NCBI GenBank assembly: GCA_910575585.1
Contig: CAJTGF010000037.1
Span: 1 to 52,058, forward strand
DNA from: Clostridiaceae bacterium
GTDB lineage: Bacteria; Bacillota; Clostridia; Lachnospirales; Lachnospiraceae
Reading direction: 5' to 3'
Length of the DNA stretch: 52,058 nt
Each line of letters opens with the position of its first letter. The stretch's first letter is position 1. A program made the translations under genes and the position numbers. Shown here in pieces: positions 1 through 52,058 of this stretch. The notes below the pieces were generated by a model. That model had not been told where the DNA came from. It did not search any database and was given only the letters and a program-made list of their open reading frames with translations.

Positions 1-95
1 TGGTCTCTGTGTCAACCCCTTTTCTTAAATTTATTGATAAATTTGAGTTAGACCGTAGGATGAGATTTTTTCAATCAGCTTAACTTAATGACATT

Positions 96-240
96 GGATG
101 AGACCAGGAAAACAGGAGGGCCTTACCCCGAGTGTTTTCCGCTTTGGGCTCATCGGAATGTCCGGCATATCTGAACCCGGTCGGCGCCATCCCTCCCTTC
201 CCTCGCTGGCTCCGCCACAATCGCCGACTTTACTCACTTT
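96..240 (+). repeat. Hairpin repeat copy 1 (left arm missing)
   Basis: This copy carries the conserved loop (GAAAACAGGAGGGCC and the complementary GTGTTTTC, 109-138) and the right core GGCATATCTGAACCCGG (164-180). The matching left core, with ATATATGCCATGG, is absent, so the copy is 5'-truncated near base 96. The right flank up to ACTTTACTCACTT resembles the right flank of the copy near 29.6 kb. It ends against the stop codon of the CapA-type gene. The assignment rests on comparison with the copies at 29533, 50785 and 51629. Confidence 0.75.
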
Positions 241-1424
241 CACTGGGCCAGCCTGGTATATCCCCCCGACGACGTACAGGGGATCATGGTCACCTGCGTC
301 CCCTCCTGCCCCCACACCACCTTTAAAAGCGCCGTCTTGGGAATACTGCTGCCAAACACGAAATTCCCCAGGCTGTACACGATCATCTTCCCGTTATACT
401 CCTCCATCTCCTGCAGCACATGGGGATGGCTTCCCACCACCAGATCCGCTCCTGCGTCAATGTAAGCTTTTCCCATGGCCCGCTGGTAATCCTTAGGCTC
501 TGTCTCCCGCTCCACCCCCCAGTGTACGTACACCACCAAAAAGTCGCACTGCTGTCTGGCATCCTGAATGGCCTTAAGAGGCAGCGTAGTATCATAGGTA
601 GAAAATACCCCCGGATGGTCTTTTCCCGCGGCCCAACTGGCATCCATATAGACCCTGGAGGTCCCCAGAAAACCCACGATCTTCTGTCCGATGGTCACTG
701 TCTTTAATGCGCTGGCCCTGTCAAGGTCCTTCCCGCCGCCTACATAGAGGATTTGGGCATCATCCAAAGCCTGGCAGCTGTCCAAAAGCCCTTCCGGCCC
801 AAAATCCAGGATATGGTTGTTGGCCAGCGTCACAATATCCACCCCCATCTCCTGCATCATGTGCATCCTGCTCTCCGGCAGCCGAAAGGTAAACTGCTTA
901 TCCGCAGCCGCAGTCCCCCTTTGGGTAAACGGAAACTCCTGATTCACCATAAAAATGTCCGCTTTGCCGATCTCTGCCCGGATCCCCTCATCGAGAACGC
1001 CGTGGATCCCGCCTGCCTTGTCGTAGGCGTTGAGGACGTGATCGGAAAAATATACATCCCCGCCAAACAGCATCACAATATCCGCTGATCCGGAAACCTC
1101 CTGTTCCTCTGCGGCTTCCTGCCCGTCTTCCTTTGCCTCTGGACTCTGCCCCTGGATAAGGTCCTCCTCCCTCCGGCCAGGATCCCCGCTTCTGTCAACC
1201 GTTTCTGCCTCCCATGCTCCTTTACCGTCTCCCGGTCCCGGATTGCCGCTTCCCTCTATGTTATTATTTGCGCCGTCGGACGCAGCCAACGCCCCGGCCT
1301 CCATGTATTCCCGCCCGTCCCTGGCTCCCCCGCCTTTTATAAGCAGCCCCGCCGCCGCGCCAAACAGCAGTAGGATCCCGATCACCGCCGCCGCGATCAC
1401 TCCGTTTCCTCTTCCCCGCATCAT
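240..1424 (-). CDS. CapA family (poly-gamma-glutamate capsule-type) metallophosphatase-fold protein
   Basis: A single N-terminal membrane segment (about residues 9-29) is followed by a roughly 80-residue acidic and glycine-rich linker and then a PGA_cap domain. Domain motifs visible in order are LFGGDVYFSDHV, LANNHILDFG, VHWGVERE, GSHPHVLQ and YSLGNFVFG. Family members are membrane-anchored proteins with a calcineurin-like fold, some linked to polyglutamate capsule, but no capB or capC genes lie nearby, so a capsule role is not shown. Two adjacent ATG codons follow AGGAGG. The C-terminus abuts hairpin repeat copy 1; the final residues may be altered by it, though the length (394 aa) looks complete. 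Confidence 0.85.
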   Translation of the reverse strand: MMRGRGNGVIAAAVIGILLLFGAAAGLLIKGGGARDGREYMEAGALAASDGANNNIEGSGNPGPGDGKGAWEAETVDRSGDPGRREEDLIQGQSPEAKEDGQEAAEEQEVSGSADIVMLFGGDVYFSDHVLNAYDKAGGIHGVLDEGIRAEIGKADIFMVNQEFPFTQRGTAAADKQFTFRLPESRMHMMQEMGVDIVTLANNHILDFGPEGLLDSCQALDDAQILYVGGGKDLDRASALKTVTIGQKIVGFLGTSRVYMDASWAAGKDHPGVFSTYDTTLPLKAIQDARQQCDFLVVYVHWGVERETEPKDYQRAMGKAYIDAGADLVVGSHPHVLQEMEEYNGKMIVYSLGNFVFGSSIPKTALLKVVWGQEGTQVTMIPCTSSGGYTRLAQ

Positions 1425-1565
1425 TGCCCTCCTGTCCGGATCATGTATCCTTCTTAGCCCTTAAGATCCTGAACTTTTTACCTATCATACTATGGGGACC
1501 GCCTTCTGTCCACCCTATCTTTTGTCGATTTAAAGGCACGAAAATGTAAGGGCAGAAACATGTAA

Positions 1566-1612
1566 GGCACAGGAAAGTCTCCGGTCACCAAAATCTTTCC
1601 TGCGCCTATGTT
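1566..1612 (-). terminator. Possible terminator after degV
   Basis: CAGGAAAG and CTTTCCTG form a stem of about 8-12 bp just downstream of the degV stop. The T-tract is poor, so this is tentative. Confidence 0.4.
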
Positions 1613-1631
1613 ATATCCTGCAGTTTTATCA

Positions 1632-2468
1632 TCAGCAGGCCAAGATCACCCCTCCGTCGCTGGCATACACCGTAGCCACGCCTGCAGTCTCCGTGATCAC
1701 CACATCCTTAAAGGGGACTCTCTTTAGCAGCTCCTCTTTCACAAACTCGGCCCGCTCCCGGTTATTGCAGTGGGCCACCACTGCGGTCTTTTCCTTAGGA
1801 TCTTTAATATTTTTCTCCGCGTAATCACACATCTTCGCCAACGCCTTATTGATCCCCCTGGCCTGGTCCTCCTTGATGATAACGCCCTCTATGGCCCCCA
1901 TCACCGGCTTAATGTTCAGCGCCGTGGCAAAAAACGCCTGCAGTCCCGTAAGACGTCCGTTCTTGCGTAACACATCCAGAGACTCCAATACAAAATATGT
2001 CTTCATTTCCTTCTTAAACGCTTCCGCCTTCTCACACACCTGGTCAAAATCCATGCCGCTCTCACAAAGCCCCTTGATATACAGCCCAATATTCAGCTCC
2101 CCCGCCGAGGCTGACCAGGAATCAATGACCTTGATGTTCTTAGATCCATGCTCCTCCTCATAAAGTTCTTTCCCCAGCACCGCGCTGTTATATGTCCCGC
2201 TTAAATGACTGGACAAGGTGATGACATATACATCCTCCTCCTGACACTCGTACGCCTCCTTGAACATCTCCGGAGAAGGACATGCCGTCTTCGGGCAGTT
2301 GGGGCTGGCCTTCACCAGCTCCAGAAATCTCTTCTGGTCAAACGTCTCATCATCTATCACCTGAGTCTCATCCACCTGCAGCGTCAGAGGAATCATCTGA
2401 AAGCGGGGATCCTTTTTCATCTCATCTGTTAAATCAAGGCAGCTGTCGCCAATAATCTTATAGCTCAT
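1632..2468 (-). CDS. DegV family fatty-acid-binding protein
   Basis: A DegV/EDD-fold protein of 278 aa, the usual family length. The N-terminus IIGDSCLDLT matches the family opening, and the central TISSHLSGTYNSA-type motif appears as TLSSHLSGTYNSA. Members bind fatty acids, and some deliver acyl chains to fatty acid kinase FakA; no fakA is in the window, so the partner is unknown. The start follows AGGAGGGACGAT. A possible promoter (TATAAT at 2520-2525, weak -35 at 2542-2547) lies upstream. It stands alone between ftsH and the CapA-type gene. Confidence 0.9.
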   Translation of the reverse strand: MSYKIIGDSCLDLTDEMKKDPRFQMIPLTLQVDETQVIDDETFDQKRFLELVKASPNCPKTACPSPEMFKEAYECQEEDVYVITLSSHLSGTYNSAVLGKELYEEEHGSKNIKVIDSWSASAGELNIGLYIKGLCESGMDFDQVCEKAEAFKKEMKTYFVLESLDVLRKNGRLTGLQAFFATALNIKPVMGAIEGVIIKEDQARGINKALAKMCDYAEKNIKDPKEKTAVVAHCNNRERAEFVKEELLKRVPFKDVVITETAGVATVYASDGGVILAC

Positions 2469-2588
2469 ATCGTCCCTCCTAAAAACCTTTACTATATAAC
2501 ATAGTTTTGATTACTACATATTATAGCACACTTTTTACAAATTACAATAGAAAGAAACGAGGAAGGCTGGCTGATCACAAAATAGAAA

Positions 2589-2623
2589 AGCCATCTGCGC
2601 ATATCAACTTGCAGATGGCTTAA
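2589..2623 (-). terminator. Rho-independent terminator after ftsH
   Basis: AAGCCATCTGC pairs with GCAGATGGCTT; on the minus strand the stem runs into a T-rich tract just past the ftsH stop. Confidence 0.75.
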
Positions 2624-2626
2624 AAA

Positions 2627-4540
2627 CTATCCTATGTTTTCAGAGTCATTTTCCGAACCTTCTTTTTCTTCCTCTTCCGGCTCGGGCAGTCCCTTGCACT
2701 CCCTGAATATCTTCATAAACTCCTTGCCGGTGATGGTCTCTTTCTCGATCAAAAACTCCGCGATCTTATCCATAACCTCCCGGTTCTCGCCAAGAAGCCT
2801 CTTGGCCTCCTCATAGGATTCCTTTAACATCCTCATGACTTCCTGGTCGATCTCCGCCGCCGTGGCCTCGCCGCAGTTTAACACCATCCTGCCGCTTAAA
2901 TACTGGTCTTCCTGGGTGGCAAGACCCATCAGGCCGAACTTCTTTGACATCCCGTACTGGGTCACCATGGCCCTGGCGATCCTGGTGGCTTTCTCAATAT
3001 CATTGGACGCCCCGGTGGTCACGGTCTCAAACACCAATTCCTCCGCCGCCCTGCCTGCCAAAGCCCCCACCAGCATGGCCTTTAACTCTTTCTCCGTGTT
3101 CAGGTACTTTTCCTCCTCCGGAACCTGCATCACATATCCCAGAGCGCCCATGGTCCTTGGCACGATGGTAATCTTCTGAACCGGCTCCGCGTCCTTCTGC
3201 AGCGCGCTGACAAGGGCGTGGCCCACCTCATGGTAAGATACGATGCGCCGCTCTTCTTTGCTTAAGATCCTGTCTTTCTTCTCCTTGCCCACCAGGACCA
3301 CTTCCACGGCCTCAAACAGATCCTTCTGGCTCACTGCGTTCCTGCCGTTCTTCACCGCCAGGATGGCCGCCTCATTGATCATATTGGCAAGATCGGATCC
3401 GACGGCCCCGGACGTAGCCAGGGCAATGGCCTCCAGGTCCACTGTCTCATCCAGAGCCACATTTTTCGAGTGAACCTTTAAGGTGTTGACTCTTCCCTTC
3501 AGATCCGGCTTATCCACGATAATCCGCCGGTCAAACCGTCCCGGACGCAAAAGAGCCGGGTCTAAGATCTCTGGACGGTTGGTGGCTGCCAGCACCAGAA
3601 GTCCCTTGGAGGAGTCAAACCCATCCATCTCTGACAAAAGCTGGTTCAGAGTCTGCTCCCGCTCGTCGTTGCCGCCGCCAAAACGGGAATCACGGCTCTT
3701 TCCGATGGCATCCACCTCGTCAATAAAGATAATGCAGGGAGCGCTGTCCTGCGCCTGCTTAAACAGATCGCGGACACGAGAAGCTCCCACGCCTACAAAC
3801 ATCTCCACAAAATCAGAACCTGACAGGGAGAAAAACGGAACCTTGGCTTCCCCGGCCACAGCCTTGGCCAGAAGGGTCTTGCCGGTTCCCGGAGGCCCCA
3901 CCAAAAGAGCGCCCTTGGGGAGCTTCGCCCCGATATGGGTATACTTGCCGGGATTGTGAAGGAAATCCACGATCTCCACCAGGGACTCCTTGGCCTCGTC
4001 CTGACCGGCCACATCTACGAACGTGATGCCGGTCTCTTTCTGCATATGCATCTTGGCCGTGCTCTTGCCAACGCCCATGATCCCGCCGCCGCCCATGCGC
4101 CGCATCATGAAATTCATAAACAGCACCAGACAGCCAAACATCAGGGCAAAGCTGATCAGATTCTCCAACCAGATGCTGTTGTTGCTTGCCTCCTGACGGC
4201 TCTCCACTCCCGCCTCCACCAGACGCCTGGTCAGCTGGTCGCCGCCTTCCATCCTGACAGAGATATATTCGATATTGGGCTTGTAGCCGTCCGCGCCTTC
4301 CTTAGTCCAGAACGAAACCTCCGCCCCGCCTACCTGAACCTTATCCACCAGGCCGTCCTCCAGGGCTTCCACAAACTGGCTGTAGGGAACCTCCTGGGTG
4401 CTTCCCATGCCCCGCAGGTAATCTCCCATCTTAAAAATACAGACAAAGGTAATCAGCGCCGCTACCAATATAATGATCATAGTCTGGCCGGATCCCTGGC
4501 CCGGCATCCTACCGTCGCCTTTGTTATTATTATTTTCCAT
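2627..4540 (-). CDS. ftsH: ATP-dependent zinc metalloprotease FtsH
   Basis: A membrane AAA+ protease that degrades misfolded and regulatory membrane proteins. Two membrane segments (about 20-36 and 127-145) bracket the extracytoplasmic domain. The Walker A GPPGTGKT is at 215-222, Walker B around IDEVDAIG at 273-280, the second region of homology with RPGRFDR near 332-338, and the zinc site HEVGH at 437-441. The 637-aa length is normal, with an acidic tail. It has its own sigma-A-type promoter and a terminator, so it is probably monocistronic. Heat-shock control is not evident. Confidence 0.97.
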   Translation of the reverse strand: MENNNNKGDGRMPGQGSGQTMIIILVAALITFVCIFKMGDYLRGMGSTQEVPYSQFVEALEDGLVDKVQVGGAEVSFWTKEGADGYKPNIEYISVRMEGGDQLTRRLVEAGVESRQEASNNSIWLENLISFALMFGCLVLFMNFMMRRMGGGGIMGVGKSTAKMHMQKETGITFVDVAGQDEAKESLVEIVDFLHNPGKYTHIGAKLPKGALLVGPPGTGKTLLAKAVAGEAKVPFFSLSGSDFVEMFVGVGASRVRDLFKQAQDSAPCIIFIDEVDAIGKSRDSRFGGGNDEREQTLNQLLSEMDGFDSSKGLLVLAATNRPEILDPALLRPGRFDRRIIVDKPDLKGRVNTLKVHSKNVALDETVDLEAIALATSGAVGSDLANMINEAAILAVKNGRNAVSQKDLFEAVEVVLVGKEKKDRILSKEERRIVSYHEVGHALVSALQKDAEPVQKITIVPRTMGALGYVMQVPEEEKYLNTEKELKAMLVGALAGRAAEELVFETVTTGASNDIEKATRIARAMVTQYGMSKKFGLMGLATQEDQYLSGRMVLNCGEATAAEIDQEVMRMLKESYEEAKRLLGENREVMDKIAEFLIEKETITGKEFMKIFRECKGLPEPEEEEKEGSENDSENIG

Positions 4541-4592
4541 AAATTCTTTTTCTCCCTCTTCCTGTGCCGGCTATTTTATGCCATACCTTTCT

Positions 4593-4621
4593 ATTATAGT
4601 GTCAGTCTCCCCATAAATCAA
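4593..4621 (-). promoter_or_regulatory. Sigma-A promoter of ftsH
   Basis: On the minus strand, TTGATT (4616-4621), a 17-bp spacer and TATAAT (4593-4598), about 50 bp before the start codon. Confidence 0.7.
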
Positions 4622-4663
4622 GGAAACTGTCCTAAAAAAAGTATAAAAAATCTGTATAACGCA

Positions 4664-4708
4664 AAAACCCTGTAAATACGTTCCAGTTTCCGCATTTACA
4701 GGGGTTTT
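4664..4708 (-). terminator. Terminator of the tRNA-Gln transcript
   Basis: AACCCCTGTAAAT pairs with ATTTACAGGGTTTTT on the minus strand immediately 3' of tRNA-Gln, followed by T residues. Confidence 0.75.
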
Positions 4709-4714
4709 TGAGAG

Positions 4715-4787
4715 CTGGGCTAGTTGGATTCGAACCAACGAAATGCAGGAGTCAAAGTCCTGTGCCTTACCGCTTGGCGATAGCCCA
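4715..4787 (-). tRNA. tRNA-Gln (anticodon TTG)
   Basis: Cloverleaf readable on the minus strand: acceptor TGGGCTA pairs with TAGCCCA, anticodon stem CAGGA/TCCTG around loop CTTTGAC gives TTG, and a GGTTCGAATCC T-arm is present. CCA is not encoded. It has its own promoter and terminator, unlike the four upstream tRNAs. Confidence 0.95.
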
Positions 4788-4828
4788 TCACCGGAAAAAC
4801 CTGTGGTTTTGTCCTCACATACCGATAT

Positions 4829-4857
4829 ATAATACCATAGATCCTTCATGTTTGCAA
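4829..4857 (-). promoter_or_regulatory. Promoter of tRNA-Gln
   Basis: Minus strand TTGCAA (4852-4857), 17-bp spacer, TATTAT (4829-4834), about 40 bp upstream of the tRNA. Together with the terminator after tRNA-His this makes tRNA-Gln a separate transcript. Confidence 0.6.
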
Positions 4858-5025
4858 GACCTAAATCCAGGTTTTTCAGTCCCTTCCAAACCCATGGTTA
4901 CTGTTCTCAAGTACCCTGTGAACGTAACCGCATATCCCCATTTAAAATCGCCTGCGGCGATTGGGCGTATGCTTTGCCCCCGTAACGGTACTGGTCCATG
5001 CTCCCACAATGCCAAAACAGTAAAA

Positions 5026-5053
5026 AAGCACCTGACTCTCATCAGATGCTTCT
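5026..5053 (-). terminator. Terminator after the tRNA Pro-Gly-Arg-His transcript
   Basis: Minus strand AAGCATCTGA and TCAGGTGCTT form a stem followed by TTTTTT, just 3' of tRNA-His. The roughly 170 bp between this and the tRNA-Gln promoter show no gene. Confidence 0.75.
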
Positions 5054-5058
5054 TATAG

Positions 5059-5133
5059 GGTGGATACAGGGATTCGAACCCTGGACCTCCAGAGCCACAA
5101 TCTGGCGCGCTAACCAACTGCGCTATACCCACC
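5059..5133 (-). tRNA. tRNA-His (anticodon GTG)
   Basis: Acceptor GTGGGTA/TATCCAC with the extra 5' G opposite C that is diagnostic for histidine tRNAs. Anticodon loop ATTGTGG between CCAGA-type arms gives GTG. Last of four tRNAs in one transcript. Confidence 0.95.
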
Positions 5134-5146
5134 ATATTTTTTACAA

Positions 5147-5220
<74 letters not shown>

Positions 5221-5223
5221 GTA

Positions 5224-5294
5224 AGCGGGTGATGGGAATCGAACCCACGTATCCAGCTTGGAAGGCTGGTGTTCTACCATTGAACTACACCCGC
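5224..5294 (-). tRNA. tRNA-Gly (anticodon TCC)
   Basis: Acceptor GCGGGTG/CACCCGC; anticodon loop CTTCCAA in stem CCAGC/GCTGG gives TCC. Lies 3 bp from tRNA-Arg. Confidence 0.95.
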
Positions 5295-5312
5295 GCAGTT
5301 TATATCCTACAA

Positions 5313-5387
5313 TCGGGGTGACAGGATTCGAACCTGCGACTTCCTGGTCCCAAACCAGGCGCTCTAGCCAAACTGAGCCACACCCCG
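5313..5387 (-). tRNA. tRNA-Pro (anticodon TGG)
   Basis: Acceptor CGGGGTG/CACCCCG; anticodon loop TTTGGGA in stem CCTGG/CCAGG gives TGG. First tRNA of the transcript, about 40 bp from a consensus promoter. Confidence 0.95.
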
Positions 5388-5424
5388 ATGTGCATAAAAA
5401 GTGCTTTTCCGCAACGCAAGGATT

Positions 5425-5453
5425 ATTATATACTAATCACTATTTCTTGTCAA
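5425..5453 (-). promoter_or_regulatory. Perfect consensus sigma-A promoter of the tRNA cluster
   Basis: Minus strand TTGACA (5448-5453), exactly 17 bp, TATAAT (5425-5430). A perfect match suits a stable-RNA promoter. Confidence 0.85.
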
Positions 5454-5735
5454 CCACTTTTTTACACTTTACCGCAAATTTTACACGTTATCTTATTTTT
5501 ACCGTCCTCACCGGTTCTCTTCGCGCTCCAGGCGTCGTCCTTTTTGGCCTTTGCTTATTTAAGCCTCATCCGGAACGCTCTCATCCCCCGGCAGCTCTAC
5601 CACACCCGATCCCACCACGCCCGGACACGGGCCCATATGCCGGAGTCTTTACGTTTCTCTGCCTCCGGGACTTGGCCCTGGGGCTCCTCCTGCTCCTTTT
5701 CTCTTATGGCCCATAACAGCCCCAGCCTGTCACCG
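5454..5735. other. Non-coding spacer between the tRNA promoter and the phosphoesterase gene
   Basis: About 280 bp, AT-rich near the promoter and GC-rich afterwards. I see no convincing gene, repeat or strong hairpin; open frames here lack ribosome binding sites. Confidence 0.5.
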
Positions 5736-6221
5736 CTAAAGATACCTCTGGTCATAGTCGATCCGGCCATCGTCATAAACCGTTATGACCATATAGGAAG
5801 GTTGCCTTCCCTCCTGGCGGGGATAGGACAGGCTTCCCGGATTTAACACGGTCACTCCGTTTACTTTGTCAAGAAACGGCCTGTGGGTATGACCGTACAT
5901 GGCGATGTCGCAGCCGCGGCTTTTGGCCTCATCCGCCAGCCCTTCCGGCCCCATGGACACGCCGTAGTAATGGCCGTGGGTTAAAAGCGCCTTGTAAGGC
6001 CCTATTTCCATCTCAAGTTCCCTCTCAAGCCTGGAAAAAAAATCATTGTTCCCAAGGACCATGGCCATCTTGCAGCCCTCCCCGGCCCACTCCGGTATCC
6101 ACTGCTCGCTGCCCTCCGCATCGCCTAAATGGATCAGCATATCAAGGGGCTTTTCCTTTCCGATCACTAACTGCAGATTATCATCCTTCCGGTGCGTATC
6201 GCTGACAACCAGGATTTTCAT
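5736..6221 (-). CDS. YfcE/MJ0936-type metallophosphoesterase
   Basis: A compact calcineurin-like phosphodiesterase of 161 aa. Metal-ligand motifs are visible: SDTHRKDDN at the N-terminus, GNND near the middle and GHTHRP towards the C-terminus, with NPGSLSYPR matching the family's NPGS signature. Family enzymes hydrolyse phosphodiesters in vitro; the natural substrate is often unknown. The start codon overlaps the stop of the upstream dITPase gene (shared base 6221), so the two are translationally coupled. A second, related phosphoesterase lies at 9910-10452. Confidence 0.88.
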   Translation of the reverse strand: MKILVVSDTHRKDDNLQLVIGKEKPLDMLIHLGDAEGSEQWIPEWAGEGCKMAMVLGNNDFFSRLERELEMEIGPYKALLTHGHYYGVSMGPEGLADEAKSRGCDIAMYGHTHRPFLDKVNGVTVLNPGSLSYPRQEGRQPSYMVITVYDDGRIDYDQRYL

Positions 6222-6850
6222 CAGTTCTCCTCCCCATACAGACTCTTTAATTTTTCTTTCATGGCCTCCAGGGCTTTTCCCCTGTGACTGATCTCGTTTT
6301 TCTTCTCAATCGGGATCTGGGCGGACGTCACTCCGTACTCCGGCAGATAAAAAATAGGGTCGTACCCAAACCCGCCGCTGCCTGCCGGTTCATGGGCGAT
6401 CAGCCCCTCCACCGTCCCCTCTGTGTCAAGGACCGTTCCGTCGGGAAGCGCGGCGGCAATGGCGCTGACAAACCTGGCTGCCCGCTCCTCCTCCTTGGCC
6501 CCTTCCATCCGGTCAATGATCACCTGGTTCTTCACATCATAAGAGGTATCCTCCCCCAGATAGCGGGCCGAATAGATCCCCGGCTCACCGCCCAGATAAT
6601 CCACCACCAGCCCCGAGTCGTCCGCCAGGACGATGCTGCCTTCATCGCGGTAGCGCTCCCTGGCCTTCTCCCACACAGCTCTGGCCTTTATCCGGGCGTT
6701 CTCCCCAAAGGTCCTGCCGTTTTCCTCAACCTCGCAGCTTACGCCGGCCTCCTTCATGGACAGTACCTCCATGCCCAGATCAGCCAGGATCAGCCGCGCC
6801 TCCCGCATCTTTCCCTCATTTCCCGTTGCAAATATGATCCTGTATCCCAT
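6221..6850 (-). CDS. RdgB/HAM1-type XTP/dITP diphosphatase
   Basis: Hydrolyses non-canonical purine nucleoside triphosphates (XTP, dITP, ITP), preventing their incorporation into nucleic acid. The opening IIFATGNEGKMREA matches the family substrate-binding start (TxNxxK), LADDSGLVVD carries the catalytic acidic residues, and GGFGYDPIFYLPE with ISHRGKAL near the end are signature segments. At 209 aa it is standard length. It overlaps the phosphoesterase downstream by one base, a pairing I recall as common in clostridia. Confidence 0.95.
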   Translation of the reverse strand: MGYRIIFATGNEGKMREARLILADLGMEVLSMKEAGVSCEVEENGRTFGENARIKARAVWEKARERYRDEGSIVLADDSGLVVDYLGGEPGIYSARYLGEDTSYDVKNQVIIDRMEGAKEEERAARFVSAIAAALPDGTVLDTEGTVEGLIAHEPAGSGGFGYDPIFYLPEYGVTSAQIPIEKKNEISHRGKALEAMKEKLKSLYGEEN

Positions 6851-6902
6851 GATCTCTTCCTCTCATCCCTGCCGCATTTTCTCCAGAAGCCCGCCGTTTC
6901 CT

Positions 6903-8717
6903 TTACCCGTCTCCTGGTTTCTTATCCTTAACTGTGTCCCCATACCCTTTCAGGCACAGATTACACTGATACCGCTCCTCCATAGGCTCCCACTTCACGC
7001 CGTCCAGACTGATATAGCTTTCTCCGTCCGTCACGTCCGCCGATGCCGTGGCGTCATCCGCCCGGTATTCCACCGCAAGCGGGTGGACGGCTCCCGGCGT
7101 CCTTACCTTCAGGATCAGAGCAAACCGCTCCCCCGGTTTTAGCCTTTCCGGCTCCTGAAACAAAACGGTGTAAAAACCGCTGTACGCTACAACGCCGCCG
7201 GCCACCGGCTTTCGGTTTGCCAAACTCTCCGCTTTGCCGACGTCATGGACTACATAGATCTCATAAGACGTATCCGGTCCCGCGGCATAAAAGCCTGCCG
7301 CTCTCAAAAGTTCCTCTTCACGGGCCTCATAGACATTGGCTCCAAAAGCCGTGTCCGAGCCGTATCCCACCTGCCCTACCCATCCGCACAGATCGCTCTG
7401 ATAAAGGGTGTCATAATTATCCGCAGGCTGGATCCCGGTGTAGACCAGGCTGTTGCCTCCGATATTGGCGTCAAAATAGGATACGTAAAAATAGCCTCCG
7501 TCTCCAAAAGCCTCTCCCCAGCTGCTGACGCACAAAAAGGCGCCGTCTCCCTCCGGCTGGATCTGAAAATTCTCTCTGGAGTATCCGTCGTCCCAGCCTA
7601 CGATGACCACATCATGGTTGGGGATCTCCTCCCCCTGGTAGCAGTAGGAACTGGTTTCTTCCTTATAATAGTCCGAACGGCTGTCAGAGCCTGTAATGGA
7701 CGTGTACAGGGAGCTTTGGACTCCGCCGTGAAAAAATACCGCCTTTTTGATGGCCTCATAATCCCCGGAAGGCAGGATCTGTATCTCCTGGACATGAACA
7801 TCCGGCTCCAATCCCTCGGGAGAGATGCCGTCCCCGTAAGGGTCAAGGCTTTCCAGCACCGGCCCCTGCCATCCAAGAAGATAGGCCATGGACATGGTGT
7901 ACTCCCCGCCGTCCTTCTGATCTAAAGAAAAGCTGTTGTGGAGAGACATGTGGTCTGCGGAAAATTCCCGGACATCCTGGGGGCGAAGAGCAGTCTCCAC
8001 CGCCGTAAGCGACGCAAACGACCAGCATGTCCCATAGCTTCCCTGATCCCTGACTCTGGTGGAGCGGCCTGTGTCCCGATAATCATAGGACTCTGGCAGT
8101 CCCCGGCTTTTGTAGGGATCCTCCGGCTCCAGGCAGATCCTACCCCTTCGGGGATCCGCCTTTGTCCGGTATCCAAACCCGCTGCACAGGGCCTCAAGAG
8201 GCAAATAGGTCATGCCCTCCCGCTCCGCCGGACTGCTGCCCAGCAAACGGCTGTTAAGTCCCTGTCTCATGACTTTGCTGCCCTTTTTTAGTGTCACACA
8301 GACGCTGCCCTGCTGCAGCAAAATACGGGAATCAGGATATTCCAGCACTCTGATCTCCAGAACCTCCTCCGCAAACTCCCTGGACACCAGGACATCCAGG
8401 GAACCATTTCCCGCTGCCACGGCTCCATAAACTCTCTGCCCGGTCTCCACCAGCACGTTTTTGGGATTGGAAAGGCTCCATCCCCAAAGGCTGCCGCTTA
8501 TGTCGTCTTCCTGCGCCAACCTCTCTTTCGGGGACCTGTCCCTTTTCTCCCGGCCCGCATCTTGGGCCTCCCTGGAAGGGATCTCCTTTCCGCCCTGGCC
8601 GCCGGCGGCAAAAGAAGGCGCCTCCTGATCCCCAGCCTCACGGCCCAAAGAAGCCCATATAAGCCCCATAAGCGCAAACGCCGCAGCCGCCCTGGTTACC
8701 CTCAATCGCCTTTCCAT
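6903..8717 (-). CDS. Secreted papain-like (C1) protease homologue with a variant active site
   Basis: The N-terminus has a hydrophobic signal segment (about 9-25). Residues about 118-197 resemble a copper-amine-oxidase-like N-terminal domain, followed by a papain-fold domain. QGSYGTCWSF places the catalytic Cys at 231 and NHDVVIVGWDD the His at 368. Where family members have NSWG, this protein has SSWG (398-401), so the usual catalytic Asn is Ser. The segment after that, GDGGYFYVSYFD, is typical of the bacterial lectin-like-domain C1 group, and the C-terminal 170 residues fit its beta-rich domain. The start overlaps the methyltransferase gene by 16 bp. Activity is uncertain because of the substitution. 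Confidence 0.85.
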   Translation of the reverse strand: MERRLRVTRAAAAFALMGLIWASLGREAGDQEAPSFAAGGQGGKEIPSREAQDAGREKRDRSPKERLAQEDDISGSLWGWSLSNPKNVLVETGQRVYGAVAAGNGSLDVLVSREFAEEVLEIRVLEYPDSRILLQQGSVCVTLKKGSKVMRQGLNSRLLGSSPAEREGMTYLPLEALCSGFGYRTKADPRRGRICLEPEDPYKSRGLPESYDYRDTGRSTRVRDQGSYGTCWSFASLTAVETALRPQDVREFSADHMSLHNSFSLDQKDGGEYTMSMAYLLGWQGPVLESLDPYGDGISPEGLEPDVHVQEIQILPSGDYEAIKKAVFFHGGVQSSLYTSITGSDSRSDYYKEETSSYCYQGEEIPNHDVVIVGWDDGYSRENFQIQPEGDGAFLCVSSWGEAFGDGGYFYVSYFDANIGGNSLVYTGIQPADNYDTLYQSDLCGWVGQVGYGSDTAFGANVYEAREEELLRAAGFYAAGPDTSYEIYVVHDVGKAESLANRKPVAGGVVAYSGFYTVLFQEPERLKPGERFALILKVRTPGAVHPLAVEYRADDATASADVTDGESYISLDGVKWEPMEERYQCNLCLKGYGDTVKDKKPGDG

Positions 8718-9889
8718 GATCCCGGGCCTCTGTCCTTGTTCCTTGCTGGCGGTTTCGGCCCCAAAAACTGGTAAAAGTACGTTTTCATCATGCCGTTGTA
8801 GATCTTCCGGTTCTTATCCGCTTTTCTCCCAATATGCTTTTCCGCGTCCTCATAGGCGGTGATGATGTAGGCAGACCAGGAATCCAAATCCATAAACCGC
8901 GCGCCAAGCTCCCGGTACAGTCCCGGCAGGTTCTCCTTATCCTCAAGCCGCTCCCCGTAAGGCGGATTGGTGATCAAAAAGCCGTATTTTTTAGGGTGGC
9001 TTAAGGCGCTGACCGGCCTTTCCTGAAAATGGATCATGTGGTCCACTCCCGCCGCCTGGGCGTTGGCTCTGGCTGCCTTTACGATGCTTCCGTCAATATC
9101 ATACCCTTGAATATCCGTCTGGGCCTGGCTGTCCACCAGCTCATTGGCCTCATCCATGGCTTCATACCAGCATTTGCGGGGAATCAGGTTCTTCCAGTCT
9201 TCCGCCAGAAACGACCGATTCATCCCCGGGGCCATGTTGGCCGCCATCATAGCCGCCTCAATGGGAAAGGTCCCGCTCCCGCAGAAAGGATCCACCAGAA
9301 TCCTGTCCTTTCTCCAGGGCGTCAGAAGGATCAGCGCCGCGGCCAGCGTCTCCGTAATAGGCGCTTTGCTGGCCAGGGTCCGGTAGCCCCGCTTGTGCAA
9401 CGACTCGCCCGAGGTGTCGATCCCGATGGTCACCTGGTCCTTGTAGAGAAACACCCTTAAGGGGTAGCTGCTTCCGGTCTCCGGAAACACCTCCGCCCCG
9501 TAAGCCTTCCTCATCCGCTCCACCATGGCCTTCTTCATGATCCTCTGGATATCCGAAGGGCTGAACAGCTTGCTCTTAATCGAAGACGCCTTTGTCACCC
9601 AAAACTTCCCGTCCCTGGGGATAAATTCCTCCCAGGCAATGGCCTTGGTATTTTCAAACAGCTCCTCAAAAGACTCCGCCCGGAAGCTGCCCGCCTTCAA
9701 AAGCACCCGCTCCCCGGTCCGCAAAAACACATTAGCTCTGCAAATGGCCTCGTCGTCACCAATAAACGTGACCCTGCCGTCCTCCACCTGGCTAATCTCA
9801 TACCCCAGATCCACAATCTCTTTTTTTAATACCGCCTCCAGGCCGAAATGGCAGGGGGCAATCAGCTCATACGTCTTTCTCACCAACAT
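8702..9889 (-). CDS. RlmL/YpsC-like THUMP-domain rRNA methyltransferase
   Basis: An N-terminal ferredoxin-like/THUMP RNA-binding region (about 1-160) is followed by a SAM-dependent methyltransferase domain. VDPFCGSGTFPIEAA is the SAM-binding motif and ITNPPYGERL contains the catalytic NPPY of N2-guanine methyltransferases. Homologues modify 23S rRNA guanosines; the exact position here is inferred. The ATG lies directly against AAGGAG, so a GTG two codons later (9883) is a better-spaced start. The gene ends inside the start of the papain-like gene. Confidence 0.9.
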   Translation of the reverse strand: MLVRKTYELIAPCHFGLEAVLKKEIVDLGYEISQVEDGRVTFIGDDEAICRANVFLRTGERVLLKAGSFRAESFEELFENTKAIAWEEFIPRDGKFWVTKASSIKSKLFSPSDIQRIMKKAMVERMRKAYGAEVFPETGSSYPLRVFLYKDQVTIGIDTSGESLHKRGYRTLASKAPITETLAAALILLTPWRKDRILVDPFCGSGTFPIEAAMMAANMAPGMNRSFLAEDWKNLIPRKCWYEAMDEANELVDSQAQTDIQGYDIDGSIVKAARANAQAAGVDHMIHFQERPVSALSHPKKYGFLITNPPYGERLEDKENLPGLYRELGARFMDLDSWSAYIITAYEDAEKHIGRKADKNRKIYNGMMKTYFYQFLGPKPPARNKDRGPGSWKGD

Positions 9890-9909
9890 CTCCTTCTGTC
9901 ATACATCCG

Positions 9910-10452
9910 TTACAGCGCCGTCTCTTTCACCTTATTGCCGTCAAAATCCCAGATCGTAAAAACGCTGCCGTCCAGGATCCCGTAACTGTTGGGATTGCCC
10001 TCCTTGGGAAGGGAGACGGAGCCGGGATTCAAAAGATAACACTCCCCCATGGCCCGGGCCACCGGCAGGTGGGTATGGCCGTGGATCAGCACATCCCCCG
10101 GACACATAGGCGGCCGCGTCTCCTCATTATAGATATGGCCGTGGGTGGCATAGATGGTCTTTCCGTTTAACGCCAGCAGGCAGTAATCCGCCATTATAGG
10201 AAATTCCAGCACCATCTGATCCACCTCCGAATCGCAGTTGCCCCTGACCGCATAAATCTGGTCCTTATACTCATTGAGCATGGCAATGACCTCCTTGGGG
10301 GCATAGTCCCTGGGCAGATCATTGCGGGGGCCATGGTACAGAATATCGCCTAAAAGAATAAGACGGTCTGCCCCTGACTGCCTGTAAGCTTCCAACGTCT
10401 TCCTGCAGTAATGAGCAGATCCGTGTATATCGGACGCAAACATATATTTCAT
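9910..10452 (-). CDS. YfcE-type phosphodiesterase
   Basis: A calcineurin-like phosphodiesterase of 180 aa from the chosen start. Motifs: FASDIHGS, LLGDILYHGPRN, GNCDSEVD, THGH, and LIHGHTHLPV near the C-terminus, with LNPGSVSLPK. The start at 10452 is chosen because CCAGGAGGAAAAATC precedes it and homology begins there; a longer upstream frame has no ribosome site. This is the closest match in the window to E. coli YfcE, whose cellular substrate is unsettled. Confidence 0.92.
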   Translation of the reverse strand: MKYMFASDIHGSAHYCRKTLEAYRQSGADRLILLGDILYHGPRNDLPRDYAPKEVIAMLNEYKDQIYAVRGNCDSEVDQMVLEFPIMADYCLLALNGKTIYATHGHIYNEETRPPMCPGDVLIHGHTHLPVARAMGECYLLNPGSVSLPKEGNPNSYGILDGSVFTIWDFDGNKVKETAL

Positions 10453-10539
10453 GATTTTTCCTCCTGGTATGGTTCTGATCAATAGTACTATTTTAAGGCT
10501 TACCTGCACGATCTGTCAACCGATTCTATAGGCGGATTT

Positions 10540-10866
10540 CTATCCCCATTCCAGCCAGCTGCCCCGGTAAGCGGCCATTCCCCCGGCCACACTGATTACC
10601 GGCAAGCCCAGCAGAGACAAATGGTTGCAGGCCAGCAGGCTCTGGCTCCCCCTTTGGCAGTACAAAACAAGGGGAACCCCTTTCTGAAATTCACACAGCC
10701 GCCCCTCCTCTATCATATCCTCCAGTTCCTCAAAAGGAATGTTCACAGCGCCTGTCAAATGGCAGTACTCATAAGCGCCCGGAGCCCGCAGATCAATAAG
10801 CTCCATGGGCCTTTTGCAGGATATCCAGCAGTCCAGCTCCCTCATGCTGATGATCGGGTACCTCAT
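10540..10866 (-). CDS. Rhodanese-like domain protein
   Basis: A single-domain rhodanese of 108 aa. The active-site loop YCQRGSQSLLA supplies the cysteine that carries a persulfide in family members, and DLRAPGAYEYCHLTGAVNIP is the typical N-terminal half. Such small proteins move sulfur between carriers; the partner is not identifiable here. It sits between a phosphoesterase gene and a terminator. Confidence 0.88.
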   Translation of the reverse strand: MRYPIISMRELDCWISCKRPMELIDLRAPGAYEYCHLTGAVNIPFEELEDMIEEGRLCEFQKGVPLVLYCQRGSQSLLACNHLSLLGLPVISVAGGMAAYRGSWLEWG

Positions 10867-10910
10867 ATGCGATCACCTGTCCTTATTATTATTATCAGTA
10901 TATGTAAAAT

Positions 10911-10943
10911 ATAAAAAGCCGTCCCAAAAATGGGGCGGCTTAT
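10911..10943 (-). terminator. Terminator of the Asn-rich small gene
   Basis: Minus strand AAGCCGCCCC pairs with GGGACGGCTT and runs into TTTATATTTTA. Located about 140 bp downstream of the small gene's stop. Confidence 0.65.
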
Positions 10944-11079
10944 ATCCGATACTCTGCCAGTGGTCAGACCTGCCGGCCAATCTTCGGCTATCCGTTTCCT
11001 TCATCGGCAAAACCGGCCATTGACTGATCTGCGAATCTGCTGATCTGCGAATCCGTTGGCTGACTGGCAGGGCGGACGC

Positions 11080-11262
11080 TTAGCGGCTGCTGTTCTGGCT
11101 GTTATTCTGGCTGCTGTTGCGGCTGCTGTTCTGATTGTTGTTCTGGCTGCTGTTGCGGCTACTGTTCTGATTGTTGTTCTGGCTGTTGTTCTGATTGTTG
11201 TTCTGGCTGTTGTTTCTGCAGTTTCTGGCATCTTCCATATCGTTATAATTATTTCTTGCCAT
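11080..11262 (-). CDS. Asn/Ser/Gln-rich small protein, probably sporulation-expressed
   Basis: A 60-residue protein. After a short opening, MARNNYNDMEDARNCRNN, almost every residue is N, S, Q or R in imperfect repeats of NNSQN and NSSRNSSQNNNQ. A strong ribosome site (AGGAGGT) at good spacing and a forespore-type promoter support a real gene. I know no function. Low-complexity Asn-rich small proteins occur in spore-forming clostridia, and the promoter makes a spore role plausible. The coding DNA is itself a tandem repeat, so length may vary between strains. Confidence 0.65.
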   Translation of the reverse strand: MARNNYNDMEDARNCRNNSQNNNQNNSQNNNQNSSRNSSQNNNQNSSRNSSQNNSQNSSR

Positions 11263-11300
11263 CGTATCTACCTCCTGAAAATGAATTTTTGTTACAGGCT

Positions 11301-11329
11301 TAGTATGGCTTTCTCCTTAAGATTTATAC
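11301..11329 (-). promoter_or_regulatory. Sigma-G-like forespore promoter
   Basis: Minus strand GTATA (11325-11329), 17 bp, CATACTA (11301-11307), matching the sigma-G/F-group pattern of a GNATA-type -35 and CATNNTA -10. Transcription would begin about 30 bases before the Asn-rich gene's start codon. Confidence 0.5.
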
Positions 11330-11428
11330 TTGTGATTGCATTTTTTTAATAATTATATTATAATAGGGGAGGAGTAAGGGTTTCCCTTAAACCCAAAAAA
11401 TCCTTATAAAGAGATTGATACTCCCCTC

Positions 11429-11461
11429 AAAAAAAGTCCGGCACCCCCTGCCGGACTTTTT
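11429..11461 (-). terminator. Strong terminator after the NlpC/P60 gene
   Basis: AAAGTCCGGCA pairs with TGCCGGACTTTTT; both sides carry A/T tracts so it could work in either direction. Confidence 0.85.
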
Positions 11462-11484
11462 CATGTCTCTATGTACGTCTTTTC

Positions 11485-12249
11485 TCAATCTCCCATTACG
11501 TTCTTGATCCTGACCGGAGTTCTGTAATTCCACGGAGAGGTCTTGATGCCTGTCCGCTCTGTGGACGCGTGGACTACTTGTCCATTACCAATATACACGG
11601 CTACATGGTTGACTCTTTTGCCGTTGCCGTAGAAAATAAGGTCTCCCGGTCTCATCTGATCCGCGCTCACATCCACGCCCTGCTGGGACTGGGCGCCAGA
11701 ACTGCGGGCAATGGATACGTTAGCTCCGTGGAGCATCACGTAGCTGCTGAATCCGGAACAGTCCGCGCCTGTATGAGGGTCGCTTCCTCCGGCCACATAT
11801 CTGCCGCCTACAAACTGGAGGGCATACGCCACCAGGTTCTGCCTGCGGCTCTGGGAAATATCTTCCTGCTGCTGAGCCTCCAAAGACTTCTTAACCGCAT
11901 CCGCTTCCTCTGTGTCCTCATCAACGCCTTTCACCGCCACGCCGTCCTCCTTGGTATGGATATAGCCGGTGTCGTCTCCCACCTGTACTTCCACCCATCC
12001 GTCGCCTTCGTCAGAGATGACCTCATACACTTCTCCCTGGGAAGCCTCCTTCAAAGTCTTCTGCGCGTCTATGGAGTCATAAACCGGATGAATCCCCGCC
12101 TCAATGGTCACTATGTAATCCTGCATGATACTTCCCGGTCCCTTGGCCATCCCATAAGCTGCCCAAGTTTCCATGGCGCCTCCCCAGGTCAAAGCGCCGC
12201 ATAAAGCCGCCGTACAGATCTTGTATCCCAATTTTCTTTCCTTTAACAT
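11485..12249 (-). CDS. Secreted SH3 / NlpC-P60 cell-wall endopeptidase
   Basis: A peptidoglycan hydrolase expected to cut stem peptides. Numbering from the chosen start, residues 7-30 form a signal peptide, an SH3-type domain spans about 45-105 (ending DDTGYIHT), and the C-terminal NlpC/P60 domain has GADCSGF with the catalytic Cys at 164, RVNHVAVYIG (His 215) and VVHAS. The start at 12249 is preferred because AAGGAG lies 7 bases upstream; a longer frame upstream has no such site. It has a perfect-consensus promoter and a terminator, so it is a highly expressed single-gene unit. Confidence 0.93.
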   Translation of the reverse strand: MLKERKLGYKICTAALCGALTWGGAMETWAAYGMAKGPGSIMQDYIVTIEAGIHPVYDSIDAQKTLKEASQGEVYEVISDEGDGWVEVQVGDDTGYIHTKEDGVAVKGVDEDTEEADAVKKSLEAQQQEDISQSRRQNLVAYALQFVGGRYVAGGSDPHTGADCSGFSSYVMLHGANVSIARSSGAQSQQGVDVSADQMRPGDLIFYGNGKRVNHVAVYIGNGQVVHASTERTGIKTSPWNYRTPVRIKNVMGD

Positions 12250-12317
12250 ATTTAAACTCCTTACCAGATATTTCAAATTTTATTATCATTTGTTACGTAA
12301 TTATTAACTTTTTAATC

Positions 12318-12346
12318 ATTATATTTCATATTTATTACTTTGTCAA
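12318..12346 (-). promoter_or_regulatory. Consensus sigma-A promoter of the NlpC/P60 gene
   Basis: Minus strand TTGACA (12341-12346), 17 bp, TATAAT (12318-12323). The -35 abuts the terminator of the upstream gene. Confidence 0.8.
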
Positions 12347-12348
12347 GC

Positions 12349-12394
12349 AAAAACGGCTTCGAAACTGTTACAAACCAGTCTCAAAGCCGTATTT
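12349..12394 (-). terminator. Terminator after the DUF1700-type gene
   Basis: Minus strand ACGGCTTTGAGACTG and CAGTTTCGAAGCCGT form a long stem ending in TTTTTGCTT. Confidence 0.8.
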
Positions 12395-12446
12395 ACGGGA
12401 AAAAATCGTATTTAATTTAAAAAATTCGTAATAAATCCAAATGCTG

Positions 12447-12971
12447 TTACCACCGTCTTTTGCTGTTGCGGATAATGGTCACGATGAGCCAGATCATAAA
12501 AAGGGGACCGATAAACGGCATCAGCAAAGCAAAGATCCCTCCGATAATAGAGAACACCACATAGATCACCGCAAAGACCACCAAAAGGGCCATCAGCTTG
12601 CCATACCACTTGTCCATTCGAAACAGGCTAAACGACCGTCTCCGGCCCTGGCTGCTCTCCCCGTAGGGGCTGCGGCTGTAAGGATCCGATCCGTACCCGC
12701 CCTTTTGGCTTGTGTCCCCGCTGCCGCCATACGCATAGCTGCCCTCGGTCTGATATCTGCCTTCCCCGGCCCCGTCCGTGGTGTCTTCAATGGTCCTGGC
12801 GATCAGCCTGGGGTCCCCGATCTCTCCGGTCACTTCCTCCTCTGTCCGCCCCTTTCGGACCTCCTCCGTAATATAACTGTCATAATATCGTATATTTTCT
12901 TCCACCACCCCCGGCGGCACATCCCCGGTCAGAGCCCGGCGCAATGTCTGAAGAAACTCTTCTTTTCTCAT
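12447..12971 (-). CDS. DUF1700/HAAS-type membrane protein
   Basis: The first 65 residues (opening MRKEEFLQTLRRAL, then ENIRYYDSYITEEV and IGDPRLIARTI) match the DUF1700/HAAS N-terminal helical domain. A Gly/Ser/Tyr-rich linker (about 70-115) is followed by two hydrophobic segments (about 127-147 and 149-167). Relatives are often encoded next to PadR-type regulators and act in envelope or signalling contexts, but no PadR gene is adjacent. Start supported by GGGAG six bases upstream. Function unknown. Confidence 0.75.
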   Translation of the reverse strand: MRKEEFLQTLRRALTGDVPPGVVEENIRYYDSYITEEVRKGRTEEEVTGEIGDPRLIARTIEDTTDGAGEGRYQTEGSYAYGGSGDTSQKGGYGSDPYSRSPYGESSQGRRRSFSLFRMDKWYGKLMALLVVFAVIYVVFSIIGGIFALLMPFIGPLFMIWLIVTIIRNSKRRW

Positions 12972-13107
12972 GCAAATCTCCCTTACTTTTCTTCTGGTTT
13001 CCTGATCTTCTCCTCAAAGACTCATTTTCAAACATGCTTTAGTTTACCATGATTCCCCAAAACCGTAAATGCCAACATTCTTAAATAATCATAAAGAAAC
13101 GGTAAAT

Positions 13108-15045
13108 TCAATACATCCTCTCCTTAAGGACCCCTTCCCGGTAAGCATTGACCAGTTCCTTGAGATCGTCGATCTTCTCCATCAATTCCGTCCCCAGATC
13201 CGTATCTCCCACCGTGACCCGCTTTTTCATCTTCTCCACAATGGCCACCTTAGGCGTATTTTCCTTCCCTCGGCAAAAGGGCCTGTGTTCCGCCAGCGCC
13301 AGGTGCCTGGAATTGTAGATAAGGGTATACCCGGCGATCCCGGTCTTGCTCTGGTACGCCTTAGACAGCCCGCCGTCGATGATGTAAAGCTTTCCCCCGG
13401 CTTTCACCGGCGTCTCCCCGTCCTTGATCTTCACCGGCACATGGCCGTTGATTATGTGGGCATTTTTCGCCCGAAGCCCAAACTCCTCCAAGATCCGGTC
13501 ACAGCACTCTTCCCGGACGCTTAGCTGATAGTAGGGATTCATGACCTCCTTATGTGTATGCTTGTCTTCTATAAAATAATGCTCAAAAGTCGTCATCTTA
13601 TCCTTGCCGTACACCGGAGATTTTTCCCCGCACCACAGATACCACATAAAATCCCTGGCCACTGCCTTGTCCGGATTGCTCTCCGGCAGAAAGTAAGCGT
13701 TCTGCACCAGCTTGTCGATCATATCCATCAGCCTTTTTCCGCTGTAGGTGATCCCGAACAGTTCCAGGGAATCAAAGCTACCATTCTCTTTCATAGGAAT
13801 ACACCCATGGTAAAGCAGGTTTTGGTTGCAGGTTTTGTACATGGCTCCATGGGAATAAAGGAACTTCACATGCTTGTGCAGAAGCTGGCTGTGGGTAAAC
13901 GAAAGCCGCAGCGTGTGGAGCAGTTCCTCCTCCTCCTCCGTCAGTTTCAACGGGTCCTTGGGGTCCACAGTGGGAAATGACATATCCAGCATCTCATAAG
14001 TCTTCCCGTCCACCTTCACGGTCCCCTGCTGAAAATCCACCTGCTCTAAAAGCCGCCTTTGATCCATCTGATACTCCGGATGCCGCCGGATGATCTGCCC
14101 CTCGATCTTAAACTGCATCACGGCCACGGCCTTATGCATCTTTGCCACCAGCCCCGGGTCCACGATGTCATAAATATTCTCGTCCAGGATATGGGGAACA
14201 AACCGGGCGCATGGGTCATTTTTGTAAACGTTTGCGGCAAACATGGAAAGCGGTCGCAGATTGATGCCGTACCCGTCCTCCAGCACGTCAAAGCTGTTGT
14301 AGCTGATGGCGATCCGCAGCACATTGCAGATGCAGGCCCGGTTACCGGTAGCCGCCCCCATCCAGGAGATATCGTGGTTGCCCCACTGGATGTCCACATC
14401 ATGAAACTGCATCAGCTCGTTCATGATCAGGTCCGCCCTTGGCCCTCTGTCAAAAATATCGCCGATAATATGGAGATTATCTATGGTCAGGTTCTGGATC
14501 AGCCGGCACAAAGCGATCAAAAACTTATCCGCGATATGGATGTCAATGATAGACCGGATGATCTCGCTGTAATAGACCCGCTTATTCTCCCCTTTATAGT
14601 CTACATGCAGAAGCTCATCAATAATATAGGCAAATTCCTCAGGAAGTTTCTTGCGGACCTTGGAGCGGGTATACTTGGAGGATACCACTTTGCAGATCTC
14701 CACCAGCCGGTAAATATTGATCCGCTTCCACTCGTCCGTGGCCTTCCCCTCATTTTCCCAAACCCGCAGGACTTTCTCCGGATAATAGATCAAATTGGCC
14801 AATTCCTCCTGGTCCTCCTCCGGGATCACGTAGCCAAATGTCTCTTTGATCTTCTCCCGGATGATTCCTGACGAACTTTTCAGAAGATGGATAAATGCCT
14901 CATGCTCTCCATGGAGATCGCTGAAAAAATATTCCGTACCTTTCGGCAGCCCCCGTATGGCAGTCAGGTTGATGATCTCACTGGAAGCCGCCTTGACGGT
15001 GGGATACTCTTTGGCCAAAAGCTTCAGATACGCTAAATCTCTCAA
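13108..15045 (-). CDS. fbp: Class III fructose-1,6-bisphosphatase
   Basis: Gluconeogenic enzyme converting fructose 1,6-bisphosphate to fructose 6-phosphate. The Firmicutes class III enzyme is a calcineurin-fold protein of about 640-670 aa, matching 645 here. Metal-site motifs are FSDLHGEHEAF, GDIFDRGPRAD, WGNHDISWMG and later INGHVPVK. The start is TTG (15045), supported by GGAGG eight bases upstream and family N-terminal alignment (LKLLAKEYPT). It stands alone; the glycolytic gap-pgk-tpi genes are 30 kb away. Confidence 0.97.
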   Translation of the reverse strand: MRDLAYLKLLAKEYPTVKAASSEIINLTAIRGLPKGTEYFFSDLHGEHEAFIHLLKSSSGIIREKIKETFGYVIPEEDQEELANLIYYPEKVLRVWENEGKATDEWKRINIYRLVEICKVVSSKYTRSKVRKKLPEEFAYIIDELLHVDYKGENKRVYYSEIIRSIIDIHIADKFLIALCRLIQNLTIDNLHIIGDIFDRGPRADLIMNELMQFHDVDIQWGNHDISWMGAATGNRACICNVLRIAISYNSFDVLEDGYGINLRPLSMFAANVYKNDPCARFVPHILDENIYDIVDPGLVAKMHKAVAVMQFKIEGQIIRRHPEYQMDQRRLLEQVDFQQGTVKVDGKTYEMLDMSFPTVDPKDPLKLTEEEEELLHTLRLSFTHSQLLHKHVKFLYSHGAMYKTCNQNLLYHGCIPMKENGSFDSLELFGITYSGKRLMDMIDKLVQNAYFLPESNPDKAVARDFMWYLWCGEKSPVYGKDKMTTFEHYFIEDKHTHKEVMNPYYQLSVREECCDRILEEFGLRAKNAHIINGHVPVKIKDGETPVKAGGKLYIIDGGLSKAYQSKTGIAGYTLIYNSRHLALAEHRPFCRGKENTPKVAIVEKMKKRVTVGDTDLGTELMEKIDDLKELVNAYREGVLKERMY

Positions 15046-15150
15046 TATAATTCCCTCCTGCTTCTCGCGTTTTTGTTACCGTTATAGTAACATATATTGG
15101 GGAGAATCACCAGTACATTAAGTACAAAAGAGGGACAACATTCCTTTCTC

Positions 15151-16359
15151 TTACTCATCATCCTCCGGCATCCTCTGCTCCGCCGGCCCTCCCGGTATGG
15201 CCGGATCAATCATTTGATACACCCGGTAATACTCTTTTGTCTCCTGTTTCTTCACTGTCTCCGCCCGGTTCACCGCCAAAAATTTCACGATTTCATAACA
15301 GTCGATCCAAATCTCATTGTTCCCGTCCTTCTGTGATTCATCAAAGATCAGCTGGATACCGAAATGGAGATGCGGTTTATCAATATTGTTGGTATTCTCC
15401 GTCCTGCTGTATCCGGTCCTCCCAAGATACCCAATCACGTCCCCTGCCTGAACTATGCTCCCCTCCTGCAGAGATTTGTGGTACGGAAAATTCTTCCGCA
15501 AATGGGCATAGTAGTAATACCGCTTCCCGTCAAAGCTTCGGATCCCCAGCCGCCAGCCTCCGTACTGATTCCATCCCATGGCCTCCACATAGCCGGATTC
15601 TACCGCTATCACCGGCGTTCCTACCTGCCCCATCATGTCATGGCCCAGATGCTGCCGCTTAAAACCGTAGCTGCGGGCGACTCCGAAATCGCTGTAATCA
15701 CTGTAAGGATAATTCTTGGCAATCGGTGAGAAGGCTTTCAGTCCATACTTTGTCACCCATACTTTGCCGTCATCCGCTTTATGCTCCTGGGACTGCCCGC
15801 TTTCCCCATTAGGATCCTCGTTTCCATGTTCTTTAAGCGCAAATTCCGGAGCCTCCGACATCGGAATCTCCACCTTGAACTCCCCTACCATGCCGCCCAG
15901 CACCGCCCCGTAAGCTTCCAGGTAATAGGAATAATATTTCATGTCCCTTGTGATATCCTCCATCTTCTCCCCGCCCAGGACCCGGTCTGCAATTGCCTTC
16001 ATATCAGCTGCCTTATACCTGGAAAAATCCCCTCCATAGCGGGCTCCCAGATAAGCCAGCAGCTCTATCCAGTTAAGATGGATCTCTGACTGGCAGGTAT
16101 CTACATCATACCGAAACGCCTGCTGCATGGCCTCCTTGTTCACCTGGAAATCCACCCACTTTATAAAATCCTTTTTCTGATCGGGCTTCTTCTCACTGCT
16201 CCCGTCTTCTTTATCGGCCTCTGACACCTGGCCGCTTACTGCCATGCTGTCCGAGATCACCGTTCCCACAGGGGACAATAATATAAGAAACGCAGCCAAA
16301 AGGACACATTCCAAAGATATGACCAAATTTACAAATTTCGGCGGACGATTTTCACTCAT
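15151..16359 (-). CDS. Membrane-anchored M23-type peptidase
   Basis: An N-terminal membrane segment (about 10-35) is followed by a roughly 180-residue extracytoplasmic region of unknown fold and a C-terminal M23 (LytM-like) domain. The metal motifs are HLGHD, the central YYYYAHLRK and HLHFGIQ. If active, it would cut peptidoglycan cross-bridges; some M23 proteins in spore formers are structural (SpoIIQ), but the intact His/Asp residues suggest catalysis. Start preceded by AGGAAAGGA. A terminal Pro/Glu-rich tail follows the domain. Confidence 0.88.
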   Translation of the reverse strand: MSENRPPKFVNLVISLECVLLAAFLILLSPVGTVISDSMAVSGQVSEADKEDGSSEKKPDQKKDFIKWVDFQVNKEAMQQAFRYDVDTCQSEIHLNWIELLAYLGARYGGDFSRYKAADMKAIADRVLGGEKMEDITRDMKYYSYYLEAYGAVLGGMVGEFKVEIPMSEAPEFALKEHGNEDPNGESGQSQEHKADDGKVWVTKYGLKAFSPIAKNYPYSDYSDFGVARSYGFKRQHLGHDMMGQVGTPVIAVESGYVEAMGWNQYGGWRLGIRSFDGKRYYYYAHLRKNFPYHKSLQEGSIVQAGDVIGYLGRTGYSRTENTNNIDKPHLHFGIQLIFDESQKDGNNEIWIDCYEIVKFLAVNRAETVKKQETKEYYRVYQMIDPAIPGGPAEQRMPEDDE

Positions 16360-16460
16360 ATGCCATTTCCTTTCCTGCTCTTAGCCGTTTGAACAGCTAA
16401 ATTTATAAGAAAAGGATATGCAGAGGTTTTCCAAATTAGAATTGGAAGATCACAGCCTGC

Positions 16461-17303
16461 CTACTGCCCCACCGGAATCAGCACGGTCTCCTCCATGTAA
16501 TTCTCTTTGCGGGCCGTGGAGCAAAACCTTTGGACAGAAAAAATATCCCCGTTTACCAAAAAACCATGTTTCTCGCAGATACCCAGAGGATCTTCCAGTA
16601 TCAATTCCACCGCCCTTTGCGGGCTGTCCAGATTCCGCTTCCGTTTTTCCCTCACAGAGTAAACCAGGCACTTTTCCGGCTCTACCAGCCTTACCTCCTC
16701 ATTACGGAATAACTCCAATCGGTCTGCCACAGTCTTTAATATCCGCAGTCCCATATACCACTGTCCTACAGACTCCATCCTTGGCCGAACATCCAGCCGC
16801 TCAAACCGTGAACAAGTCTCCACCACAGGCATATACTCATTCCATCTAAGAGCCGCCTCATACCGCCCCTGATTTCCCGCAAACTGTCCCTCACAGGCAT
16901 TCTCCAAATAATAAAACGGTTCTGGCCTGACGATACTCCACGTTCCGCCCTCGTCCCTCCATTCCGCCTCCTGTCCCGGGCCGGACAGCTGGTCCATATA
17001 TTGAAGGATCTCCCTGTAAAGACGATACTTCCTGGCGATCAATTCCCGTTTTTCCTTAAATAAAGCCGCCATATCCGCCGAGGCCGTATCATTCAAAACA
17101 TCCGCTACCTCTTTGCTGGTGAATCCCATATTCTGCAGGCGGATACACTGCACCACCAGCATAGCCTGGTAAAAATCATAATATCGGTATCCTGACTCCG
17201 CCACTTTAGGTTTCAGCAGCCCGTACTTCTCGTGGTGTTTTAAAAACCCGGCACTAACTCCCAGGTTTTTCGCAAATTCACCAATCTTATAATGTCTGTT
17301 CAT
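16461..17303 (-). CDS. MerR family transcriptional regulator
   Basis: Residues 1-70 are a MerR winged-helix domain (YKIGEFAKNLGVSAGFLKHHEK, broken here as YKIGEFAKNLGVS then AGFLKHHEKYGLL). A coiled-coil dimerisation helix follows, then a C-terminal domain of about 150 residues that looks like a GyrI-type effector-binding fold. The start at 17303 follows AGGAGGAGAG; a frame ten codons longer lacks support. It is divergent from the exported flavin reductase gene, whose promoter has the long spacer that MerR proteins act on, so that gene is the likely target. The inducer is unknown. Confidence 0.85.
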   Translation of the reverse strand: MNRHYKIGEFAKNLGVSAGFLKHHEKYGLLKPKVAESGYRYYDFYQAMLVVQCIRLQNMGFTSKEVADVLNDTASADMAALFKEKRELIARKYRLYREILQYMDQLSGPGQEAEWRDEGGTWSIVRPEPFYYLENACEGQFAGNQGRYEAALRWNEYMPVVETCSRFERLDVRPRMESVGQWYMGLRILKTVADRLELFRNEEVRLVEPEKCLVYSVREKRKRNLDSPQRAVELILEDPLGICEKHGFLVNGDIFSVQRFCSTARKENYMEETVLIPVGQ

Positions 17304-17471
17304 CCCGCTCTCCTCCTCCTGCCTTTTCCCCAAATCAATCCTGTTTTCCTATCTTCTCACCTGCTGGTATCTCCTGCCACTGATTTTACCATAATTTCAT
17401 TCCCCCTACAATTATATGGCGCCTTCTTTCCCCGTCTCTGACAAAAAATACATGTTTTTTAACTCCCTTTC

Positions 17472-17502
17472 TTGACTTGGCTCCTGGTTCAGGTTTTATA
17501 AT
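17472..17502 (+). promoter_or_regulatory. MerR-type promoter with 19-bp spacer and dyad
   Basis: TTGACT (17472-17477) and TATAAT (17497-17502) are separated by 19 bp. The spacer contains the palindrome CCTGGTTCAGG (17483-17493). Overlong spacers with a central dyad are the hallmark of promoters activated by MerR-family DNA distortion. A strong ribosome site, AGGAGGAGG, precedes the gene. Confidence 0.7.
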
Positions 17503-17538
17503 AGCCCTAAATCAACATCAAGTAGGAGGAGGAAAATC

Positions 17539-19593
17539 ATGTCAGAACAATTAACACGCCGCAGCTTTCTAAAAGGCGTTGCAGGCGCCGTAGGGGCAGC
17601 CGCTGTCAGCTCCATCGCAGGCTGCGCCGCAAAAGAATCCCCCGCCACCAGCGCGGCAGCCGAATCCACCACAACAGCGGCCGAGACTGCCACCGAAACA
17701 GCTTCCGCGGGAAACGGAACCTACATCCCCGGCACCTACACAGGCACTGCCGACGGCATCCACAGCACCATCACAGTCACCATGACATTTGATGAAGAGA
17801 AGGTCACCGATGTGGTACTGGACGTATCCGGCGAAACACCGGGTTATGGTCAGGATGCGGGGGACGCCTTAAAAGAAGCCCTTCTGGCAGCCCAGAGCAC
17901 GGAAATTGACGCAGTGAGCGGCTCCACCATCACCTCCCAGGCTGTCATTACAGCCGCCGGCAAATGTTTTGCCCAGGCAAGGGGAGAAGCGGTTATGGAA
18001 GTCATCACCGTTGACAAGGGAAGCGCCGACGACTGGCTGGGAACTGAGCCCATCATAGACGACAGTTCGATTGCCGAAACCTGGGACACGGATATCCTCA
18101 TTGTGGGCGCCGGAAACGGCGGCATGTGCGCAGCCGCGTACGCAGCCCAGAAAGGGTTAAAATTCCGCGTCATTGAACAGAATCCCGTAGTCCAGGACAC
18201 CCGCCACTGGTACGGCGCCATTGACAGTTCCGAGTCAAAAAAAGCCGGCGTTACCGTAAACCGCAAAAAGCTTTTGGCTGAGATCAGCCGCTATGCCTCC
18301 GGCAAATGCGACCAGCGGGTAGTATCCACCTGGATCAACGAATCCGCCGCCATGCATGATTTCGTGGCCGGAATACTGGAAAGCGATCCCTACAACTACA
18401 GCTGCGTATTTACTGCCGGTGAGGAAGCCCGGTGGCCCGAAAGCCCCGACAGTCCGGACTATATGTTCCCGGAGCAGGAACACACCTACCATGGCTCCCA
18501 AATCCCCCGCAACGAAGTATTCCAGCAGTACATAGAAGGTCTTGGCTACAGCGTTGACTTTAACACCAGCCTGGTAAAACTGGAAAAAGACGGAAACGGA
18601 CGCGTAACCGGCATTATCGCCCAGAAATCCTCTGGCGAATTTGTCCGTATCAACGCAGCTAAAGGCGTTCTCTTAGCCTGCGGCGGATATCCCGGCAATC
18701 CTTACATGATGGAAGCCTTAGACCCTCTGGGGACCAGCGTTACCACCGCCTGCAGCTTCAGTCCCAGCGACCAGGGCATGGGCATCCGGGCAGCTATGTG
18801 GGCAGGAGCGTCCCTGGACAAAGAAGCGGCTCCCATGCTGTTTGACAGAGGCTTGGTGGCTCCCGGCGTAGACGGCGGCTATGTGGACAGCCCCTCCTCT
18901 TTTGGCGGCAAGGCATTTCCGGGTACCGTTAAACAGTACAATCCAGGCACCCAGCCTTTCCTGAAAGTAAACCGCAAGGGCCTGCGCTTCACCAACGAAT
19001 CCAGCCCTTACAACGACACCTCCTACGCTGCCGGCAACCAGCCGGGACGTGTGTACGCCCAAATCCATGACGCCAACTACATGGAGGATATCAAGCGGTT
19101 CCACACTATCGGCTGCTCCGCCATGGCGCGCAACGTTCCCGGCATGATGGAGGGACAGATCGCCCAGTATGTAGAAGAAGGACTCATCTTCCAGGCAGAT
19201 ACTCTGGAGGAACTGGCCGACAAGCTGGGCTTTGACGCCGAAGCCAAAGCCAGCTTCCTGGCAACCGTAGAACGCTACAATGAACTGTACGACGCCCAGA
19301 GCGATGATGACTTCGGAAAAATGGCGCCCCGTTTAAGCGCCATCCGCCAGGCTCCCTTCTATGGCTGCTGGCTGGGGGCATCCCTTCTTACTACGGAACA
19401 GGGCATCGCCATCAATGAGAACACCCAGGCCCTGGATGAAAACCGCAATCCGATTGAGGGGCTGTATATTACCGGCGATATGTCCGGCAGCTTTTTTGCC
19501 AACAACTACCCCTGCCTGATGCCCGGCGTCGCCTGCGGACGCACTCTTACCTTTGCCATAAAGGCCATAAAGCAGATGGGCGGACTGGAATAG
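17539..19593 (+). CDS. Tat-exported FMN/FAD flavin reductase (fumarate/urocanate reductase-like)
   Basis: The N-terminus has a twin-arginine motif TRRSFLKG and a lipobox SIAGC (Cys 29), indicating an exported lipoprotein. After a Thr/Ala-rich linker comes an FMN_bind domain (about 60-148) with AVSGSTITSQ; Thr 130 is the expected site of ApbE-type covalent FMN attachment. The FAD_binding_2 domain follows, with LIVGAGNGG at 187-195. Such proteins take electrons extracellularly or at the membrane and reduce unsaturated acids as anaerobic electron acceptors. The substrate cannot be read here. No haem motifs (CxxCH) are present. Likely activated by the divergent MerR regulator. Confidence 0.9.
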   Translation: MSEQLTRRSFLKGVAGAVGAAAVSSIAGCAAKESPATSAAAESTTTAAETATETASAGNGTYIPGTYTGTADGIHSTITVTMTFDEEKVTDVVLDVSGETPGYGQDAGDALKEALLAAQSTEIDAVSGSTITSQAVITAAGKCFAQARGEAVMEVITVDKGSADDWLGTEPIIDDSSIAETWDTDILIVGAGNGGMCAAAYAAQKGLKFRVIEQNPVVQDTRHWYGAIDSSESKKAGVTVNRKKLLAEISRYASGKCDQRVVSTWINESAAMHDFVAGILESDPYNYSCVFTAGEEARWPESPDSPDYMFPEQEHTYHGSQIPRNEVFQQYIEGLGYSVDFNTSLVKLEKDGNGRVTGIIAQKSSGEFVRINAAKGVLLACGGYPGNPYMMEALDPLGTSVTTACSFSPSDQGMGIRAAMWAGASLDKEAAPMLFDRGLVAPGVDGGYVDSPSSFGGKAFPGTVKQYNPGTQPFLKVNRKGLRFTNESSPYNDTSYAAGNQPGRVYAQIHDANYMEDIKRFHTIGCSAMARNVPGMMEGQIAQYVEEGLIFQADTLEELADKLGFDAEAKASFLATVERYNELYDAQSDDDFGKMAPRLSAIRQAPFYGCWLGASLLTTEQGIAINENTQALDENRNPIEGLYITGDMSGSFFANNYPCLMPGVACGRTLTFAIKAIKQMGGLE

Positions 19594-19698
19594 CAGAAAA
19601 TTTTAAAAGTGAAAAACCGTGGGATAGGGCTTCAAATGGCACAAGGTTAAAAATGGAATAAAAGGCGAAAATAGGCTCTAAAACATGAACAGACAGAG

Positions 19699-19744
19699 AA
19701 AACCGCCCTTGTACTTTTGGGGAGTGTCAGGGGCGGTTTTCTTA
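19699..19744 (+). terminator. Terminator after the flavin reductase gene
   Basis: AAAACCGCCC pairs with GGGCGGTTTT followed by CTT; loop about 22 bases. Located about 105 bp after the stop. Confidence 0.75.
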
Positions 19745-19819
19745 TCAGCTTTGGAAGCGTGAGCCTGCTGCCAAAGAAAAGGCCCCCAGGAATAGTCCCG
19801 AAGGCCCTGCTAAAGAGGA

Positions 19820-20377
19820 TTACAGTCCCAACTCTGTAAAGTCAATCAGCAGATTGTCATAAATGTTGACCTTTATTTTGTCCTGGAAAGTGTAAGCGGC
19901 GGCTTCAAATTTGGTTTCTTCCAGATGATACACAAAGATAGTCTCTTTTATGGGATTCACAATCCAATACTCCCTTACCCCAGCGTCAGCATACAAGTTC
20001 AATTTTCGGATATAGTCATGGCTGGAATTGCTGGGAGAGACAATCTCCACACTCCAGTCCGGCGCCCCGGCGCAGCCCTGGTCCGTCAGCTTGTCGGGGT
20101 CACAAATTACGCTGATGTCCGGCTCCACCACGTTTCTGTCATCTTCGAAAAACAACTTAACGGCAAAGGGGGCCGGGTAGACCTTGCAGGGGCCTTTTTT
20201 TTGGTCAATATAATATGCAATTTTTTTGAATATAAAGCCAAGTATTTCCTGGTGTATCCTGCTGGGAGCCGACATGTAATAGATTTGACCGTCTATGAGT
20301 TCGGCTCTGACATCTTCCGGCAGGTTGTAGTAGTCCTCTTCTGTGTAAATGTTTTCGTGGGCTAATACTTCAGACAT
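19820..20377 (-). CDS. Uma2 family PD-(D/E)XK-fold protein
   Basis: A Uma2/DUF820 protein of 185 aa from the chosen start. RAELIDGQIYYM, FFEDDRNVVEPDISVI, PDWSVEIVSPSN and the C-terminal REYWIVNPIKETIFVYH are family signatures; the Asp, Glu and following residues form a restriction-endonuclease-like core. Biological role in the family is poorly defined; it is abundant in cyanobacteria and some gut Firmicutes. The start at 20377 follows AAAGGAGAAT. A small XRE-type gene lies 56 bp upstream on the same strand, so the two are probably co-transcribed. Confidence 0.88.
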   Translation of the reverse strand: MSEVLAHENIYTEEDYYNLPEDVRAELIDGQIYYMSAPSRIHQEILGFIFKKIAYYIDQKKGPCKVYPAPFAVKLFFEDDRNVVEPDISVICDPDKLTDQGCAGAPDWSVEIVSPSNSSHDYIRKLNLYADAGVREYWIVNPIKETIFVYHLEETKFEAAAYTFQDKIKVNIYDNLLIDFTELGL

Positions 20378-20433
20378 GAGATTCTCCTTTCTGGGTGTGG
20401 TTATGGGGGGCTGCTGCCTACTGTTAATATTTA

Positions 20434-20658
20434 TCAATCGGTTACTCTATCGCCATTTGGGAGAATAAAACTACTTTCATACTTACATCCTGCGACCTCT
20501 GCTACTTTTTTTAACTCTGCGGGAGTAAATCCTTCACGTTTCATTTTTTGGCTAAACGCTTGAGGACTGGTTTGATATAAGCGTGCCAGTTCTGAAACGC
20601 TTATATTAAGCTTGACACATAATATTTTTATTTGTTCGGATACTGCCAAAATAGCCAC
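20434..20658 (-). CDS. Small XRE-type helix-turn-helix protein
   Basis: A 74-aa protein. EQIKILCVKLNISVSELARL reads as helices 1-2 of an XRE DNA-binding domain, and TSPQAFSQKMKREGFTPAEL as the recognition region, ending in FILPNGDRVTD. It would serve as a DNA-binding regulator, presumably of the pair it forms with the Uma2 gene. A ribosome site AAGGAAGGTGG precedes the start. The upstream 160 bp is markedly AT-rich. Confidence 0.8.
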   Translation of the reverse strand: MAILAVSEQIKILCVKLNISVSELARLYQTSPQAFSQKMKREGFTPAELKKVAEVAGCKYESSFILPNGDRVTD

Positions 20659-20836
20659 CTTCCTTTCATACTACTATTATAAATGAAAATATTTATAAAT
20701 ACAATGATAATATGAAAATATTAAATATAAATATTTAAATATAGACATTGGCAATTTAAACAAAAACATTTATAATTTAAATATCAGGAGAAAGGAGTCA
20801 AACATCACTTTTCTGTAAAATCAGACCTTTTCACAG
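20659..20836. other. AT-rich spacer upstream of the XRE gene
   Basis: Nearly pure A/T with imperfect repeats of AAATATTTA, unlike the GC-richer surroundings. Probably holds the XRE/Uma2 promoter and operator. No gene seen. Confidence 0.5.
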
Positions 20837-21691
20837 TTACCGGACAAAGCAGACCCCCTTGTCGCCATGCAGTTCATAGTAAAAGATATACTGCTGCATC
20901 ACCCCCTGGATCCCCTTATACTTCCTCTTAGGAAATCCCCTTCTATAATGCTTCTCCAAAGCCTGATCTATATGGGTATCCACCGGAAACGCCTCCAGGT
21001 GATGCAATCCAAACAGACAGACGCACTCCGCCACCTTCTCCCCCACCCCAAACAACTTCAAAAGTTCCTCTTTTGCCTCTCTGTGACTCATGCCCTTCAC
21101 CTTGTCAAGGTCCACCTCTCCCGATACCACGCTTCTGGCCGCCCGCACCACATACTTGCTGCGGTAGCCCAGGTTGCAGGCCATCAGTTCATCCTCCTCA
21201 AGGCCCGCCAAATCCTCCGGCTTTGGAAACCCCCAGTATATAGTTCCGCCCTCGCTGACCAGCCTCTCTCCATACTTCCTGCTGATATTGTCAATGCACC
21301 GGCGGATGCGCGCAATATTATTCTGCTGGGAGATCAGAAATGAAACCAGGGTCTCCCACAGACCCTGCCTCAATATCCGGATCCCCCATCCCAGCCTGGC
21401 CGCCTGGCAAAGATACTTGTCCTTGGGATCAATGCGGCTGATATACGCCCCATAATCGCCGTCCAGATCAAAATACTCCCGCCAGAAATCCTCAAATTCT
21501 CGTTCCCCGCAGGACAGCAGGCAGCCTCCGTTAAAAGAGACCGCCTCCACATATCTCTGCCCCGCCGTAATCTCATACCGGGCTTCCTCCTTGTCCCCGC
21601 TTTCCTTATGTTCCACCTGGACCATGCGAAAACACTGCCCTGACTGCCATATCTGATCCAAGCTGAAATTCTCTGCCTGTATACGAACCAT
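20837..21691 (-). CDS. OGG1-type 8-oxoguanine DNA glycosylase
   Basis: An N-terminal OGG_N-like domain (SLDQIWQSGQCFRM) precedes a helix-hairpin-helix-GPD domain. LFGVGEKVAECV places the catalytic Lys at 219, and FPVDTHIDQAL the Asp at 238. The enzyme removes oxidised guanine from DNA with an associated lyase reaction. At 284 aa it has the usual clostridial Ogg length. It is 48 bp downstream of the MutS2-like gene, forming a likely two-gene unit. Confidence 0.93.
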   Translation of the reverse strand: MVRIQAENFSLDQIWQSGQCFRMVQVEHKESGDKEEARYEITAGQRYVEAVSFNGGCLLSCGEREFEDFWREYFDLDGDYGAYISRIDPKDKYLCQAARLGWGIRILRQGLWETLVSFLISQQNNIARIRRCIDNISRKYGERLVSEGGTIYWGFPKPEDLAGLEEDELMACNLGYRSKYVVRAARSVVSGEVDLDKVKGMSHREAKEELLKLFGVGEKVAECVCLFGLHHLEAFPVDTHIDQALEKHYRRGFPKRKYKGIQGVMQQYIFYYELHGDKGVCFVR

Positions 21692-21739
21692 GCCGCCCTT
21701 TTCCCCTTTCTCCTTCCTGTACGTTAAAATGTCCGCCCG

Positions 21740-23674
21740 TTAACGGCCTGCCGGCCCCGTCTCGATGACGATCTCCCCGCCTTCCACATATTTTCGCTCC
21801 ATATCGTGGCGCATCTTCCGGTTTTCCACCGTATCAAAAACAATAGAAAGATCATAATCTTCCGGATACAGTTCATGGGCCGCCACTTTAAGCTTCACCC
21901 GCTTATGGTTCACCCAGATCTTTTTGTCCCCCAGCTGGACCCGCAAAACCCCTTTCTCATTGGCCTGCTGACACACGATGCCGATCTTTTTGTCCGGGTA
22001 CACCATAACGCTGTCGCCGACGCAGAACTTTTTTGCCTCCTCCTGCCGTTTCCTGCTGTCCTTCTTCTTCCGGATCCCTCCGGTCTTCCTCTTTATAAGG
22101 GTCTCTGCCGCCCCTAATAACTCCATGCCGTCCTCTGCCCGCTTCCAGGCCGCCTCCCCGTAAGCCGCCTCCATGGCTGTTTGCAGCATGGCTTTAGGCA
22201 TCCCCATTTTTCTGGCAATATACAGAGCGCAGCTCTCCCCCGCCTCCCCGGGCACCAGCTGATACAGAGGCTTAAGGCTCTCCTTGTCAAAAGTCATTCT
22301 GGCGTTGATGATCCCCTTTGTCTCCTGGGCGTAAGTCTTCACCTCCGGATAATGGGTGGTCACCAGGAATATGGCCCCGCTCTTTTTCAGTTCCTCTAAA
22401 ATAGCGATGGCGATGCCCATCCCCTCCGCAGGGTCTGTGCCGGAGCCCAGCTCGTCCATGACCACCAAACTGTCGCTTCCCACCCGCTCCAGGATCTCCA
22501 GCACATTGGCAATGTGGGCCGAAAACGTAGACAGATTCTCCGAAAGATTCTGCCCGTCCCCAATGTCACAGAGAAAATCACTCCTCATAGGAAGCTGCGC
22601 CCTCACGCAGGGTACATGAAGCCCGCACTGCCCCATTAAGGAGATCAGCGCCGCCGTTTTTATGGCCACTGTCTTTCCCCCGGTATTGGGCCCGGTGATC
22701 ACCATTCCCCGGACGCCTTCCCCCATTTTAAGGGACAAAGGCACGCACACACCCCGGTCGATCAGCGGATGACGTCCCTGATCAATGACCAACTGCCCTT
22801 TTGTATTCAATTCCGGCTCCACCCCGTCGTACTCCAGGCTCAATCTGCCTTTGGAGAAAATGAAATCCAGCTTTTCCATCATCCCCATATTCTGCTCCAT
22901 AGCCTCAGCCTCATCAGCCGCCATGGCGCTTAACCCGTAAAGGATCCGCCGCTCCTCATTTTCCTCGTCGATCCGCAGAAGCTCCAGCCTCTGCTGCAAA
23001 GCCGCCACCGATGCCGGCTCCATAAACAGGGTATTGCCGGTGGACGACTTGTCGATGACGCTGCCGTTTATCCGGAATTTATACTCCTTCTTCACCGGAA
23101 CGCACAGATGCCCGTTGCGCAGGGTGCTGAAACTGTCGGACATACACTCCTTGTTGGCCCTCATGACCGAATCCGCCTTCTCCCTCATGCCGGACTCCGC
23201 CCTGACTATGTCCTCACGCAACGATCTTAACAGCTTAGAAGCGCCGGATTCCACCTGCCCGCTTCGGATCTGCTCATGAATCGCCTCTCTTAGCTCCTCC
23301 AGAGCGTCGAGATTTTCGTCATAATACGCCAGTGGGATCTCCTGCTGCCGGCACCTGGTCAGATACCCTTTCAGCCTCCCCACAGCCACCAGGGCCATCT
23401 CAATATCCTCCAGCTGTCCCGGCGTAAGACACTCACCCTTTTGGGCCAGGCAAAACCATTGCCGTATCCCCTCCAGGGACACAAGAGGCGGATTGCCCCA
23501 CCCTTCAATCATCTGCCTGGCCTGGCTGGTCTCCCGCATCCTGGCCCGCAGCTCATTTTCTGACAAATAAGGCTGCAATTCTTCAATCTCTTTTTGGGCA
23601 AAATCCGTCAGCGCGAACCCTGACCAGATTTCTTTAATCTTATGAAATTCCAGCGCTTTTTCCGTATTGATCAT
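21740..23674 (-). CDS. MutS2-like DNA/ribosome-associated ATPase lacking the Smr domain
   Basis: Residues about 1-300 match the MutS2 core and clamp regions, and the ATPase domain has Walker A GPNTGGKT (328-335), Walker B region VVMDELGSGTDPAEG and the DELGSGT motif. Standard MutS2 is about 780 aa and ends with a C-terminal Smr nuclease domain; this protein ends at 644 aa after a KOW-like segment (KKFCVGDSVMVYPDKKIGI) without Smr. MutS2 proteins act in recombination control or on collided ribosomes. The absence of Smr suggests a specialised paralogue. Confidence 0.88.
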   Translation of the reverse strand: MINTEKALEFHKIKEIWSGFALTDFAQKEIEELQPYLSENELRARMRETSQARQMIEGWGNPPLVSLEGIRQWFCLAQKGECLTPGQLEDIEMALVAVGRLKGYLTRCRQQEIPLAYYDENLDALEELREAIHEQIRSGQVESGASKLLRSLREDIVRAESGMREKADSVMRANKECMSDSFSTLRNGHLCVPVKKEYKFRINGSVIDKSSTGNTLFMEPASVAALQQRLELLRIDEENEERRILYGLSAMAADEAEAMEQNMGMMEKLDFIFSKGRLSLEYDGVEPELNTKGQLVIDQGRHPLIDRGVCVPLSLKMGEGVRGMVITGPNTGGKTVAIKTAALISLMGQCGLHVPCVRAQLPMRSDFLCDIGDGQNLSENLSTFSAHIANVLEILERVGSDSLVVMDELGSGTDPAEGMGIAIAILEELKKSGAIFLVTTHYPEVKTYAQETKGIINARMTFDKESLKPLYQLVPGEAGESCALYIARKMGMPKAMLQTAMEAAYGEAAWKRAEDGMELLGAAETLIKRKTGGIRKKKDSRKRQEEAKKFCVGDSVMVYPDKKIGIVCQQANEKGVLRVQLGDKKIWVNHKRVKLKVAAHELYPEDYDLSIVFDTVENRKMRHDMERKYVEGGEIVIETGPAGR

Positions 23675-23722
23675 ATCCGTGTAAATCCTTTCCGCAATCT
23701 ATCTCTATTTTTAAGCACAACA

Positions 23723-23748
23723 AAAGCATGACCATACAGCCATGCTTT
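23723..23748 (-). terminator. Possible terminator of the structured-RNA transcript
   Basis: AAAGCATG and CATGCTTT form an 8-bp stem followed on the minus strand by TTGTTGTG, about 50 bp before the MutS2-like start codon. The T-tract is short. Confidence 0.5.
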
Positions 23749-23759
23749 CCCATTCAAGA

Positions 23760-23983
23760 TCCATTCCGTCCGCGGATCCCAAATTCTATTCTCAAACTAC
23801 GCCAAGCATCGTAAGGCAGACACGCCGGCATCCTCCAGACGCCAGCCTTCGGGCAGACTTCCAGAGGGAACCAAAACTAAAACTGTCTCCCGCCTGAAAC
23901 CCATTCCCGGCAAATATTTAATTTGCGCTTCTTCTGTCTTCTGCCACAATGCTTAACATACACTTACCTCTTTCTTTTACATT
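23760..23983 (-). ncRNA. Candidate structured small RNA (class unassigned; 6S-like design possible)
   Basis: A 384-bp gap between the dGTPase and MutS2-like genes holds no frame but has a strong promoter, this folded segment, and a terminator-like hairpin. A long-range closing stem of about 22 bp joins TATGTTAAGC...GGCAGA (about 23938-23962) with TCTGCC...GCTTGGCGTA (about 23798-23820) through Watson-Crick and G-U pairs. Inside are hairpins GCAAAT/ATTTGC, GGCGTC/GATGCC, and GGGAGAC/GTCTGCCC with one bulge. It does not match TPP, FMN, SAM, lysine, glycine or cobalamin riboswitch consensus that I know. A long closing stem with an independent promoter resembles 6S RNA, but I cannot confirm it. 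Confidence 0.5.
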
Positions 23984-23989
23984 AGAGCT

Positions 23990-24019
23990 ATCATATACCA
24001 AAATACAAGCCTCTGTCAA
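23990..24019 (-). promoter_or_regulatory. Strong sigma-A promoter of the candidate RNA
   Basis: Minus strand TTGACA (24014-24019), 18 bp, TATGAT (23990-23995). Transcription would start near 23983. Confidence 0.7.
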
Positions 24020-24058
24020 CCATATTTTTTCTCATCCCCAAACTCTCATCCCCAAAGC

Positions 24059-25624
24059 CTACCCAAACAGCTCCTTGTACAGCCTTTTGGCATAATTATC
24101 CGTCATCCCGCTGATATAATCCGTCACCATCAGGATCCGCAGATACAGCCTGTCGCCTTCGCTCTTTTCCTTTGCCTGCTCATGGTACATCCCCTTATAG
24201 AACCCGGAGATCATATCCATGGACCTTTTGTCAATAAAAGTAGCCGGTTCGTCCGTATCATACTTCACCGCCCCTGCCATAAACTGTCCCAATAGAGACT
24301 CAATAACCCTGCGCCCAAACAGCTCTGTCTTGATCTTCACGGAACTGGTATAGATAAACTCCTCGCTGAGCTTTGAAATGGCCTGGATGATATGCCCGGA
24401 AACCGTCCCCTCAAACAGATCCCCCTCCAAAGTCCCCGCCATGATCCTGTCGTAGTTCGCTACAAACCCATTGGCCGCGTCCTTCACCATGACTTCCTGC
24501 ATAAACTGATTCCACCGCTGCACCGCCGTCAGCTCCGGCTTCCTGCCGCCTGCCGAGATCTCCTCCCGATACAGCTGCCTAAGCCTGTCTATGCAGGCCC
24601 TCACGCCCCTGGCCACCTGGATCTTTCGGCTTTTCTCCTCTTCCCCCTTTGTCACCCTTTCGCTGCATACATTCCCTTCCTCTGCCGCCCCGACGCACGC
24701 TCCTCCTCTTTCGTCCATTTCGCCCCATGCATCCTTTACTCCCATCCCCCCTTCGGCCTCCCCGCAGAAAACACCGTCCCACACCGTCTGTCCATACCGC
24801 TCCATCTCCCCCACGATTCTGGAGAAATTCAGCACTTTTTTCACCATGGCATCCTCCAGATCCGACGTCCGATACGCAATATCATCCGCAGCCTCCAAAA
24901 GGTAGGACAGAGGATGCCTCCTGCCGTTCATCCCCGTATGCGCATTGATCTCCTGGAACAGATCCCGCTCCGCCCAATTATACCCCATCTTCCGGTAACG
25001 TCCCTTGGCATCCTCTGCCAGTTCCTTTGAAGAGACCGGATACTTTATAATGGCGGCCAGCACGCCAAAAGAAAGGTTGAACCCTTCCATCTTTCCCAGA
25101 TAGGGCGTTCTGGAAAGCAGCCGCAAAGACTGGGCATTTCCCTCAAAATGGTACAGATCCTGGATCTGCCACGGGCCAAGCAGCTCTTCTACCGGTTTCC
25201 CGCCCAGCCTTAGCTCCCCCAGATGAGCCTGAAACCACTCCCTCACCGCGTACTCCCCAAAGTGGCCAAAAGGCGGATTGCCGATATCATGGACCAGCCC
25301 TGCGCACAAAAGCACGTCGGAAAATTCCTTCTCCCAGTGGCATGAAAACCACCGATCCCGTTTTTGGTCCTTTAGCTGCTGAAACACCAGCTCCCCCAGC
25401 CGTTTCCCAATGGCCGACACCTCCAGAGAATGGGTCAGACGGGTTCTTACATAATCGTCCTCCTCAAGGGGGAACACCTGGGCCTTGTCCTGCAGCCTGC
25501 GAAACAGCGTGCTGCATATGATGGTGTCGTAATCATTTTTGTAAGTCCCCTCTCTTTTGTCTCCCTGACCTGCAAATCTATCTTTTGAAAGCAACCGTTC
25601 CCACTCCATATCCACCGCCTCCAT
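24059..25624 (-). CDS. dgt: dGTP triphosphohydrolase (HD-domain dGTPase)
   Basis: Converts dGTP to deoxyguanosine and triphosphate. HD-superfamily metal residues appear in RLTHSLEVSAIG and GLVHDIGNPPFGHFGEYAVR; YLLEAADDIAYRTSDLEDA completes the site. At 521 aa it is longer than many relatives because of a Gly/Glu-rich segment around residues 285-335 (for example GEAEGGMGVKDAWGEMDERG) that is probably a disordered loop. The second ATG, at 25609, has GGAGG upstream and is an alternative start. It lies upstream of the candidate RNA. Confidence 0.93.
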   Translation of the reverse strand: MEAVDMEWERLLSKDRFAGQGDKREGTYKNDYDTIICSTLFRRLQDKAQVFPLEEDDYVRTRLTHSLEVSAIGKRLGELVFQQLKDQKRDRWFSCHWEKEFSDVLLCAGLVHDIGNPPFGHFGEYAVREWFQAHLGELRLGGKPVEELLGPWQIQDLYHFEGNAQSLRLLSRTPYLGKMEGFNLSFGVLAAIIKYPVSSKELAEDAKGRYRKMGYNWAERDLFQEINAHTGMNGRRHPLSYLLEAADDIAYRTSDLEDAMVKKVLNFSRIVGEMERYGQTVWDGVFCGEAEGGMGVKDAWGEMDERGGACVGAAEEGNVCSERVTKGEEEKSRKIQVARGVRACIDRLRQLYREEISAGGRKPELTAVQRWNQFMQEVMVKDAANGFVANYDRIMAGTLEGDLFEGTVSGHIIQAISKLSEEFIYTSSVKIKTELFGRRVIESLLGQFMAGAVKYDTDEPATFIDKRSMDMISGFYKGMYHEQAKEKSEGDRLYLRILMVTDYISGMTDNYAKRLYKELFG

Positions 25625-25859
25625 TCACCGTTGATCTCTTCCTCATATCTTAGACCATTCCGGAAGATAGGACAAAAAATAAACGGTATCGCCACTGATC
25701 CTGCCGTGACAAACGCCGCTTTTCTCTCCACTATTATAATACCATACAAGCCTTACGAATACAAGACTGTTTCTGCATACGGATCTGTGATACACTACCA
25801 TGGCAATGTTTCAGCAGACTATGTTCTTTCGCTTTTATAAGGAGGTCGCAGCAGTTATT

Positions 25860-28043
25860 ATGGAAAGCAAACAGCCGCTAAGAGAGTACGAAGAAAAGAG
25901 ATTAAAAGAGACCATAGCTTTCGCTCAGGAACAATTAACGCAGGCAAAAGAAGCAGCCCAGAGAAAGAAGTCCGAGATCATTGAGGCCAAAAAAGAGAGC
26001 TGGGAAAATACGGAACACGCCATCACAAACCTGTGGACATCCGACGGCTTTGAGGCGCTTGCGGAATTAAGCCAGTACGTCAATCCTGTTACAGACAAGA
26101 TCATTGATTACGAGGAGCAGGAACACCGGATCCATTTGCTGGAAACCATGATACAATCACCCTATTTTGCTCGGATTGATTTCCGATTCGATGACGAAGA
26201 CGACGTTGAGGAGATCTATATCGGGCGGACTTCCCTAAAGAAGGACCGCTATCAGGAAATGGTGGTTTACGACTGGAGATCTCCCATTGCCAGTATCTTT
26301 TACCGCTTTATGACCGGGGAAGCCTTTTATGACGCCCCCTGCGGCCGCTTAACCGGACAGCTCCTTTTAAAACGTCAGTACGAAATAAAAAACGGGACGC
26401 TGGAATATTTTTTCGACGCGGATGTGCGGATCGTGGATGAATTTTTGAGACAGCTGTTATCGCAAAACGCCTCGCAGAAAATGAAAGCCATTGTTGAGAC
26501 CATCCAGCAGGAGCAGGACATCGTTATCCGGGATATGGAAAACGATCTGTTAATGGTCCAGGGAGCTGCCGGAAGCGGCAAAACATCCATTGCCCTCCAC
26601 CGCGCCGCCTATCTTATGTACCAGGGGCTTAAGACGAAGCTGACCGCAAATAATATCATCATCATCTCCCCCAATTCCATATTCGAACAGTATATTTCCA
26701 ACGTACTGCCTGAATTGGGAGAAGATAACATTGTCTGCGCGGTGTTTGACGATCTGCTGGGCGATATTATAAAAGACAGGGCCATTGAGCCGCGAAACGA
26801 TTTTTTAGAACACATGATCGCCGACTCCCCATATAAGAACGTGAGAAAAAGAAGCATGGAATGGAAAACGTCAAAAAGCTTTCAGGAGATATTAGACCGT
26901 TTTCTCCAGGATATTCCCTATCAATGGATAGAATTTGACGACATCTATTACGAAGGAAGCTGTATTGTATCCAAAGAGACTTTAAAAGCTAAAATCTCGG
27001 GAAGACCGGAAACGCCTTTGGGGGCAAAGCTGGAACAATTAGAAGATCATATTCTGGAGATAATCTTCGGTGTAGAAACCCCCAGGGAACAGCGAGAAGA
27101 AAAAAACATAGTCAAACAGGAGATCCAGAAGCTGATCACTTTGGATATCGTCCGGCTGTACAAAATACTGTTTCACAATGAATCGTATTTTTACAGCCTT
27201 ACCCCCGGCAATTCGCCGGAAACCTTAAAAGAACTATGGGAGTACACAAAGGAAAACCTGGAAACAGATCTGCTATCCTATGACGACGCCATTGCCGTGG
27301 CTTATCTGTATTTAAAAATATATGGAACAAACCAATATCGAACCATCAAACAGGTGGTCATTGACGAAGCCCAGGACTATTACCCGCTCCAATATGAAAT
27401 CTTCCGCCTGCTATTTCCAAAAGCTAAATTCACGATCTTAGGGGACATGCATCAGACCCTTGAAAAGAAGGAGGATCTATCGCTTTATCATCAGATCCGG
27501 AAAATACTGAACAAGAAAAAAGCTTCCTTGGTAACGTTGGAGAAAAGTTTCCGCTGCACCAATGAAATTTTGGAGTTCAGCCTGTCGTTCCTTCCGCAAG
27601 ATCAGGCAATAAAAAGCTTCAACCGAAACGGCGCTGCTCCTCAAGTACTGGCGGCTGACAGCGCCGAAGCCTTTATTGATGCCATTGGCACAGAGGTGAC
27701 CTATTGCCTGGAACAGGGATTCCGTTCCATCGGCCTGATCTGCAAAACCCAGAGTAATTCTGCCCGTTTATGGGAAACAATAAAGTCCCGGATGAACGTT
27801 CAGCTGATCGGCAACGAAACCGTGTCGGATCTGCAGGGCGTGTTCATCATCCCTGTGTATATGGCAAAGGGGCTGGAATTTGACGCCGTCATCATCTGTG
27901 ACGCGGACAGCCAAAACTACCGCAGCGAAGACGACAAAAGCCTTTTATATGTGGCCTGCACCAGAGCGCTCCACAAGCTCAGCCTGTTCTGCGAAAACGA
28001 GATCAGCCCGCTGATACAGGCAATACCCGTAAGCTGCGGCTGA
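25860..28043 (+). CDS. HelD-like UvrD/Rep-family helicase
   Basis: Similar to HelD, which releases stalled RNA polymerase using ATP. Residues about 5-60 form an Arg/Lys/Glu-rich coiled coil, as in the HelD arm; the ATPase has GAAGSGKTSIALHR as Walker A, VIDEAQDYYPL as Walker B, and TLEKSFRCTNEI and VYMAKGLEFDAVI as later motifs. From the chosen start, 727 aa, it matches clostridial HelD lengths. The start at 25860 follows AAGGAGGT with a 13-base gap; an ATG 20 codons upstream lacks a ribosome site and homology. Divergent from the dGTPase gene. Confidence 0.9.
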   Translation: MESKQPLREYEEKRLKETIAFAQEQLTQAKEAAQRKKSEIIEAKKESWENTEHAITNLWTSDGFEALAELSQYVNPVTDKIIDYEEQEHRIHLLETMIQSPYFARIDFRFDDEDDVEEIYIGRTSLKKDRYQEMVVYDWRSPIASIFYRFMTGEAFYDAPCGRLTGQLLLKRQYEIKNGTLEYFFDADVRIVDEFLRQLLSQNASQKMKAIVETIQQEQDIVIRDMENDLLMVQGAAGSGKTSIALHRAAYLMYQGLKTKLTANNIIIISPNSIFEQYISNVLPELGEDNIVCAVFDDLLGDIIKDRAIEPRNDFLEHMIADSPYKNVRKRSMEWKTSKSFQEILDRFLQDIPYQWIEFDDIYYEGSCIVSKETLKAKISGRPETPLGAKLEQLEDHILEIIFGVETPREQREEKNIVKQEIQKLITLDIVRLYKILFHNESYFYSLTPGNSPETLKELWEYTKENLETDLLSYDDAIAVAYLYLKIYGTNQYRTIKQVVIDEAQDYYPLQYEIFRLLFPKAKFTILGDMHQTLEKKEDLSLYHQIRKILNKKKASLVTLEKSFRCTNEILEFSLSFLPQDQAIKSFNRNGAAPQVLAADSAEAFIDAIGTEVTYCLEQGFRSIGLICKTQSNSARLWETIKSRMNVQLIGNETVSDLQGVFIIPVYMAKGLEFDAVIICDADSQNYRSEDDKSLLYVACTRALHKLSLFCENEISPLIQAIPVSCG

Positions 28044-28056
28044 TCCGCTCAGCCCT

Positions 28057-28821
28057 TTACATGGCAATTCCACATTCAAAGGCAAGCACCATATATTTTT
28101 CCGCGTTGGTAAGACCGTAAGACATCAAATCCCTGATCTCCCATGTTTCCGAACTAAGGTCATCTGCTCCATATAAAAATTGAATAAAGGGAATGTGTCG
28201 GTATTTTGAAACTGCCAACATAGAAGCACATTCCATTTCTACAGCAAGACAGCCTTCTTGGCGGCGCTCTTCAATGGCGGAGAGCGTTTCTCTGTAGATC
28301 GCGTCCGATGTCCATGTTTTGCCTTTGACATAAGAGTAACCACAATCTGTCAATATTTTTTCTAATAGTTCAACGGCGCGGGCGTCTGCTCCGATCTCCG
28401 GCGAAGGCGCCAGATAGTGATAACTGGTACCTTCGTCGCGGACGGCAGAGACAGGAATGATTATGCTGTCTTTTACTTTATCACTGTCCAAGACTCCGCA
28501 GGAACCAAACAAAACAAACTTTTTAGCTCCCATAGCAACGATCTCCTCAAAACAGCAAACACACGCAGGCGCGCCTACCATGGAACGATAAAAAGCGATG
28601 GCCGTATTCTTGTAATAGATCCGATAGACCGGCACTGTGCCGTTTGCCGAGCAAAGCTCTGCTATTTTTTCAACGTTGTCCAAAGAAGAAAATTTTCGGA
28701 TGATATTGTCAGAAAATGTGGAAACGCATATTTCAGGAAAATCCGCTATTCTTTTGGTGGTGTCGGAGGGGCTGAACAAGGTTGGTTCTGAAATTTCCGT
28801 TCTTTGAAAGATTGTATGCAA
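28057..28821 (-). CDS. Nucleoside phosphorylase
   Basis: A PNP/UDP-phosphorylase-family protein of 254 aa. FGSCGVLDSDKVKDSIIIP and AVEMECASMLAVSKYRHIPF are family motifs; the latter has the purine- or uridine-binding Glu-Met-Glu pattern. It cleaves a nucleoside with phosphate; purine versus uridine preference is not certain. A TTG start at 28821 is chosen: GAGGTG lies six bases upstream and the alignment to relatives begins there. The open frame continues 44 codons farther to an ATG that is actually the start of an ABC permease remnant, so a longer annotation would be a chimera. Confidence 0.85.
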   Translation of the reverse strand: MHTIFQRTEISEPTLFSPSDTTKRIADFPEICVSTFSDNIIRKFSSLDNVEKIAELCSANGTVPVYRIYYKNTAIAFYRSMVGAPACVCCFEEIVAMGAKKFVLFGSCGVLDSDKVKDSIIIPVSAVRDEGTSYHYLAPSPEIGADARAVELLEKILTDCGYSYVKGKTWTSDAIYRETLSAIEERRQEGCLAVEMECASMLAVSKYRHIPFIQFLYGADDLSSETWEIRDLMSYGLTNAEKYMVLAFECGIAM

Positions 28822-28902
28822 TTTATACACCTCATTTCTATGGATTTTGGGGATATGTTTTAACGTAAGCGCTTTGTTTGATTCTATCACATTGGGACAT
28901 AT

Positions 28903-28953
28903 TTGTATATTCAATTTCAATTCATTTTTCAAAAGTATCCAAAATGATCTCAT
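28903..28953 (-). pseudogene. ABC-2 permease remnant (first about 17 codons)
   Basis: ATG overlaps the ATPase stop by 4 bp, and the opening MRSFWILLKNELKLNI is characteristic of ABC-2 permeases; after that similarity ends and sequence leads into the nucleoside phosphorylase. The rest of the permease is deleted. Confidence 0.6.
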
Positions 28954-29297
28954 TCGTTCTCTCCCTCCTCGCCGGAAAGCATAAGATAAGCATCCTCAAA
29001 TGTTTCGCGCCTACCGGCTTGCTTTGCCTGTTCAACCGTTCCGAAAAATACGGCTTTCCCTTTTCTCAAAATACAGGTTTCGTCACACAGGGCTTCTACT
29101 TCGTCCATAAAGTGAGAAATTAAAACCATAGTCAATCCTTTGCTTTTTAATTCTGATAAAATTTTCCAGACATCGCGCCGGGCTTTTGTATCAAGTCCCG
29201 TAGTCAATTCATCAAGGAATACCAGTTCCGGGTTTAGGATTACGGCAAGCACGATAAATAACCGTTGACGCTCCCCGCCGGATAAACCGGAACTTTA
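28950..29297 (-). pseudogene. Truncated ABC exporter ATPase
   Basis: The C-terminal half of an ABC ATPase: signature GLSGGERQRL, Walker B LVFLDELTTGLD, and switch region LISHFMDEVEAL. Walker A and all N-terminal sequence are missing. The frame closes with a stop just upstream of the signature (about 29298), where repeat-derived sequence begins. The 4-bp overlap with a permease start is the remains of a normal exporter operon. Not expected to be functional. Confidence 0.85.
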
Positions 29298-29317
29298 AAT
29301 TCGTTATGTTGCTGTAT

Positions 29318-29366
29318 TGCTGAGTGAGCAATGGGCGGAGATTGTCGCAGAGCCAGGGAGGGAAGG
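29318..29366 (-). repeat. Fragment of the hairpin repeat (right end)
   Basis: On the minus strand, CTCCCTGGCTCTGCGACAAT and the following TTGCTCACT match the right flank of copies 1 and 2. No core is present, so it is a remnant adjoining the truncated ABC ATPase. The rest of 29367-29532 is unassigned. Confidence 0.6.
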
Positions 29367-29532
29367 GGGGCTGTTTCGACTCTGTAGTGATAAGATAACT
29401 GCTTTGTCTGCAGATCCTTTCAGGTTCACAGCAACATCACCTTAACCTTACTCAACAATATACTTGAGGCCCTAAAAAGAAGCTATTTTTCGCTGCAAAG
29501 TTGAAGCAGCGTCCCCTACCGAAACTACCTTA

Positions 29533-29712
29533 AGTGAGCAAACCTTAGCCAGCGAATTCTGGTTTTGCCAGGCAGAGGAGAGATGTCCCGGCAGGGTGAA
29601 TATATGCCATGGAGATGAGCCCAAAGCGGAATGTTTGGCATATCTGAACCCGGACGGGACATCTCTCCTCTGCCTGGCCTCACAACAATCCTCGCCCCTA
29701 CTTTGCTCACTC
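29533..29712 (+). repeat. Hairpin repeat copy 2 (central loop deleted)
   Basis: Conserved left core GGGTGAATATATGCCATGG and right core GGCATATCTGAACCCGG with a shortened middle (GAGCCCAAAGCGGAATG). Outside the cores are 20-bp arms AGGCAGAGGAGAGATGTCCC (29570-29589) and a perfect reverse complement (29656-29675). Outer ends AGTGAGCAAA and TTTGCTCACT are also inverted. The arm sequence is unrelated to the arms in copies 3 and 4. Confidence 0.85.
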
Positions 29713-29840
29713 AACAATCCAGCAATTCAGCTATCATAAACTGCAACTATTGACTTTTTTTATTCCCTATAATATCATGTTAATATATTCCCTATTAACG
29801 AAAACTTTTTAAAGGATCGGACTTTACCAGAGGATATAAC

Positions 29841-30443
29841 ATGCGAAATAAAATCAGAATAAAACAAATCGTTATTATAATGTTCCTGCTATGCATAGCC
29901 ATCCTCGCATTCTATAGCTATAAAAACCATAGGATGCCTGTGCCGGCATTTCCTCTTCAGAGACAAGTGCTGGAAGACGCCCTGTCAGAAAGCGGATTAG
30001 CCTGGGACGTGGCAGAAGAGGAAATTCTGAAAGACGGGCATATCTTATATACCCTTAACAATAGCCAGGGACAGCCATCCACATTCGTTTCAAGTGTAGA
30101 AAGTAGTGACAAAAGAATCCTTCAGATCAACTTTCTCACTTCAAAAGGATCCCAGTCGAATATTCCTCAGGAAGATTGGGGGAAAGCCGTAAGTTTCGCA
30201 ACGATTTTGTACGGCGGATTCCAAAACCAAACACAGGTCTATGATAACTTTCGACAGACCTGTGACGAAAAAGCGGTTATTGATGATGTGCCTGGAGCGC
30301 TCTCTGAATTTCGGGAAAGAATCCGATGGGAGAATGAGCTAAACGGTGTTACATGTTTTCTGGGGTTTGGGGTATGCCAAAAAGGTGGCGGATTGCCGGA
30401 AGCAGAATTGGTGAATATTACGTTTTCTGAAACAAAAGACTAA
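29841..30443 (+). CDS. Membrane-anchored hypothetical protein
   Basis: A 200-aa protein with one N-terminal hydrophobic helix (about 8-26) and a soluble extracytoplasmic remainder. I recognise no domain. Two cysteines in the C-terminal third (TCFLGFGVCQ) could form a disulfide. The region is AT-richer than its neighbours, and the gene lies between hairpin repeats and a terminator, suggesting an accessory acquisition. No clear Shine-Dalgarno is visible beyond AGAGGATAT. Confidence 0.6.
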   Translation: MRNKIRIKQIVIIMFLLCIAILAFYSYKNHRMPVPAFPLQRQVLEDALSESGLAWDVAEEEILKDGHILYTLNNSQGQPSTFVSSVESSDKRILQINFLTSKGSQSNIPQEDWGKAVSFATILYGGFQNQTQVYDNFRQTCDEKAVIDDVPGALSEFRERIRWENELNGVTCFLGFGVCQKGGGLPEAELVNITFSETKD

Positions 30444-30645
30444 GATCACCCCGCCCGCAAAAAGCATCCATCAGCATATTGATCGAGGACATCCCCATCT
30501 TCCGCTCCAGCTTTTCGCTTACGGCCTGCCTGTCATATTCCAACCTTGTTCCCACCGGATCCTTCTGCCATTTCCCGCTGGTGGCGACCAGCATCCAGAA
30601 CGCCTCTCTGGACACCAAGCTTATATCCACCCATGGTTTCCCCAT
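30418..30645 (-). CDS. Small unidentified ORF or gene remnant
   Basis: A 75-residue frame with a natural-looking composition (for example WVDISLVSREAFWMLV) but no ribosome site, located just after the cysK terminator and overlapping the end of the convergent hypothetical gene by 26 bp. It could be the tail of a lost gene. I cannot assign a function. Confidence 0.3.
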   Translation of the reverse strand: MGKPWVDISLVSREAFWMLVATSGKWQKDPVGTRLEYDRQAVSEKLERKMGMSSINMLMDAFCGRGDLSLLFQKT

Positions 30646-30654
30646 CTAAACCAT

Positions 30655-30707
30655 CACAAAAACCCCAAGATACTCAAGCCGCAGGCTCAACCATCTTGGG
30701 GTTTTCC
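30655..30707 (-). terminator. Terminator of cysK
   Basis: Minus strand AAAACCCCAAGAT pairs with ATCTTGGGGTTTTT directly after the cysK stop. Confidence 0.85.
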
Positions 30708-30708
30708 A

Positions 30709-31644
30709 TCATTCATCAAACAGCCCCGCGGACAGATACCGGTCCCCGGTATCCGGCAGCAGCGTCACTATCACCTTCCCCTCATTCTCCTCCCTTTTAG
30801 CCAGTTCCAAAGCCGCCCAGGCCGCAGCTCCCGACGAGATCCCCACAAGCACGCCCTCGCTTCTGGCCATCAGCCTTGCTGTGGCAAAAGCGTCCTCATC
30901 GGACACGGTCATCACCTCATCATAGATCTTTGTGTTCAGCACATCGGGCACAAACCCGGCTCCGATCCCCTGGAGCCCATGGCTCCCTCCGCTGCCCCCG
31001 GAAAGCACCGGGGATCCTTTAGGCTCCACGGCCACCACTTTCACCGAAGGCTTTTTCCCTTTCAGATACTCACCGGTTCCCGTGATGGTCCCTCCGGTTC
31101 CCACGCCGGCCACAAAGATATCCACGGCTCCCTTCGTATCCTCATAGATCTCCGGCCCTGTAGTCAGGCGGTGGGCCGCCGGATTGGCAGGATTCACAAA
31201 CTGTCCCGCAACAAGGCTGTGAGGGATCTCTGCCGCCAGCTCCCCGGCCTTCTCAATAGCCCCTTTCATGCCCTTGGCCCCATCGGTCAACACCAGCTCA
31301 GCCCCGTAAGCCTTCATCAGCTGACGCCGCTCCACGGACATGGTGTCCGGCATGACAATGATCATCCGGTATCCCCGGATCGCCGCAACCGCCGCAAGGC
31401 CAATTCCCGTATTGCCGGAAGTCGGTTCAATGATCACAGACCCCGGCTTTAACTGCCCAGACGCCTCCGCCTGGTCGATCATAGACTTTGCCACCCGGTC
31501 CTTCACGGAACCTGCAGGGTTTCGATACTCCAGTTTTGCAAGGACTTTAGCTTTCAGGCCAAGCCTTTCTTCTATGCGGGTCAACTCCAGCAGCGGTGTT
31601 TTCCCGATCAATTGATCCGCGGATGTGTAGATACCAGACATCAT
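30709..31644 (-). CDS. cysK: Cysteine synthase (O-acetylserine sulfhydrylase)
   Basis: PLP enzyme forming cysteine from O-acetylserine and sulfide. [15 protein letters not shown] contains the PLP-binding Lys, [14 protein letters not shown] binds substrate, [15 protein letters not shown] holds the PLP phosphate, and [11 protein letters not shown] is the C-terminal motif. At 311 aa it is full length. Although on the same strand as the large catabolic operon upstream, it has its own consensus promoter and terminator, so it is probably a separate unit. No T-box or other leader is evident. Confidence 0.96.
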
Positions 31645-31690
31645 TCATACCCTCTTTCTTTCCGATTTACCTGTCAAATGCATCCATACG

Positions 31691-31719
31691 ATTATACCTC
31701 TTTTCTCCTTCCATATCAA
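31691..31719 (-). promoter_or_regulatory. Promoter of cysK
   Basis: Minus strand TTGATA (31714-31719), 17 bp, TATAAT (31691-31696). It lies in the gap after the flavoprotein gene. Confidence 0.7.
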
Positions 31720-31726
31720 CAGGCGA

Positions 31727-33721
31727 TCACCGATCCATATGACGTCCTTCCCGAAAATCCCTCCACACATTCTCAAAAAACTCCTCTGCCCCCGGCAGCG
31801 GACGGACGGGACGCCAGGTAAACAAAACCTCCCTTTCCCCTAATTCCGCCTCCTGCACCAGATCCGTGCCGCCGTCCTCCTCCAGGCAGAACGCAAATTC
31901 ATCCGGAAGGCAGTCCGCCGGCTTTTGCCCCGAAGGGTCCGTGTATAAAGCGCTTCCCCGGCTCTTGCCGTTTCGCTCCCCATAATCTTTCATAGCCGCC
32001 AAATAGACATACTGGCTTATGAGAATGTCCCGCAGGCGAAACACCTGCCATAATTCCTTTGGCCCCTGGATGGCCACCGTCTGAAACAATCCATCCAGCT
32101 CTCCTTTCACCTGCTCCAGCGCAGCCGCGATCTTAGCCCCGTTTCGGATGGCGCCGCCGCACAGGCTCATCCGCCGGGCCGCTCTTTTCCACAGCCGGCC
32201 GGCGCTTATCCGCGGTTCCCCTTCCTTGTCCGCCGGACTATCCGGCGGCTCCAGCGCATGGTCCGACAGGGCCTTCATCTCCTCAACCGCCTTTTCGGCC
32301 AGCTTTGCAAACACATCCTGATCTCCCGGACCATCCTGTCTTCGGGCGGCAATATACTGCGCCGCCCGAACAGAGCCCACCTGACCGGCATTAAGGGCGC
32401 TGCCGCCGGGACGGTATACGCCGTGGCTGGCACTTACCTCCCCCACCGCGAAAAATCCCTCAATATTCGTCTGCCACCACTTATCAACAGACAATCCCCC
32501 GTTGTTATGCTGGGTACACAAGGTAATCTCCAAAGGCTGTGTCTCCAGATCCACTCCCCGCTCCCGATAAAACTCCACCGCCGGAAGGTTCATATGTTTA
32601 AGACGCTCAAAAGGCGTTTCAAAAAAAGCGCCGGCCCGGCTTAGATACTCCTTTGCCTCACTGCCAAGACGCCCCGGGTCCAAAGCTCCCCGGCAGGGAT
32701 TTCGCCGGTAATCCAGAAAAACTCTCCTGCCTTTCTCCCGCTCTCTGTACACCAGAATATCAATAACGGAACTTCCCCCCATAACCTTTCGCGCGTCAAA
32801 GGGCCACTGATACCCTTTCAAAAATATCAGGTCCATCATATCATAAGGGTCATCAAAAAAGTCTGCCAGAAACTCCCGCTCATCACCGCCCTTTTCATCC
32901 GTCGAATAAAATCTGGGCAAAACCTGCATATAAGTTCCGGAAACATTCCACCTTGGTCTCACAGACGCCATCCCATACTGCCACTCTGTTAAGTTCTTTC
33001 CCTTAACCCCCGCCTCAAAGGCCAGGCCGCTGGCTCCATAATGCCCTGCCGGATACACGCAGTCCGCGTACATCCCTGCCGGACCTCCTGTAGCATAGAT
33101 CACGTTTTCACAGCGAAACAGGACGAATCGGTCTCTCTGGCTGTGGGCGCAGGTCAGATCCAGGCAGAGAAGTCCGTAAACCCTTTTTTTATCGGACAGC
33201 ACATCGATGACCTGCATCCGGTCGAATATCCGTATCCCTTTTTGACGGACCGACTCCTCAAGACGCTCCGTCATATACCTGGAAGTATATGGCCCCGCGC
33301 TGGTGGCCCGGCGCCTGGGATCATGGTCCGTCTTATATCCCACATACTCCCCAAAACCGTTATGGGGAAATGGCACCCCCAGCTCCACCAGCCTGAAAAA
33401 ACACCTGGCAGACAGCGCCGCCTCACACAGCGCCAGATCGCCGTCCACGCACCGGCCCGAAAACAAGGTCTTTGCCATCTCCTCCACGCTGTCCGGTTCC
33501 CCGCCTGCCATCGTAAGCTTATAATAGGTCTGCTTATCAGAACCGGTATTGCGGGAAGTTCCCCCTTTTACGTGATCCGTGACCATGGCAATATCCTGCT
33601 GCCCCAGGGACCAAAGCCGATCCGCCGCGTTAAATCCTGCTGCCCCTGTGCCTACGATCACCGTATTCACCTGATAAAGCCGTACCTGACCGCCAAACCG
33701 CTCCCCGCCCATATCAGGCAT
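31727..33721 (-). CDS. Cytosolic FAD-dependent reductase of the fumarate-reductase / AprA-like family
   Basis: A 664-aa flavoprotein from the chosen start. VNTVIVGTGAAGFNAADRL is the FAD-binding fold, TSRNTGSDKQTYYKL and THNNGGLSVDKWWQTNIEG-like text (CTQHNNGGLSVDKW) are family segments, and VGEVSASHGVYRPGGSALN closes the FAD site. There is no signal peptide, so it works inside the cell, unlike the exported flavin reductase at 17.5 kb. The family includes fumarate reductases, enoate-type reductases and AprA. The start at 33721 overlaps the stop of the epimerase-like gene by 8 bp with AGAGAGG upstream, so they are coupled. Last gene of the operon. Confidence 0.85.
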   Translation of the reverse strand: MPDMGGERFGGQVRLYQVNTVIVGTGAAGFNAADRLWSLGQQDIAMVTDHVKGGTSRNTGSDKQTYYKLTMAGGEPDSVEEMAKTLFSGRCVDGDLALCEAALSARCFFRLVELGVPFPHNGFGEYVGYKTDHDPRRRATSAGPYTSRYMTERLEESVRQKGIRIFDRMQVIDVLSDKKRVYGLLCLDLTCAHSQRDRFVLFRCENVIYATGGPAGMYADCVYPAGHYGASGLAFEAGVKGKNLTEWQYGMASVRPRWNVSGTYMQVLPRFYSTDEKGGDEREFLADFFDDPYDMMDLIFLKGYQWPFDARKVMGGSSVIDILVYREREKGRRVFLDYRRNPCRGALDPGRLGSEAKEYLSRAGAFFETPFERLKHMNLPAVEFYRERGVDLETQPLEITLCTQHNNGGLSVDKWWQTNIEGFFAVGEVSASHGVYRPGGSALNAGQVGSVRAAQYIAARRQDGPGDQDVFAKLAEKAVEEMKALSDHALEPPDSPADKEGEPRISAGRLWKRAARRMSLCGGAIRNGAKIAAALEQVKGELDGLFQTVAIQGPKELWQVFRLRDILISQYVYLAAMKDYGERNGKSRGSALYTDPSGQKPADCLPDEFAFCLEEDGGTDLVQEAELGEREVLFTWRPVRPLPGAEEFFENVWRDFREGRHMDR

Positions 33722-34562
33722 CTGCCTCTCTAAACAGAGAACGCAAATAGGCAAGCCCTCTTTTGGCCTCCTTATCCCGGTCAGATCCGCACTGCCACGG
33801 CGCGTCCAGACCGCCCTGACAAAACAGCTCCATGGTCCAATGTCCCCCATAGCCCCATTGTTTCAGGATTCCCGTCAGGCTGACCCAGTCGATATGCCCG
33901 CTCCCCGGCGCCTGCCGGTCATTTTCACAGGCGTGGAAATGTACCAGTTTTCCCTGTTGCGCCGCCATCTGCAGCGCGCCGGCCATATCCGCCTCCTCAA
34001 TGTTGGCCTGATAGGTATCATACAAAAGGCCCACATTGTCCATGCCGATAGCTTCCACCATCCTCATGCCCTGCTCCACGGTGTTGACCATGCTGGTGCG
34101 GTAGCGGTTAATCGGTTCAATGCCCAGAGTCAGTCCGTTCTCCTTAGCCTTTGCGGCAATCTCCTTTAGGCCCTCCACCGCGTAGTCCCACTCCAGCTTC
34201 TTTTCCTCTTCTGTCAGATGATGGCGTTTGCCTCCGCCGCTGTACACAGGGCCTGCCAGCGCCTTTGCCCCCAGGATTCCTCCGATCCTGCAGCACCGAA
34301 GCAGGTATTCCCTGGCATTTTCCCGTTCCTCACCCTTAAAACTGCTGATATCCCTGCCCGACGGCAGGCTGGCGCACATGGTTATCTCCAGGTCTTTTTC
34401 CCTCGCCAGCTGCCCCACCTTTTCCCAGCATACCCCGTCCAGGTCTGTCATAGGCAGTTCCACCGCTCCAAATCCCATATCCGCCGCCCGGGATATCCAT
34501 GTTTCATATTCCCTTAACGGCTCATTGCTCCAATTCCACAAATTTATGCCGATCCGATTCAT
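33714..34562 (-). CDS. Ketose 3-epimerase-like TIM-barrel protein
   Basis: A xylose-isomerase-like TIM barrel of 282 aa. Putative metal ligands are Glu 149 (LGIEPINRYRT), Asp 182 (LLYDTYQANIEE), His 208 (LVHFHACEND) and Glu 245 (WTMELF), matching the pattern of D-tagatose/D-psicose 3-epimerases. 3-dehydroshikimate dehydratases and other enzymes also share this fold, so the reaction is open. The start at 34562 follows AGAGGAGA; the preceding LacI-family gene overlaps it by 41 bp. Role inferred as isomerisation or dehydration of a pathway intermediate. Confidence 0.8.
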   Translation of the reverse strand: MNRIGINLWNWSNEPLREYETWISRAADMGFGAVELPMTDLDGVCWEKVGQLAREKDLEITMCASLPSGRDISSFKGEERENAREYLLRCCRIGGILGAKALAGPVYSGGGKRHHLTEEEKKLEWDYAVEGLKEIAAKAKENGLTLGIEPINRYRTSMVNTVEQGMRMVEAIGMDNVGLLYDTYQANIEEADMAGALQMAAQQGKLVHFHACENDRQAPGSGHIDWVSLTGILKQWGYGGHWTMELFCQGGLDAPWQCGSDRDKEAKRGLAYLRSLFREADA

Positions 34563-35580
34563 TTTGTCTCCTCTTTCTCGTAGTCCCTCTGACAATAAGC
34601 TTGACATCCAGGATATCCACCGTAGGCTCCATCAGCTTTCCGGTTTTCTCCTTGTGCTTGATCTGCGCGATCAGCTTTTTGGCCGCAAGCTCTCCCATCT
34701 CCGTCAGAGGCTGGGCCACCGTAGACAGCGGAGGATCTATGATGGAGCTGAACTCCACATCATCAATCCCCACAATGGAAACATCCCCCGGAATGTCCTT
34801 TCCCATATCCCGCAGCGCCCTCATGAGCATAAATGCCTTGGGATCGGAGCTGGCTACGATGGCTTCAATATCCGGTATCCGTTCAAACAGTTTCCGGGTC
34901 TGGCTGTACAGGGATATGGAATCATACAGCTCATACAGGACATACTCCTCGCGAAATTTCAGTCCATAATCTTCCAGCGCCTTTTTATATCCGGCCAGAC
35001 GCTGCTCATACAGACACAGCTTTGGATTGCCCATGACAAACACGATCTTTTGATGGCCTATTTCGATCTGATACTTCGTAGCCTCATATCCCGCCTTAAA
35101 ATTGTCCACCCCGATGGCGTCAATGGACTCATCATTATATCTTCCCGCCAGGACCACCGGGATCCCCTGATCCCGCAGTTCATTGATATAGGCCGTGTTT
35201 TTTGTCAATGTGGCAAAGATAAATCCGTCGATCCTCTGACCGGTCAAAAACTTGATATAATCCTGTTCCGCGCCGCAGTCCTCGCCTGTATTGCACAGCA
35301 CCGTAATATACCCGTTTTTGCGCATCACCTTTTCAACGCCCTGAGTGATCTTGGGAAAGATCATATTGCTAATGTCCGGTATCACCAGCGCAATGGTATT
35401 GCTCTTGTTGGATTTTAGACCTTTGGCAAACGCGTTGGGTGAATAATTAAGCCGGTGGGCTGCGTCCAAAACCCGCAGTCGTGTCTCGTCTTTCACATAC
35501 GTCGTTTCATTCAACGTCCTGGAAACCGTGCTCACTGACACGCCCGCTAACTTTGCAACCTCTCTGATCCCCATATCCAA
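34522..35580 (-). CDS. LacI family transcriptional regulator
   Basis: Residues about 4-55 are a LacI helix-turn-helix (REVAKLAGVSVSTVSRTLNE) and hinge (RLNYSPNAFAKGL). The remainder is a periplasmic-binding-protein fold (ALVIPDISNMIFPKITQGVE) for an effector. 352 aa. Located inside the operon it probably controls; the near-identical palindromes in both divergent promoters are its likely operators. The C-terminus overlaps the following gene. The effector is likely a pathway substrate, but unidentified. Confidence 0.92.
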   Translation of the reverse strand: MDMGIREVAKLAGVSVSTVSRTLNETTYVKDETRLRVLDAAHRLNYSPNAFAKGLKSNKSNTIALVIPDISNMIFPKITQGVEKVMRKNGYITVLCNTGEDCGAEQDYIKFLTGQRIDGFIFATLTKNTAYINELRDQGIPVVLAGRYNDESIDAIGVDNFKAGYEATKYQIEIGHQKIVFVMGNPKLCLYEQRLAGYKKALEDYGLKFREEYVLYELYDSISLYSQTRKLFERIPDIEAIVASSDPKAFMLMRALRDMGKDIPGDVSIVGIDDVEFSSIIDPPLSTVAQPLTEMGELAAKKLIAQIKHKEKTGKLMEPTVDILDVKLIVRGTTRKRRQNESDRHKFVELEQ

Positions 35581-35614
35581 TCACCTTTCTTCCTCATTAG
35601 TTTCCGAAACGCCG

Positions 35615-36382
35615 TTATAAGGTCTTAAGATGATATCCCCCGTCAACATCTATGTAATTTCCTGTGGTATATAAAAACTCGTCTCCAACCAAAACCGACA
35701 CGGCGTTCGCTACATCTTCCGGCTTTCCCCATCTGGCAATGGGAAAACGCCCCTCTTGAATCATTTTATCATACTTATCTTTCACCGCGCTAGTCATATT
35801 TGTTGAAATGATCCCCGGCCTTACTTCGTGGACAAAGATCCCTTCTCCCGCCAGCCGCTCCGCAAACAGCTTAGTGATCATGGATATCCCCGCCTTGGAA
35901 ATACAGTATTCCCCTCTGGTCCGGGAGACCACCTCCGCGGAGCAGGAAGAGATATTGATGATCGTTCCCCGCTTTTGGCCCACCGGCTCCTGGCGGCGCA
36001 TCTGCCTTACGACCGCCTGTGTAAAAAACAGCATGCCTTTTGTATTGATCCCCATGACTCGGTCGTAACTTTCTTCCGTCATCTCCAACAGATCCATCCT
36101 CTTTTGGGGCGCCACCCCGGCGTTATTCACCAGGACATGGACCGCCCCGAAATCCTCCACGATCCCAAGGACCGTCTCCTCTCTGGAGCCGTGATTTGCG
36201 ATATCACATTTATAATATTTATATTTGATTCCATACTGCCCCAGCTCCTTTATGGTCTCGCCGTAGCATGCCTGATCGCTGGAACCTAAGATGGCCGCGT
36301 TATACCCCTCTTTTGCCAGACGTCTGGATATGGCCCAGCCGATCCCTCTGCCTCCGCCTGTTATGATCGCTGTCTTATTCAT
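35615..36382 (-). CDS. Short-chain dehydrogenase/reductase (SDR)
   Basis: A classical SDR of 255 aa. GGGRGIGWAISRRLA is the NAD(P)-binding glycine motif, VNNAGVAP the NNAG structural motif, and ISSCSAEVVSRTRGEYCISK supplies catalytic Ser, Tyr and Lys. Closest in style to 3-oxoacyl reductases, so it plausibly oxidises or reduces a hydroxyl of a CoA-linked or free acid. 34 bp separate it from the LacI gene and 19 bp from livF. Confidence 0.88.
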   Translation of the reverse strand: MNKTAIITGGGRGIGWAISRRLAKEGYNAAILGSSDQACYGETIKELGQYGIKYKYYKCDIANHGSREETVLGIVEDFGAVHVLVNNAGVAPQKRMDLLEMTEESYDRVMGINTKGMLFFTQAVVRQMRRQEPVGQKRGTIINISSCSAEVVSRTRGEYCISKAGISMITKLFAERLAGEGIFVHEVRPGIISTNMTSAVKDKYDKMIQEGRFPIARWGKPEDVANAVSVLVGDEFLYTTGNYIDVDGGYHLKTL

Positions 36383-36401
36383 CCTCTCTCCTATCTGCTA
36401 T

Positions 36402-37097
36402 CTACTGCACTCCCAGGTACGCTCTTTGTACCCCTTCGTCCTTCATAAGCGCCTGGGACTCCCCTTCCATCTTGACTCTTCCGTTTTCCAACACATAGGT
36501 ATAGTCGCTTAATCCCATGGCCTGCCGTGCATTCTGCTCGATCAGAAGGACCGTGATGCCGCTTTCATTGATCTTTTTGATAAACTTAAACACCTGCTTT
36601 ACCACAATAGGAGCAAGGCCCATAGACGGCTCGTCCAGCATGATCAGCTGGGGGCCTGACATCATAGCCCGTCCCAATGCCAGCATCTGCTGTTCCCCTC
36701 CCGACAGCGTTCCGCCCTGCTGCTTCTTCCGCTCCCTAAGCACCGGGAACAGCTGATAGATCTCCTCGGAACGCCTGGGAAACTCCGCCTTATTGATCGT
36801 GCCTATAATGAGATTTTCCTCCACCGTCAGTCCCGCAAAGATCTTTCTCCCCTCCGGCACCTGAACGATCCCTTCCTGCACGATCCGGTGAGGTTTTGTC
36901 ATAAGAGGCCGTCCTTTAAAAGAAATCTGGCCTTTCTGGTACTTAACTGCCCCGGACACCGCATTAAGCAGCGACGTCTTTCCTGCCCCGTTGGAACCGA
37001 TCACGCTGACAATCTTCCCTTCCTCCACCTGGATGGACACGTCCTGCAGCGCCGTCACATGTCTGTAATTTACAGATACACAATCCACTTTCAGCAT
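36402..37097 (-). CDS. livF: Branched-chain amino-acid-type ABC transporter ATPase LivF
   Basis: An ATPase of the HAAT (Liv) family, 231 aa from the chosen start. Walker A GSNGAGKTSL, signature LSGGEQQMLALGRAM, Walker B LIMLDEPSMGLAP. The start at 37097 lies one base after the livG stop with GGGGGAGGA upstream; a longer upstream frame overlaps livG. The family imports branched-chain amino acids but also aromatic and other carboxylic acids; context favours the latter. Confidence 0.93.
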   Translation of the reverse strand: MLKVDCVSVNYRHVTALQDVSIQVEEGKIVSVIGSNGAGKTSLLNAVSGAVKYQKGQISFKGRPLMTKPHRIVQEGIVQVPEGRKIFAGLTVEENLIIGTINKAEFPRRSEEIYQLFPVLRERKKQQGGTLSGGEQQMLALGRAMMSGPQLIMLDEPSMGLAPIVVKQVFKFIKKINESGITVLLIEQNARQAMGLSDYTYVLENGRVKMEGESQALMKDEGVQRAYLGVQ

Positions 37098-37098
37098 C

Positions 37099-37863
37099 TT
37101 AATCGTCCTCCCCCATATACGCAGCCACCACATCGCGATTCTCAATGATCTCCCGGGAAGTCCCATGGGCTAAAAGCTGACCAAAATTCAGCACATAGAT
37201 CATATCAGACAGGGTATGGACCACCTGAAGCCGATGTTCGATCAACAATATGCTGATATGGAAAGTCTCTTTGATCTTATGGATCAGCCTAATAAACTCT
37301 TCAACCTCCGTGGGATTCAGTCCCGCCGCCGGCTCATCCAGCAAAAGCAGCTTTGGCTCCGACGCCAGAGCCCTGGCCAGTTCCACTTTTCTCTGCATCC
37401 CGTAGGGGAGACTTCCCGGCTTATCCTGCCCGTTTTTTTCCAATCCCACCAATCTTAGATATTCCAGGCTCTTCTCCCTGTTTTCCCTGTCGATCCTCCG
37501 CTTTTTAGGCGTCGTCATGATGGAATCGAGCAGATTATATGTTGCCCGGGCATCCATGGCGCTTTGGACATTTTCCAGGATACTCAGCTGATTGAACAGG
37601 CGGATATTTTGAAAGGTTCTGGATATCCCCAGCAAGGAGATCTGATGCTGCTTTAAACCGGTTATATCCTGGCCGTCAAACAAGATCTGGCCTGACGTAG
37701 GCGCGTACACCCCGGAAATAAGGTTAAAAAAGGTTGTCTTGCCCGCCCCGTTAGGTCCGATAATACTGGTTATGCTGTCTGTCTTTACCGATAATGATAC
37801 ATCCTGAACTGCCTTAACACCGCCGAAACGGATGGACAGCTCTTTTACTTCAAGAATATTCAT
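37099..37863 (-). CDS. livG: Branched-chain amino-acid-type ABC transporter ATPase LivG
   Basis: 254 aa. Walker A GPNGAGKT at 36-43, signature region SLPYGMQRKVELARALA, Walker B LLLLDEPAAGLNP. The start overlaps the livM stop by 4 bp. Pairs with LivF beneath the LivH-LivM channel. Confidence 0.95.
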   Translation of the reverse strand: MNILEVKELSIRFGGVKAVQDVSLSVKTDSITSIIGPNGAGKTTFFNLISGVYAPTSGQILFDGQDITGLKQHQISLLGISRTFQNIRLFNQLSILENVQSAMDARATYNLLDSIMTTPKKRRIDRENREKSLEYLRLVGLEKNGQDKPGSLPYGMQRKVELARALASEPKLLLLDEPAAGLNPTEVEEFIRLIHKIKETFHISILLIEHRLQVVHTLSDMIYVLNFGQLLAHGTSREIIENRDVVAAYMGEDD

Positions 37864-38729
37864 AAATTCCCCCGTTTTCTGTTTTTGGCAGCTTTCCTTA
37901 TGGCTGCGATCGCATCTGTAAACTCATGTTCCCCAAACAATCCGTTAGGCAGAAAATTGACTACCAGCAGCACGATGGCGCACTGGGCAATGATCCGGTA
38001 CATATCCGCAAATCGAAGGATCTCCGGAAGCGTGCAGAAGATCATCCCCGACAGCAGGGTCCCCGTCAGGCTGTTTACGCCGCCTACAAAGACAAAGCTG
38101 ATCCAGTCAATGGACTTTGTGAAACCAAACGCCGTAGGTTCCACATAGGTGGTGGTGTAAGCCAGCAAGCTTCCGGCCAGGGCGGTGATGCCGCTGGCAA
38201 AGACGAACGCGGTCAGTTTGACCCGGGCCACGTTAATGCCCATGGCTGCCGCCGACAATTCATCGTTTTTCACGGCAATGCAGTACCTTCCGTACTTGGA
38301 CCGCTTAAAATTCATGGTGATCACAAGGATCAGCGCCAGTATAATCACCCCCAGCCACAATGTCATCTTTCTTGGGATATTGTTGATCCCGTTGGCGCCG
38401 CCCGTAATATTACTCATATTATTTAACAGGGCAACAATGGCCTCTCCAAACCCCATGGTAATCATGGCAATGTAATCCCTGCGCAGCTTTACAACGGGAA
38501 ACCCTACCAGCAGCGCGCATACCATGCCTGCCAAAATAGATAAGACCACGATCACCGCCATCGGCAGATGAGAATGGATGGCCAGCATGCCTGTGGCATA
38601 GGCACCCACGCACATAAAAGCCGCCTGCCCCATGGAAAAGATCCCTGTGAGCCCCATAAGCGTATACATAGAAAGGATCGCGATAATATTAACGATCGCT
38701 GAAGTCATAACAGCGCTATAATAACTCAT
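37860..38729 (-). CDS. livM: ABC transporter permease LivM
   Basis: A 289-aa inner-membrane permease with about eight hydrophobic segments; FSMGQAAFMCVGAYATG near residue 31 and the cytoplasmic EAA-like AVKNDELSAAAMGINVARVK at about 180 are typical of LivM. Start preceded by GGTGGAGAC. The channel partner is LivH, encoded immediately upstream. Confidence 0.94.
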   Translation of the reverse strand: MSYYSAVMTSAIVNIIAILSMYTLMGLTGIFSMGQAAFMCVGAYATGMLAIHSHLPMAVIVVLSILAGMVCALLVGFPVVKLRRDYIAMITMGFGEAIVALLNNMSNITGGANGINNIPRKMTLWLGVIILALILVITMNFKRSKYGRYCIAVKNDELSAAAMGINVARVKLTAFVFASGITALAGSLLAYTTTYVEPTAFGFTKSIDWISFVFVGGVNSLTGTLLSGMIFCTLPEILRFADMYRIIAQCAIVLLVVNFLPNGLFGEHEFTDAIAAIRKAAKNRKRGNL

Positions 38730-38759
38730 TTTGTCTCCACCTTCTTCCTGTGTGAGTGA

Positions 38760-39635
38760 TCAAACTTTGTCCAGGACATATTTCCCCGCGATTCCCTGGG
38801 GCCTTACCAGCAAAAAGATCATGGAAAATACGAAGGAAAATACTGGCACCAGCCCGGCGCCAAACGCGTTATTAAAACACACCTCCAAAACTCCCAGCAT
38901 GATCCCTCCGTACAACGCTCCCGATATATTGCCAAGACCGCCTAAGATGGACGCGATCATTCCCTTAAACACCAGCTGGTTTAACTGGGGATATAAAATA
39001 TAGTTGACGCCGCAGAAAATCCCTGCCACCGCCGCCAAAGCTCCCGAAACCATAAAAGTCAGCGCCACCACAACCGACACATTGATGCCCATAAGCTTAA
39101 CCGTATCCCCGTCCATGGACAGCGCCCGGATGGCGATGCCCAGACGTGTCCGATACAAAAGAAACATAAGCCCAAGGATCACCACCGCCGATATCCCCAG
39201 CATGATCATGTCGGATACGGAAAAAGTAAACCCGTTGACATCGATGAAAGGCGGTGTGAAAAATGCCGGATACGCGTAATATGTACTGGAAAATGTGATC
39301 ACAATAATATTTTGCAGCAAGATCCCAAGGGTAGAGGAAGATACAAAAAACAGCATGATGTTGCTGCGTTTCGCCCGCAGATTTTCAAACCCTATATACT
39401 GGACAATGCATGCCAGAACCGCCCCGAAGGCCGCGGTGATCAGCATCATCATGCCAAAATTCAAGTTATACCTGCGCTGGATGACATAGGCAAAATACGC
39501 GCAGACTACCATAATGCCGCCGTGTGAAAAATTGGAAAATTTCAAGATACTGTAGATCAGGGTAAACCCCAGTGCGATTATGGCGTAAATTGCTCCCAGG
39601 GAAAGGCCGTTTAATAGCATTTGAAAATAATACAT
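38760..39635 (-). CDS. livH: ABC transporter permease LivH
   Basis: 291 aa from the chosen start. LSLGAIYAIIALGFTLIYS and LKFSNFSHGG in the first 40 residues are diagnostic of LivH, and ALSMDGDTVKLMGINVS is the ATPase-contact loop. The start at 39635 (opening MYYFQMLLNG) has AAAGGA upstream and matches family N-termini; ATGs farther up are less likely. Confidence 0.93.
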   Translation of the reverse strand: MYYFQMLLNGLSLGAIYAIIALGFTLIYSILKFSNFSHGGIMVVCAYFAYVIQRRYNLNFGMMMLITAAFGAVLACIVQYIGFENLRAKRSNIMLFFVSSSTLGILLQNIIVITFSSTYYAYPAFFTPPFIDVNGFTFSVSDMIMLGISAVVILGLMFLLYRTRLGIAIRALSMDGDTVKLMGINVSVVVALTFMVSGALAAVAGIFCGVNYILYPQLNQLVFKGMIASILGGLGNISGALYGGIMLGVLEVCFNNAFGAGLVPVFSFVFSMIFLLVRPQGIAGKYVLDKV

Positions 39636-39712
39636 AAACCGTTCCATCCTTTCTTGCGAAATCCATGTTTCCAGGAGCCGCGCCACATGACGGCGGCTCC
39701 TGCGCCGTTTCC

Positions 39713-40939
39713 TTAATCCTCCGGCAAAAAGTATCCCATATTAGAAAGCTTTCCGTTTTCGATCTTGCACATAACCATGCCCAGCTCCAGGGGAGAATGG
39801 GTCTTGGGATCCTGGCTGTAATCATCGGATACCAGAAGATCCAAGCCGGAAATCTCATTTTCCAGCGCGTTCTTAATGGCCTCCGGGTCATCAGAACCTG
39901 CTTTTTCGATGGCTGCTTTCAAAATATACATGGCGTCATATCCGTTGACCGACTTAACAATAGGGTCCTCCCCGTATGCCTCCTGGTACGCCTTAAAAAA
40001 CGGCTGTATTTTTTCATCCTGCATCCAGCACACCATCTGGAAATAAGCCAGCGACAAACTTTCCGGATCGTTGAGAAGGCTTAAAAACGGATCTGCCATA
40101 TCCATAGCGCCCATGTAAGGGATATCCAGGCCGGACTGGACCGCCTGCTGCACCATCATCACCAGCTGGGACGGCATATTGGGACAGTATATAAACTCGG
40201 CTCCGCTGTTTTTGATCTTATTTAACTGGGTCTTATAATCCTGGTCATTGGAATTGCAGGTCTCCACAATGACCACTTCCCCGATGTCCTCCCAGATCTC
40301 AATAAATGCCTGGCTGTTGGTCACCGTGTAGGCGTTGGACTGGTCATAAAACACCGCCGCCTTTCTCAGATCCGTATTGGCCTCAATGTACTTTGCCATA
40401 ATATTGGCCTGCTGGGGCGCGTTAGGCTGATCTACCAGAAACATGTAGGGATAAACCTCCTGGGTATCCGGATTCATTACCGCCCGCGGATCTGACGGCA
40501 TTCCCATTAGCGGGATCTTTTTTTGATTGCTGATCTCCACCAGAGACAGACAGATGGAGCTGGCGTCCGATGTAATCACCGCGCTGGCCTTGTCCAGATC
40601 TGCCAGCCTTGTGTAGCCGTTGATGGATTCCTGGGAATCATTTTTGTTGTCATAAGTGATCAGCTTAATCTGTTTTCCCAGGATACCGCCGGCTGCATTG
40701 ATCTCCTCTACGGCAAGTTTCACGCCGTTATTAATGGCGTTTCCGTTAACCGAGCGGTTTCCCGACAGATCGTTGACGCTGCCGATCACAATGTAATCTC
40801 CCGAATCTCCTGCCGCCTGTGTCCCTGTTCCCTGATCGTTACCGCTGTTTCCTGCCGCGCACCCGCAGATGGAAACCATCATCAATGCCGCTGCCACCCC
40901 TAATCTCCATCTCTTTCTCTTCTTGTTGGTCATCTTCAT
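39713..40939 (-). CDS. Liv-type substrate-binding lipoprotein
   Basis: A periplasmic-binding-type lipoprotein of 408 aa: signal peptide with lipobox VSICGC (Cys about 27), then a type I fold (IVIGSVNDLSGNRSVNG, LAVEEINAAGGILGKQIKL). It captures the substrate outside the membrane for LivH/M/F/G. Ligand specificity cannot be read from the sequence; the operon suggests a carboxylic acid. The ATG at 40939 overlaps the CoA-transferase stop by one base (TGATG) with GGGGAGGG upstream, hence coupled. Confidence 0.92.
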   Translation of the reverse strand: MKMTNKKRKRWRLGVAAALMMVSICGCAAGNSGNDQGTGTQAAGDSGDYIVIGSVNDLSGNRSVNGNAINNGVKLAVEEINAAGGILGKQIKLITYDNKNDSQESINGYTRLADLDKASAVITSDASSICLSLVEISNQKKIPLMGMPSDPRAVMNPDTQEVYPYMFLVDQPNAPQQANIMAKYIEANTDLRKAAVFYDQSNAYTVTNSQAFIEIWEDIGEVVIVETCNSNDQDYKTQLNKIKNSGAEFIYCPNMPSQLVMMVQQAVQSGLDIPYMGAMDMADPFLSLLNDPESLSLAYFQMVCWMQDEKIQPFFKAYQEAYGEDPIVKSVNGYDAMYILKAAIEKAGSDDPEAIKNALENEISGLDLLVSDDYSQDPKTHSPLELGMVMCKIENGKLSNMGYFLPED

Positions 40940-42126
40940 CAAAATATGCCCTCCCCTTTTAATTCATTGATCTTCTCGTCCGAGTAACCCAGTTCCCTCA
41001 ATATCTCCTCATTATGTTCTCCCAGCAAAGGCGGAGCCATACGGATCTCTGCCGGCGTTTTTGAAAAACCGATGGGACAGTTTACTACTTTGATCTGTCC
41101 TGCCACGGGATGGGAGATCGTGCGGATCATCTCATTGTAGATAACCTGGGGGTCCTTTACCACCTGGTCATAATCATTGACCCGCCCGCACCATATCCCT
41201 GCCTTCTGCAGCCGGCCGATCCAGTGATCCGTCTCTTTCTTACTAAGGGCCTCCTGCAGCACGTCATAGATCTTATCTCTGTCCCGGAACATTACCTCTT
41301 TATCCGGCATGATTGATTCCAGGTTTTCAATGCCAAGCACATGTCCCAGATCCCCAACCTTATCCTTATCCACCACTGACAAGCACAGATACCCGTCCTT
41401 GGTGGCATAAATACCGTATGGAGCCCAGCTTTGTACTTGTCCGGAAAAGTTCTTAGGTCTTTCCGGTTTTCTCCCTGTGTTCATATAATGGGTCAGTTCC
41501 TGACACTGCAGATGCAGGGCTGAATTTAACAGGCTGACCTCCACTTCCTGGGACTGGCCGCCGCGGTCCCGACTGACCAGCGCTGCCAGGATGCCCACCG
41601 TAAGCATTCCCGCGCTGTACATATCTGCCAGAAATGTGCCTCCTGTCTGGGGCGGTCCGTCTTTTCCCACCAGATAGGCATATCCGCTTAGGCACTGCGC
41701 CATCAGATCCTGACCGGGCAGTTTTTCATAAGGCCCCTTCCTTCCATACCCTACCGCGTGGGCGTAAATGATCCGGGGATTTAACTTCTTTGCTTCCTCA
41801 TATCCAAATCCCAGCTTATCCAACACCCCCGGCCTGAAATTAGAGACGATCACATCCGTATTGCGGATCAGATCCCTGACCACATCCTTGGCCTTTTCCT
41901 GCTTCATATCCAGCGTCATGCTTCTCTTATTGCGGTTCATTGCCAGGAAAAACGGACTTTCACCGTTTAAACACGCTTCCTTATACTGACTTCTGTTAAA
42001 GTCTCCGCTTCCCGGCCTCTCAATATTGATCACATCCGCTCCCAGATCCCCCAAGGTCTGCAGCGCAAAGGGAGCCTGCGCAAAATGTGTAAATCCCAGT
42101 ATCTTAATCCCGTTTAATGGTCCCAT
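40939..42126 (-). CDS. CaiB/BaiF family CoA-transferase
   Basis: A class III CoA-transferase of 395 aa that moves CoA between carboxylic acids. FLADMYSAGMLTVGILAAL places the catalytic Asp at 168, close to the position in formyl-CoA transferase. LGADVINIERPGSGDF and SNFRPGVLDKLGFGYE are further family motifs. In this operon it would activate the imported acid as a CoA thioester without ATP. It is the second gene, 11 bp after the MaoC-type gene. Confidence 0.93.
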   Translation of the reverse strand: MGPLNGIKILGFTHFAQAPFALQTLGDLGADVINIERPGSGDFNRSQYKEACLNGESPFFLAMNRNKRSMTLDMKQEKAKDVVRDLIRNTDVIVSNFRPGVLDKLGFGYEEAKKLNPRIIYAHAVGYGRKGPYEKLPGQDLMAQCLSGYAYLVGKDGPPQTGGTFLADMYSAGMLTVGILAALVSRDRGGQSQEVEVSLLNSALHLQCQELTHYMNTGRKPERPKNFSGQVQSWAPYGIYATKDGYLCLSVVDKDKVGDLGHVLGIENLESIMPDKEVMFRDRDKIYDVLQEALSKKETDHWIGRLQKAGIWCGRVNDYDQVVKDPQVIYNEMIRTISHPVAGQIKVVNCPIGFSKTPAEIRMAPPLLGEHNEEILRELGYSDEKINELKGEGIF

Positions 42127-42137
42127 TGATCGTCACC

Positions 42138-42605
42138 TCACTCCTGTTTATCATTTGCAGATCTTCGTCCAATATACTGTTTGTCGATGTGGAACAGCAC
42201 TACTTCACCCTTTTGGTTCACCACGTTTACGTTCCATGTCACCACGCCAAACTGCTCATTCTTCTCATACTTATCAATGACTTCCGTTTCGCAGTGGATG
42301 CTGTCGCCCGGATAGACCGGTCTGATGTAGCGCACTTTATCATGTCCGTAATGAACGGTAGGCACTTTGCTGGGTCCGATCTCCCTGGCCATAAATCCGT
42401 CCGCCACCCCAAGGGTAAGGACCCCCTGAACGATGCAGCCGCTGATCGCCGGGTGGCGCTTACAATACTCCTCATCCACATGAACCGGATGGGTGTTATC
42501 GGAACATCCAATAAATAGACGGATATCCGCCTCCGTCATAGTCCTGGAAGACGTAACCTGCTTTTCCCCAATTTTGTAGTCCTCAAAATACTTAAAATCT
42601 GGCAT
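42138..42605 (-). CDS. MaoC-type (R)-hydratase/dehydratase, hot-dog fold
   Basis: 155 aa from the chosen start. GCSDNTHPVHVDEEY carries the Asp and His of the (R)-enoyl-CoA hydratase site (family pattern D-x-N-P-x-H), then SGCIVQGVLTLGVADGF and YPGDSIHCETEVIDK complete the hot-dog motif. It probably hydrates or dehydrates a CoA-linked intermediate. The start at 42605 follows AAAGGAGAAGAT; an in-frame upstream ATG at 42653 abuts the operator. First gene of the operon. Confidence 0.88.
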   Translation of the reverse strand: MPDFKYFEDYKIGEKQVTSSRTMTEADIRLFIGCSDNTHPVHVDEEYCKRHPAISGCIVQGVLTLGVADGFMAREIGPSKVPTVHYGHDKVRYIRPVYPGDSIHCETEVIDKYEKNEQFGVVTWNVNVVNQKGEVVLFHIDKQYIGRRSANDKQE

Positions 42606-42653
42606 ATCTTCTCCTTTCGCCAAAACATGATCCACGGGTTTCTTACTATTCAA

Positions 42654-42665
42654 GAAAACGTTTTC
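42654..42665. promoter_or_regulatory. Operator 1 of the divergent cluster (LacI-type, also fits cre)
   Basis: Perfect palindrome GAAAACGTTTTC. With flanks, AAGAAAACGTTTTCATAAA is nearly identical to operator 2. It lies about 40 bp downstream of the transcription start of the catabolic operon. It also satisfies the CcpA cre consensus, so carbon-catabolite control is possible. Confidence 0.65.
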
Positions 42666-42709
42666 ATAAAATAGCTAATTTTTTAAGGTGTTTTTACCTC
42701 TTTTGTATT

Positions 42710-42738
42710 AAATTACTATATTTTTTGCTTTTTGTCAA
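42710..42738 (-). promoter_or_regulatory. Promoter of the 11-gene operon
   Basis: Minus strand TTGACA (42733-42738), 17 bp, TAATTT (42710-42715). A near-palindrome, ATGAAATCGACTTCAT (42756-42771), lies upstream and could be a third operator. The 419-bp divergent gap (42606-43024) contains no gene. Confidence 0.6.
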
Positions 42739-42945
42739 CAGATTTATGAATTTTTATGAAATCGACTTCATTATTTTGCTGGTTTATCTAGGATAAATGC
42801 CGTAAAATCCTGATATTTCCCATATTTTTCCTATATTTTTTCTTTCATTTCATGAAAACGAACTGCAAATATGAAACATATGTCACAGATATGCCTTGTG
42901 AATTTCCATGAAATCCTCTTATTTTTGTATTTGTTTATTTGCATA

Positions 42946-42974
42946 TTGACGAGATCACCGATTTATGGTATTAA
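42946..42974 (+). promoter_or_regulatory. Promoter of the shikimate-dehydrogenase-like gene
   Basis: TTGACG (42946-42951), 17 bp, TATTAA (42969-42974). Operator 2 lies immediately downstream, so repressor binding would block initiation. Confidence 0.6.
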
Positions 42975-42982
42975 ATATCTAA

Positions 42983-42994
42983 GAAAACATTTTC
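42983..42994. promoter_or_regulatory. Operator 2 of the divergent cluster
   Basis: GAAAACATTTTC, one change from operator 1, with the same flanks (AAG before, ATAAA after). Covers about +2 to +13 of the shikimate-dehydrogenase-like transcript. Confidence 0.65.
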
Positions 42995-43024
42995 ATAAAA
43001 AATACATAGAACAAAGGAGACGTT

Positions 43025-43882
43025 ATGGAACATCTATTGGATTCTCAAACTGCTTTATACGGCATCCTGGGCGATCCCGTGTCCCACTGCAGGTCCACCG
43101 TCATGCACAACATGGCCTTTAGCTGCCTGGGCAAAAACGCCGTTTTTCTCGCGTTTTTATGTAATTCCCAGAACATAGCTGAAGTTTTCCAGGCAATTCG
43201 CGCCCTGGATATTAAGGGAGGCAGCATCACTATGCCCGTCAAAAAGCTGGCCATGCCCTTTATGGATTTTATTTCTGAGGAAGCCAGGCTCATTGGCTCC
43301 ATCAATGTCTTTAAAAATGTCAACGGCCGTCTGGAAGGATACAATACAGACGGGCTTGGCGTGGTCCGCTTTCTCCAAAACAAACACATCCCCTTTTCGG
43401 AGAAAACCGTTCTGGCAGGAGCAGGCGGAGCCGGGCGGTCTATCGGTTTCCAACTGGCTTTCCACGGCGCTAAACAGCTGATCATCTGCGACAAAGATCT
43501 GGCTTTGGCCCAGTCATTGGCAGACGCTGTCAACCAGTCCGTTGCCGGCTGTGACGCCAAAGCCTCCCTGGCGGAAGAATCTATACTGTTAAAAGAACTT
43601 GAGGATTCCACTCTCTTCATTGACGCCACACCTTTGGGCATGCCTCCCCTAACGGACCACAGCCTCCTTAACTCCTTTTTAAGTATTCCCAGCCATGTAA
43701 CATTTTTGGATATCTGCTATGAACCTTCCGAGACAAAACTGCTGCGCCTGGCAAGGCAAAACGGCTTCCAGGCTCATAACGGCATCGGTATGCTCCTTCA
43801 TCAGGGCGCGGAAGCGTTTCGTATCTGGACCGGCCAGGAGTTTCCTTTCGAGTATGTAGAAAAAAGAATGGATGCGATCTAA
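43025..43882 (+). CDS. Shikimate-dehydrogenase-family oxidoreductase with altered substrate site
   Basis: An AroE-fold protein of 285 aa. The catalytic Lys 73 and Asp 109 are kept (ITMPVKK, GYNTDGLG), as are the NADP(H) loop GAGGAGRSIGF and the C-terminal MLLHQGAEAFRIWTG. However, the shikimate-binding motif HSxSP reads HCRST (21-25), so the first Ser is Cys and the Pro is Thr, and the family's NVTxPxK is SITMPVK, replacing Asn. It is controlled with a catabolic operon rather than with aromatic biosynthesis, so I infer a degradative paralogue for shikimate, quinate or a related polyol acid. AAAGGAGACG precedes the start. Confidence 0.88.
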   Translation: MEHLLDSQTALYGILGDPVSHCRSTVMHNMAFSCLGKNAVFLAFLCNSQNIAEVFQAIRALDIKGGSITMPVKKLAMPFMDFISEEARLIGSINVFKNVNGRLEGYNTDGLGVVRFLQNKHIPFSEKTVLAGAGGAGRSIGFQLAFHGAKQLIICDKDLALAQSLADAVNQSVAGCDAKASLAEESILLKELEDSTLFIDATPLGMPPLTDHSLLNSFLSIPSHVTFLDICYEPSETKLLRLARQNGFQAHNGIGMLLHQGAEAFRIWTGQEFPFEYVEKRMDAI

Positions 43883-43893
43883 AAAATACATAA

Positions 43894-43935
43894 AAAAGTC
43901 CGGCCAAACTCCACACGAGAGTTGGCCGGACAAAA
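43894..43935. terminator. Bidirectional terminator between the AroE-like gene and tpiA
   Basis: GTCCGGCCAAACTC pairs with GAGAGTTGGCCGGAC (one bulge), with A and T tracts on both sides, between convergent genes. Confidence 0.85.
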
Positions 43936-43959
43936 AGGTCATCTGTCATTTTGGGGTTG

Positions 43960-44712
43960 TTATTTATTGTAGTTGACAATCTTCCCAAAATCAGGCTTCA
44001 GGGAGGCGCCGCCTACCAGTCCGCCGTCAATATCCGCCTGGGCAAACAGCTCCGGAGCGCTTGCCCCTGACACGGAACCGCCGTACTGGATGCGGATCGC
44101 CGCTGCCGTAGCTTCGTCGTAGATCTCGCCGATGCACACACGGATCGCCGCGCATACTTCCTGGGCCTGTTCTGTAGTGGCAACCTTGCCGGTTCCGATG
44201 GCCCAGATAGGTTCATAAGCGATAACCACGGTCTTAGCCTGGTCAGCTGTCACATTCTGGAACGCAATCTTGATCTGCTGGCGAACCCAGTCAATGGTAA
44301 TCCCCTGCTCTCTCTGAGTAAGGGTCTCACCGCAGCAAAGAATGGGAGTGATGCCGTGCTCAAGAGCCTTTAAGACTTTCTTGTTTACGATCTCGTCCGT
44401 CTCCTTAAAGTACTCTCTTCTCTCGGAATGACCGATGATCACGTAGTCCGCACCTGCGTCTTTCAGCATGTTGGGAGAGATCTCGCCTGTATAAGCGCCT
44501 TTCTCCTCATAGTACATATTCTCCGCGCCTACATGGATATTGGTCCCCTTTGCTGCCTCTGCAACAGGGATAATGTCAATGGCCGGCACGCAGAATACCA
44601 CGTCCACATCCTCATTGCCCACCAACGGCTTTAACTCGTTTACCAGCGCAACCGCCTCTGTGGGGGTCATATTCATCTTCCAGTTGCCGGCGATAATTTT
44701 CTTTCTTGCCAT
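43960..44712 (-). CDS. tpiA: Triosephosphate isomerase
   Basis: Interconverts dihydroxyacetone phosphate and glyceraldehyde 3-phosphate. [14 protein letters not shown] has the catalytic Lys, [11 protein letters not shown] the His, [14 protein letters not shown] the Glu, and [15 protein letters not shown] the phosphate loop. 250 aa. The start at 44712 follows GGAGGATAAC. Third gene of gap-pgk-tpi. Confidence 0.97.
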
Positions 44713-44729
44713 GTTATCCTCCATCTGCA

Positions 44730-44752
44730 GGGCCTGGCATGGGCCCAGGCCC
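44730..44752 (-). other. Intercistronic hairpin pgk-tpiA
   Basis: GGGCCTGG pairs with CCAGGCCC in the 74-bp gap between pgk and tpiA; no T-tract, so more likely an mRNA processing or stability element than a terminator. Confidence 0.5.
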
Positions 44753-44786
44753 TCTCTATTGCTTGTCTTATTCTGATAATCTGTAT

Positions 44787-46001
44787 TTATTTGTTGTCAG
44801 CCGCAGCTACGCCTGGCAGCTCCTTGCCCTCTAAGAACTCCAGAGAAGCGCCGCCGCCGGTGGAGATATGGCTCATCTTATCCGCAAAGCCCAGTCTCTT
44901 AACCGCGTTTACGGAATCGCCGCCGCCGATAACCGTGGTAGCGTCGGAAAGCTCCGCAACCGCACGGCATACTTCCAAAGTACCCTCGGCAAAGTTAGAA
45001 AATTCGAATACGCCCATGGGGCCGTTCCAAACAACGGTCTTGGCGCCCTTTAAAGCTTCCTTGTAAGCCTCGATGGTCTTGGGGCCGATGTCGAATCCTG
45101 ACCATCCCGCGTCGATCACGTCAACAACCTTGCGCTCTGTGTCATTGTTAAATTCCTTGCCCTCAACATGGTCAACGGGAAGCAGCAGTTTTACGCCCTT
45201 GTCAGCAGCCTTCTTCACCATCTCCAGAGCATAGTCAAGCTTATCTTCCTCGCACAAGGAATTGCCGATCTCCTGGCCCTGGGCTTTGGCAAATGTATAT
45301 GCCATGCCGCCGCCGATGATCAGAGTGTCAACCTTGTCAAGAAGGTTATTGATCACGTTGATCTTGTCAGATACCTTGGCGCCGCCTAAGATGGCAACGA
45401 AAGGACGTACCGGATTCTCTATGGCCTGACCTAAGAACTTGATCTCTTTCTCCATCAGATAACCCACAACGTTCTCTTTGGTGTACTTTGTCACGCCTAC
45501 GTTGGAGCAGTGAGCTCTGTGGGCAGTACCAAAAGCGTCATTTACAAAAACGCCGCAGTCGCAAAGCTCTGCCAGCTCTTTTGCGTACTGGTCCGCTTTC
45601 TCGTCCTTGCCGTACTTGGTCTCTTCCCCTCTGTAGCGGGTATTCTGAAGCAGCAGCACTTCGCCGTCCTTTAACTCAGCGGCAACCTTCTTTGTCTCCT
45701 CACCCGTAACCTTGGCGTCATCCACAAATTTTACTTCCACGCCCAGTCTCTCCTTCAGAGCAGGGGCAACCGGCGCTAAAGACATCTCCGGAACCGGCTC
45801 TCCCTTGGGCTTGCCAAGATGAGAACAGAGGATCACTCTGGCGCCCTGATCCAAAAGCTTCTTGATGGTAGGAATCGCGCCGTCAATACGGTTGTAATTC
45901 TGGATAACGCCGTCCTTTAACGGTACGTTGAAGTCACAGCGGACTAATACTTTTTTGCCCTGGAGATTGGTCAGATCATCTACGGTCTTTTTATTTAACA
46001 T
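44787..46001 (-). CDS. pgk: Phosphoglycerate kinase
   Basis: Transfers phosphate from 1,3-bisphosphoglycerate to ADP. Substrate-loop [21 protein letters not shown], and the nucleotide-site [18 protein letters not shown] and GGGDSVNAV are conserved. 404 aa from the second ATG (46001), which is better spaced from AAAGGGG than the first. Sits between gap and tpiA. Confidence 0.97.
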
Positions 46002-46065
46002 GGTAATCATGCCCCTTTCAACTTGTCTTTTCTATATGGAAAACGGATTCAATCCTTTCATAAAC

Positions 46066-46093
46066 AAGGGTCCGGTCCACGGACCGGACCCTT
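46066..46093 (-). other. Strong intercistronic hairpin gap-pgk
   Basis: A perfect 12- to 13-bp stem, AAGGGTCCGGTCC with GGACCGGACCCTT, closed by a minimal loop. On the minus strand it is followed by TTGTTTATG, a weak T-tract. Could terminate part of the gap transcripts or stabilise the gap message. Confidence 0.6.
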
Positions 46094-46163
46094 GCCTGGA
46101 TCACTGATACGACTTGTCTGTAACAGCCCGGTATCAGGGCCGTTACGCTTGTCCTGCAAAAAA

Positions 46164-47192
46164 TTACAGTTCAGCGAAGTATTTAATTGTTCTAACCATC
46201 TGGCTGGTGTAGGAGTTCTCATTGTCATACCAGGAAACTACCTGAACCTCATACAAATCGTCAGCAATCTTAGCTACCATAGTCTGGGTTGCATCAAACA
46301 GAGAACCGTATCTCATGCCGATAACGTCAGAGGAAACGATGGGATCCTCGTTGTAGCCGTAGGAATCGGAAGCTGCTGCCTTCATAGCTGCGTTGATGCC
46401 TTCTTTTGTAACATCTGCGCCCTTAACAACTGCGGTTAAGATGGTGGTGGAGCCGGTAGGTACCGGAACACGCTGCGCGGAACCGATCAATTTGCCGTTC
46501 AATTCCGGGATAACCAGGCCGATAGCCTTAGCTGCGCCGGTGGAGTTGGGAACGATGTTAGCAGCGCCTGCTCTTGCTCTTCTCAGATCGCCTTTTCTGT
46601 GAGGTCCGTCAAGAATCATCTGATCGCCTGTGTAAGCATGGATGGTGCTCATGATACCGGACTGGATGGGAGCGTAGTCGTTCAGAGCCTTAGCCATAGG
46701 AGCTAAGCAGTTTGTCGTACAGGAAGCTGCGGAGATAATCGTATCGTCCTTTGTCAGAGTTCCTTCGTTTACGCTAAATACAACTGTTGGCAGATCGTTG
46801 CCGGCCGGAGCGGAGATAACAACCTTCTTTGCGCCTGCGTCGATATGAGCCTGGGATTTTGCCTTGGAGCAGTAGAAACCTGTACACTCCAGAACAACGT
46901 CCACACCAATCTCGCCCCATGGAAGATCGGCAGCATTCTTCTCTGCATAAATCCTGATGGTCTTGCCATCTACGGTGATGGAATCCTCGCCTGCCTCTAC
47001 GGTGTGCAGACCTTCGCCGATACGTCCGGCGTATCCGCCCTGTGCGGTGTCATACTTTAACAAGTGAGCCAGCATCTTGGGATCTGTCAGGTCGTTGATA
47101 GCAACGATCTCATAACCCTCTGCCCCGAACATCTGTCTGAATGCCAGACGTCCAATACGTCCAAAACCATTGATTGCTACTTTTACTGCCAT
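46164..47192 (-). CDS. gapA: Glyceraldehyde-3-phosphate dehydrogenase
   Basis: Glycolytic phosphorylating dehydrogenase. [17 protein letters not shown] is the NAD fold, [15 protein letters not shown] has the catalytic Cys, and [14 protein letters not shown] the C-terminal motif. 342 aa from the chosen ATG (47192); AGGAGGAATGAG lies upstream and the homology starts with [10 protein letters not shown]. First of gap-pgk-tpi. Confidence 0.97.
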
Positions 47193-47258
47193 AACTCTCA
47201 TTCCTCCTAAAGAATTAATTGAATAGCGATTGTTAAAATCAAATCAACCCCATGTACC

Positions 47259-47287
47259 ATTTTACATAATTTTCCCAGAAATAGCAA
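47259..47287 (-). promoter_or_regulatory. Probable promoter of the gap-pgk-tpi genes
   Basis: Minus strand TTGCTA (47282-47287), 17 bp, TAAAAT (47259-47264), about 70 bp before gapA. Confidence 0.55.
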
Positions 47288-47314
47288 GTAGTTTTTAGAA
47301 ATAAATCATGGAAG

Positions 47315-48982
47315 TCACAGTTCATTTTTAATATACCCTGCCAGATTATATGCATGATCGGAAATTCTCTCCAAATTGCTGATAATGTCTAAAAATATAA
47401 CGCCGGACGAGGGTTCGCACTCTCCGCTGGAAAGACGTTCGATATGCTTTTCACGCAGATCCTCCTCCATGCTGTCCACCTGGTCCTCGTACTGGCTGAC
47501 CTTGCGCACTTCGTCCATGCTTCCGGTCCTTCTGGCCTCGATGGCATGTCCGAAAGACTTAAACACGCTGGCGCTGATCTCCCTTAGATCCGCAATCCCT
47601 GTCTCGGAAAATCCCAGCTTATGATCCACCAGATACCTGGCCGAATCCGCCAGATTCTCCGCGTGGTCGCCTACTCTCTCGATGTCGCTGACGCTGTAGA
47701 ACAGATCATTGACCACCACTTTCTGGTGCTCGGTCAGGGAAAGGTTGTCAATCTTGATCAAATACTCTGTCAGCATCTTCTCCATGGCGTCAATGGTCTT
47801 CTCAACCTTGTACACCTCTTCGATCTCCTCCAGATTCCCTGTGATGATCGCCTCGATTCCGCGCTTTACATTGCCCATGGTGATCTGTCCCATATGGATC
47901 ACTTCCAGAGCCGCCGTCTCCACGGCAAATGCCGGAGATTCAAAAATACGCTCGTCCAGATGCTTTAAGGTAACGGTCTCCTCGTCCTCTGTCTCCTGCT
48001 CCTCCTTGGTCTCTTTCACAAAGATTCCCGACAGCTTCACCAGCTGATCGGCAAACGGAAACAGGATAGCCGTGTTGGTCAGGTTAAACACGGTATGGAA
48101 CATGGAGATCTCCATAGCCGTGATCTCGTGAACAGCCATGGACGGATACAGCATAAACACCGCAAATCCCAAAACGCCGAACACCAATGCACCGATAATA
48201 TTAAAACTTAGATGCATCACTGCTGCCCGCTTTGCCGTCCTGGAACCGCCCATACTGGAAAGCATGGCGGTCACACAGGAACCGATATTCTGTCCCAGCG
48301 TAATGTAAATAGCCGCATTGGTAGTCACCACCCCGTTCAGCGCCAGGGTCTGCAGGATGCCTACGGATGCCGAGGAACTTTGTAACAGGGCTGTCACCAG
48401 GGCGCCGATGAGCATACCCAAAAACGGATTGCCTCCCAGCACCTCAAAAGCCTTGGAAAAAATAGGCGCGTCCGTGTAAGGGGCGATGGAGTCGGACATA
48501 AATTCCAGTCCCATGAACAAAAGCCCCAGTCCTACTAAGATCTCCCCGACCGTGTGATATTTTTGCTTTTTCGAAAACAGGATCATAATAGCCCCGATCC
48601 CAATAAGGAGCGGCGCGTAAAATGCCGGCTTCATCACTTCCATGGCGCTGCCGATCTGACTTAGGGACACGATCCACGCCGTAATGGTGGTGCCGATATT
48701 GGCGCCCATAATAACGCCTACTGCCTGGGTTAGATTTAATACCCCGGCGCTGACAAATCCCACCACCATAACCGTGGTGGCGCCGCTGCTCTGGATAATG
48801 GCGGTTATTACCGCTCCCAGACACACAGCCATAATGCGGTTGTTGGTCAGCATCCCCAAAAACTGACTCATCTTTCCCCCCGCCGATTTCTGCATGCCGT
48901 CGGCCATAATGCTCATGCCGTAAAGGAACATTCCCAGGCCGCCTAAAAACCAAAATAGATTTGATATATCATCGACTGACAT
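47315..48982 (-). CDS. Na/Pi cotransporter family protein with PhoU-like domain
   Basis: Residues about 1-320 carry two inverted NptA-type repeats with the signature QSSGATTVMVVGFV and QSSSASVGILQTLAL, giving about eight membrane helices. The C-terminal 200 residues form a PhoU-like helical domain (SVSDIERVGDHAENLAD and SNLERISDHAYNLA with the ExxxD metal motif). It is predicted to couple sodium to phosphate entry, with PhoU-like regulation. AGGAGG precedes the ATG, and a promoter-like TTGGCA/TATCAT pair (49048-49077) lies upstream. Confidence 0.92.
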   Translation of the reverse strand: MSVDDISNLFWFLGGLGMFLYGMSIMADGMQKSAGGKMSQFLGMLTNNRIMAVCLGAVITAIIQSSGATTVMVVGFVSAGVLNLTQAVGVIMGANIGTTITAWIVSLSQIGSAMEVMKPAFYAPLLIGIGAIMILFSKKQKYHTVGEILVGLGLLFMGLEFMSDSIAPYTDAPIFSKAFEVLGGNPFLGMLIGALVTALLQSSSASVGILQTLALNGVVTTNAAIYITLGQNIGSCVTAMLSSMGGSRTAKRAAVMHLSFNIIGALVFGVLGFAVFMLYPSMAVHEITAMEISMFHTVFNLTNTAILFPFADQLVKLSGIFVKETKEEQETEDEETVTLKHLDERIFESPAFAVETAALEVIHMGQITMGNVKRGIEAIITGNLEEIEEVYKVEKTIDAMEKMLTEYLIKIDNLSLTEHQKVVVNDLFYSVSDIERVGDHAENLADSARYLVDHKLGFSETGIADLREISASVFKSFGHAIEARRTGSMDEVRKVSQYEDQVDSMEEDLREKHIERLSSGECEPSSGVIFLDIISNLERISDHAYNLAGYIKNEL

Positions 48983-49210
48983 ATTTCCCTCCTATATGTA
49001 AGTTTTCCGGTATTTTTATGATCCGGAAAATTCTGCATAACAATTTTATGATACCATATTTATTGATATCTTGCCAAGTCATTTCTGGTTTTCTGCTGAA
49101 TATTGTTAAAATTTTTACAAAACGCTTCTTATATCTGGTAATTGTGACGGCGTTCCTTTATACTATTGACAGAATCGAAAAAAATATTTGTTGACCAGGA
49201 GGAATATTTT

Positions 49211-50008
49211 ATGCTCTGCGATTTTCATCTTCACACAGATTTTTCCGGTGACAGCCACACGCCTGCCGCTGACCAGATAGAAAAAGCCATTTCCCTGGGC
49301 ATGTCCCGCATCTGCGTCACAGACCACTACGATATGGATGTTGTGTCCCCCTGCGATTTTACCCTGGACCTGCCTGCTTATTTTCCCGCCATGGAGCGGC
49401 TGCGTGACGATTACCGCGGCAAGATCGCCATTGAGATCGGCATGGAACTGGGACTGCAAAACCATATCGCCCCCAAGCTTTTGGAGGCTTCCGTTCAGTA
49501 TCCCTTTGACTATATCATCGGTTCCTGCCATTTTATAGACGGACTTGACCCGTATTACCCGGAGTTTTTTCATGACCGAACACAGACCCAAGCTTACCGC
49601 CGCTTTTTTGAGGTTACATTAAGCCGCGTGGAGGCGCTGGACTGTTTTGACTGTCTGGGCCATCTGGACTATGTAGTCCGCTATGGTCCAAGCAAAAACA
49701 GGGATTACCATTACGGCGACTACCAGGACCTGATCGACTCCATTTTAAAGGTACTAATCCAAAAGGGCAAAGCGCTGGAATGTAACACCGGGGGATTTCA
49801 CTATGGACTGGGCCATCCCAATCCCTGTGAGGATATCCTGCACAGGTATCGGGAGCTGGGCGGAGAACTTCTCACCGTCGGCTCTGACGCCCACAGCCCG
49901 GATTATGTGGGATATGATTTTCACCGGACCAGAGCATTGCTGAAAGCCTGCGGATTTTCCCACTATACCGTGTACCATCAGAGAACGCCTATATTTCTTC
50001 CCCTGTAA
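49211..50008 (+). CDS. PHP-family histidinol-phosphatase-like protein
   Basis: 265 aa from the chosen start. DFHLHTDFSGDS, CVTDHYDMD, IGMELGLQ and TVGSDAHSPDYVG are the four metal motifs of HisJ-type PHP phosphatases. It likely removes phosphate from histidinol phosphate or another small substrate; no other his genes are nearby, so the role is open. The start at 49211 follows AGGAGGAATATTTT; the in-frame ATG 45 bases upstream is rejected. Confidence 0.88.
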   Translation: MLCDFHLHTDFSGDSHTPAADQIEKAISLGMSRICVTDHYDMDVVSPCDFTLDLPAYFPAMERLRDDYRGKIAIEIGMELGLQNHIAPKLLEASVQYPFDYIIGSCHFIDGLDPYYPEFFHDRTQTQAYRRFFEVTLSRVEALDCFDCLGHLDYVVRYGPSKNRDYHYGDYQDLIDSILKVLIQKGKALECNTGGFHYGLGHPNPCEDILHRYRELGGELLTVGSDAHSPDYVGYDFHRTRALLKACGFSHYTVYHQRTPIFLPL

Positions 50009-50126
50009 TGCGTTCCATTGATCAGAGGAACATCAGCCGCAAAAGCAGGCAGGCTTTCCGGGAGTATGTATAATTTGATTATGGCAGTCAATACTCTACG
50101 TAAATAAAGAAGAAATGGAGACAGCC

Positions 50127-50753
50127 ATGACCAGGATCCCGAAACATATTGGTATTATTCCGGACGGCAACCGCAGATGGGCCGCAGGAAAAGGATTTGC
50201 AAAAGAGGACGGCTATGAACATGGGATCTCTCCCGGCCTGGAGCTTTACCGCATTTGCAGGGATTTAGGGGTCGGCGAGCTGACCTTCTACGGTTTTACC
50301 GTGGACAACACAAAGCGTCCCTCCAAGCAGCGTCTCGCCTTCTCCGCAGCCTGCGTAAAAGCGGTGGAAGCCCTCTCCCGGGAAAATGCCGCCCTGCTTG
50401 TGCTGGGCAATACAAAGTCCGCCATGTTCCCCGGTGAACTGCTTCCCTACACCGTCAGACATCAGTTTGGCCAGGGCGGAATGAAGATCAACTTTCTGGT
50501 TAATTACAGCTTTGAGTGGGATCTGGGATTCCATCACGGCGCCTTCGGCCCTGTTATGAGGTCTTCGGATGTGTCGCGGGTAGATTTGATTATACGATGG
50601 GGCGGAAGAAGGAGATTGTCAGGATTTTTACCGATTCAGTCGGTATATTCTGATATGTATGTTATTGATGACCTTTGGCCTGATTTTACGGCAAGCCATG
50701 TGCATGATGCTATTGCGTGGTATGGAAAGCAGGATATTACGCTTGGGGGGTAA
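50127..50753 (+). CDS. Divergent cis-prenyltransferase (UppS-like) paralogue
   Basis: 208 aa, shorter than typical UppS (about 240-250). HIGIIPDGNRRWAAGKG keeps the Asp of the P-loop, and VDLIIRWGG then VYSDMYVIDDLWPDF match the C-terminal core. The family's GGE(Q/H)R Glu, a metal ligand in E. coli UppS, is Arg here (GGRRRLSGF), and the SSENW segment is DNTKR. It may act on another substrate or be inactive. The start at 50127 follows GGAG; an ATG 12 bases upstream is an alternative. The last gene before the repeat-rich stretch. Confidence 0.75.
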   Translation: MTRIPKHIGIIPDGNRRWAAGKGFAKEDGYEHGISPGLELYRICRDLGVGELTFYGFTVDNTKRPSKQRLAFSAACVKAVEALSRENAALLVLGNTKSAMFPGELLPYTVRHQFGQGGMKINFLVNYSFEWDLGFHHGAFGPVMRSSDVSRVDLIIRWGGRRRLSGFLPIQSVYSDMYVIDDLWPDFTASHVHDAIAWYGKQDITLGG

Positions 50754-50784
50754 CTGAGTGGATATGGAAAAAGAGTGAAATTGG

Positions 50785-50996
50785 GGGATGGTTGGGGCGG
50801 CGTAGTGGCGGGCCGAAGAGAGAGGCGGTCCCGTCCGGGTTCAGATATGCCGGACATTGCGATGAGCCCAGTAAAGCAGAAAACACTCGGGGTTAGGCCC
50901 TCCTGTTTTCTATGGTCTCATCTCCATGGCATATATTCACCCGGACGGGACCGCCTCTCTCTTCGGCAAATGCAGGGTTCGCTGGCTTAGGTCTGC
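50785..50996 (-). repeat. Hairpin repeat copy 3
   Basis: Full copy, inverted relative to copies 1, 2 and 4. Conserved cores bracket the loop with CCTCCTGTTTTC and GAAAACACTCGG. Arms GAAGAGAGAGGCGGTCCC (50815-50832) and its perfect reverse complement (50947-50964) are 18 bp. The conserved outer flank TTCGCTGGCTTAGGTCTGC lies at its right side, facing the transposase remnant. Confidence 0.88.
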
Positions 50997-51129
50997 TTGC
51001 TTAAATGGTTTCCTGGATGGAAAGGCATTGGCACAATTTGGTAGGAAACATATGCTTGCCTGGTCAGTAATAACATTGGCTAACTGTTACAAACGAAACC
51101 ACCGCCGACTAATGCGTCGCTGCATGAAT

Positions 51130-51475
51130 CTCGAAGTGAATAGTGCTTGATATTCGTGTCAGCGGTTAAAAAATATACTCTTTGTTCACAAATGCCGCCC
51201 GTAAAATTCCTTATGAACTCTCTATTATTATCTGCAATTTTCTCCAACTGCTCACTTTCCCATGCTGTACCAACTTACATGCTGATATATGCGGTGGCTT
51301 CGATATTAGTATATGGATATGATTTTTTTCTACATGACCTGATAATATATCTGCATCATTTATCTGGCATACGTTCGGGTCAATTCCCGTGTCTTTAATG
51401 CAATCTTTCTGGCTAACATGGGCTTTCGATATTTTGTTATCCACACGATATCTTCTTTTTAACCTAAGGTATGGG
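51130..51475 (-). pseudogene. IS200/IS605-type transposase (TnpA) remnant
   Basis: Frame-shifted TnpA sequence on the minus strand: IVWITKYRKPMLARKIA in one frame, then ADILSGHVEKNHIHILIS with the HUH metal motif HIH and KPPHISACKLVQ in another, then WRKLQIIIESS. Family order is preserved, so this is one decayed gene with at least two frameshifts. It lies between two inverted hairpin repeats. The exact outer boundaries are uncertain. Confidence 0.75.
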
Positions 51476-51487
51476 GGTAATCGAAAG

Positions 51488-51530
51488 ATTTCGCCTAGAA
51501 AGCGAGGGTTCTACACCCCCATTATACAGA
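51488..51530. repeat. Foldback at the transposase remnant's 5' side
   Basis: ATGGGGGTAATCG and its partner ACCCCCAT enclose GATTTCGCCTAGAAAGCGAGG. IS200/IS605 elements carry subterminal hairpins of this kind next to tnpA, so it is likely the left end of the decayed element. Confidence 0.5.
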
Positions 51531-51628
51531 CAATAATTGTTTTCTCGGATACTGCAGTCTAACTATCTTTATCATAGCGAAAGGAAATCATTCCCCTGGT
51601 CAGAGACAACATCCAGCCAGCATACACT

Positions 51629-51825
51629 AAGCCAGCGAACCCTGCGTTTGCCCGTGAGAATCCGTCTGCTGTCCGGGTGAATATATGCCATGGAGATGAG
51701 ACCCAAGAAAACAGGAGGGCCCAACCCCGAGTGTTTTCTGCTTTAGGGGCTCATCGCAATGTTTGGCATATCTGAACCCGGACAGCAGACGGATTCTCAT
51801 GGGCCCACCACAACTTCGACCTAAC
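51629..51825 (+). repeat. Hairpin repeat copy 4
   Basis: Full copy. Left flank AAGCCAGCGAACCCTGCGT, arm CGTGAGAATCCGTCTGCT (51653-51670), core GTCCGGGTGAATATATGCC, loop, core GGCATATCTGAACCCGGAC, and arm AGCAGACGGATTCTCATG (51784-51801). The arms pair throughout with one G-U wobble. Arm sequence is unrelated to copies 2 and 3. Confidence 0.88.
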
Positions 51826-51850
51826 TATCCTATCTTCTAAAATAAAACAA

Positions 51851-51878
51851 CGGAAGCCCCACAAAACAGGACTTCCGC
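51851..51878 (-). terminator. Terminator of tRNA-Gly
   Basis: CGGAAGTCC pairs with GGGCTTCCG on the minus strand, followed by TTGTTTTATTTTA just past the tRNA. Confidence 0.75.
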
Positions 51879-51890
51879 TTTTCACAATCA

Positions 51891-51962
51891 AGCGCGAGAC
51901 GGGATTCGAACCCGCGACCCTCGCCTTGGCAAGGCGATACTCCACCACTGAGCCACTCGCGC
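51891..51962 (-). tRNA. tRNA-Gly (anticodon GCC)
   Basis: Acceptor GCGCGAG/CTCGCGC; anticodon loop TTGCCAA in stem TCGCC/GGCGA gives GCC. D-arm and T-arm (GGGTTCGAATCCC) intact. Complements the TCC isoacceptor at 5.2 kb. Confidence 0.94.
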
Positions 51963-52058
51963 ATCTTCTCTTTCTCTCTTCTCTTCCACATACCCTCAAA
52001 ACCACATACTGTACTATATCTTCTCTTCCATCCACTCTCTTCTCCATCTTCCGCCTTC

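Follow-up and report, generated by a model that had tools for sequence, protein, structure and literature searches.

A LacI-linked operon pairing a Liv-type importer with CoA-linked enzymes and a fumarate-reductase-type flavoprotein, possibly for a carbohydrate-derived acid

Which substrate would bring a Liv-type importer, a class III CoA-transferase, a fumarate-reductase-type flavoprotein and a LacI-family regulator together in one operon? The question is raised by contig CAJTGF010000037.1 of a Clostridiaceae bacterium placed in the Lachnospiraceae (GCA_910575585.1), which was analysed over its 52,058 nucleotides (the window). Eleven minus-strand genes, with short or overlapping junctions, form one tight operon here. 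It begins with a MaoC-fold protein (42138..42605; PF01575, E 1.9e-19) and a CaiB/BaiF class III CoA-transferase (40939..42126; PF02515, E 6.3e-108), followed by a Liv-type substrate-binding lipoprotein of the Peripla_BP_6 family (SBP; 39713..40939; PF13458, E 8.8e-52), a LivH-type permease (38760..39635; BPD_transp_2, PF02653, E 4.5e-35), a LivM-type permease (37860..38729) and LivG-type (37099..37863) and LivF-type (36402..37097) ATPases. The remaining genes encode a short-chain dehydrogenase (SDR; 35615..36382; PF00106/PF13561), the LacI-family regulator (34522..35574; PF00356 with Peripla_BP_1/3), a ketose-3-epimerase-like TIM barrel (33714..34562; AP_endonuc_2, PF01261, E 1.6e-40) and a soluble FrdA/SdhA/AspO-type flavoprotein (31727..33712; FAD_binding_2, PF00890, E 7e-22), downstream of which lies cysK (30709-31644). 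On the plus strand, a divergent AroE-like dehydrogenase paralogue occupies 43025..43882 (Shikimate_dh_N, PF08501, E 9.6e-20). The names LivM, LivG and LivF rest on the proteins' sequences and on the similar, equally ordered genes of related loci; the other families were assigned through Pfam.

The first-pass annotation had placed these genes at these positions and in these families, packed tightly beside the divergent gene, and the Pfam matches bore this out. Several of its open reading frames, however, began too early compared with ATGs that have better-placed ribosome sites: 42605 for MaoC, 40939 for the SBP, about 39635 (or 39647) for LivH, 37097 for LivF, 35574 for LacI, 34562 for the TIM barrel and 33712 or 33721 for the flavoprotein. 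Its flavoprotein (31727-33850) overlapped the TIM barrel gene solely because of such an early start. An operator-like near-palindrome, AAGAAAACGTTTTCAT, lies upstream of MaoC (42652..42667), and another copy, AAGAAAACATTTTCAT, precedes the AroE-like gene (42981..42996); AAGAAAACRTTTTCAT has only two exact occurrences in the 6.1-Mb assembly, one per divergent promoter. The twelfth gene thus seems to share the operon's control signal, and the putative common operator supports its proposed tie to the operon. One Oscillospiraceae contig (locus L048) carries nine of the eleven genes as a group, at 52-79% identity; it shares the MaoC, CaiB, importer, flavoprotein and LacI genes (MaoC being 79% identical), so that the grouping is present in a second species. 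This recurrence, together with two near-identical operator-like sites in the divergent promoter region, indicates that the grouping exceeds chance. In the comparison across Lachnospiraceae that had been suggested, CaiB had no further match at E<=1e-90 among 299 genomes of the family, and the full operon is therefore not a conserved family trait.

The importer has the same five-part SBP-LivH-LivM-LivG-LivF architecture as the E. coli Liv system, but the E. coli binding-protein residues for an amine and a hydrophobic side chain are not kept in the operon's SBP. In LivJ, Glu226 contacts the amine and aromatic residues the side chain. The operon's SBP lacks this Glu and has gained an Arg and a Lys. 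When seven SBPs, the window's among them, were compared with E. coli LivJ/LivK, the Glu226 position was Met or Leu and the Phe276 position Lys in all seven, while the Ala100 position was Arg in 5 of the 6 that cover it. LivH scored 125.9 against a cut-off of 379. The importer is probably not one for branched-chain amino acids, with some doubt left by an Asp that directly follows the Glu226 position in 7/7 SBPs and could still bind an amine. As read from these residues, the pocket suggests an anionic ligand.

A second line of evidence comes from the flavoprotein's relatives, which were found in 52 of the 391 genomes searched in the class and in records from Spirochaetota, Actinomycetota and Halanaerobium. 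We found no description of the SDR/flavoprotein pair, which is widespread in anaerobes. In a comparison of 130 distinct flavoprotein loci with 40 control regions, an SDR partner was present in 106 loci and 2 controls (in 103 loci it directly precedes the flavoprotein gene in the same orientation), and an OYE-like flavin enzyme in 86 loci and no control; OYE, SDR and flavoprotein were consecutive in 72 of the 130. The window SDR exceeds the cut-off of NF009386 (316.9 versus 250 bits) and carries the Asn-Ser-Tyr-Lys tetrad, of which Ser, Tyr and Lys were kept in 101, 100 and 101, respectively, of the 101 SDRs adjoining a flavoprotein gene, the window's among them. At least one of five sugar-acid markers (UxaA, UxaC, UxaE, KDG kinase or IlvD) was detected in 37/130 loci compared with 0/40 controls (Fisher p 1.1e-5, the loci not being independent). 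Against a sugar acid, 93 of the 130 lacked all five within the stretch examined, and neither UxaA and UxaE nor the polysaccharide-enzyme families GH28 and GH43 were enriched singly in the same comparison. Of the 13 loci with three or more Liv genes, 8 have IlvD, and the four closest relatives of the window flavoprotein in its tree (L015, L025, L024 and L027) all have Liv genes and an IlvD-type dehydratase. Elsewhere in the family, the neighbouring transporters belong to carboxylate types (DctM with a TAXI-type binding protein, TctABC and Asp-Al_Ex), and uronate genes adjoin the family in Halanaerobium, as does a UxaC match in Cellulomonas. These neighbours point to carbohydrate acids, and family members may differ in substrate.

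The same core recalls a different chemistry. The contiguous equol genes orf3-orf2-orf1 encode an NADH:flavin oxidoreductase, an SDR and a protein resembling succinate dehydrogenase (PMC4381290); the OYE-SDR-flavoprotein core is made up of these three classes. The core could be explained if the locus took up and modified an acid of steroid, isoflavone or other aromatic type, in the manner of the bai (CaiB) or equol gene sets. The likeness to the equol trio (daidzein, dihydrodaidzein and tetrahydrodaidzein reductases) is one of enzyme class. The trio is incomplete in the window genome, where SDR and flavoprotein are present and no OYE match was obtained at E<=1e-10, an empty result that by itself is weak proof. 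Carboxylate importers, LacI and sugar-acid genes are the neighbours here, and neither the LacI and ketose-epimerase-like genes nor the family's uronate and UxaC neighbours fit such a substrate, which we consider very unlikely.

The CoA-linked genes direct attention to dicarboxylates. CaiB scored 361.6 bits against CoA_transf_3 (PF02515), which places it among class III CoA-transferases; in the PDB it is closest to succinate-hydroxymethylglutarate CoA-transferase (9br6), with whose nucleophile Asp its Asp140 (GQDLMAQ motif) aligns. It also matches mesaconate CoA-transferase, and MaoC weakly matches mesaconyl-CoA hydratase and beta-methylmalyl-CoA dehydratase. A mesaconate/citramalate/itaconate-kind or branched hydroxy-acid pathway, with a succinyl-CoA-dependent CaiB, a MaoC hydratase and a methylsuccinate/mesaconate-type reductase, would be served by the minimal set of L048: importer, CaiB, MaoC, flavoprotein and regulator. 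However, the model scores are far below their cut-offs (207.5 versus 700 bits for CaiB with succinyl-CoA:mesaconate CoA-transferase), the operon has no citramalyl-CoA-type lyase, and the epimerase-like TIM barrel and LacI would be left without explanation. The flavoprotein is a member of the FrdA/SdhA/AspO superfamily by PF00890 (78.6 bits, cut-off 20.4), with a best NCBIfam score of 85.6 bits (cut-off 452.75), and the best Foldseek match of its model, whose mean pLDDT is only 66.8, is E. coli FrdA (6awf_A, E 2.1e-17). With FrdA, SdhA and L-aspartate oxidase it shares fold, FAD_binding_2 and Arg390; it differs in having no adjoining Fe-S or membrane subunit. His232, His355 and Arg390 of E. coli FrdA, the dicarboxylate-binding residues, align with Gly246, Gln400 and Arg433, whose equivalents are conserved in 125, 126 and 126 of 126 family rows; the alignment gave no clear counterpart of the catalytic Arg287. 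With two of the three replaced, the candidate of a fumarate reductase proper was rejected, and a dicarboxylate pathway as a whole appears quite unlikely.

The substrate that had first been proposed, shikimate, quinate or a related hydroaromatic acid from plants, would be taken up for reductive or CoA-linked metabolism, with the AroE-like enzyme starting and the flavoprotein reducing a carboxylate-conjugated ring C=C; FrdA-type enzymes reduce C=C bonds beside carboxylates. The anionic-looking SBP pocket and the AroE-like gene's share in the putative operator agree with this proposal, and in two Oscillibacter genomes an AroE-like gene adjoins the SDR-flavoprotein pair, with genes for a DctM-type permease and two glycyl radical enzymes coming next. 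Known qui and qsu clusters likewise combine a second AroE/YdiB-type dehydrogenase with an AP_endonuc_2-fold TIM barrel; to our knowledge, however, they contain no CoA-transferase, MaoC or FrdA-type flavoprotein. AroE and YdiB use a catalytic Lys and Asp and a carboxylate-binding Ser pair. The AroE-like protein passes TIGR00507 (205.6 bits, cut-off 200.2), scores below the cut-offs of sixteen other listed shikimate/quinate models, and is 29% identical to a second AroE of the same genome. It keeps Lys, Asp, other pocket residues and the second Ser, but the first Ser is Cys (Ser in all other alignment rows except two with Thr), its N-T motif is N-V with loss of the Thr, and its long branch falls outside the clade of YdiB-like proteins. 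Near the flavoprotein, AroE-like genes show no enrichment (2/130 loci versus 1/40 controls), and the genome holding L048 yielded no AroE match, nor any to the SDR at E<=1e-40. No 3-dehydroquinate or 3-dehydroshikimate dehydratase was found among the operon proteins scanned, the TIM barrel is far from QuiC (only 21.5 bits, cut-off 1200), and the IlvD-type dehydratases near the flavoprotein's closest relatives do not suit quinate chemistry. The proposal is weakened by these results, and we regard it as rather unlikely.

At the level of sequence, the operon structure, the shared operator-like site, the recurrence in L048 and the flavoprotein's membership of an SDR plus flavoprotein (plus OYE) family are demonstrated. 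We tentatively favour, at somewhat less than an even chance, a LacI-controlled operon that imports and dissimilates a carbohydrate-derived polyhydroxy carboxylic acid (an aldonate, a uronate or a close cyclic relative). Besides the neighbourhood enrichment, the non-LivJ pocket and the L048 recurrence, this reading draws on the regulator, as LacI-type proteins are mostly sugar sensors, and on the TIM barrel. Ketose 3-epimerases of the PF01261 branch use a metal/catalytic set of two Glu, Asp and His plus an Arg; visual inspection of the barrel's alignment with 7erm showed this set, and in the PDB the barrel is most like D-tagatose, L-ribulose and D-psicose 3-epimerases and TM_0416. Besides ketose 3-epimerases, it comes closest to the keto-gluconate epimerase model IolO, although its scores against NF051856 (163) and IolO (131.9 bits) are below cut-offs of 300. 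The likeness extends to the hexuronate (Uxa/KDG) pathway, since family members adjoin UxaA, UxaC, UxaE and KDG kinase, and to the inositol-to-uronate (Iol) pathway, since related loci carry an IolM-like Zn dehydrogenase. Against it, no uronate isomerase, dehydratase, KDG kinase or IlvD is present among the operon genes, and the flavoprotein and CoA branch are absent from the textbook pathways. The combination of CoA-transferase and MaoC is more typical of acyl or dicarboxylate chemistry than of pathways for sugar acids. (R)-specific MaoC-family hydratases use an Asp-His dyad; in alignments to 1q6w and 4ffu, His is kept and the Asp position is Asn, preceded by an Asp, in both window and L048. 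Simple dehydration by MaoC is thus in doubt.

In the favoured sugar-acid reading, the Liv importer would take up the acid, and the TIM barrel and dehydrogenases (SDR, AroE-like) would move, oxidise or reduce a hydroxyl or ketone towards an alpha-hydroxyketone-type intermediate. The flavoprotein would perform a C-C or C-O redox step, perhaps, by analogy with the equol trio, removing a ring-carbon oxygen or saturating a C=C. CaiB would form a CoA thioester on which the MaoC-fold protein acts, this branch replacing the OYE, Zn-alcohol dehydrogenase and IlvD/EDD dehydratase of related loci; the pathway could run oxidatively or as an electron sink. Of what was first outlined, the importer, its coupling to CoA chemistry, the recurrence and the AroE link are supported; shikimate or quinate and simple dehydration by MaoC are weakened, and conservation across the family was not borne out.

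A broader and doubtful possibility is that the SDR-flavoprotein pair, usually with OYE, represents an undescribed anaerobic electron-sink pathway removing oxygen from sugar acids by reductive dehydroxylation (ring or open-chain), into which exchangeable dehydration modules plug: IlvD/EDD, altronate dehydratase, glycyl radical enzymes, or CoA-transferase plus MaoC. The window would then carry the rare variant linked to CoA, in which an AroE paralogue has been co-opted for a sugar-like substrate. The operon is a compact regulated unit, comprising a single binding protein, a single regulator whose operator-like site is defined, and about six enzymes; should the CoA branch prove correct, it would form an unusual link from sugar-acid to acyl-CoA chemistry. 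Given the family's occurrence across the class genomes and in other phyla, the flavoprotein reaction would supply a missing piece in the use of plant-derived acids by anaerobes.

The eleven genes of the operon (31727-42605, minus strand) were found as the first-pass annotation had described them, in the transcription order MaoC, CaiB, Liv-type binding protein (39713-40939), LivH, LivM, LivG, LivF, SDR (35615-36382), LacI, AP_endonuc_2 TIM barrel and FAD_binding_2 flavoprotein (31727-33712), with an AroE-like gene (43025-43882, plus strand) divergent from MaoC. The junctions are short or overlapping, given ATG starts with good ribosome sites, and GC content is alike in the operon (0.518) and the rest of the window (0.509). 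Downstream of the operon is cysK. A triose-phosphate isomerase/phosphoglycerate kinase/glyceraldehyde-3-phosphate dehydrogenase cluster, named from translations rather than from a family scan, is convergent with the AroE-like gene. Elsewhere in the window, 25800-28043 encodes a HelD-type RNA polymerase recycling motor (NF041464, 590.2 bits against a cut-off of 419), and at 28057-29252 a nucleosidase-like gene overlaps a short, seemingly truncated ABC-ATPase-like ORF (100 aa).

Among the papers listed in searches of the open-licence literature, none described an operon of this combination, and its distribution is narrow. The first-pass annotation had proposed comparing gene order across Lachnospiraceae; at E<=1e-90, the only one of 299 family genomes with a CaiB match was that of the window itself. 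At E<=1e-70, 15 of 391 class genomes gave a match, one of them this genome and the rest at no more than 40% identity, and at E<=1e-60 the binding protein was found in three of the 391, again including this genome. The CaiB result within the family and the binding-protein count argue against the operon as a conserved Lachnospiraceae trait. Both non-self binding-protein matches adjoin Liv genes, an SDR and a flavoprotein, linking this subfamily of importers with the SDR-flavoprotein pair. Most of the set recurs in Ruminococcaceae bacterium OttesenSCG-928-D13 (locus L048), where nine shared genes sit together: MaoC (79% identity), CaiB (63%), binding protein (64%), LivH (75%), LivM (67%), LivG (70%), LivF (66%), flavoprotein (56%) and LacI (52%). 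In that genome, whose assembly is possibly incomplete, the AroE-like protein had no match at E<=1e-10 (three other genomes searched alongside did match) and the SDR none at E<=1e-40. The minimal conserved set is therefore importer, CaiB, MaoC, flavoprotein and regulator. In the tree, the L048 flavoprotein is not the sister of the window's, so the two gene sets may have been assembled or exchanged separately.

The flavoprotein is more widespread, occurring in 8 of 200 family genomes at E<=1e-20 and in 52 of 391 class genomes at E<=1e-150, own included in both counts, with at least 572 relatives among genome contigs, of which the best 80 were used. We annotated 139 loci (8 from the family search, these 80 from genome contigs, 2 via the binding protein and 49 from the class search); removal of nine near-copies left 130 for counting. 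As controls, 40 regions of 19 kb were taken, all from seven flavoprotein-bearing genomes. Each neighbour was labelled by its best BLAST hit scoring over 80 bits against reference proteins, some of them drawn from the flavoprotein loci themselves; in GC-rich genomes the ORFs are only roughly called, and the loci entering the context counts are phylogenetically related. An SDR lies directly upstream on the same strand in 103/130 loci, and one of the next two genes upstream is OYE-like in 72/130. In the comparison with controls, SDR was present in 106/130 (2/40 controls) and OYE in 86/130 (0/40). Other labels absent from all 40 controls were 2-hydroxyacid dehydrogenase (24/130), a second AP_endonuc_2 protein (21/130), LivF (16/130), UxaC (15/130), KDG kinase (13/130) and IlvD (11/130), whereas LivG (25/130 against 9/40), GH28 (5/130 against 2/40), GH43 (5/130 against 1/40) and AroE-like genes (2/130 against 1/40) were unenriched. 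At least one of UxaA, UxaC, UxaE, KDG kinase or IlvD occurred in 37/130 loci and in 0/40 controls (Fisher p 1.1e-5, with related loci and best-hit labels); 93/130 carried none of these five sugar-acid markers. The widespread SDR-flavoprotein(-OYE) pair likewise had no description that we could find in the open-licence literature.

Individual loci vary in composition. In Halanaerobium, the flavoprotein lies inside uronate clusters with UxaE, UxaC and UxaA (L047, L052, L053, L057, L062), accompanied in H. congolense by a TctABC transporter; in the first context listing, L047, L052, L053 and L062 had no SDR or OYE label beside the flavoprotein, unlike most loci. Variant operons (L018, L020, L022 and L060, of which L018 and L060 are one contig) combine an Amidohydro_2 protein, AraC regulator, OYE, SDR, flavoprotein and carboxylate-type permease. 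In rumen/gut MAG loci such as L075, L080 and L097, OYE-SDR-flavoprotein is followed by an AP_endonuc_2 protein and then a 561-563-residue protein with a weak Hepar_II_III_C match only and no NCBIfam match. URO-D/MtaA-like methyltransferase genes occur in or near the flavoprotein operon in L028, L029, L036, L063, L110 and L111; O-methyl-uronate demethylation, the idea they prompted, is unsupported in the window, with no such gene among those scanned.

In a 126-row tree of the window flavoprotein and 125 of the 130 loci (five with proteins under 600 residues were excluded), the window is sister to L015 (68% identity, SH-aLRT 99), and the next rows by path are L025, L024 and L027. All four are Liv loci and all four carry IlvD. 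The window therefore seems to belong to a Liv group of the sugar-acid type, itself having CaiB-MaoC and lacking IlvD, OYE and Zn-alcohol dehydrogenase. Among the 13 loci with at least three Liv genes, IlvD occurs in eight, and CaiB together with MaoC only in L048. The window genome also holds a partial second flavoprotein copy near a contig end (G000:C53:34691-35368; L023:9692-10369), with about 41% identity over 279 residues and an in-frame stop, which looks like a decayed paralogue.

Comparison at the protein level bears on what the enzymes and importer may handle. The flavoprotein has the FrdA/AspO fold, and FrdA His232, His355 and Arg390, the dicarboxylate-site residues, align with Gly246, Gln400 and Arg433, kept in 125, 126 and 126 of the 126 rows, respectively. 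With both histidines replaced and the arginine kept, the alignment indicates that the protein retains one carboxylate anchor but lacks the classic dicarboxylate site, which weakens the case for a fumarate reductase proper. An AlphaFold model (alignment of 9, mean pLDDT 66.8) was left out of this reading because its confidence is low in the conserved active-site stretches. Import of branched-chain amino acids is similarly disfavoured by the binding-protein pocket: relative to LivJ, in an alignment uncertain at this distance, Glu226 is Met or Leu and Phe276 is Lys in 7/7 proteins, and Ala100 is Arg in 5/6 covering that position; in 7/7, the residue right after the Glu226 position is an Asp. The best PDB relatives of the TIM barrel are ketose 3-epimerases, and its alignment shows the catalytic Glu, Asp, His, Glu and Arg of those enzymes. 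CaiB retains its nucleophile Asp, and MaoC does not retain the usual Asp.

The 422-bp, AT-rich region between MaoC and the AroE-like gene contains two operator-like sites, AAGAAAACGTTTTCAT at 42652 and AAGAAAACATTTTCAT at 42981. The pattern AAGAAAACRTTTTCAT matches perfectly only at these two sites in the 6,126,376-base assembly, where one mismatch adds two further matches elsewhere and the reversed control pattern gives none. Its core TGAAAAYGTTTTC, with at most one mismatch, has four matches in the window against a mean of 0.18 in shuffles, two of the four being one site counted on both strands. The simplest reading is one putative LacI-type operator per divergent promoter, which probably places the AroE-like gene in the operon's regulon. 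Because both sites resemble catabolite-repression elements, CcpA-type control may apply; by eye, no obvious copy was seen upstream of the L048 operon.

The AroE-like gene underlay the first-pass choice of a shikimate- or quinate-like substrate. The protein exceeds the TIGR00507 cut-off and keeps the catalytic residues, with one carboxylate-binding Ser replaced by Cys. It sits on a long branch, grouping weakly (85/80) with AroE-like proteins of Oscillibacter and one of Faecalispora, the latter from outside its flavoprotein locus. Two Oscillibacter sp. loci (L045:146-13759, L066:7911-21267) share an AroE-like gene directly before SDR and flavoprotein, then a DctM-type permease, a dehydratase-type glycyl radical enzyme, an activase and a second such enzyme; both L045 glycyl radical enzymes fall in the PFL2/glycerol-dehydratase family, without a hit to any specific equivalog. 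A shikimate- or quinate-type acid is possible, though we judge a carbohydrate acid the more probable substrate. The broader proposal of acid import, a CoA step, redox chemistry and LacI control is partly supported.

Depending on the organism, the SDR-flavoprotein pair stands beside IlvD/EDD, UxaA, glycyl radical enzymes or, in the window, CaiB and MaoC, all dehydration-type modules. According to PMC4381290, the equol system uses an OYE, an SDR and a succinate-dehydrogenase-like flavoprotein to reduce a C=C bond, then a ketone, and finally to remove a hydroxyl; on that account, the three protein types are common to the equol trio and the related loci. Taken beyond gene content and conservation, the four modules and this precedent suggest that the pair would serve a dehydration/reduction scheme acting on a polyhydroxy acid.
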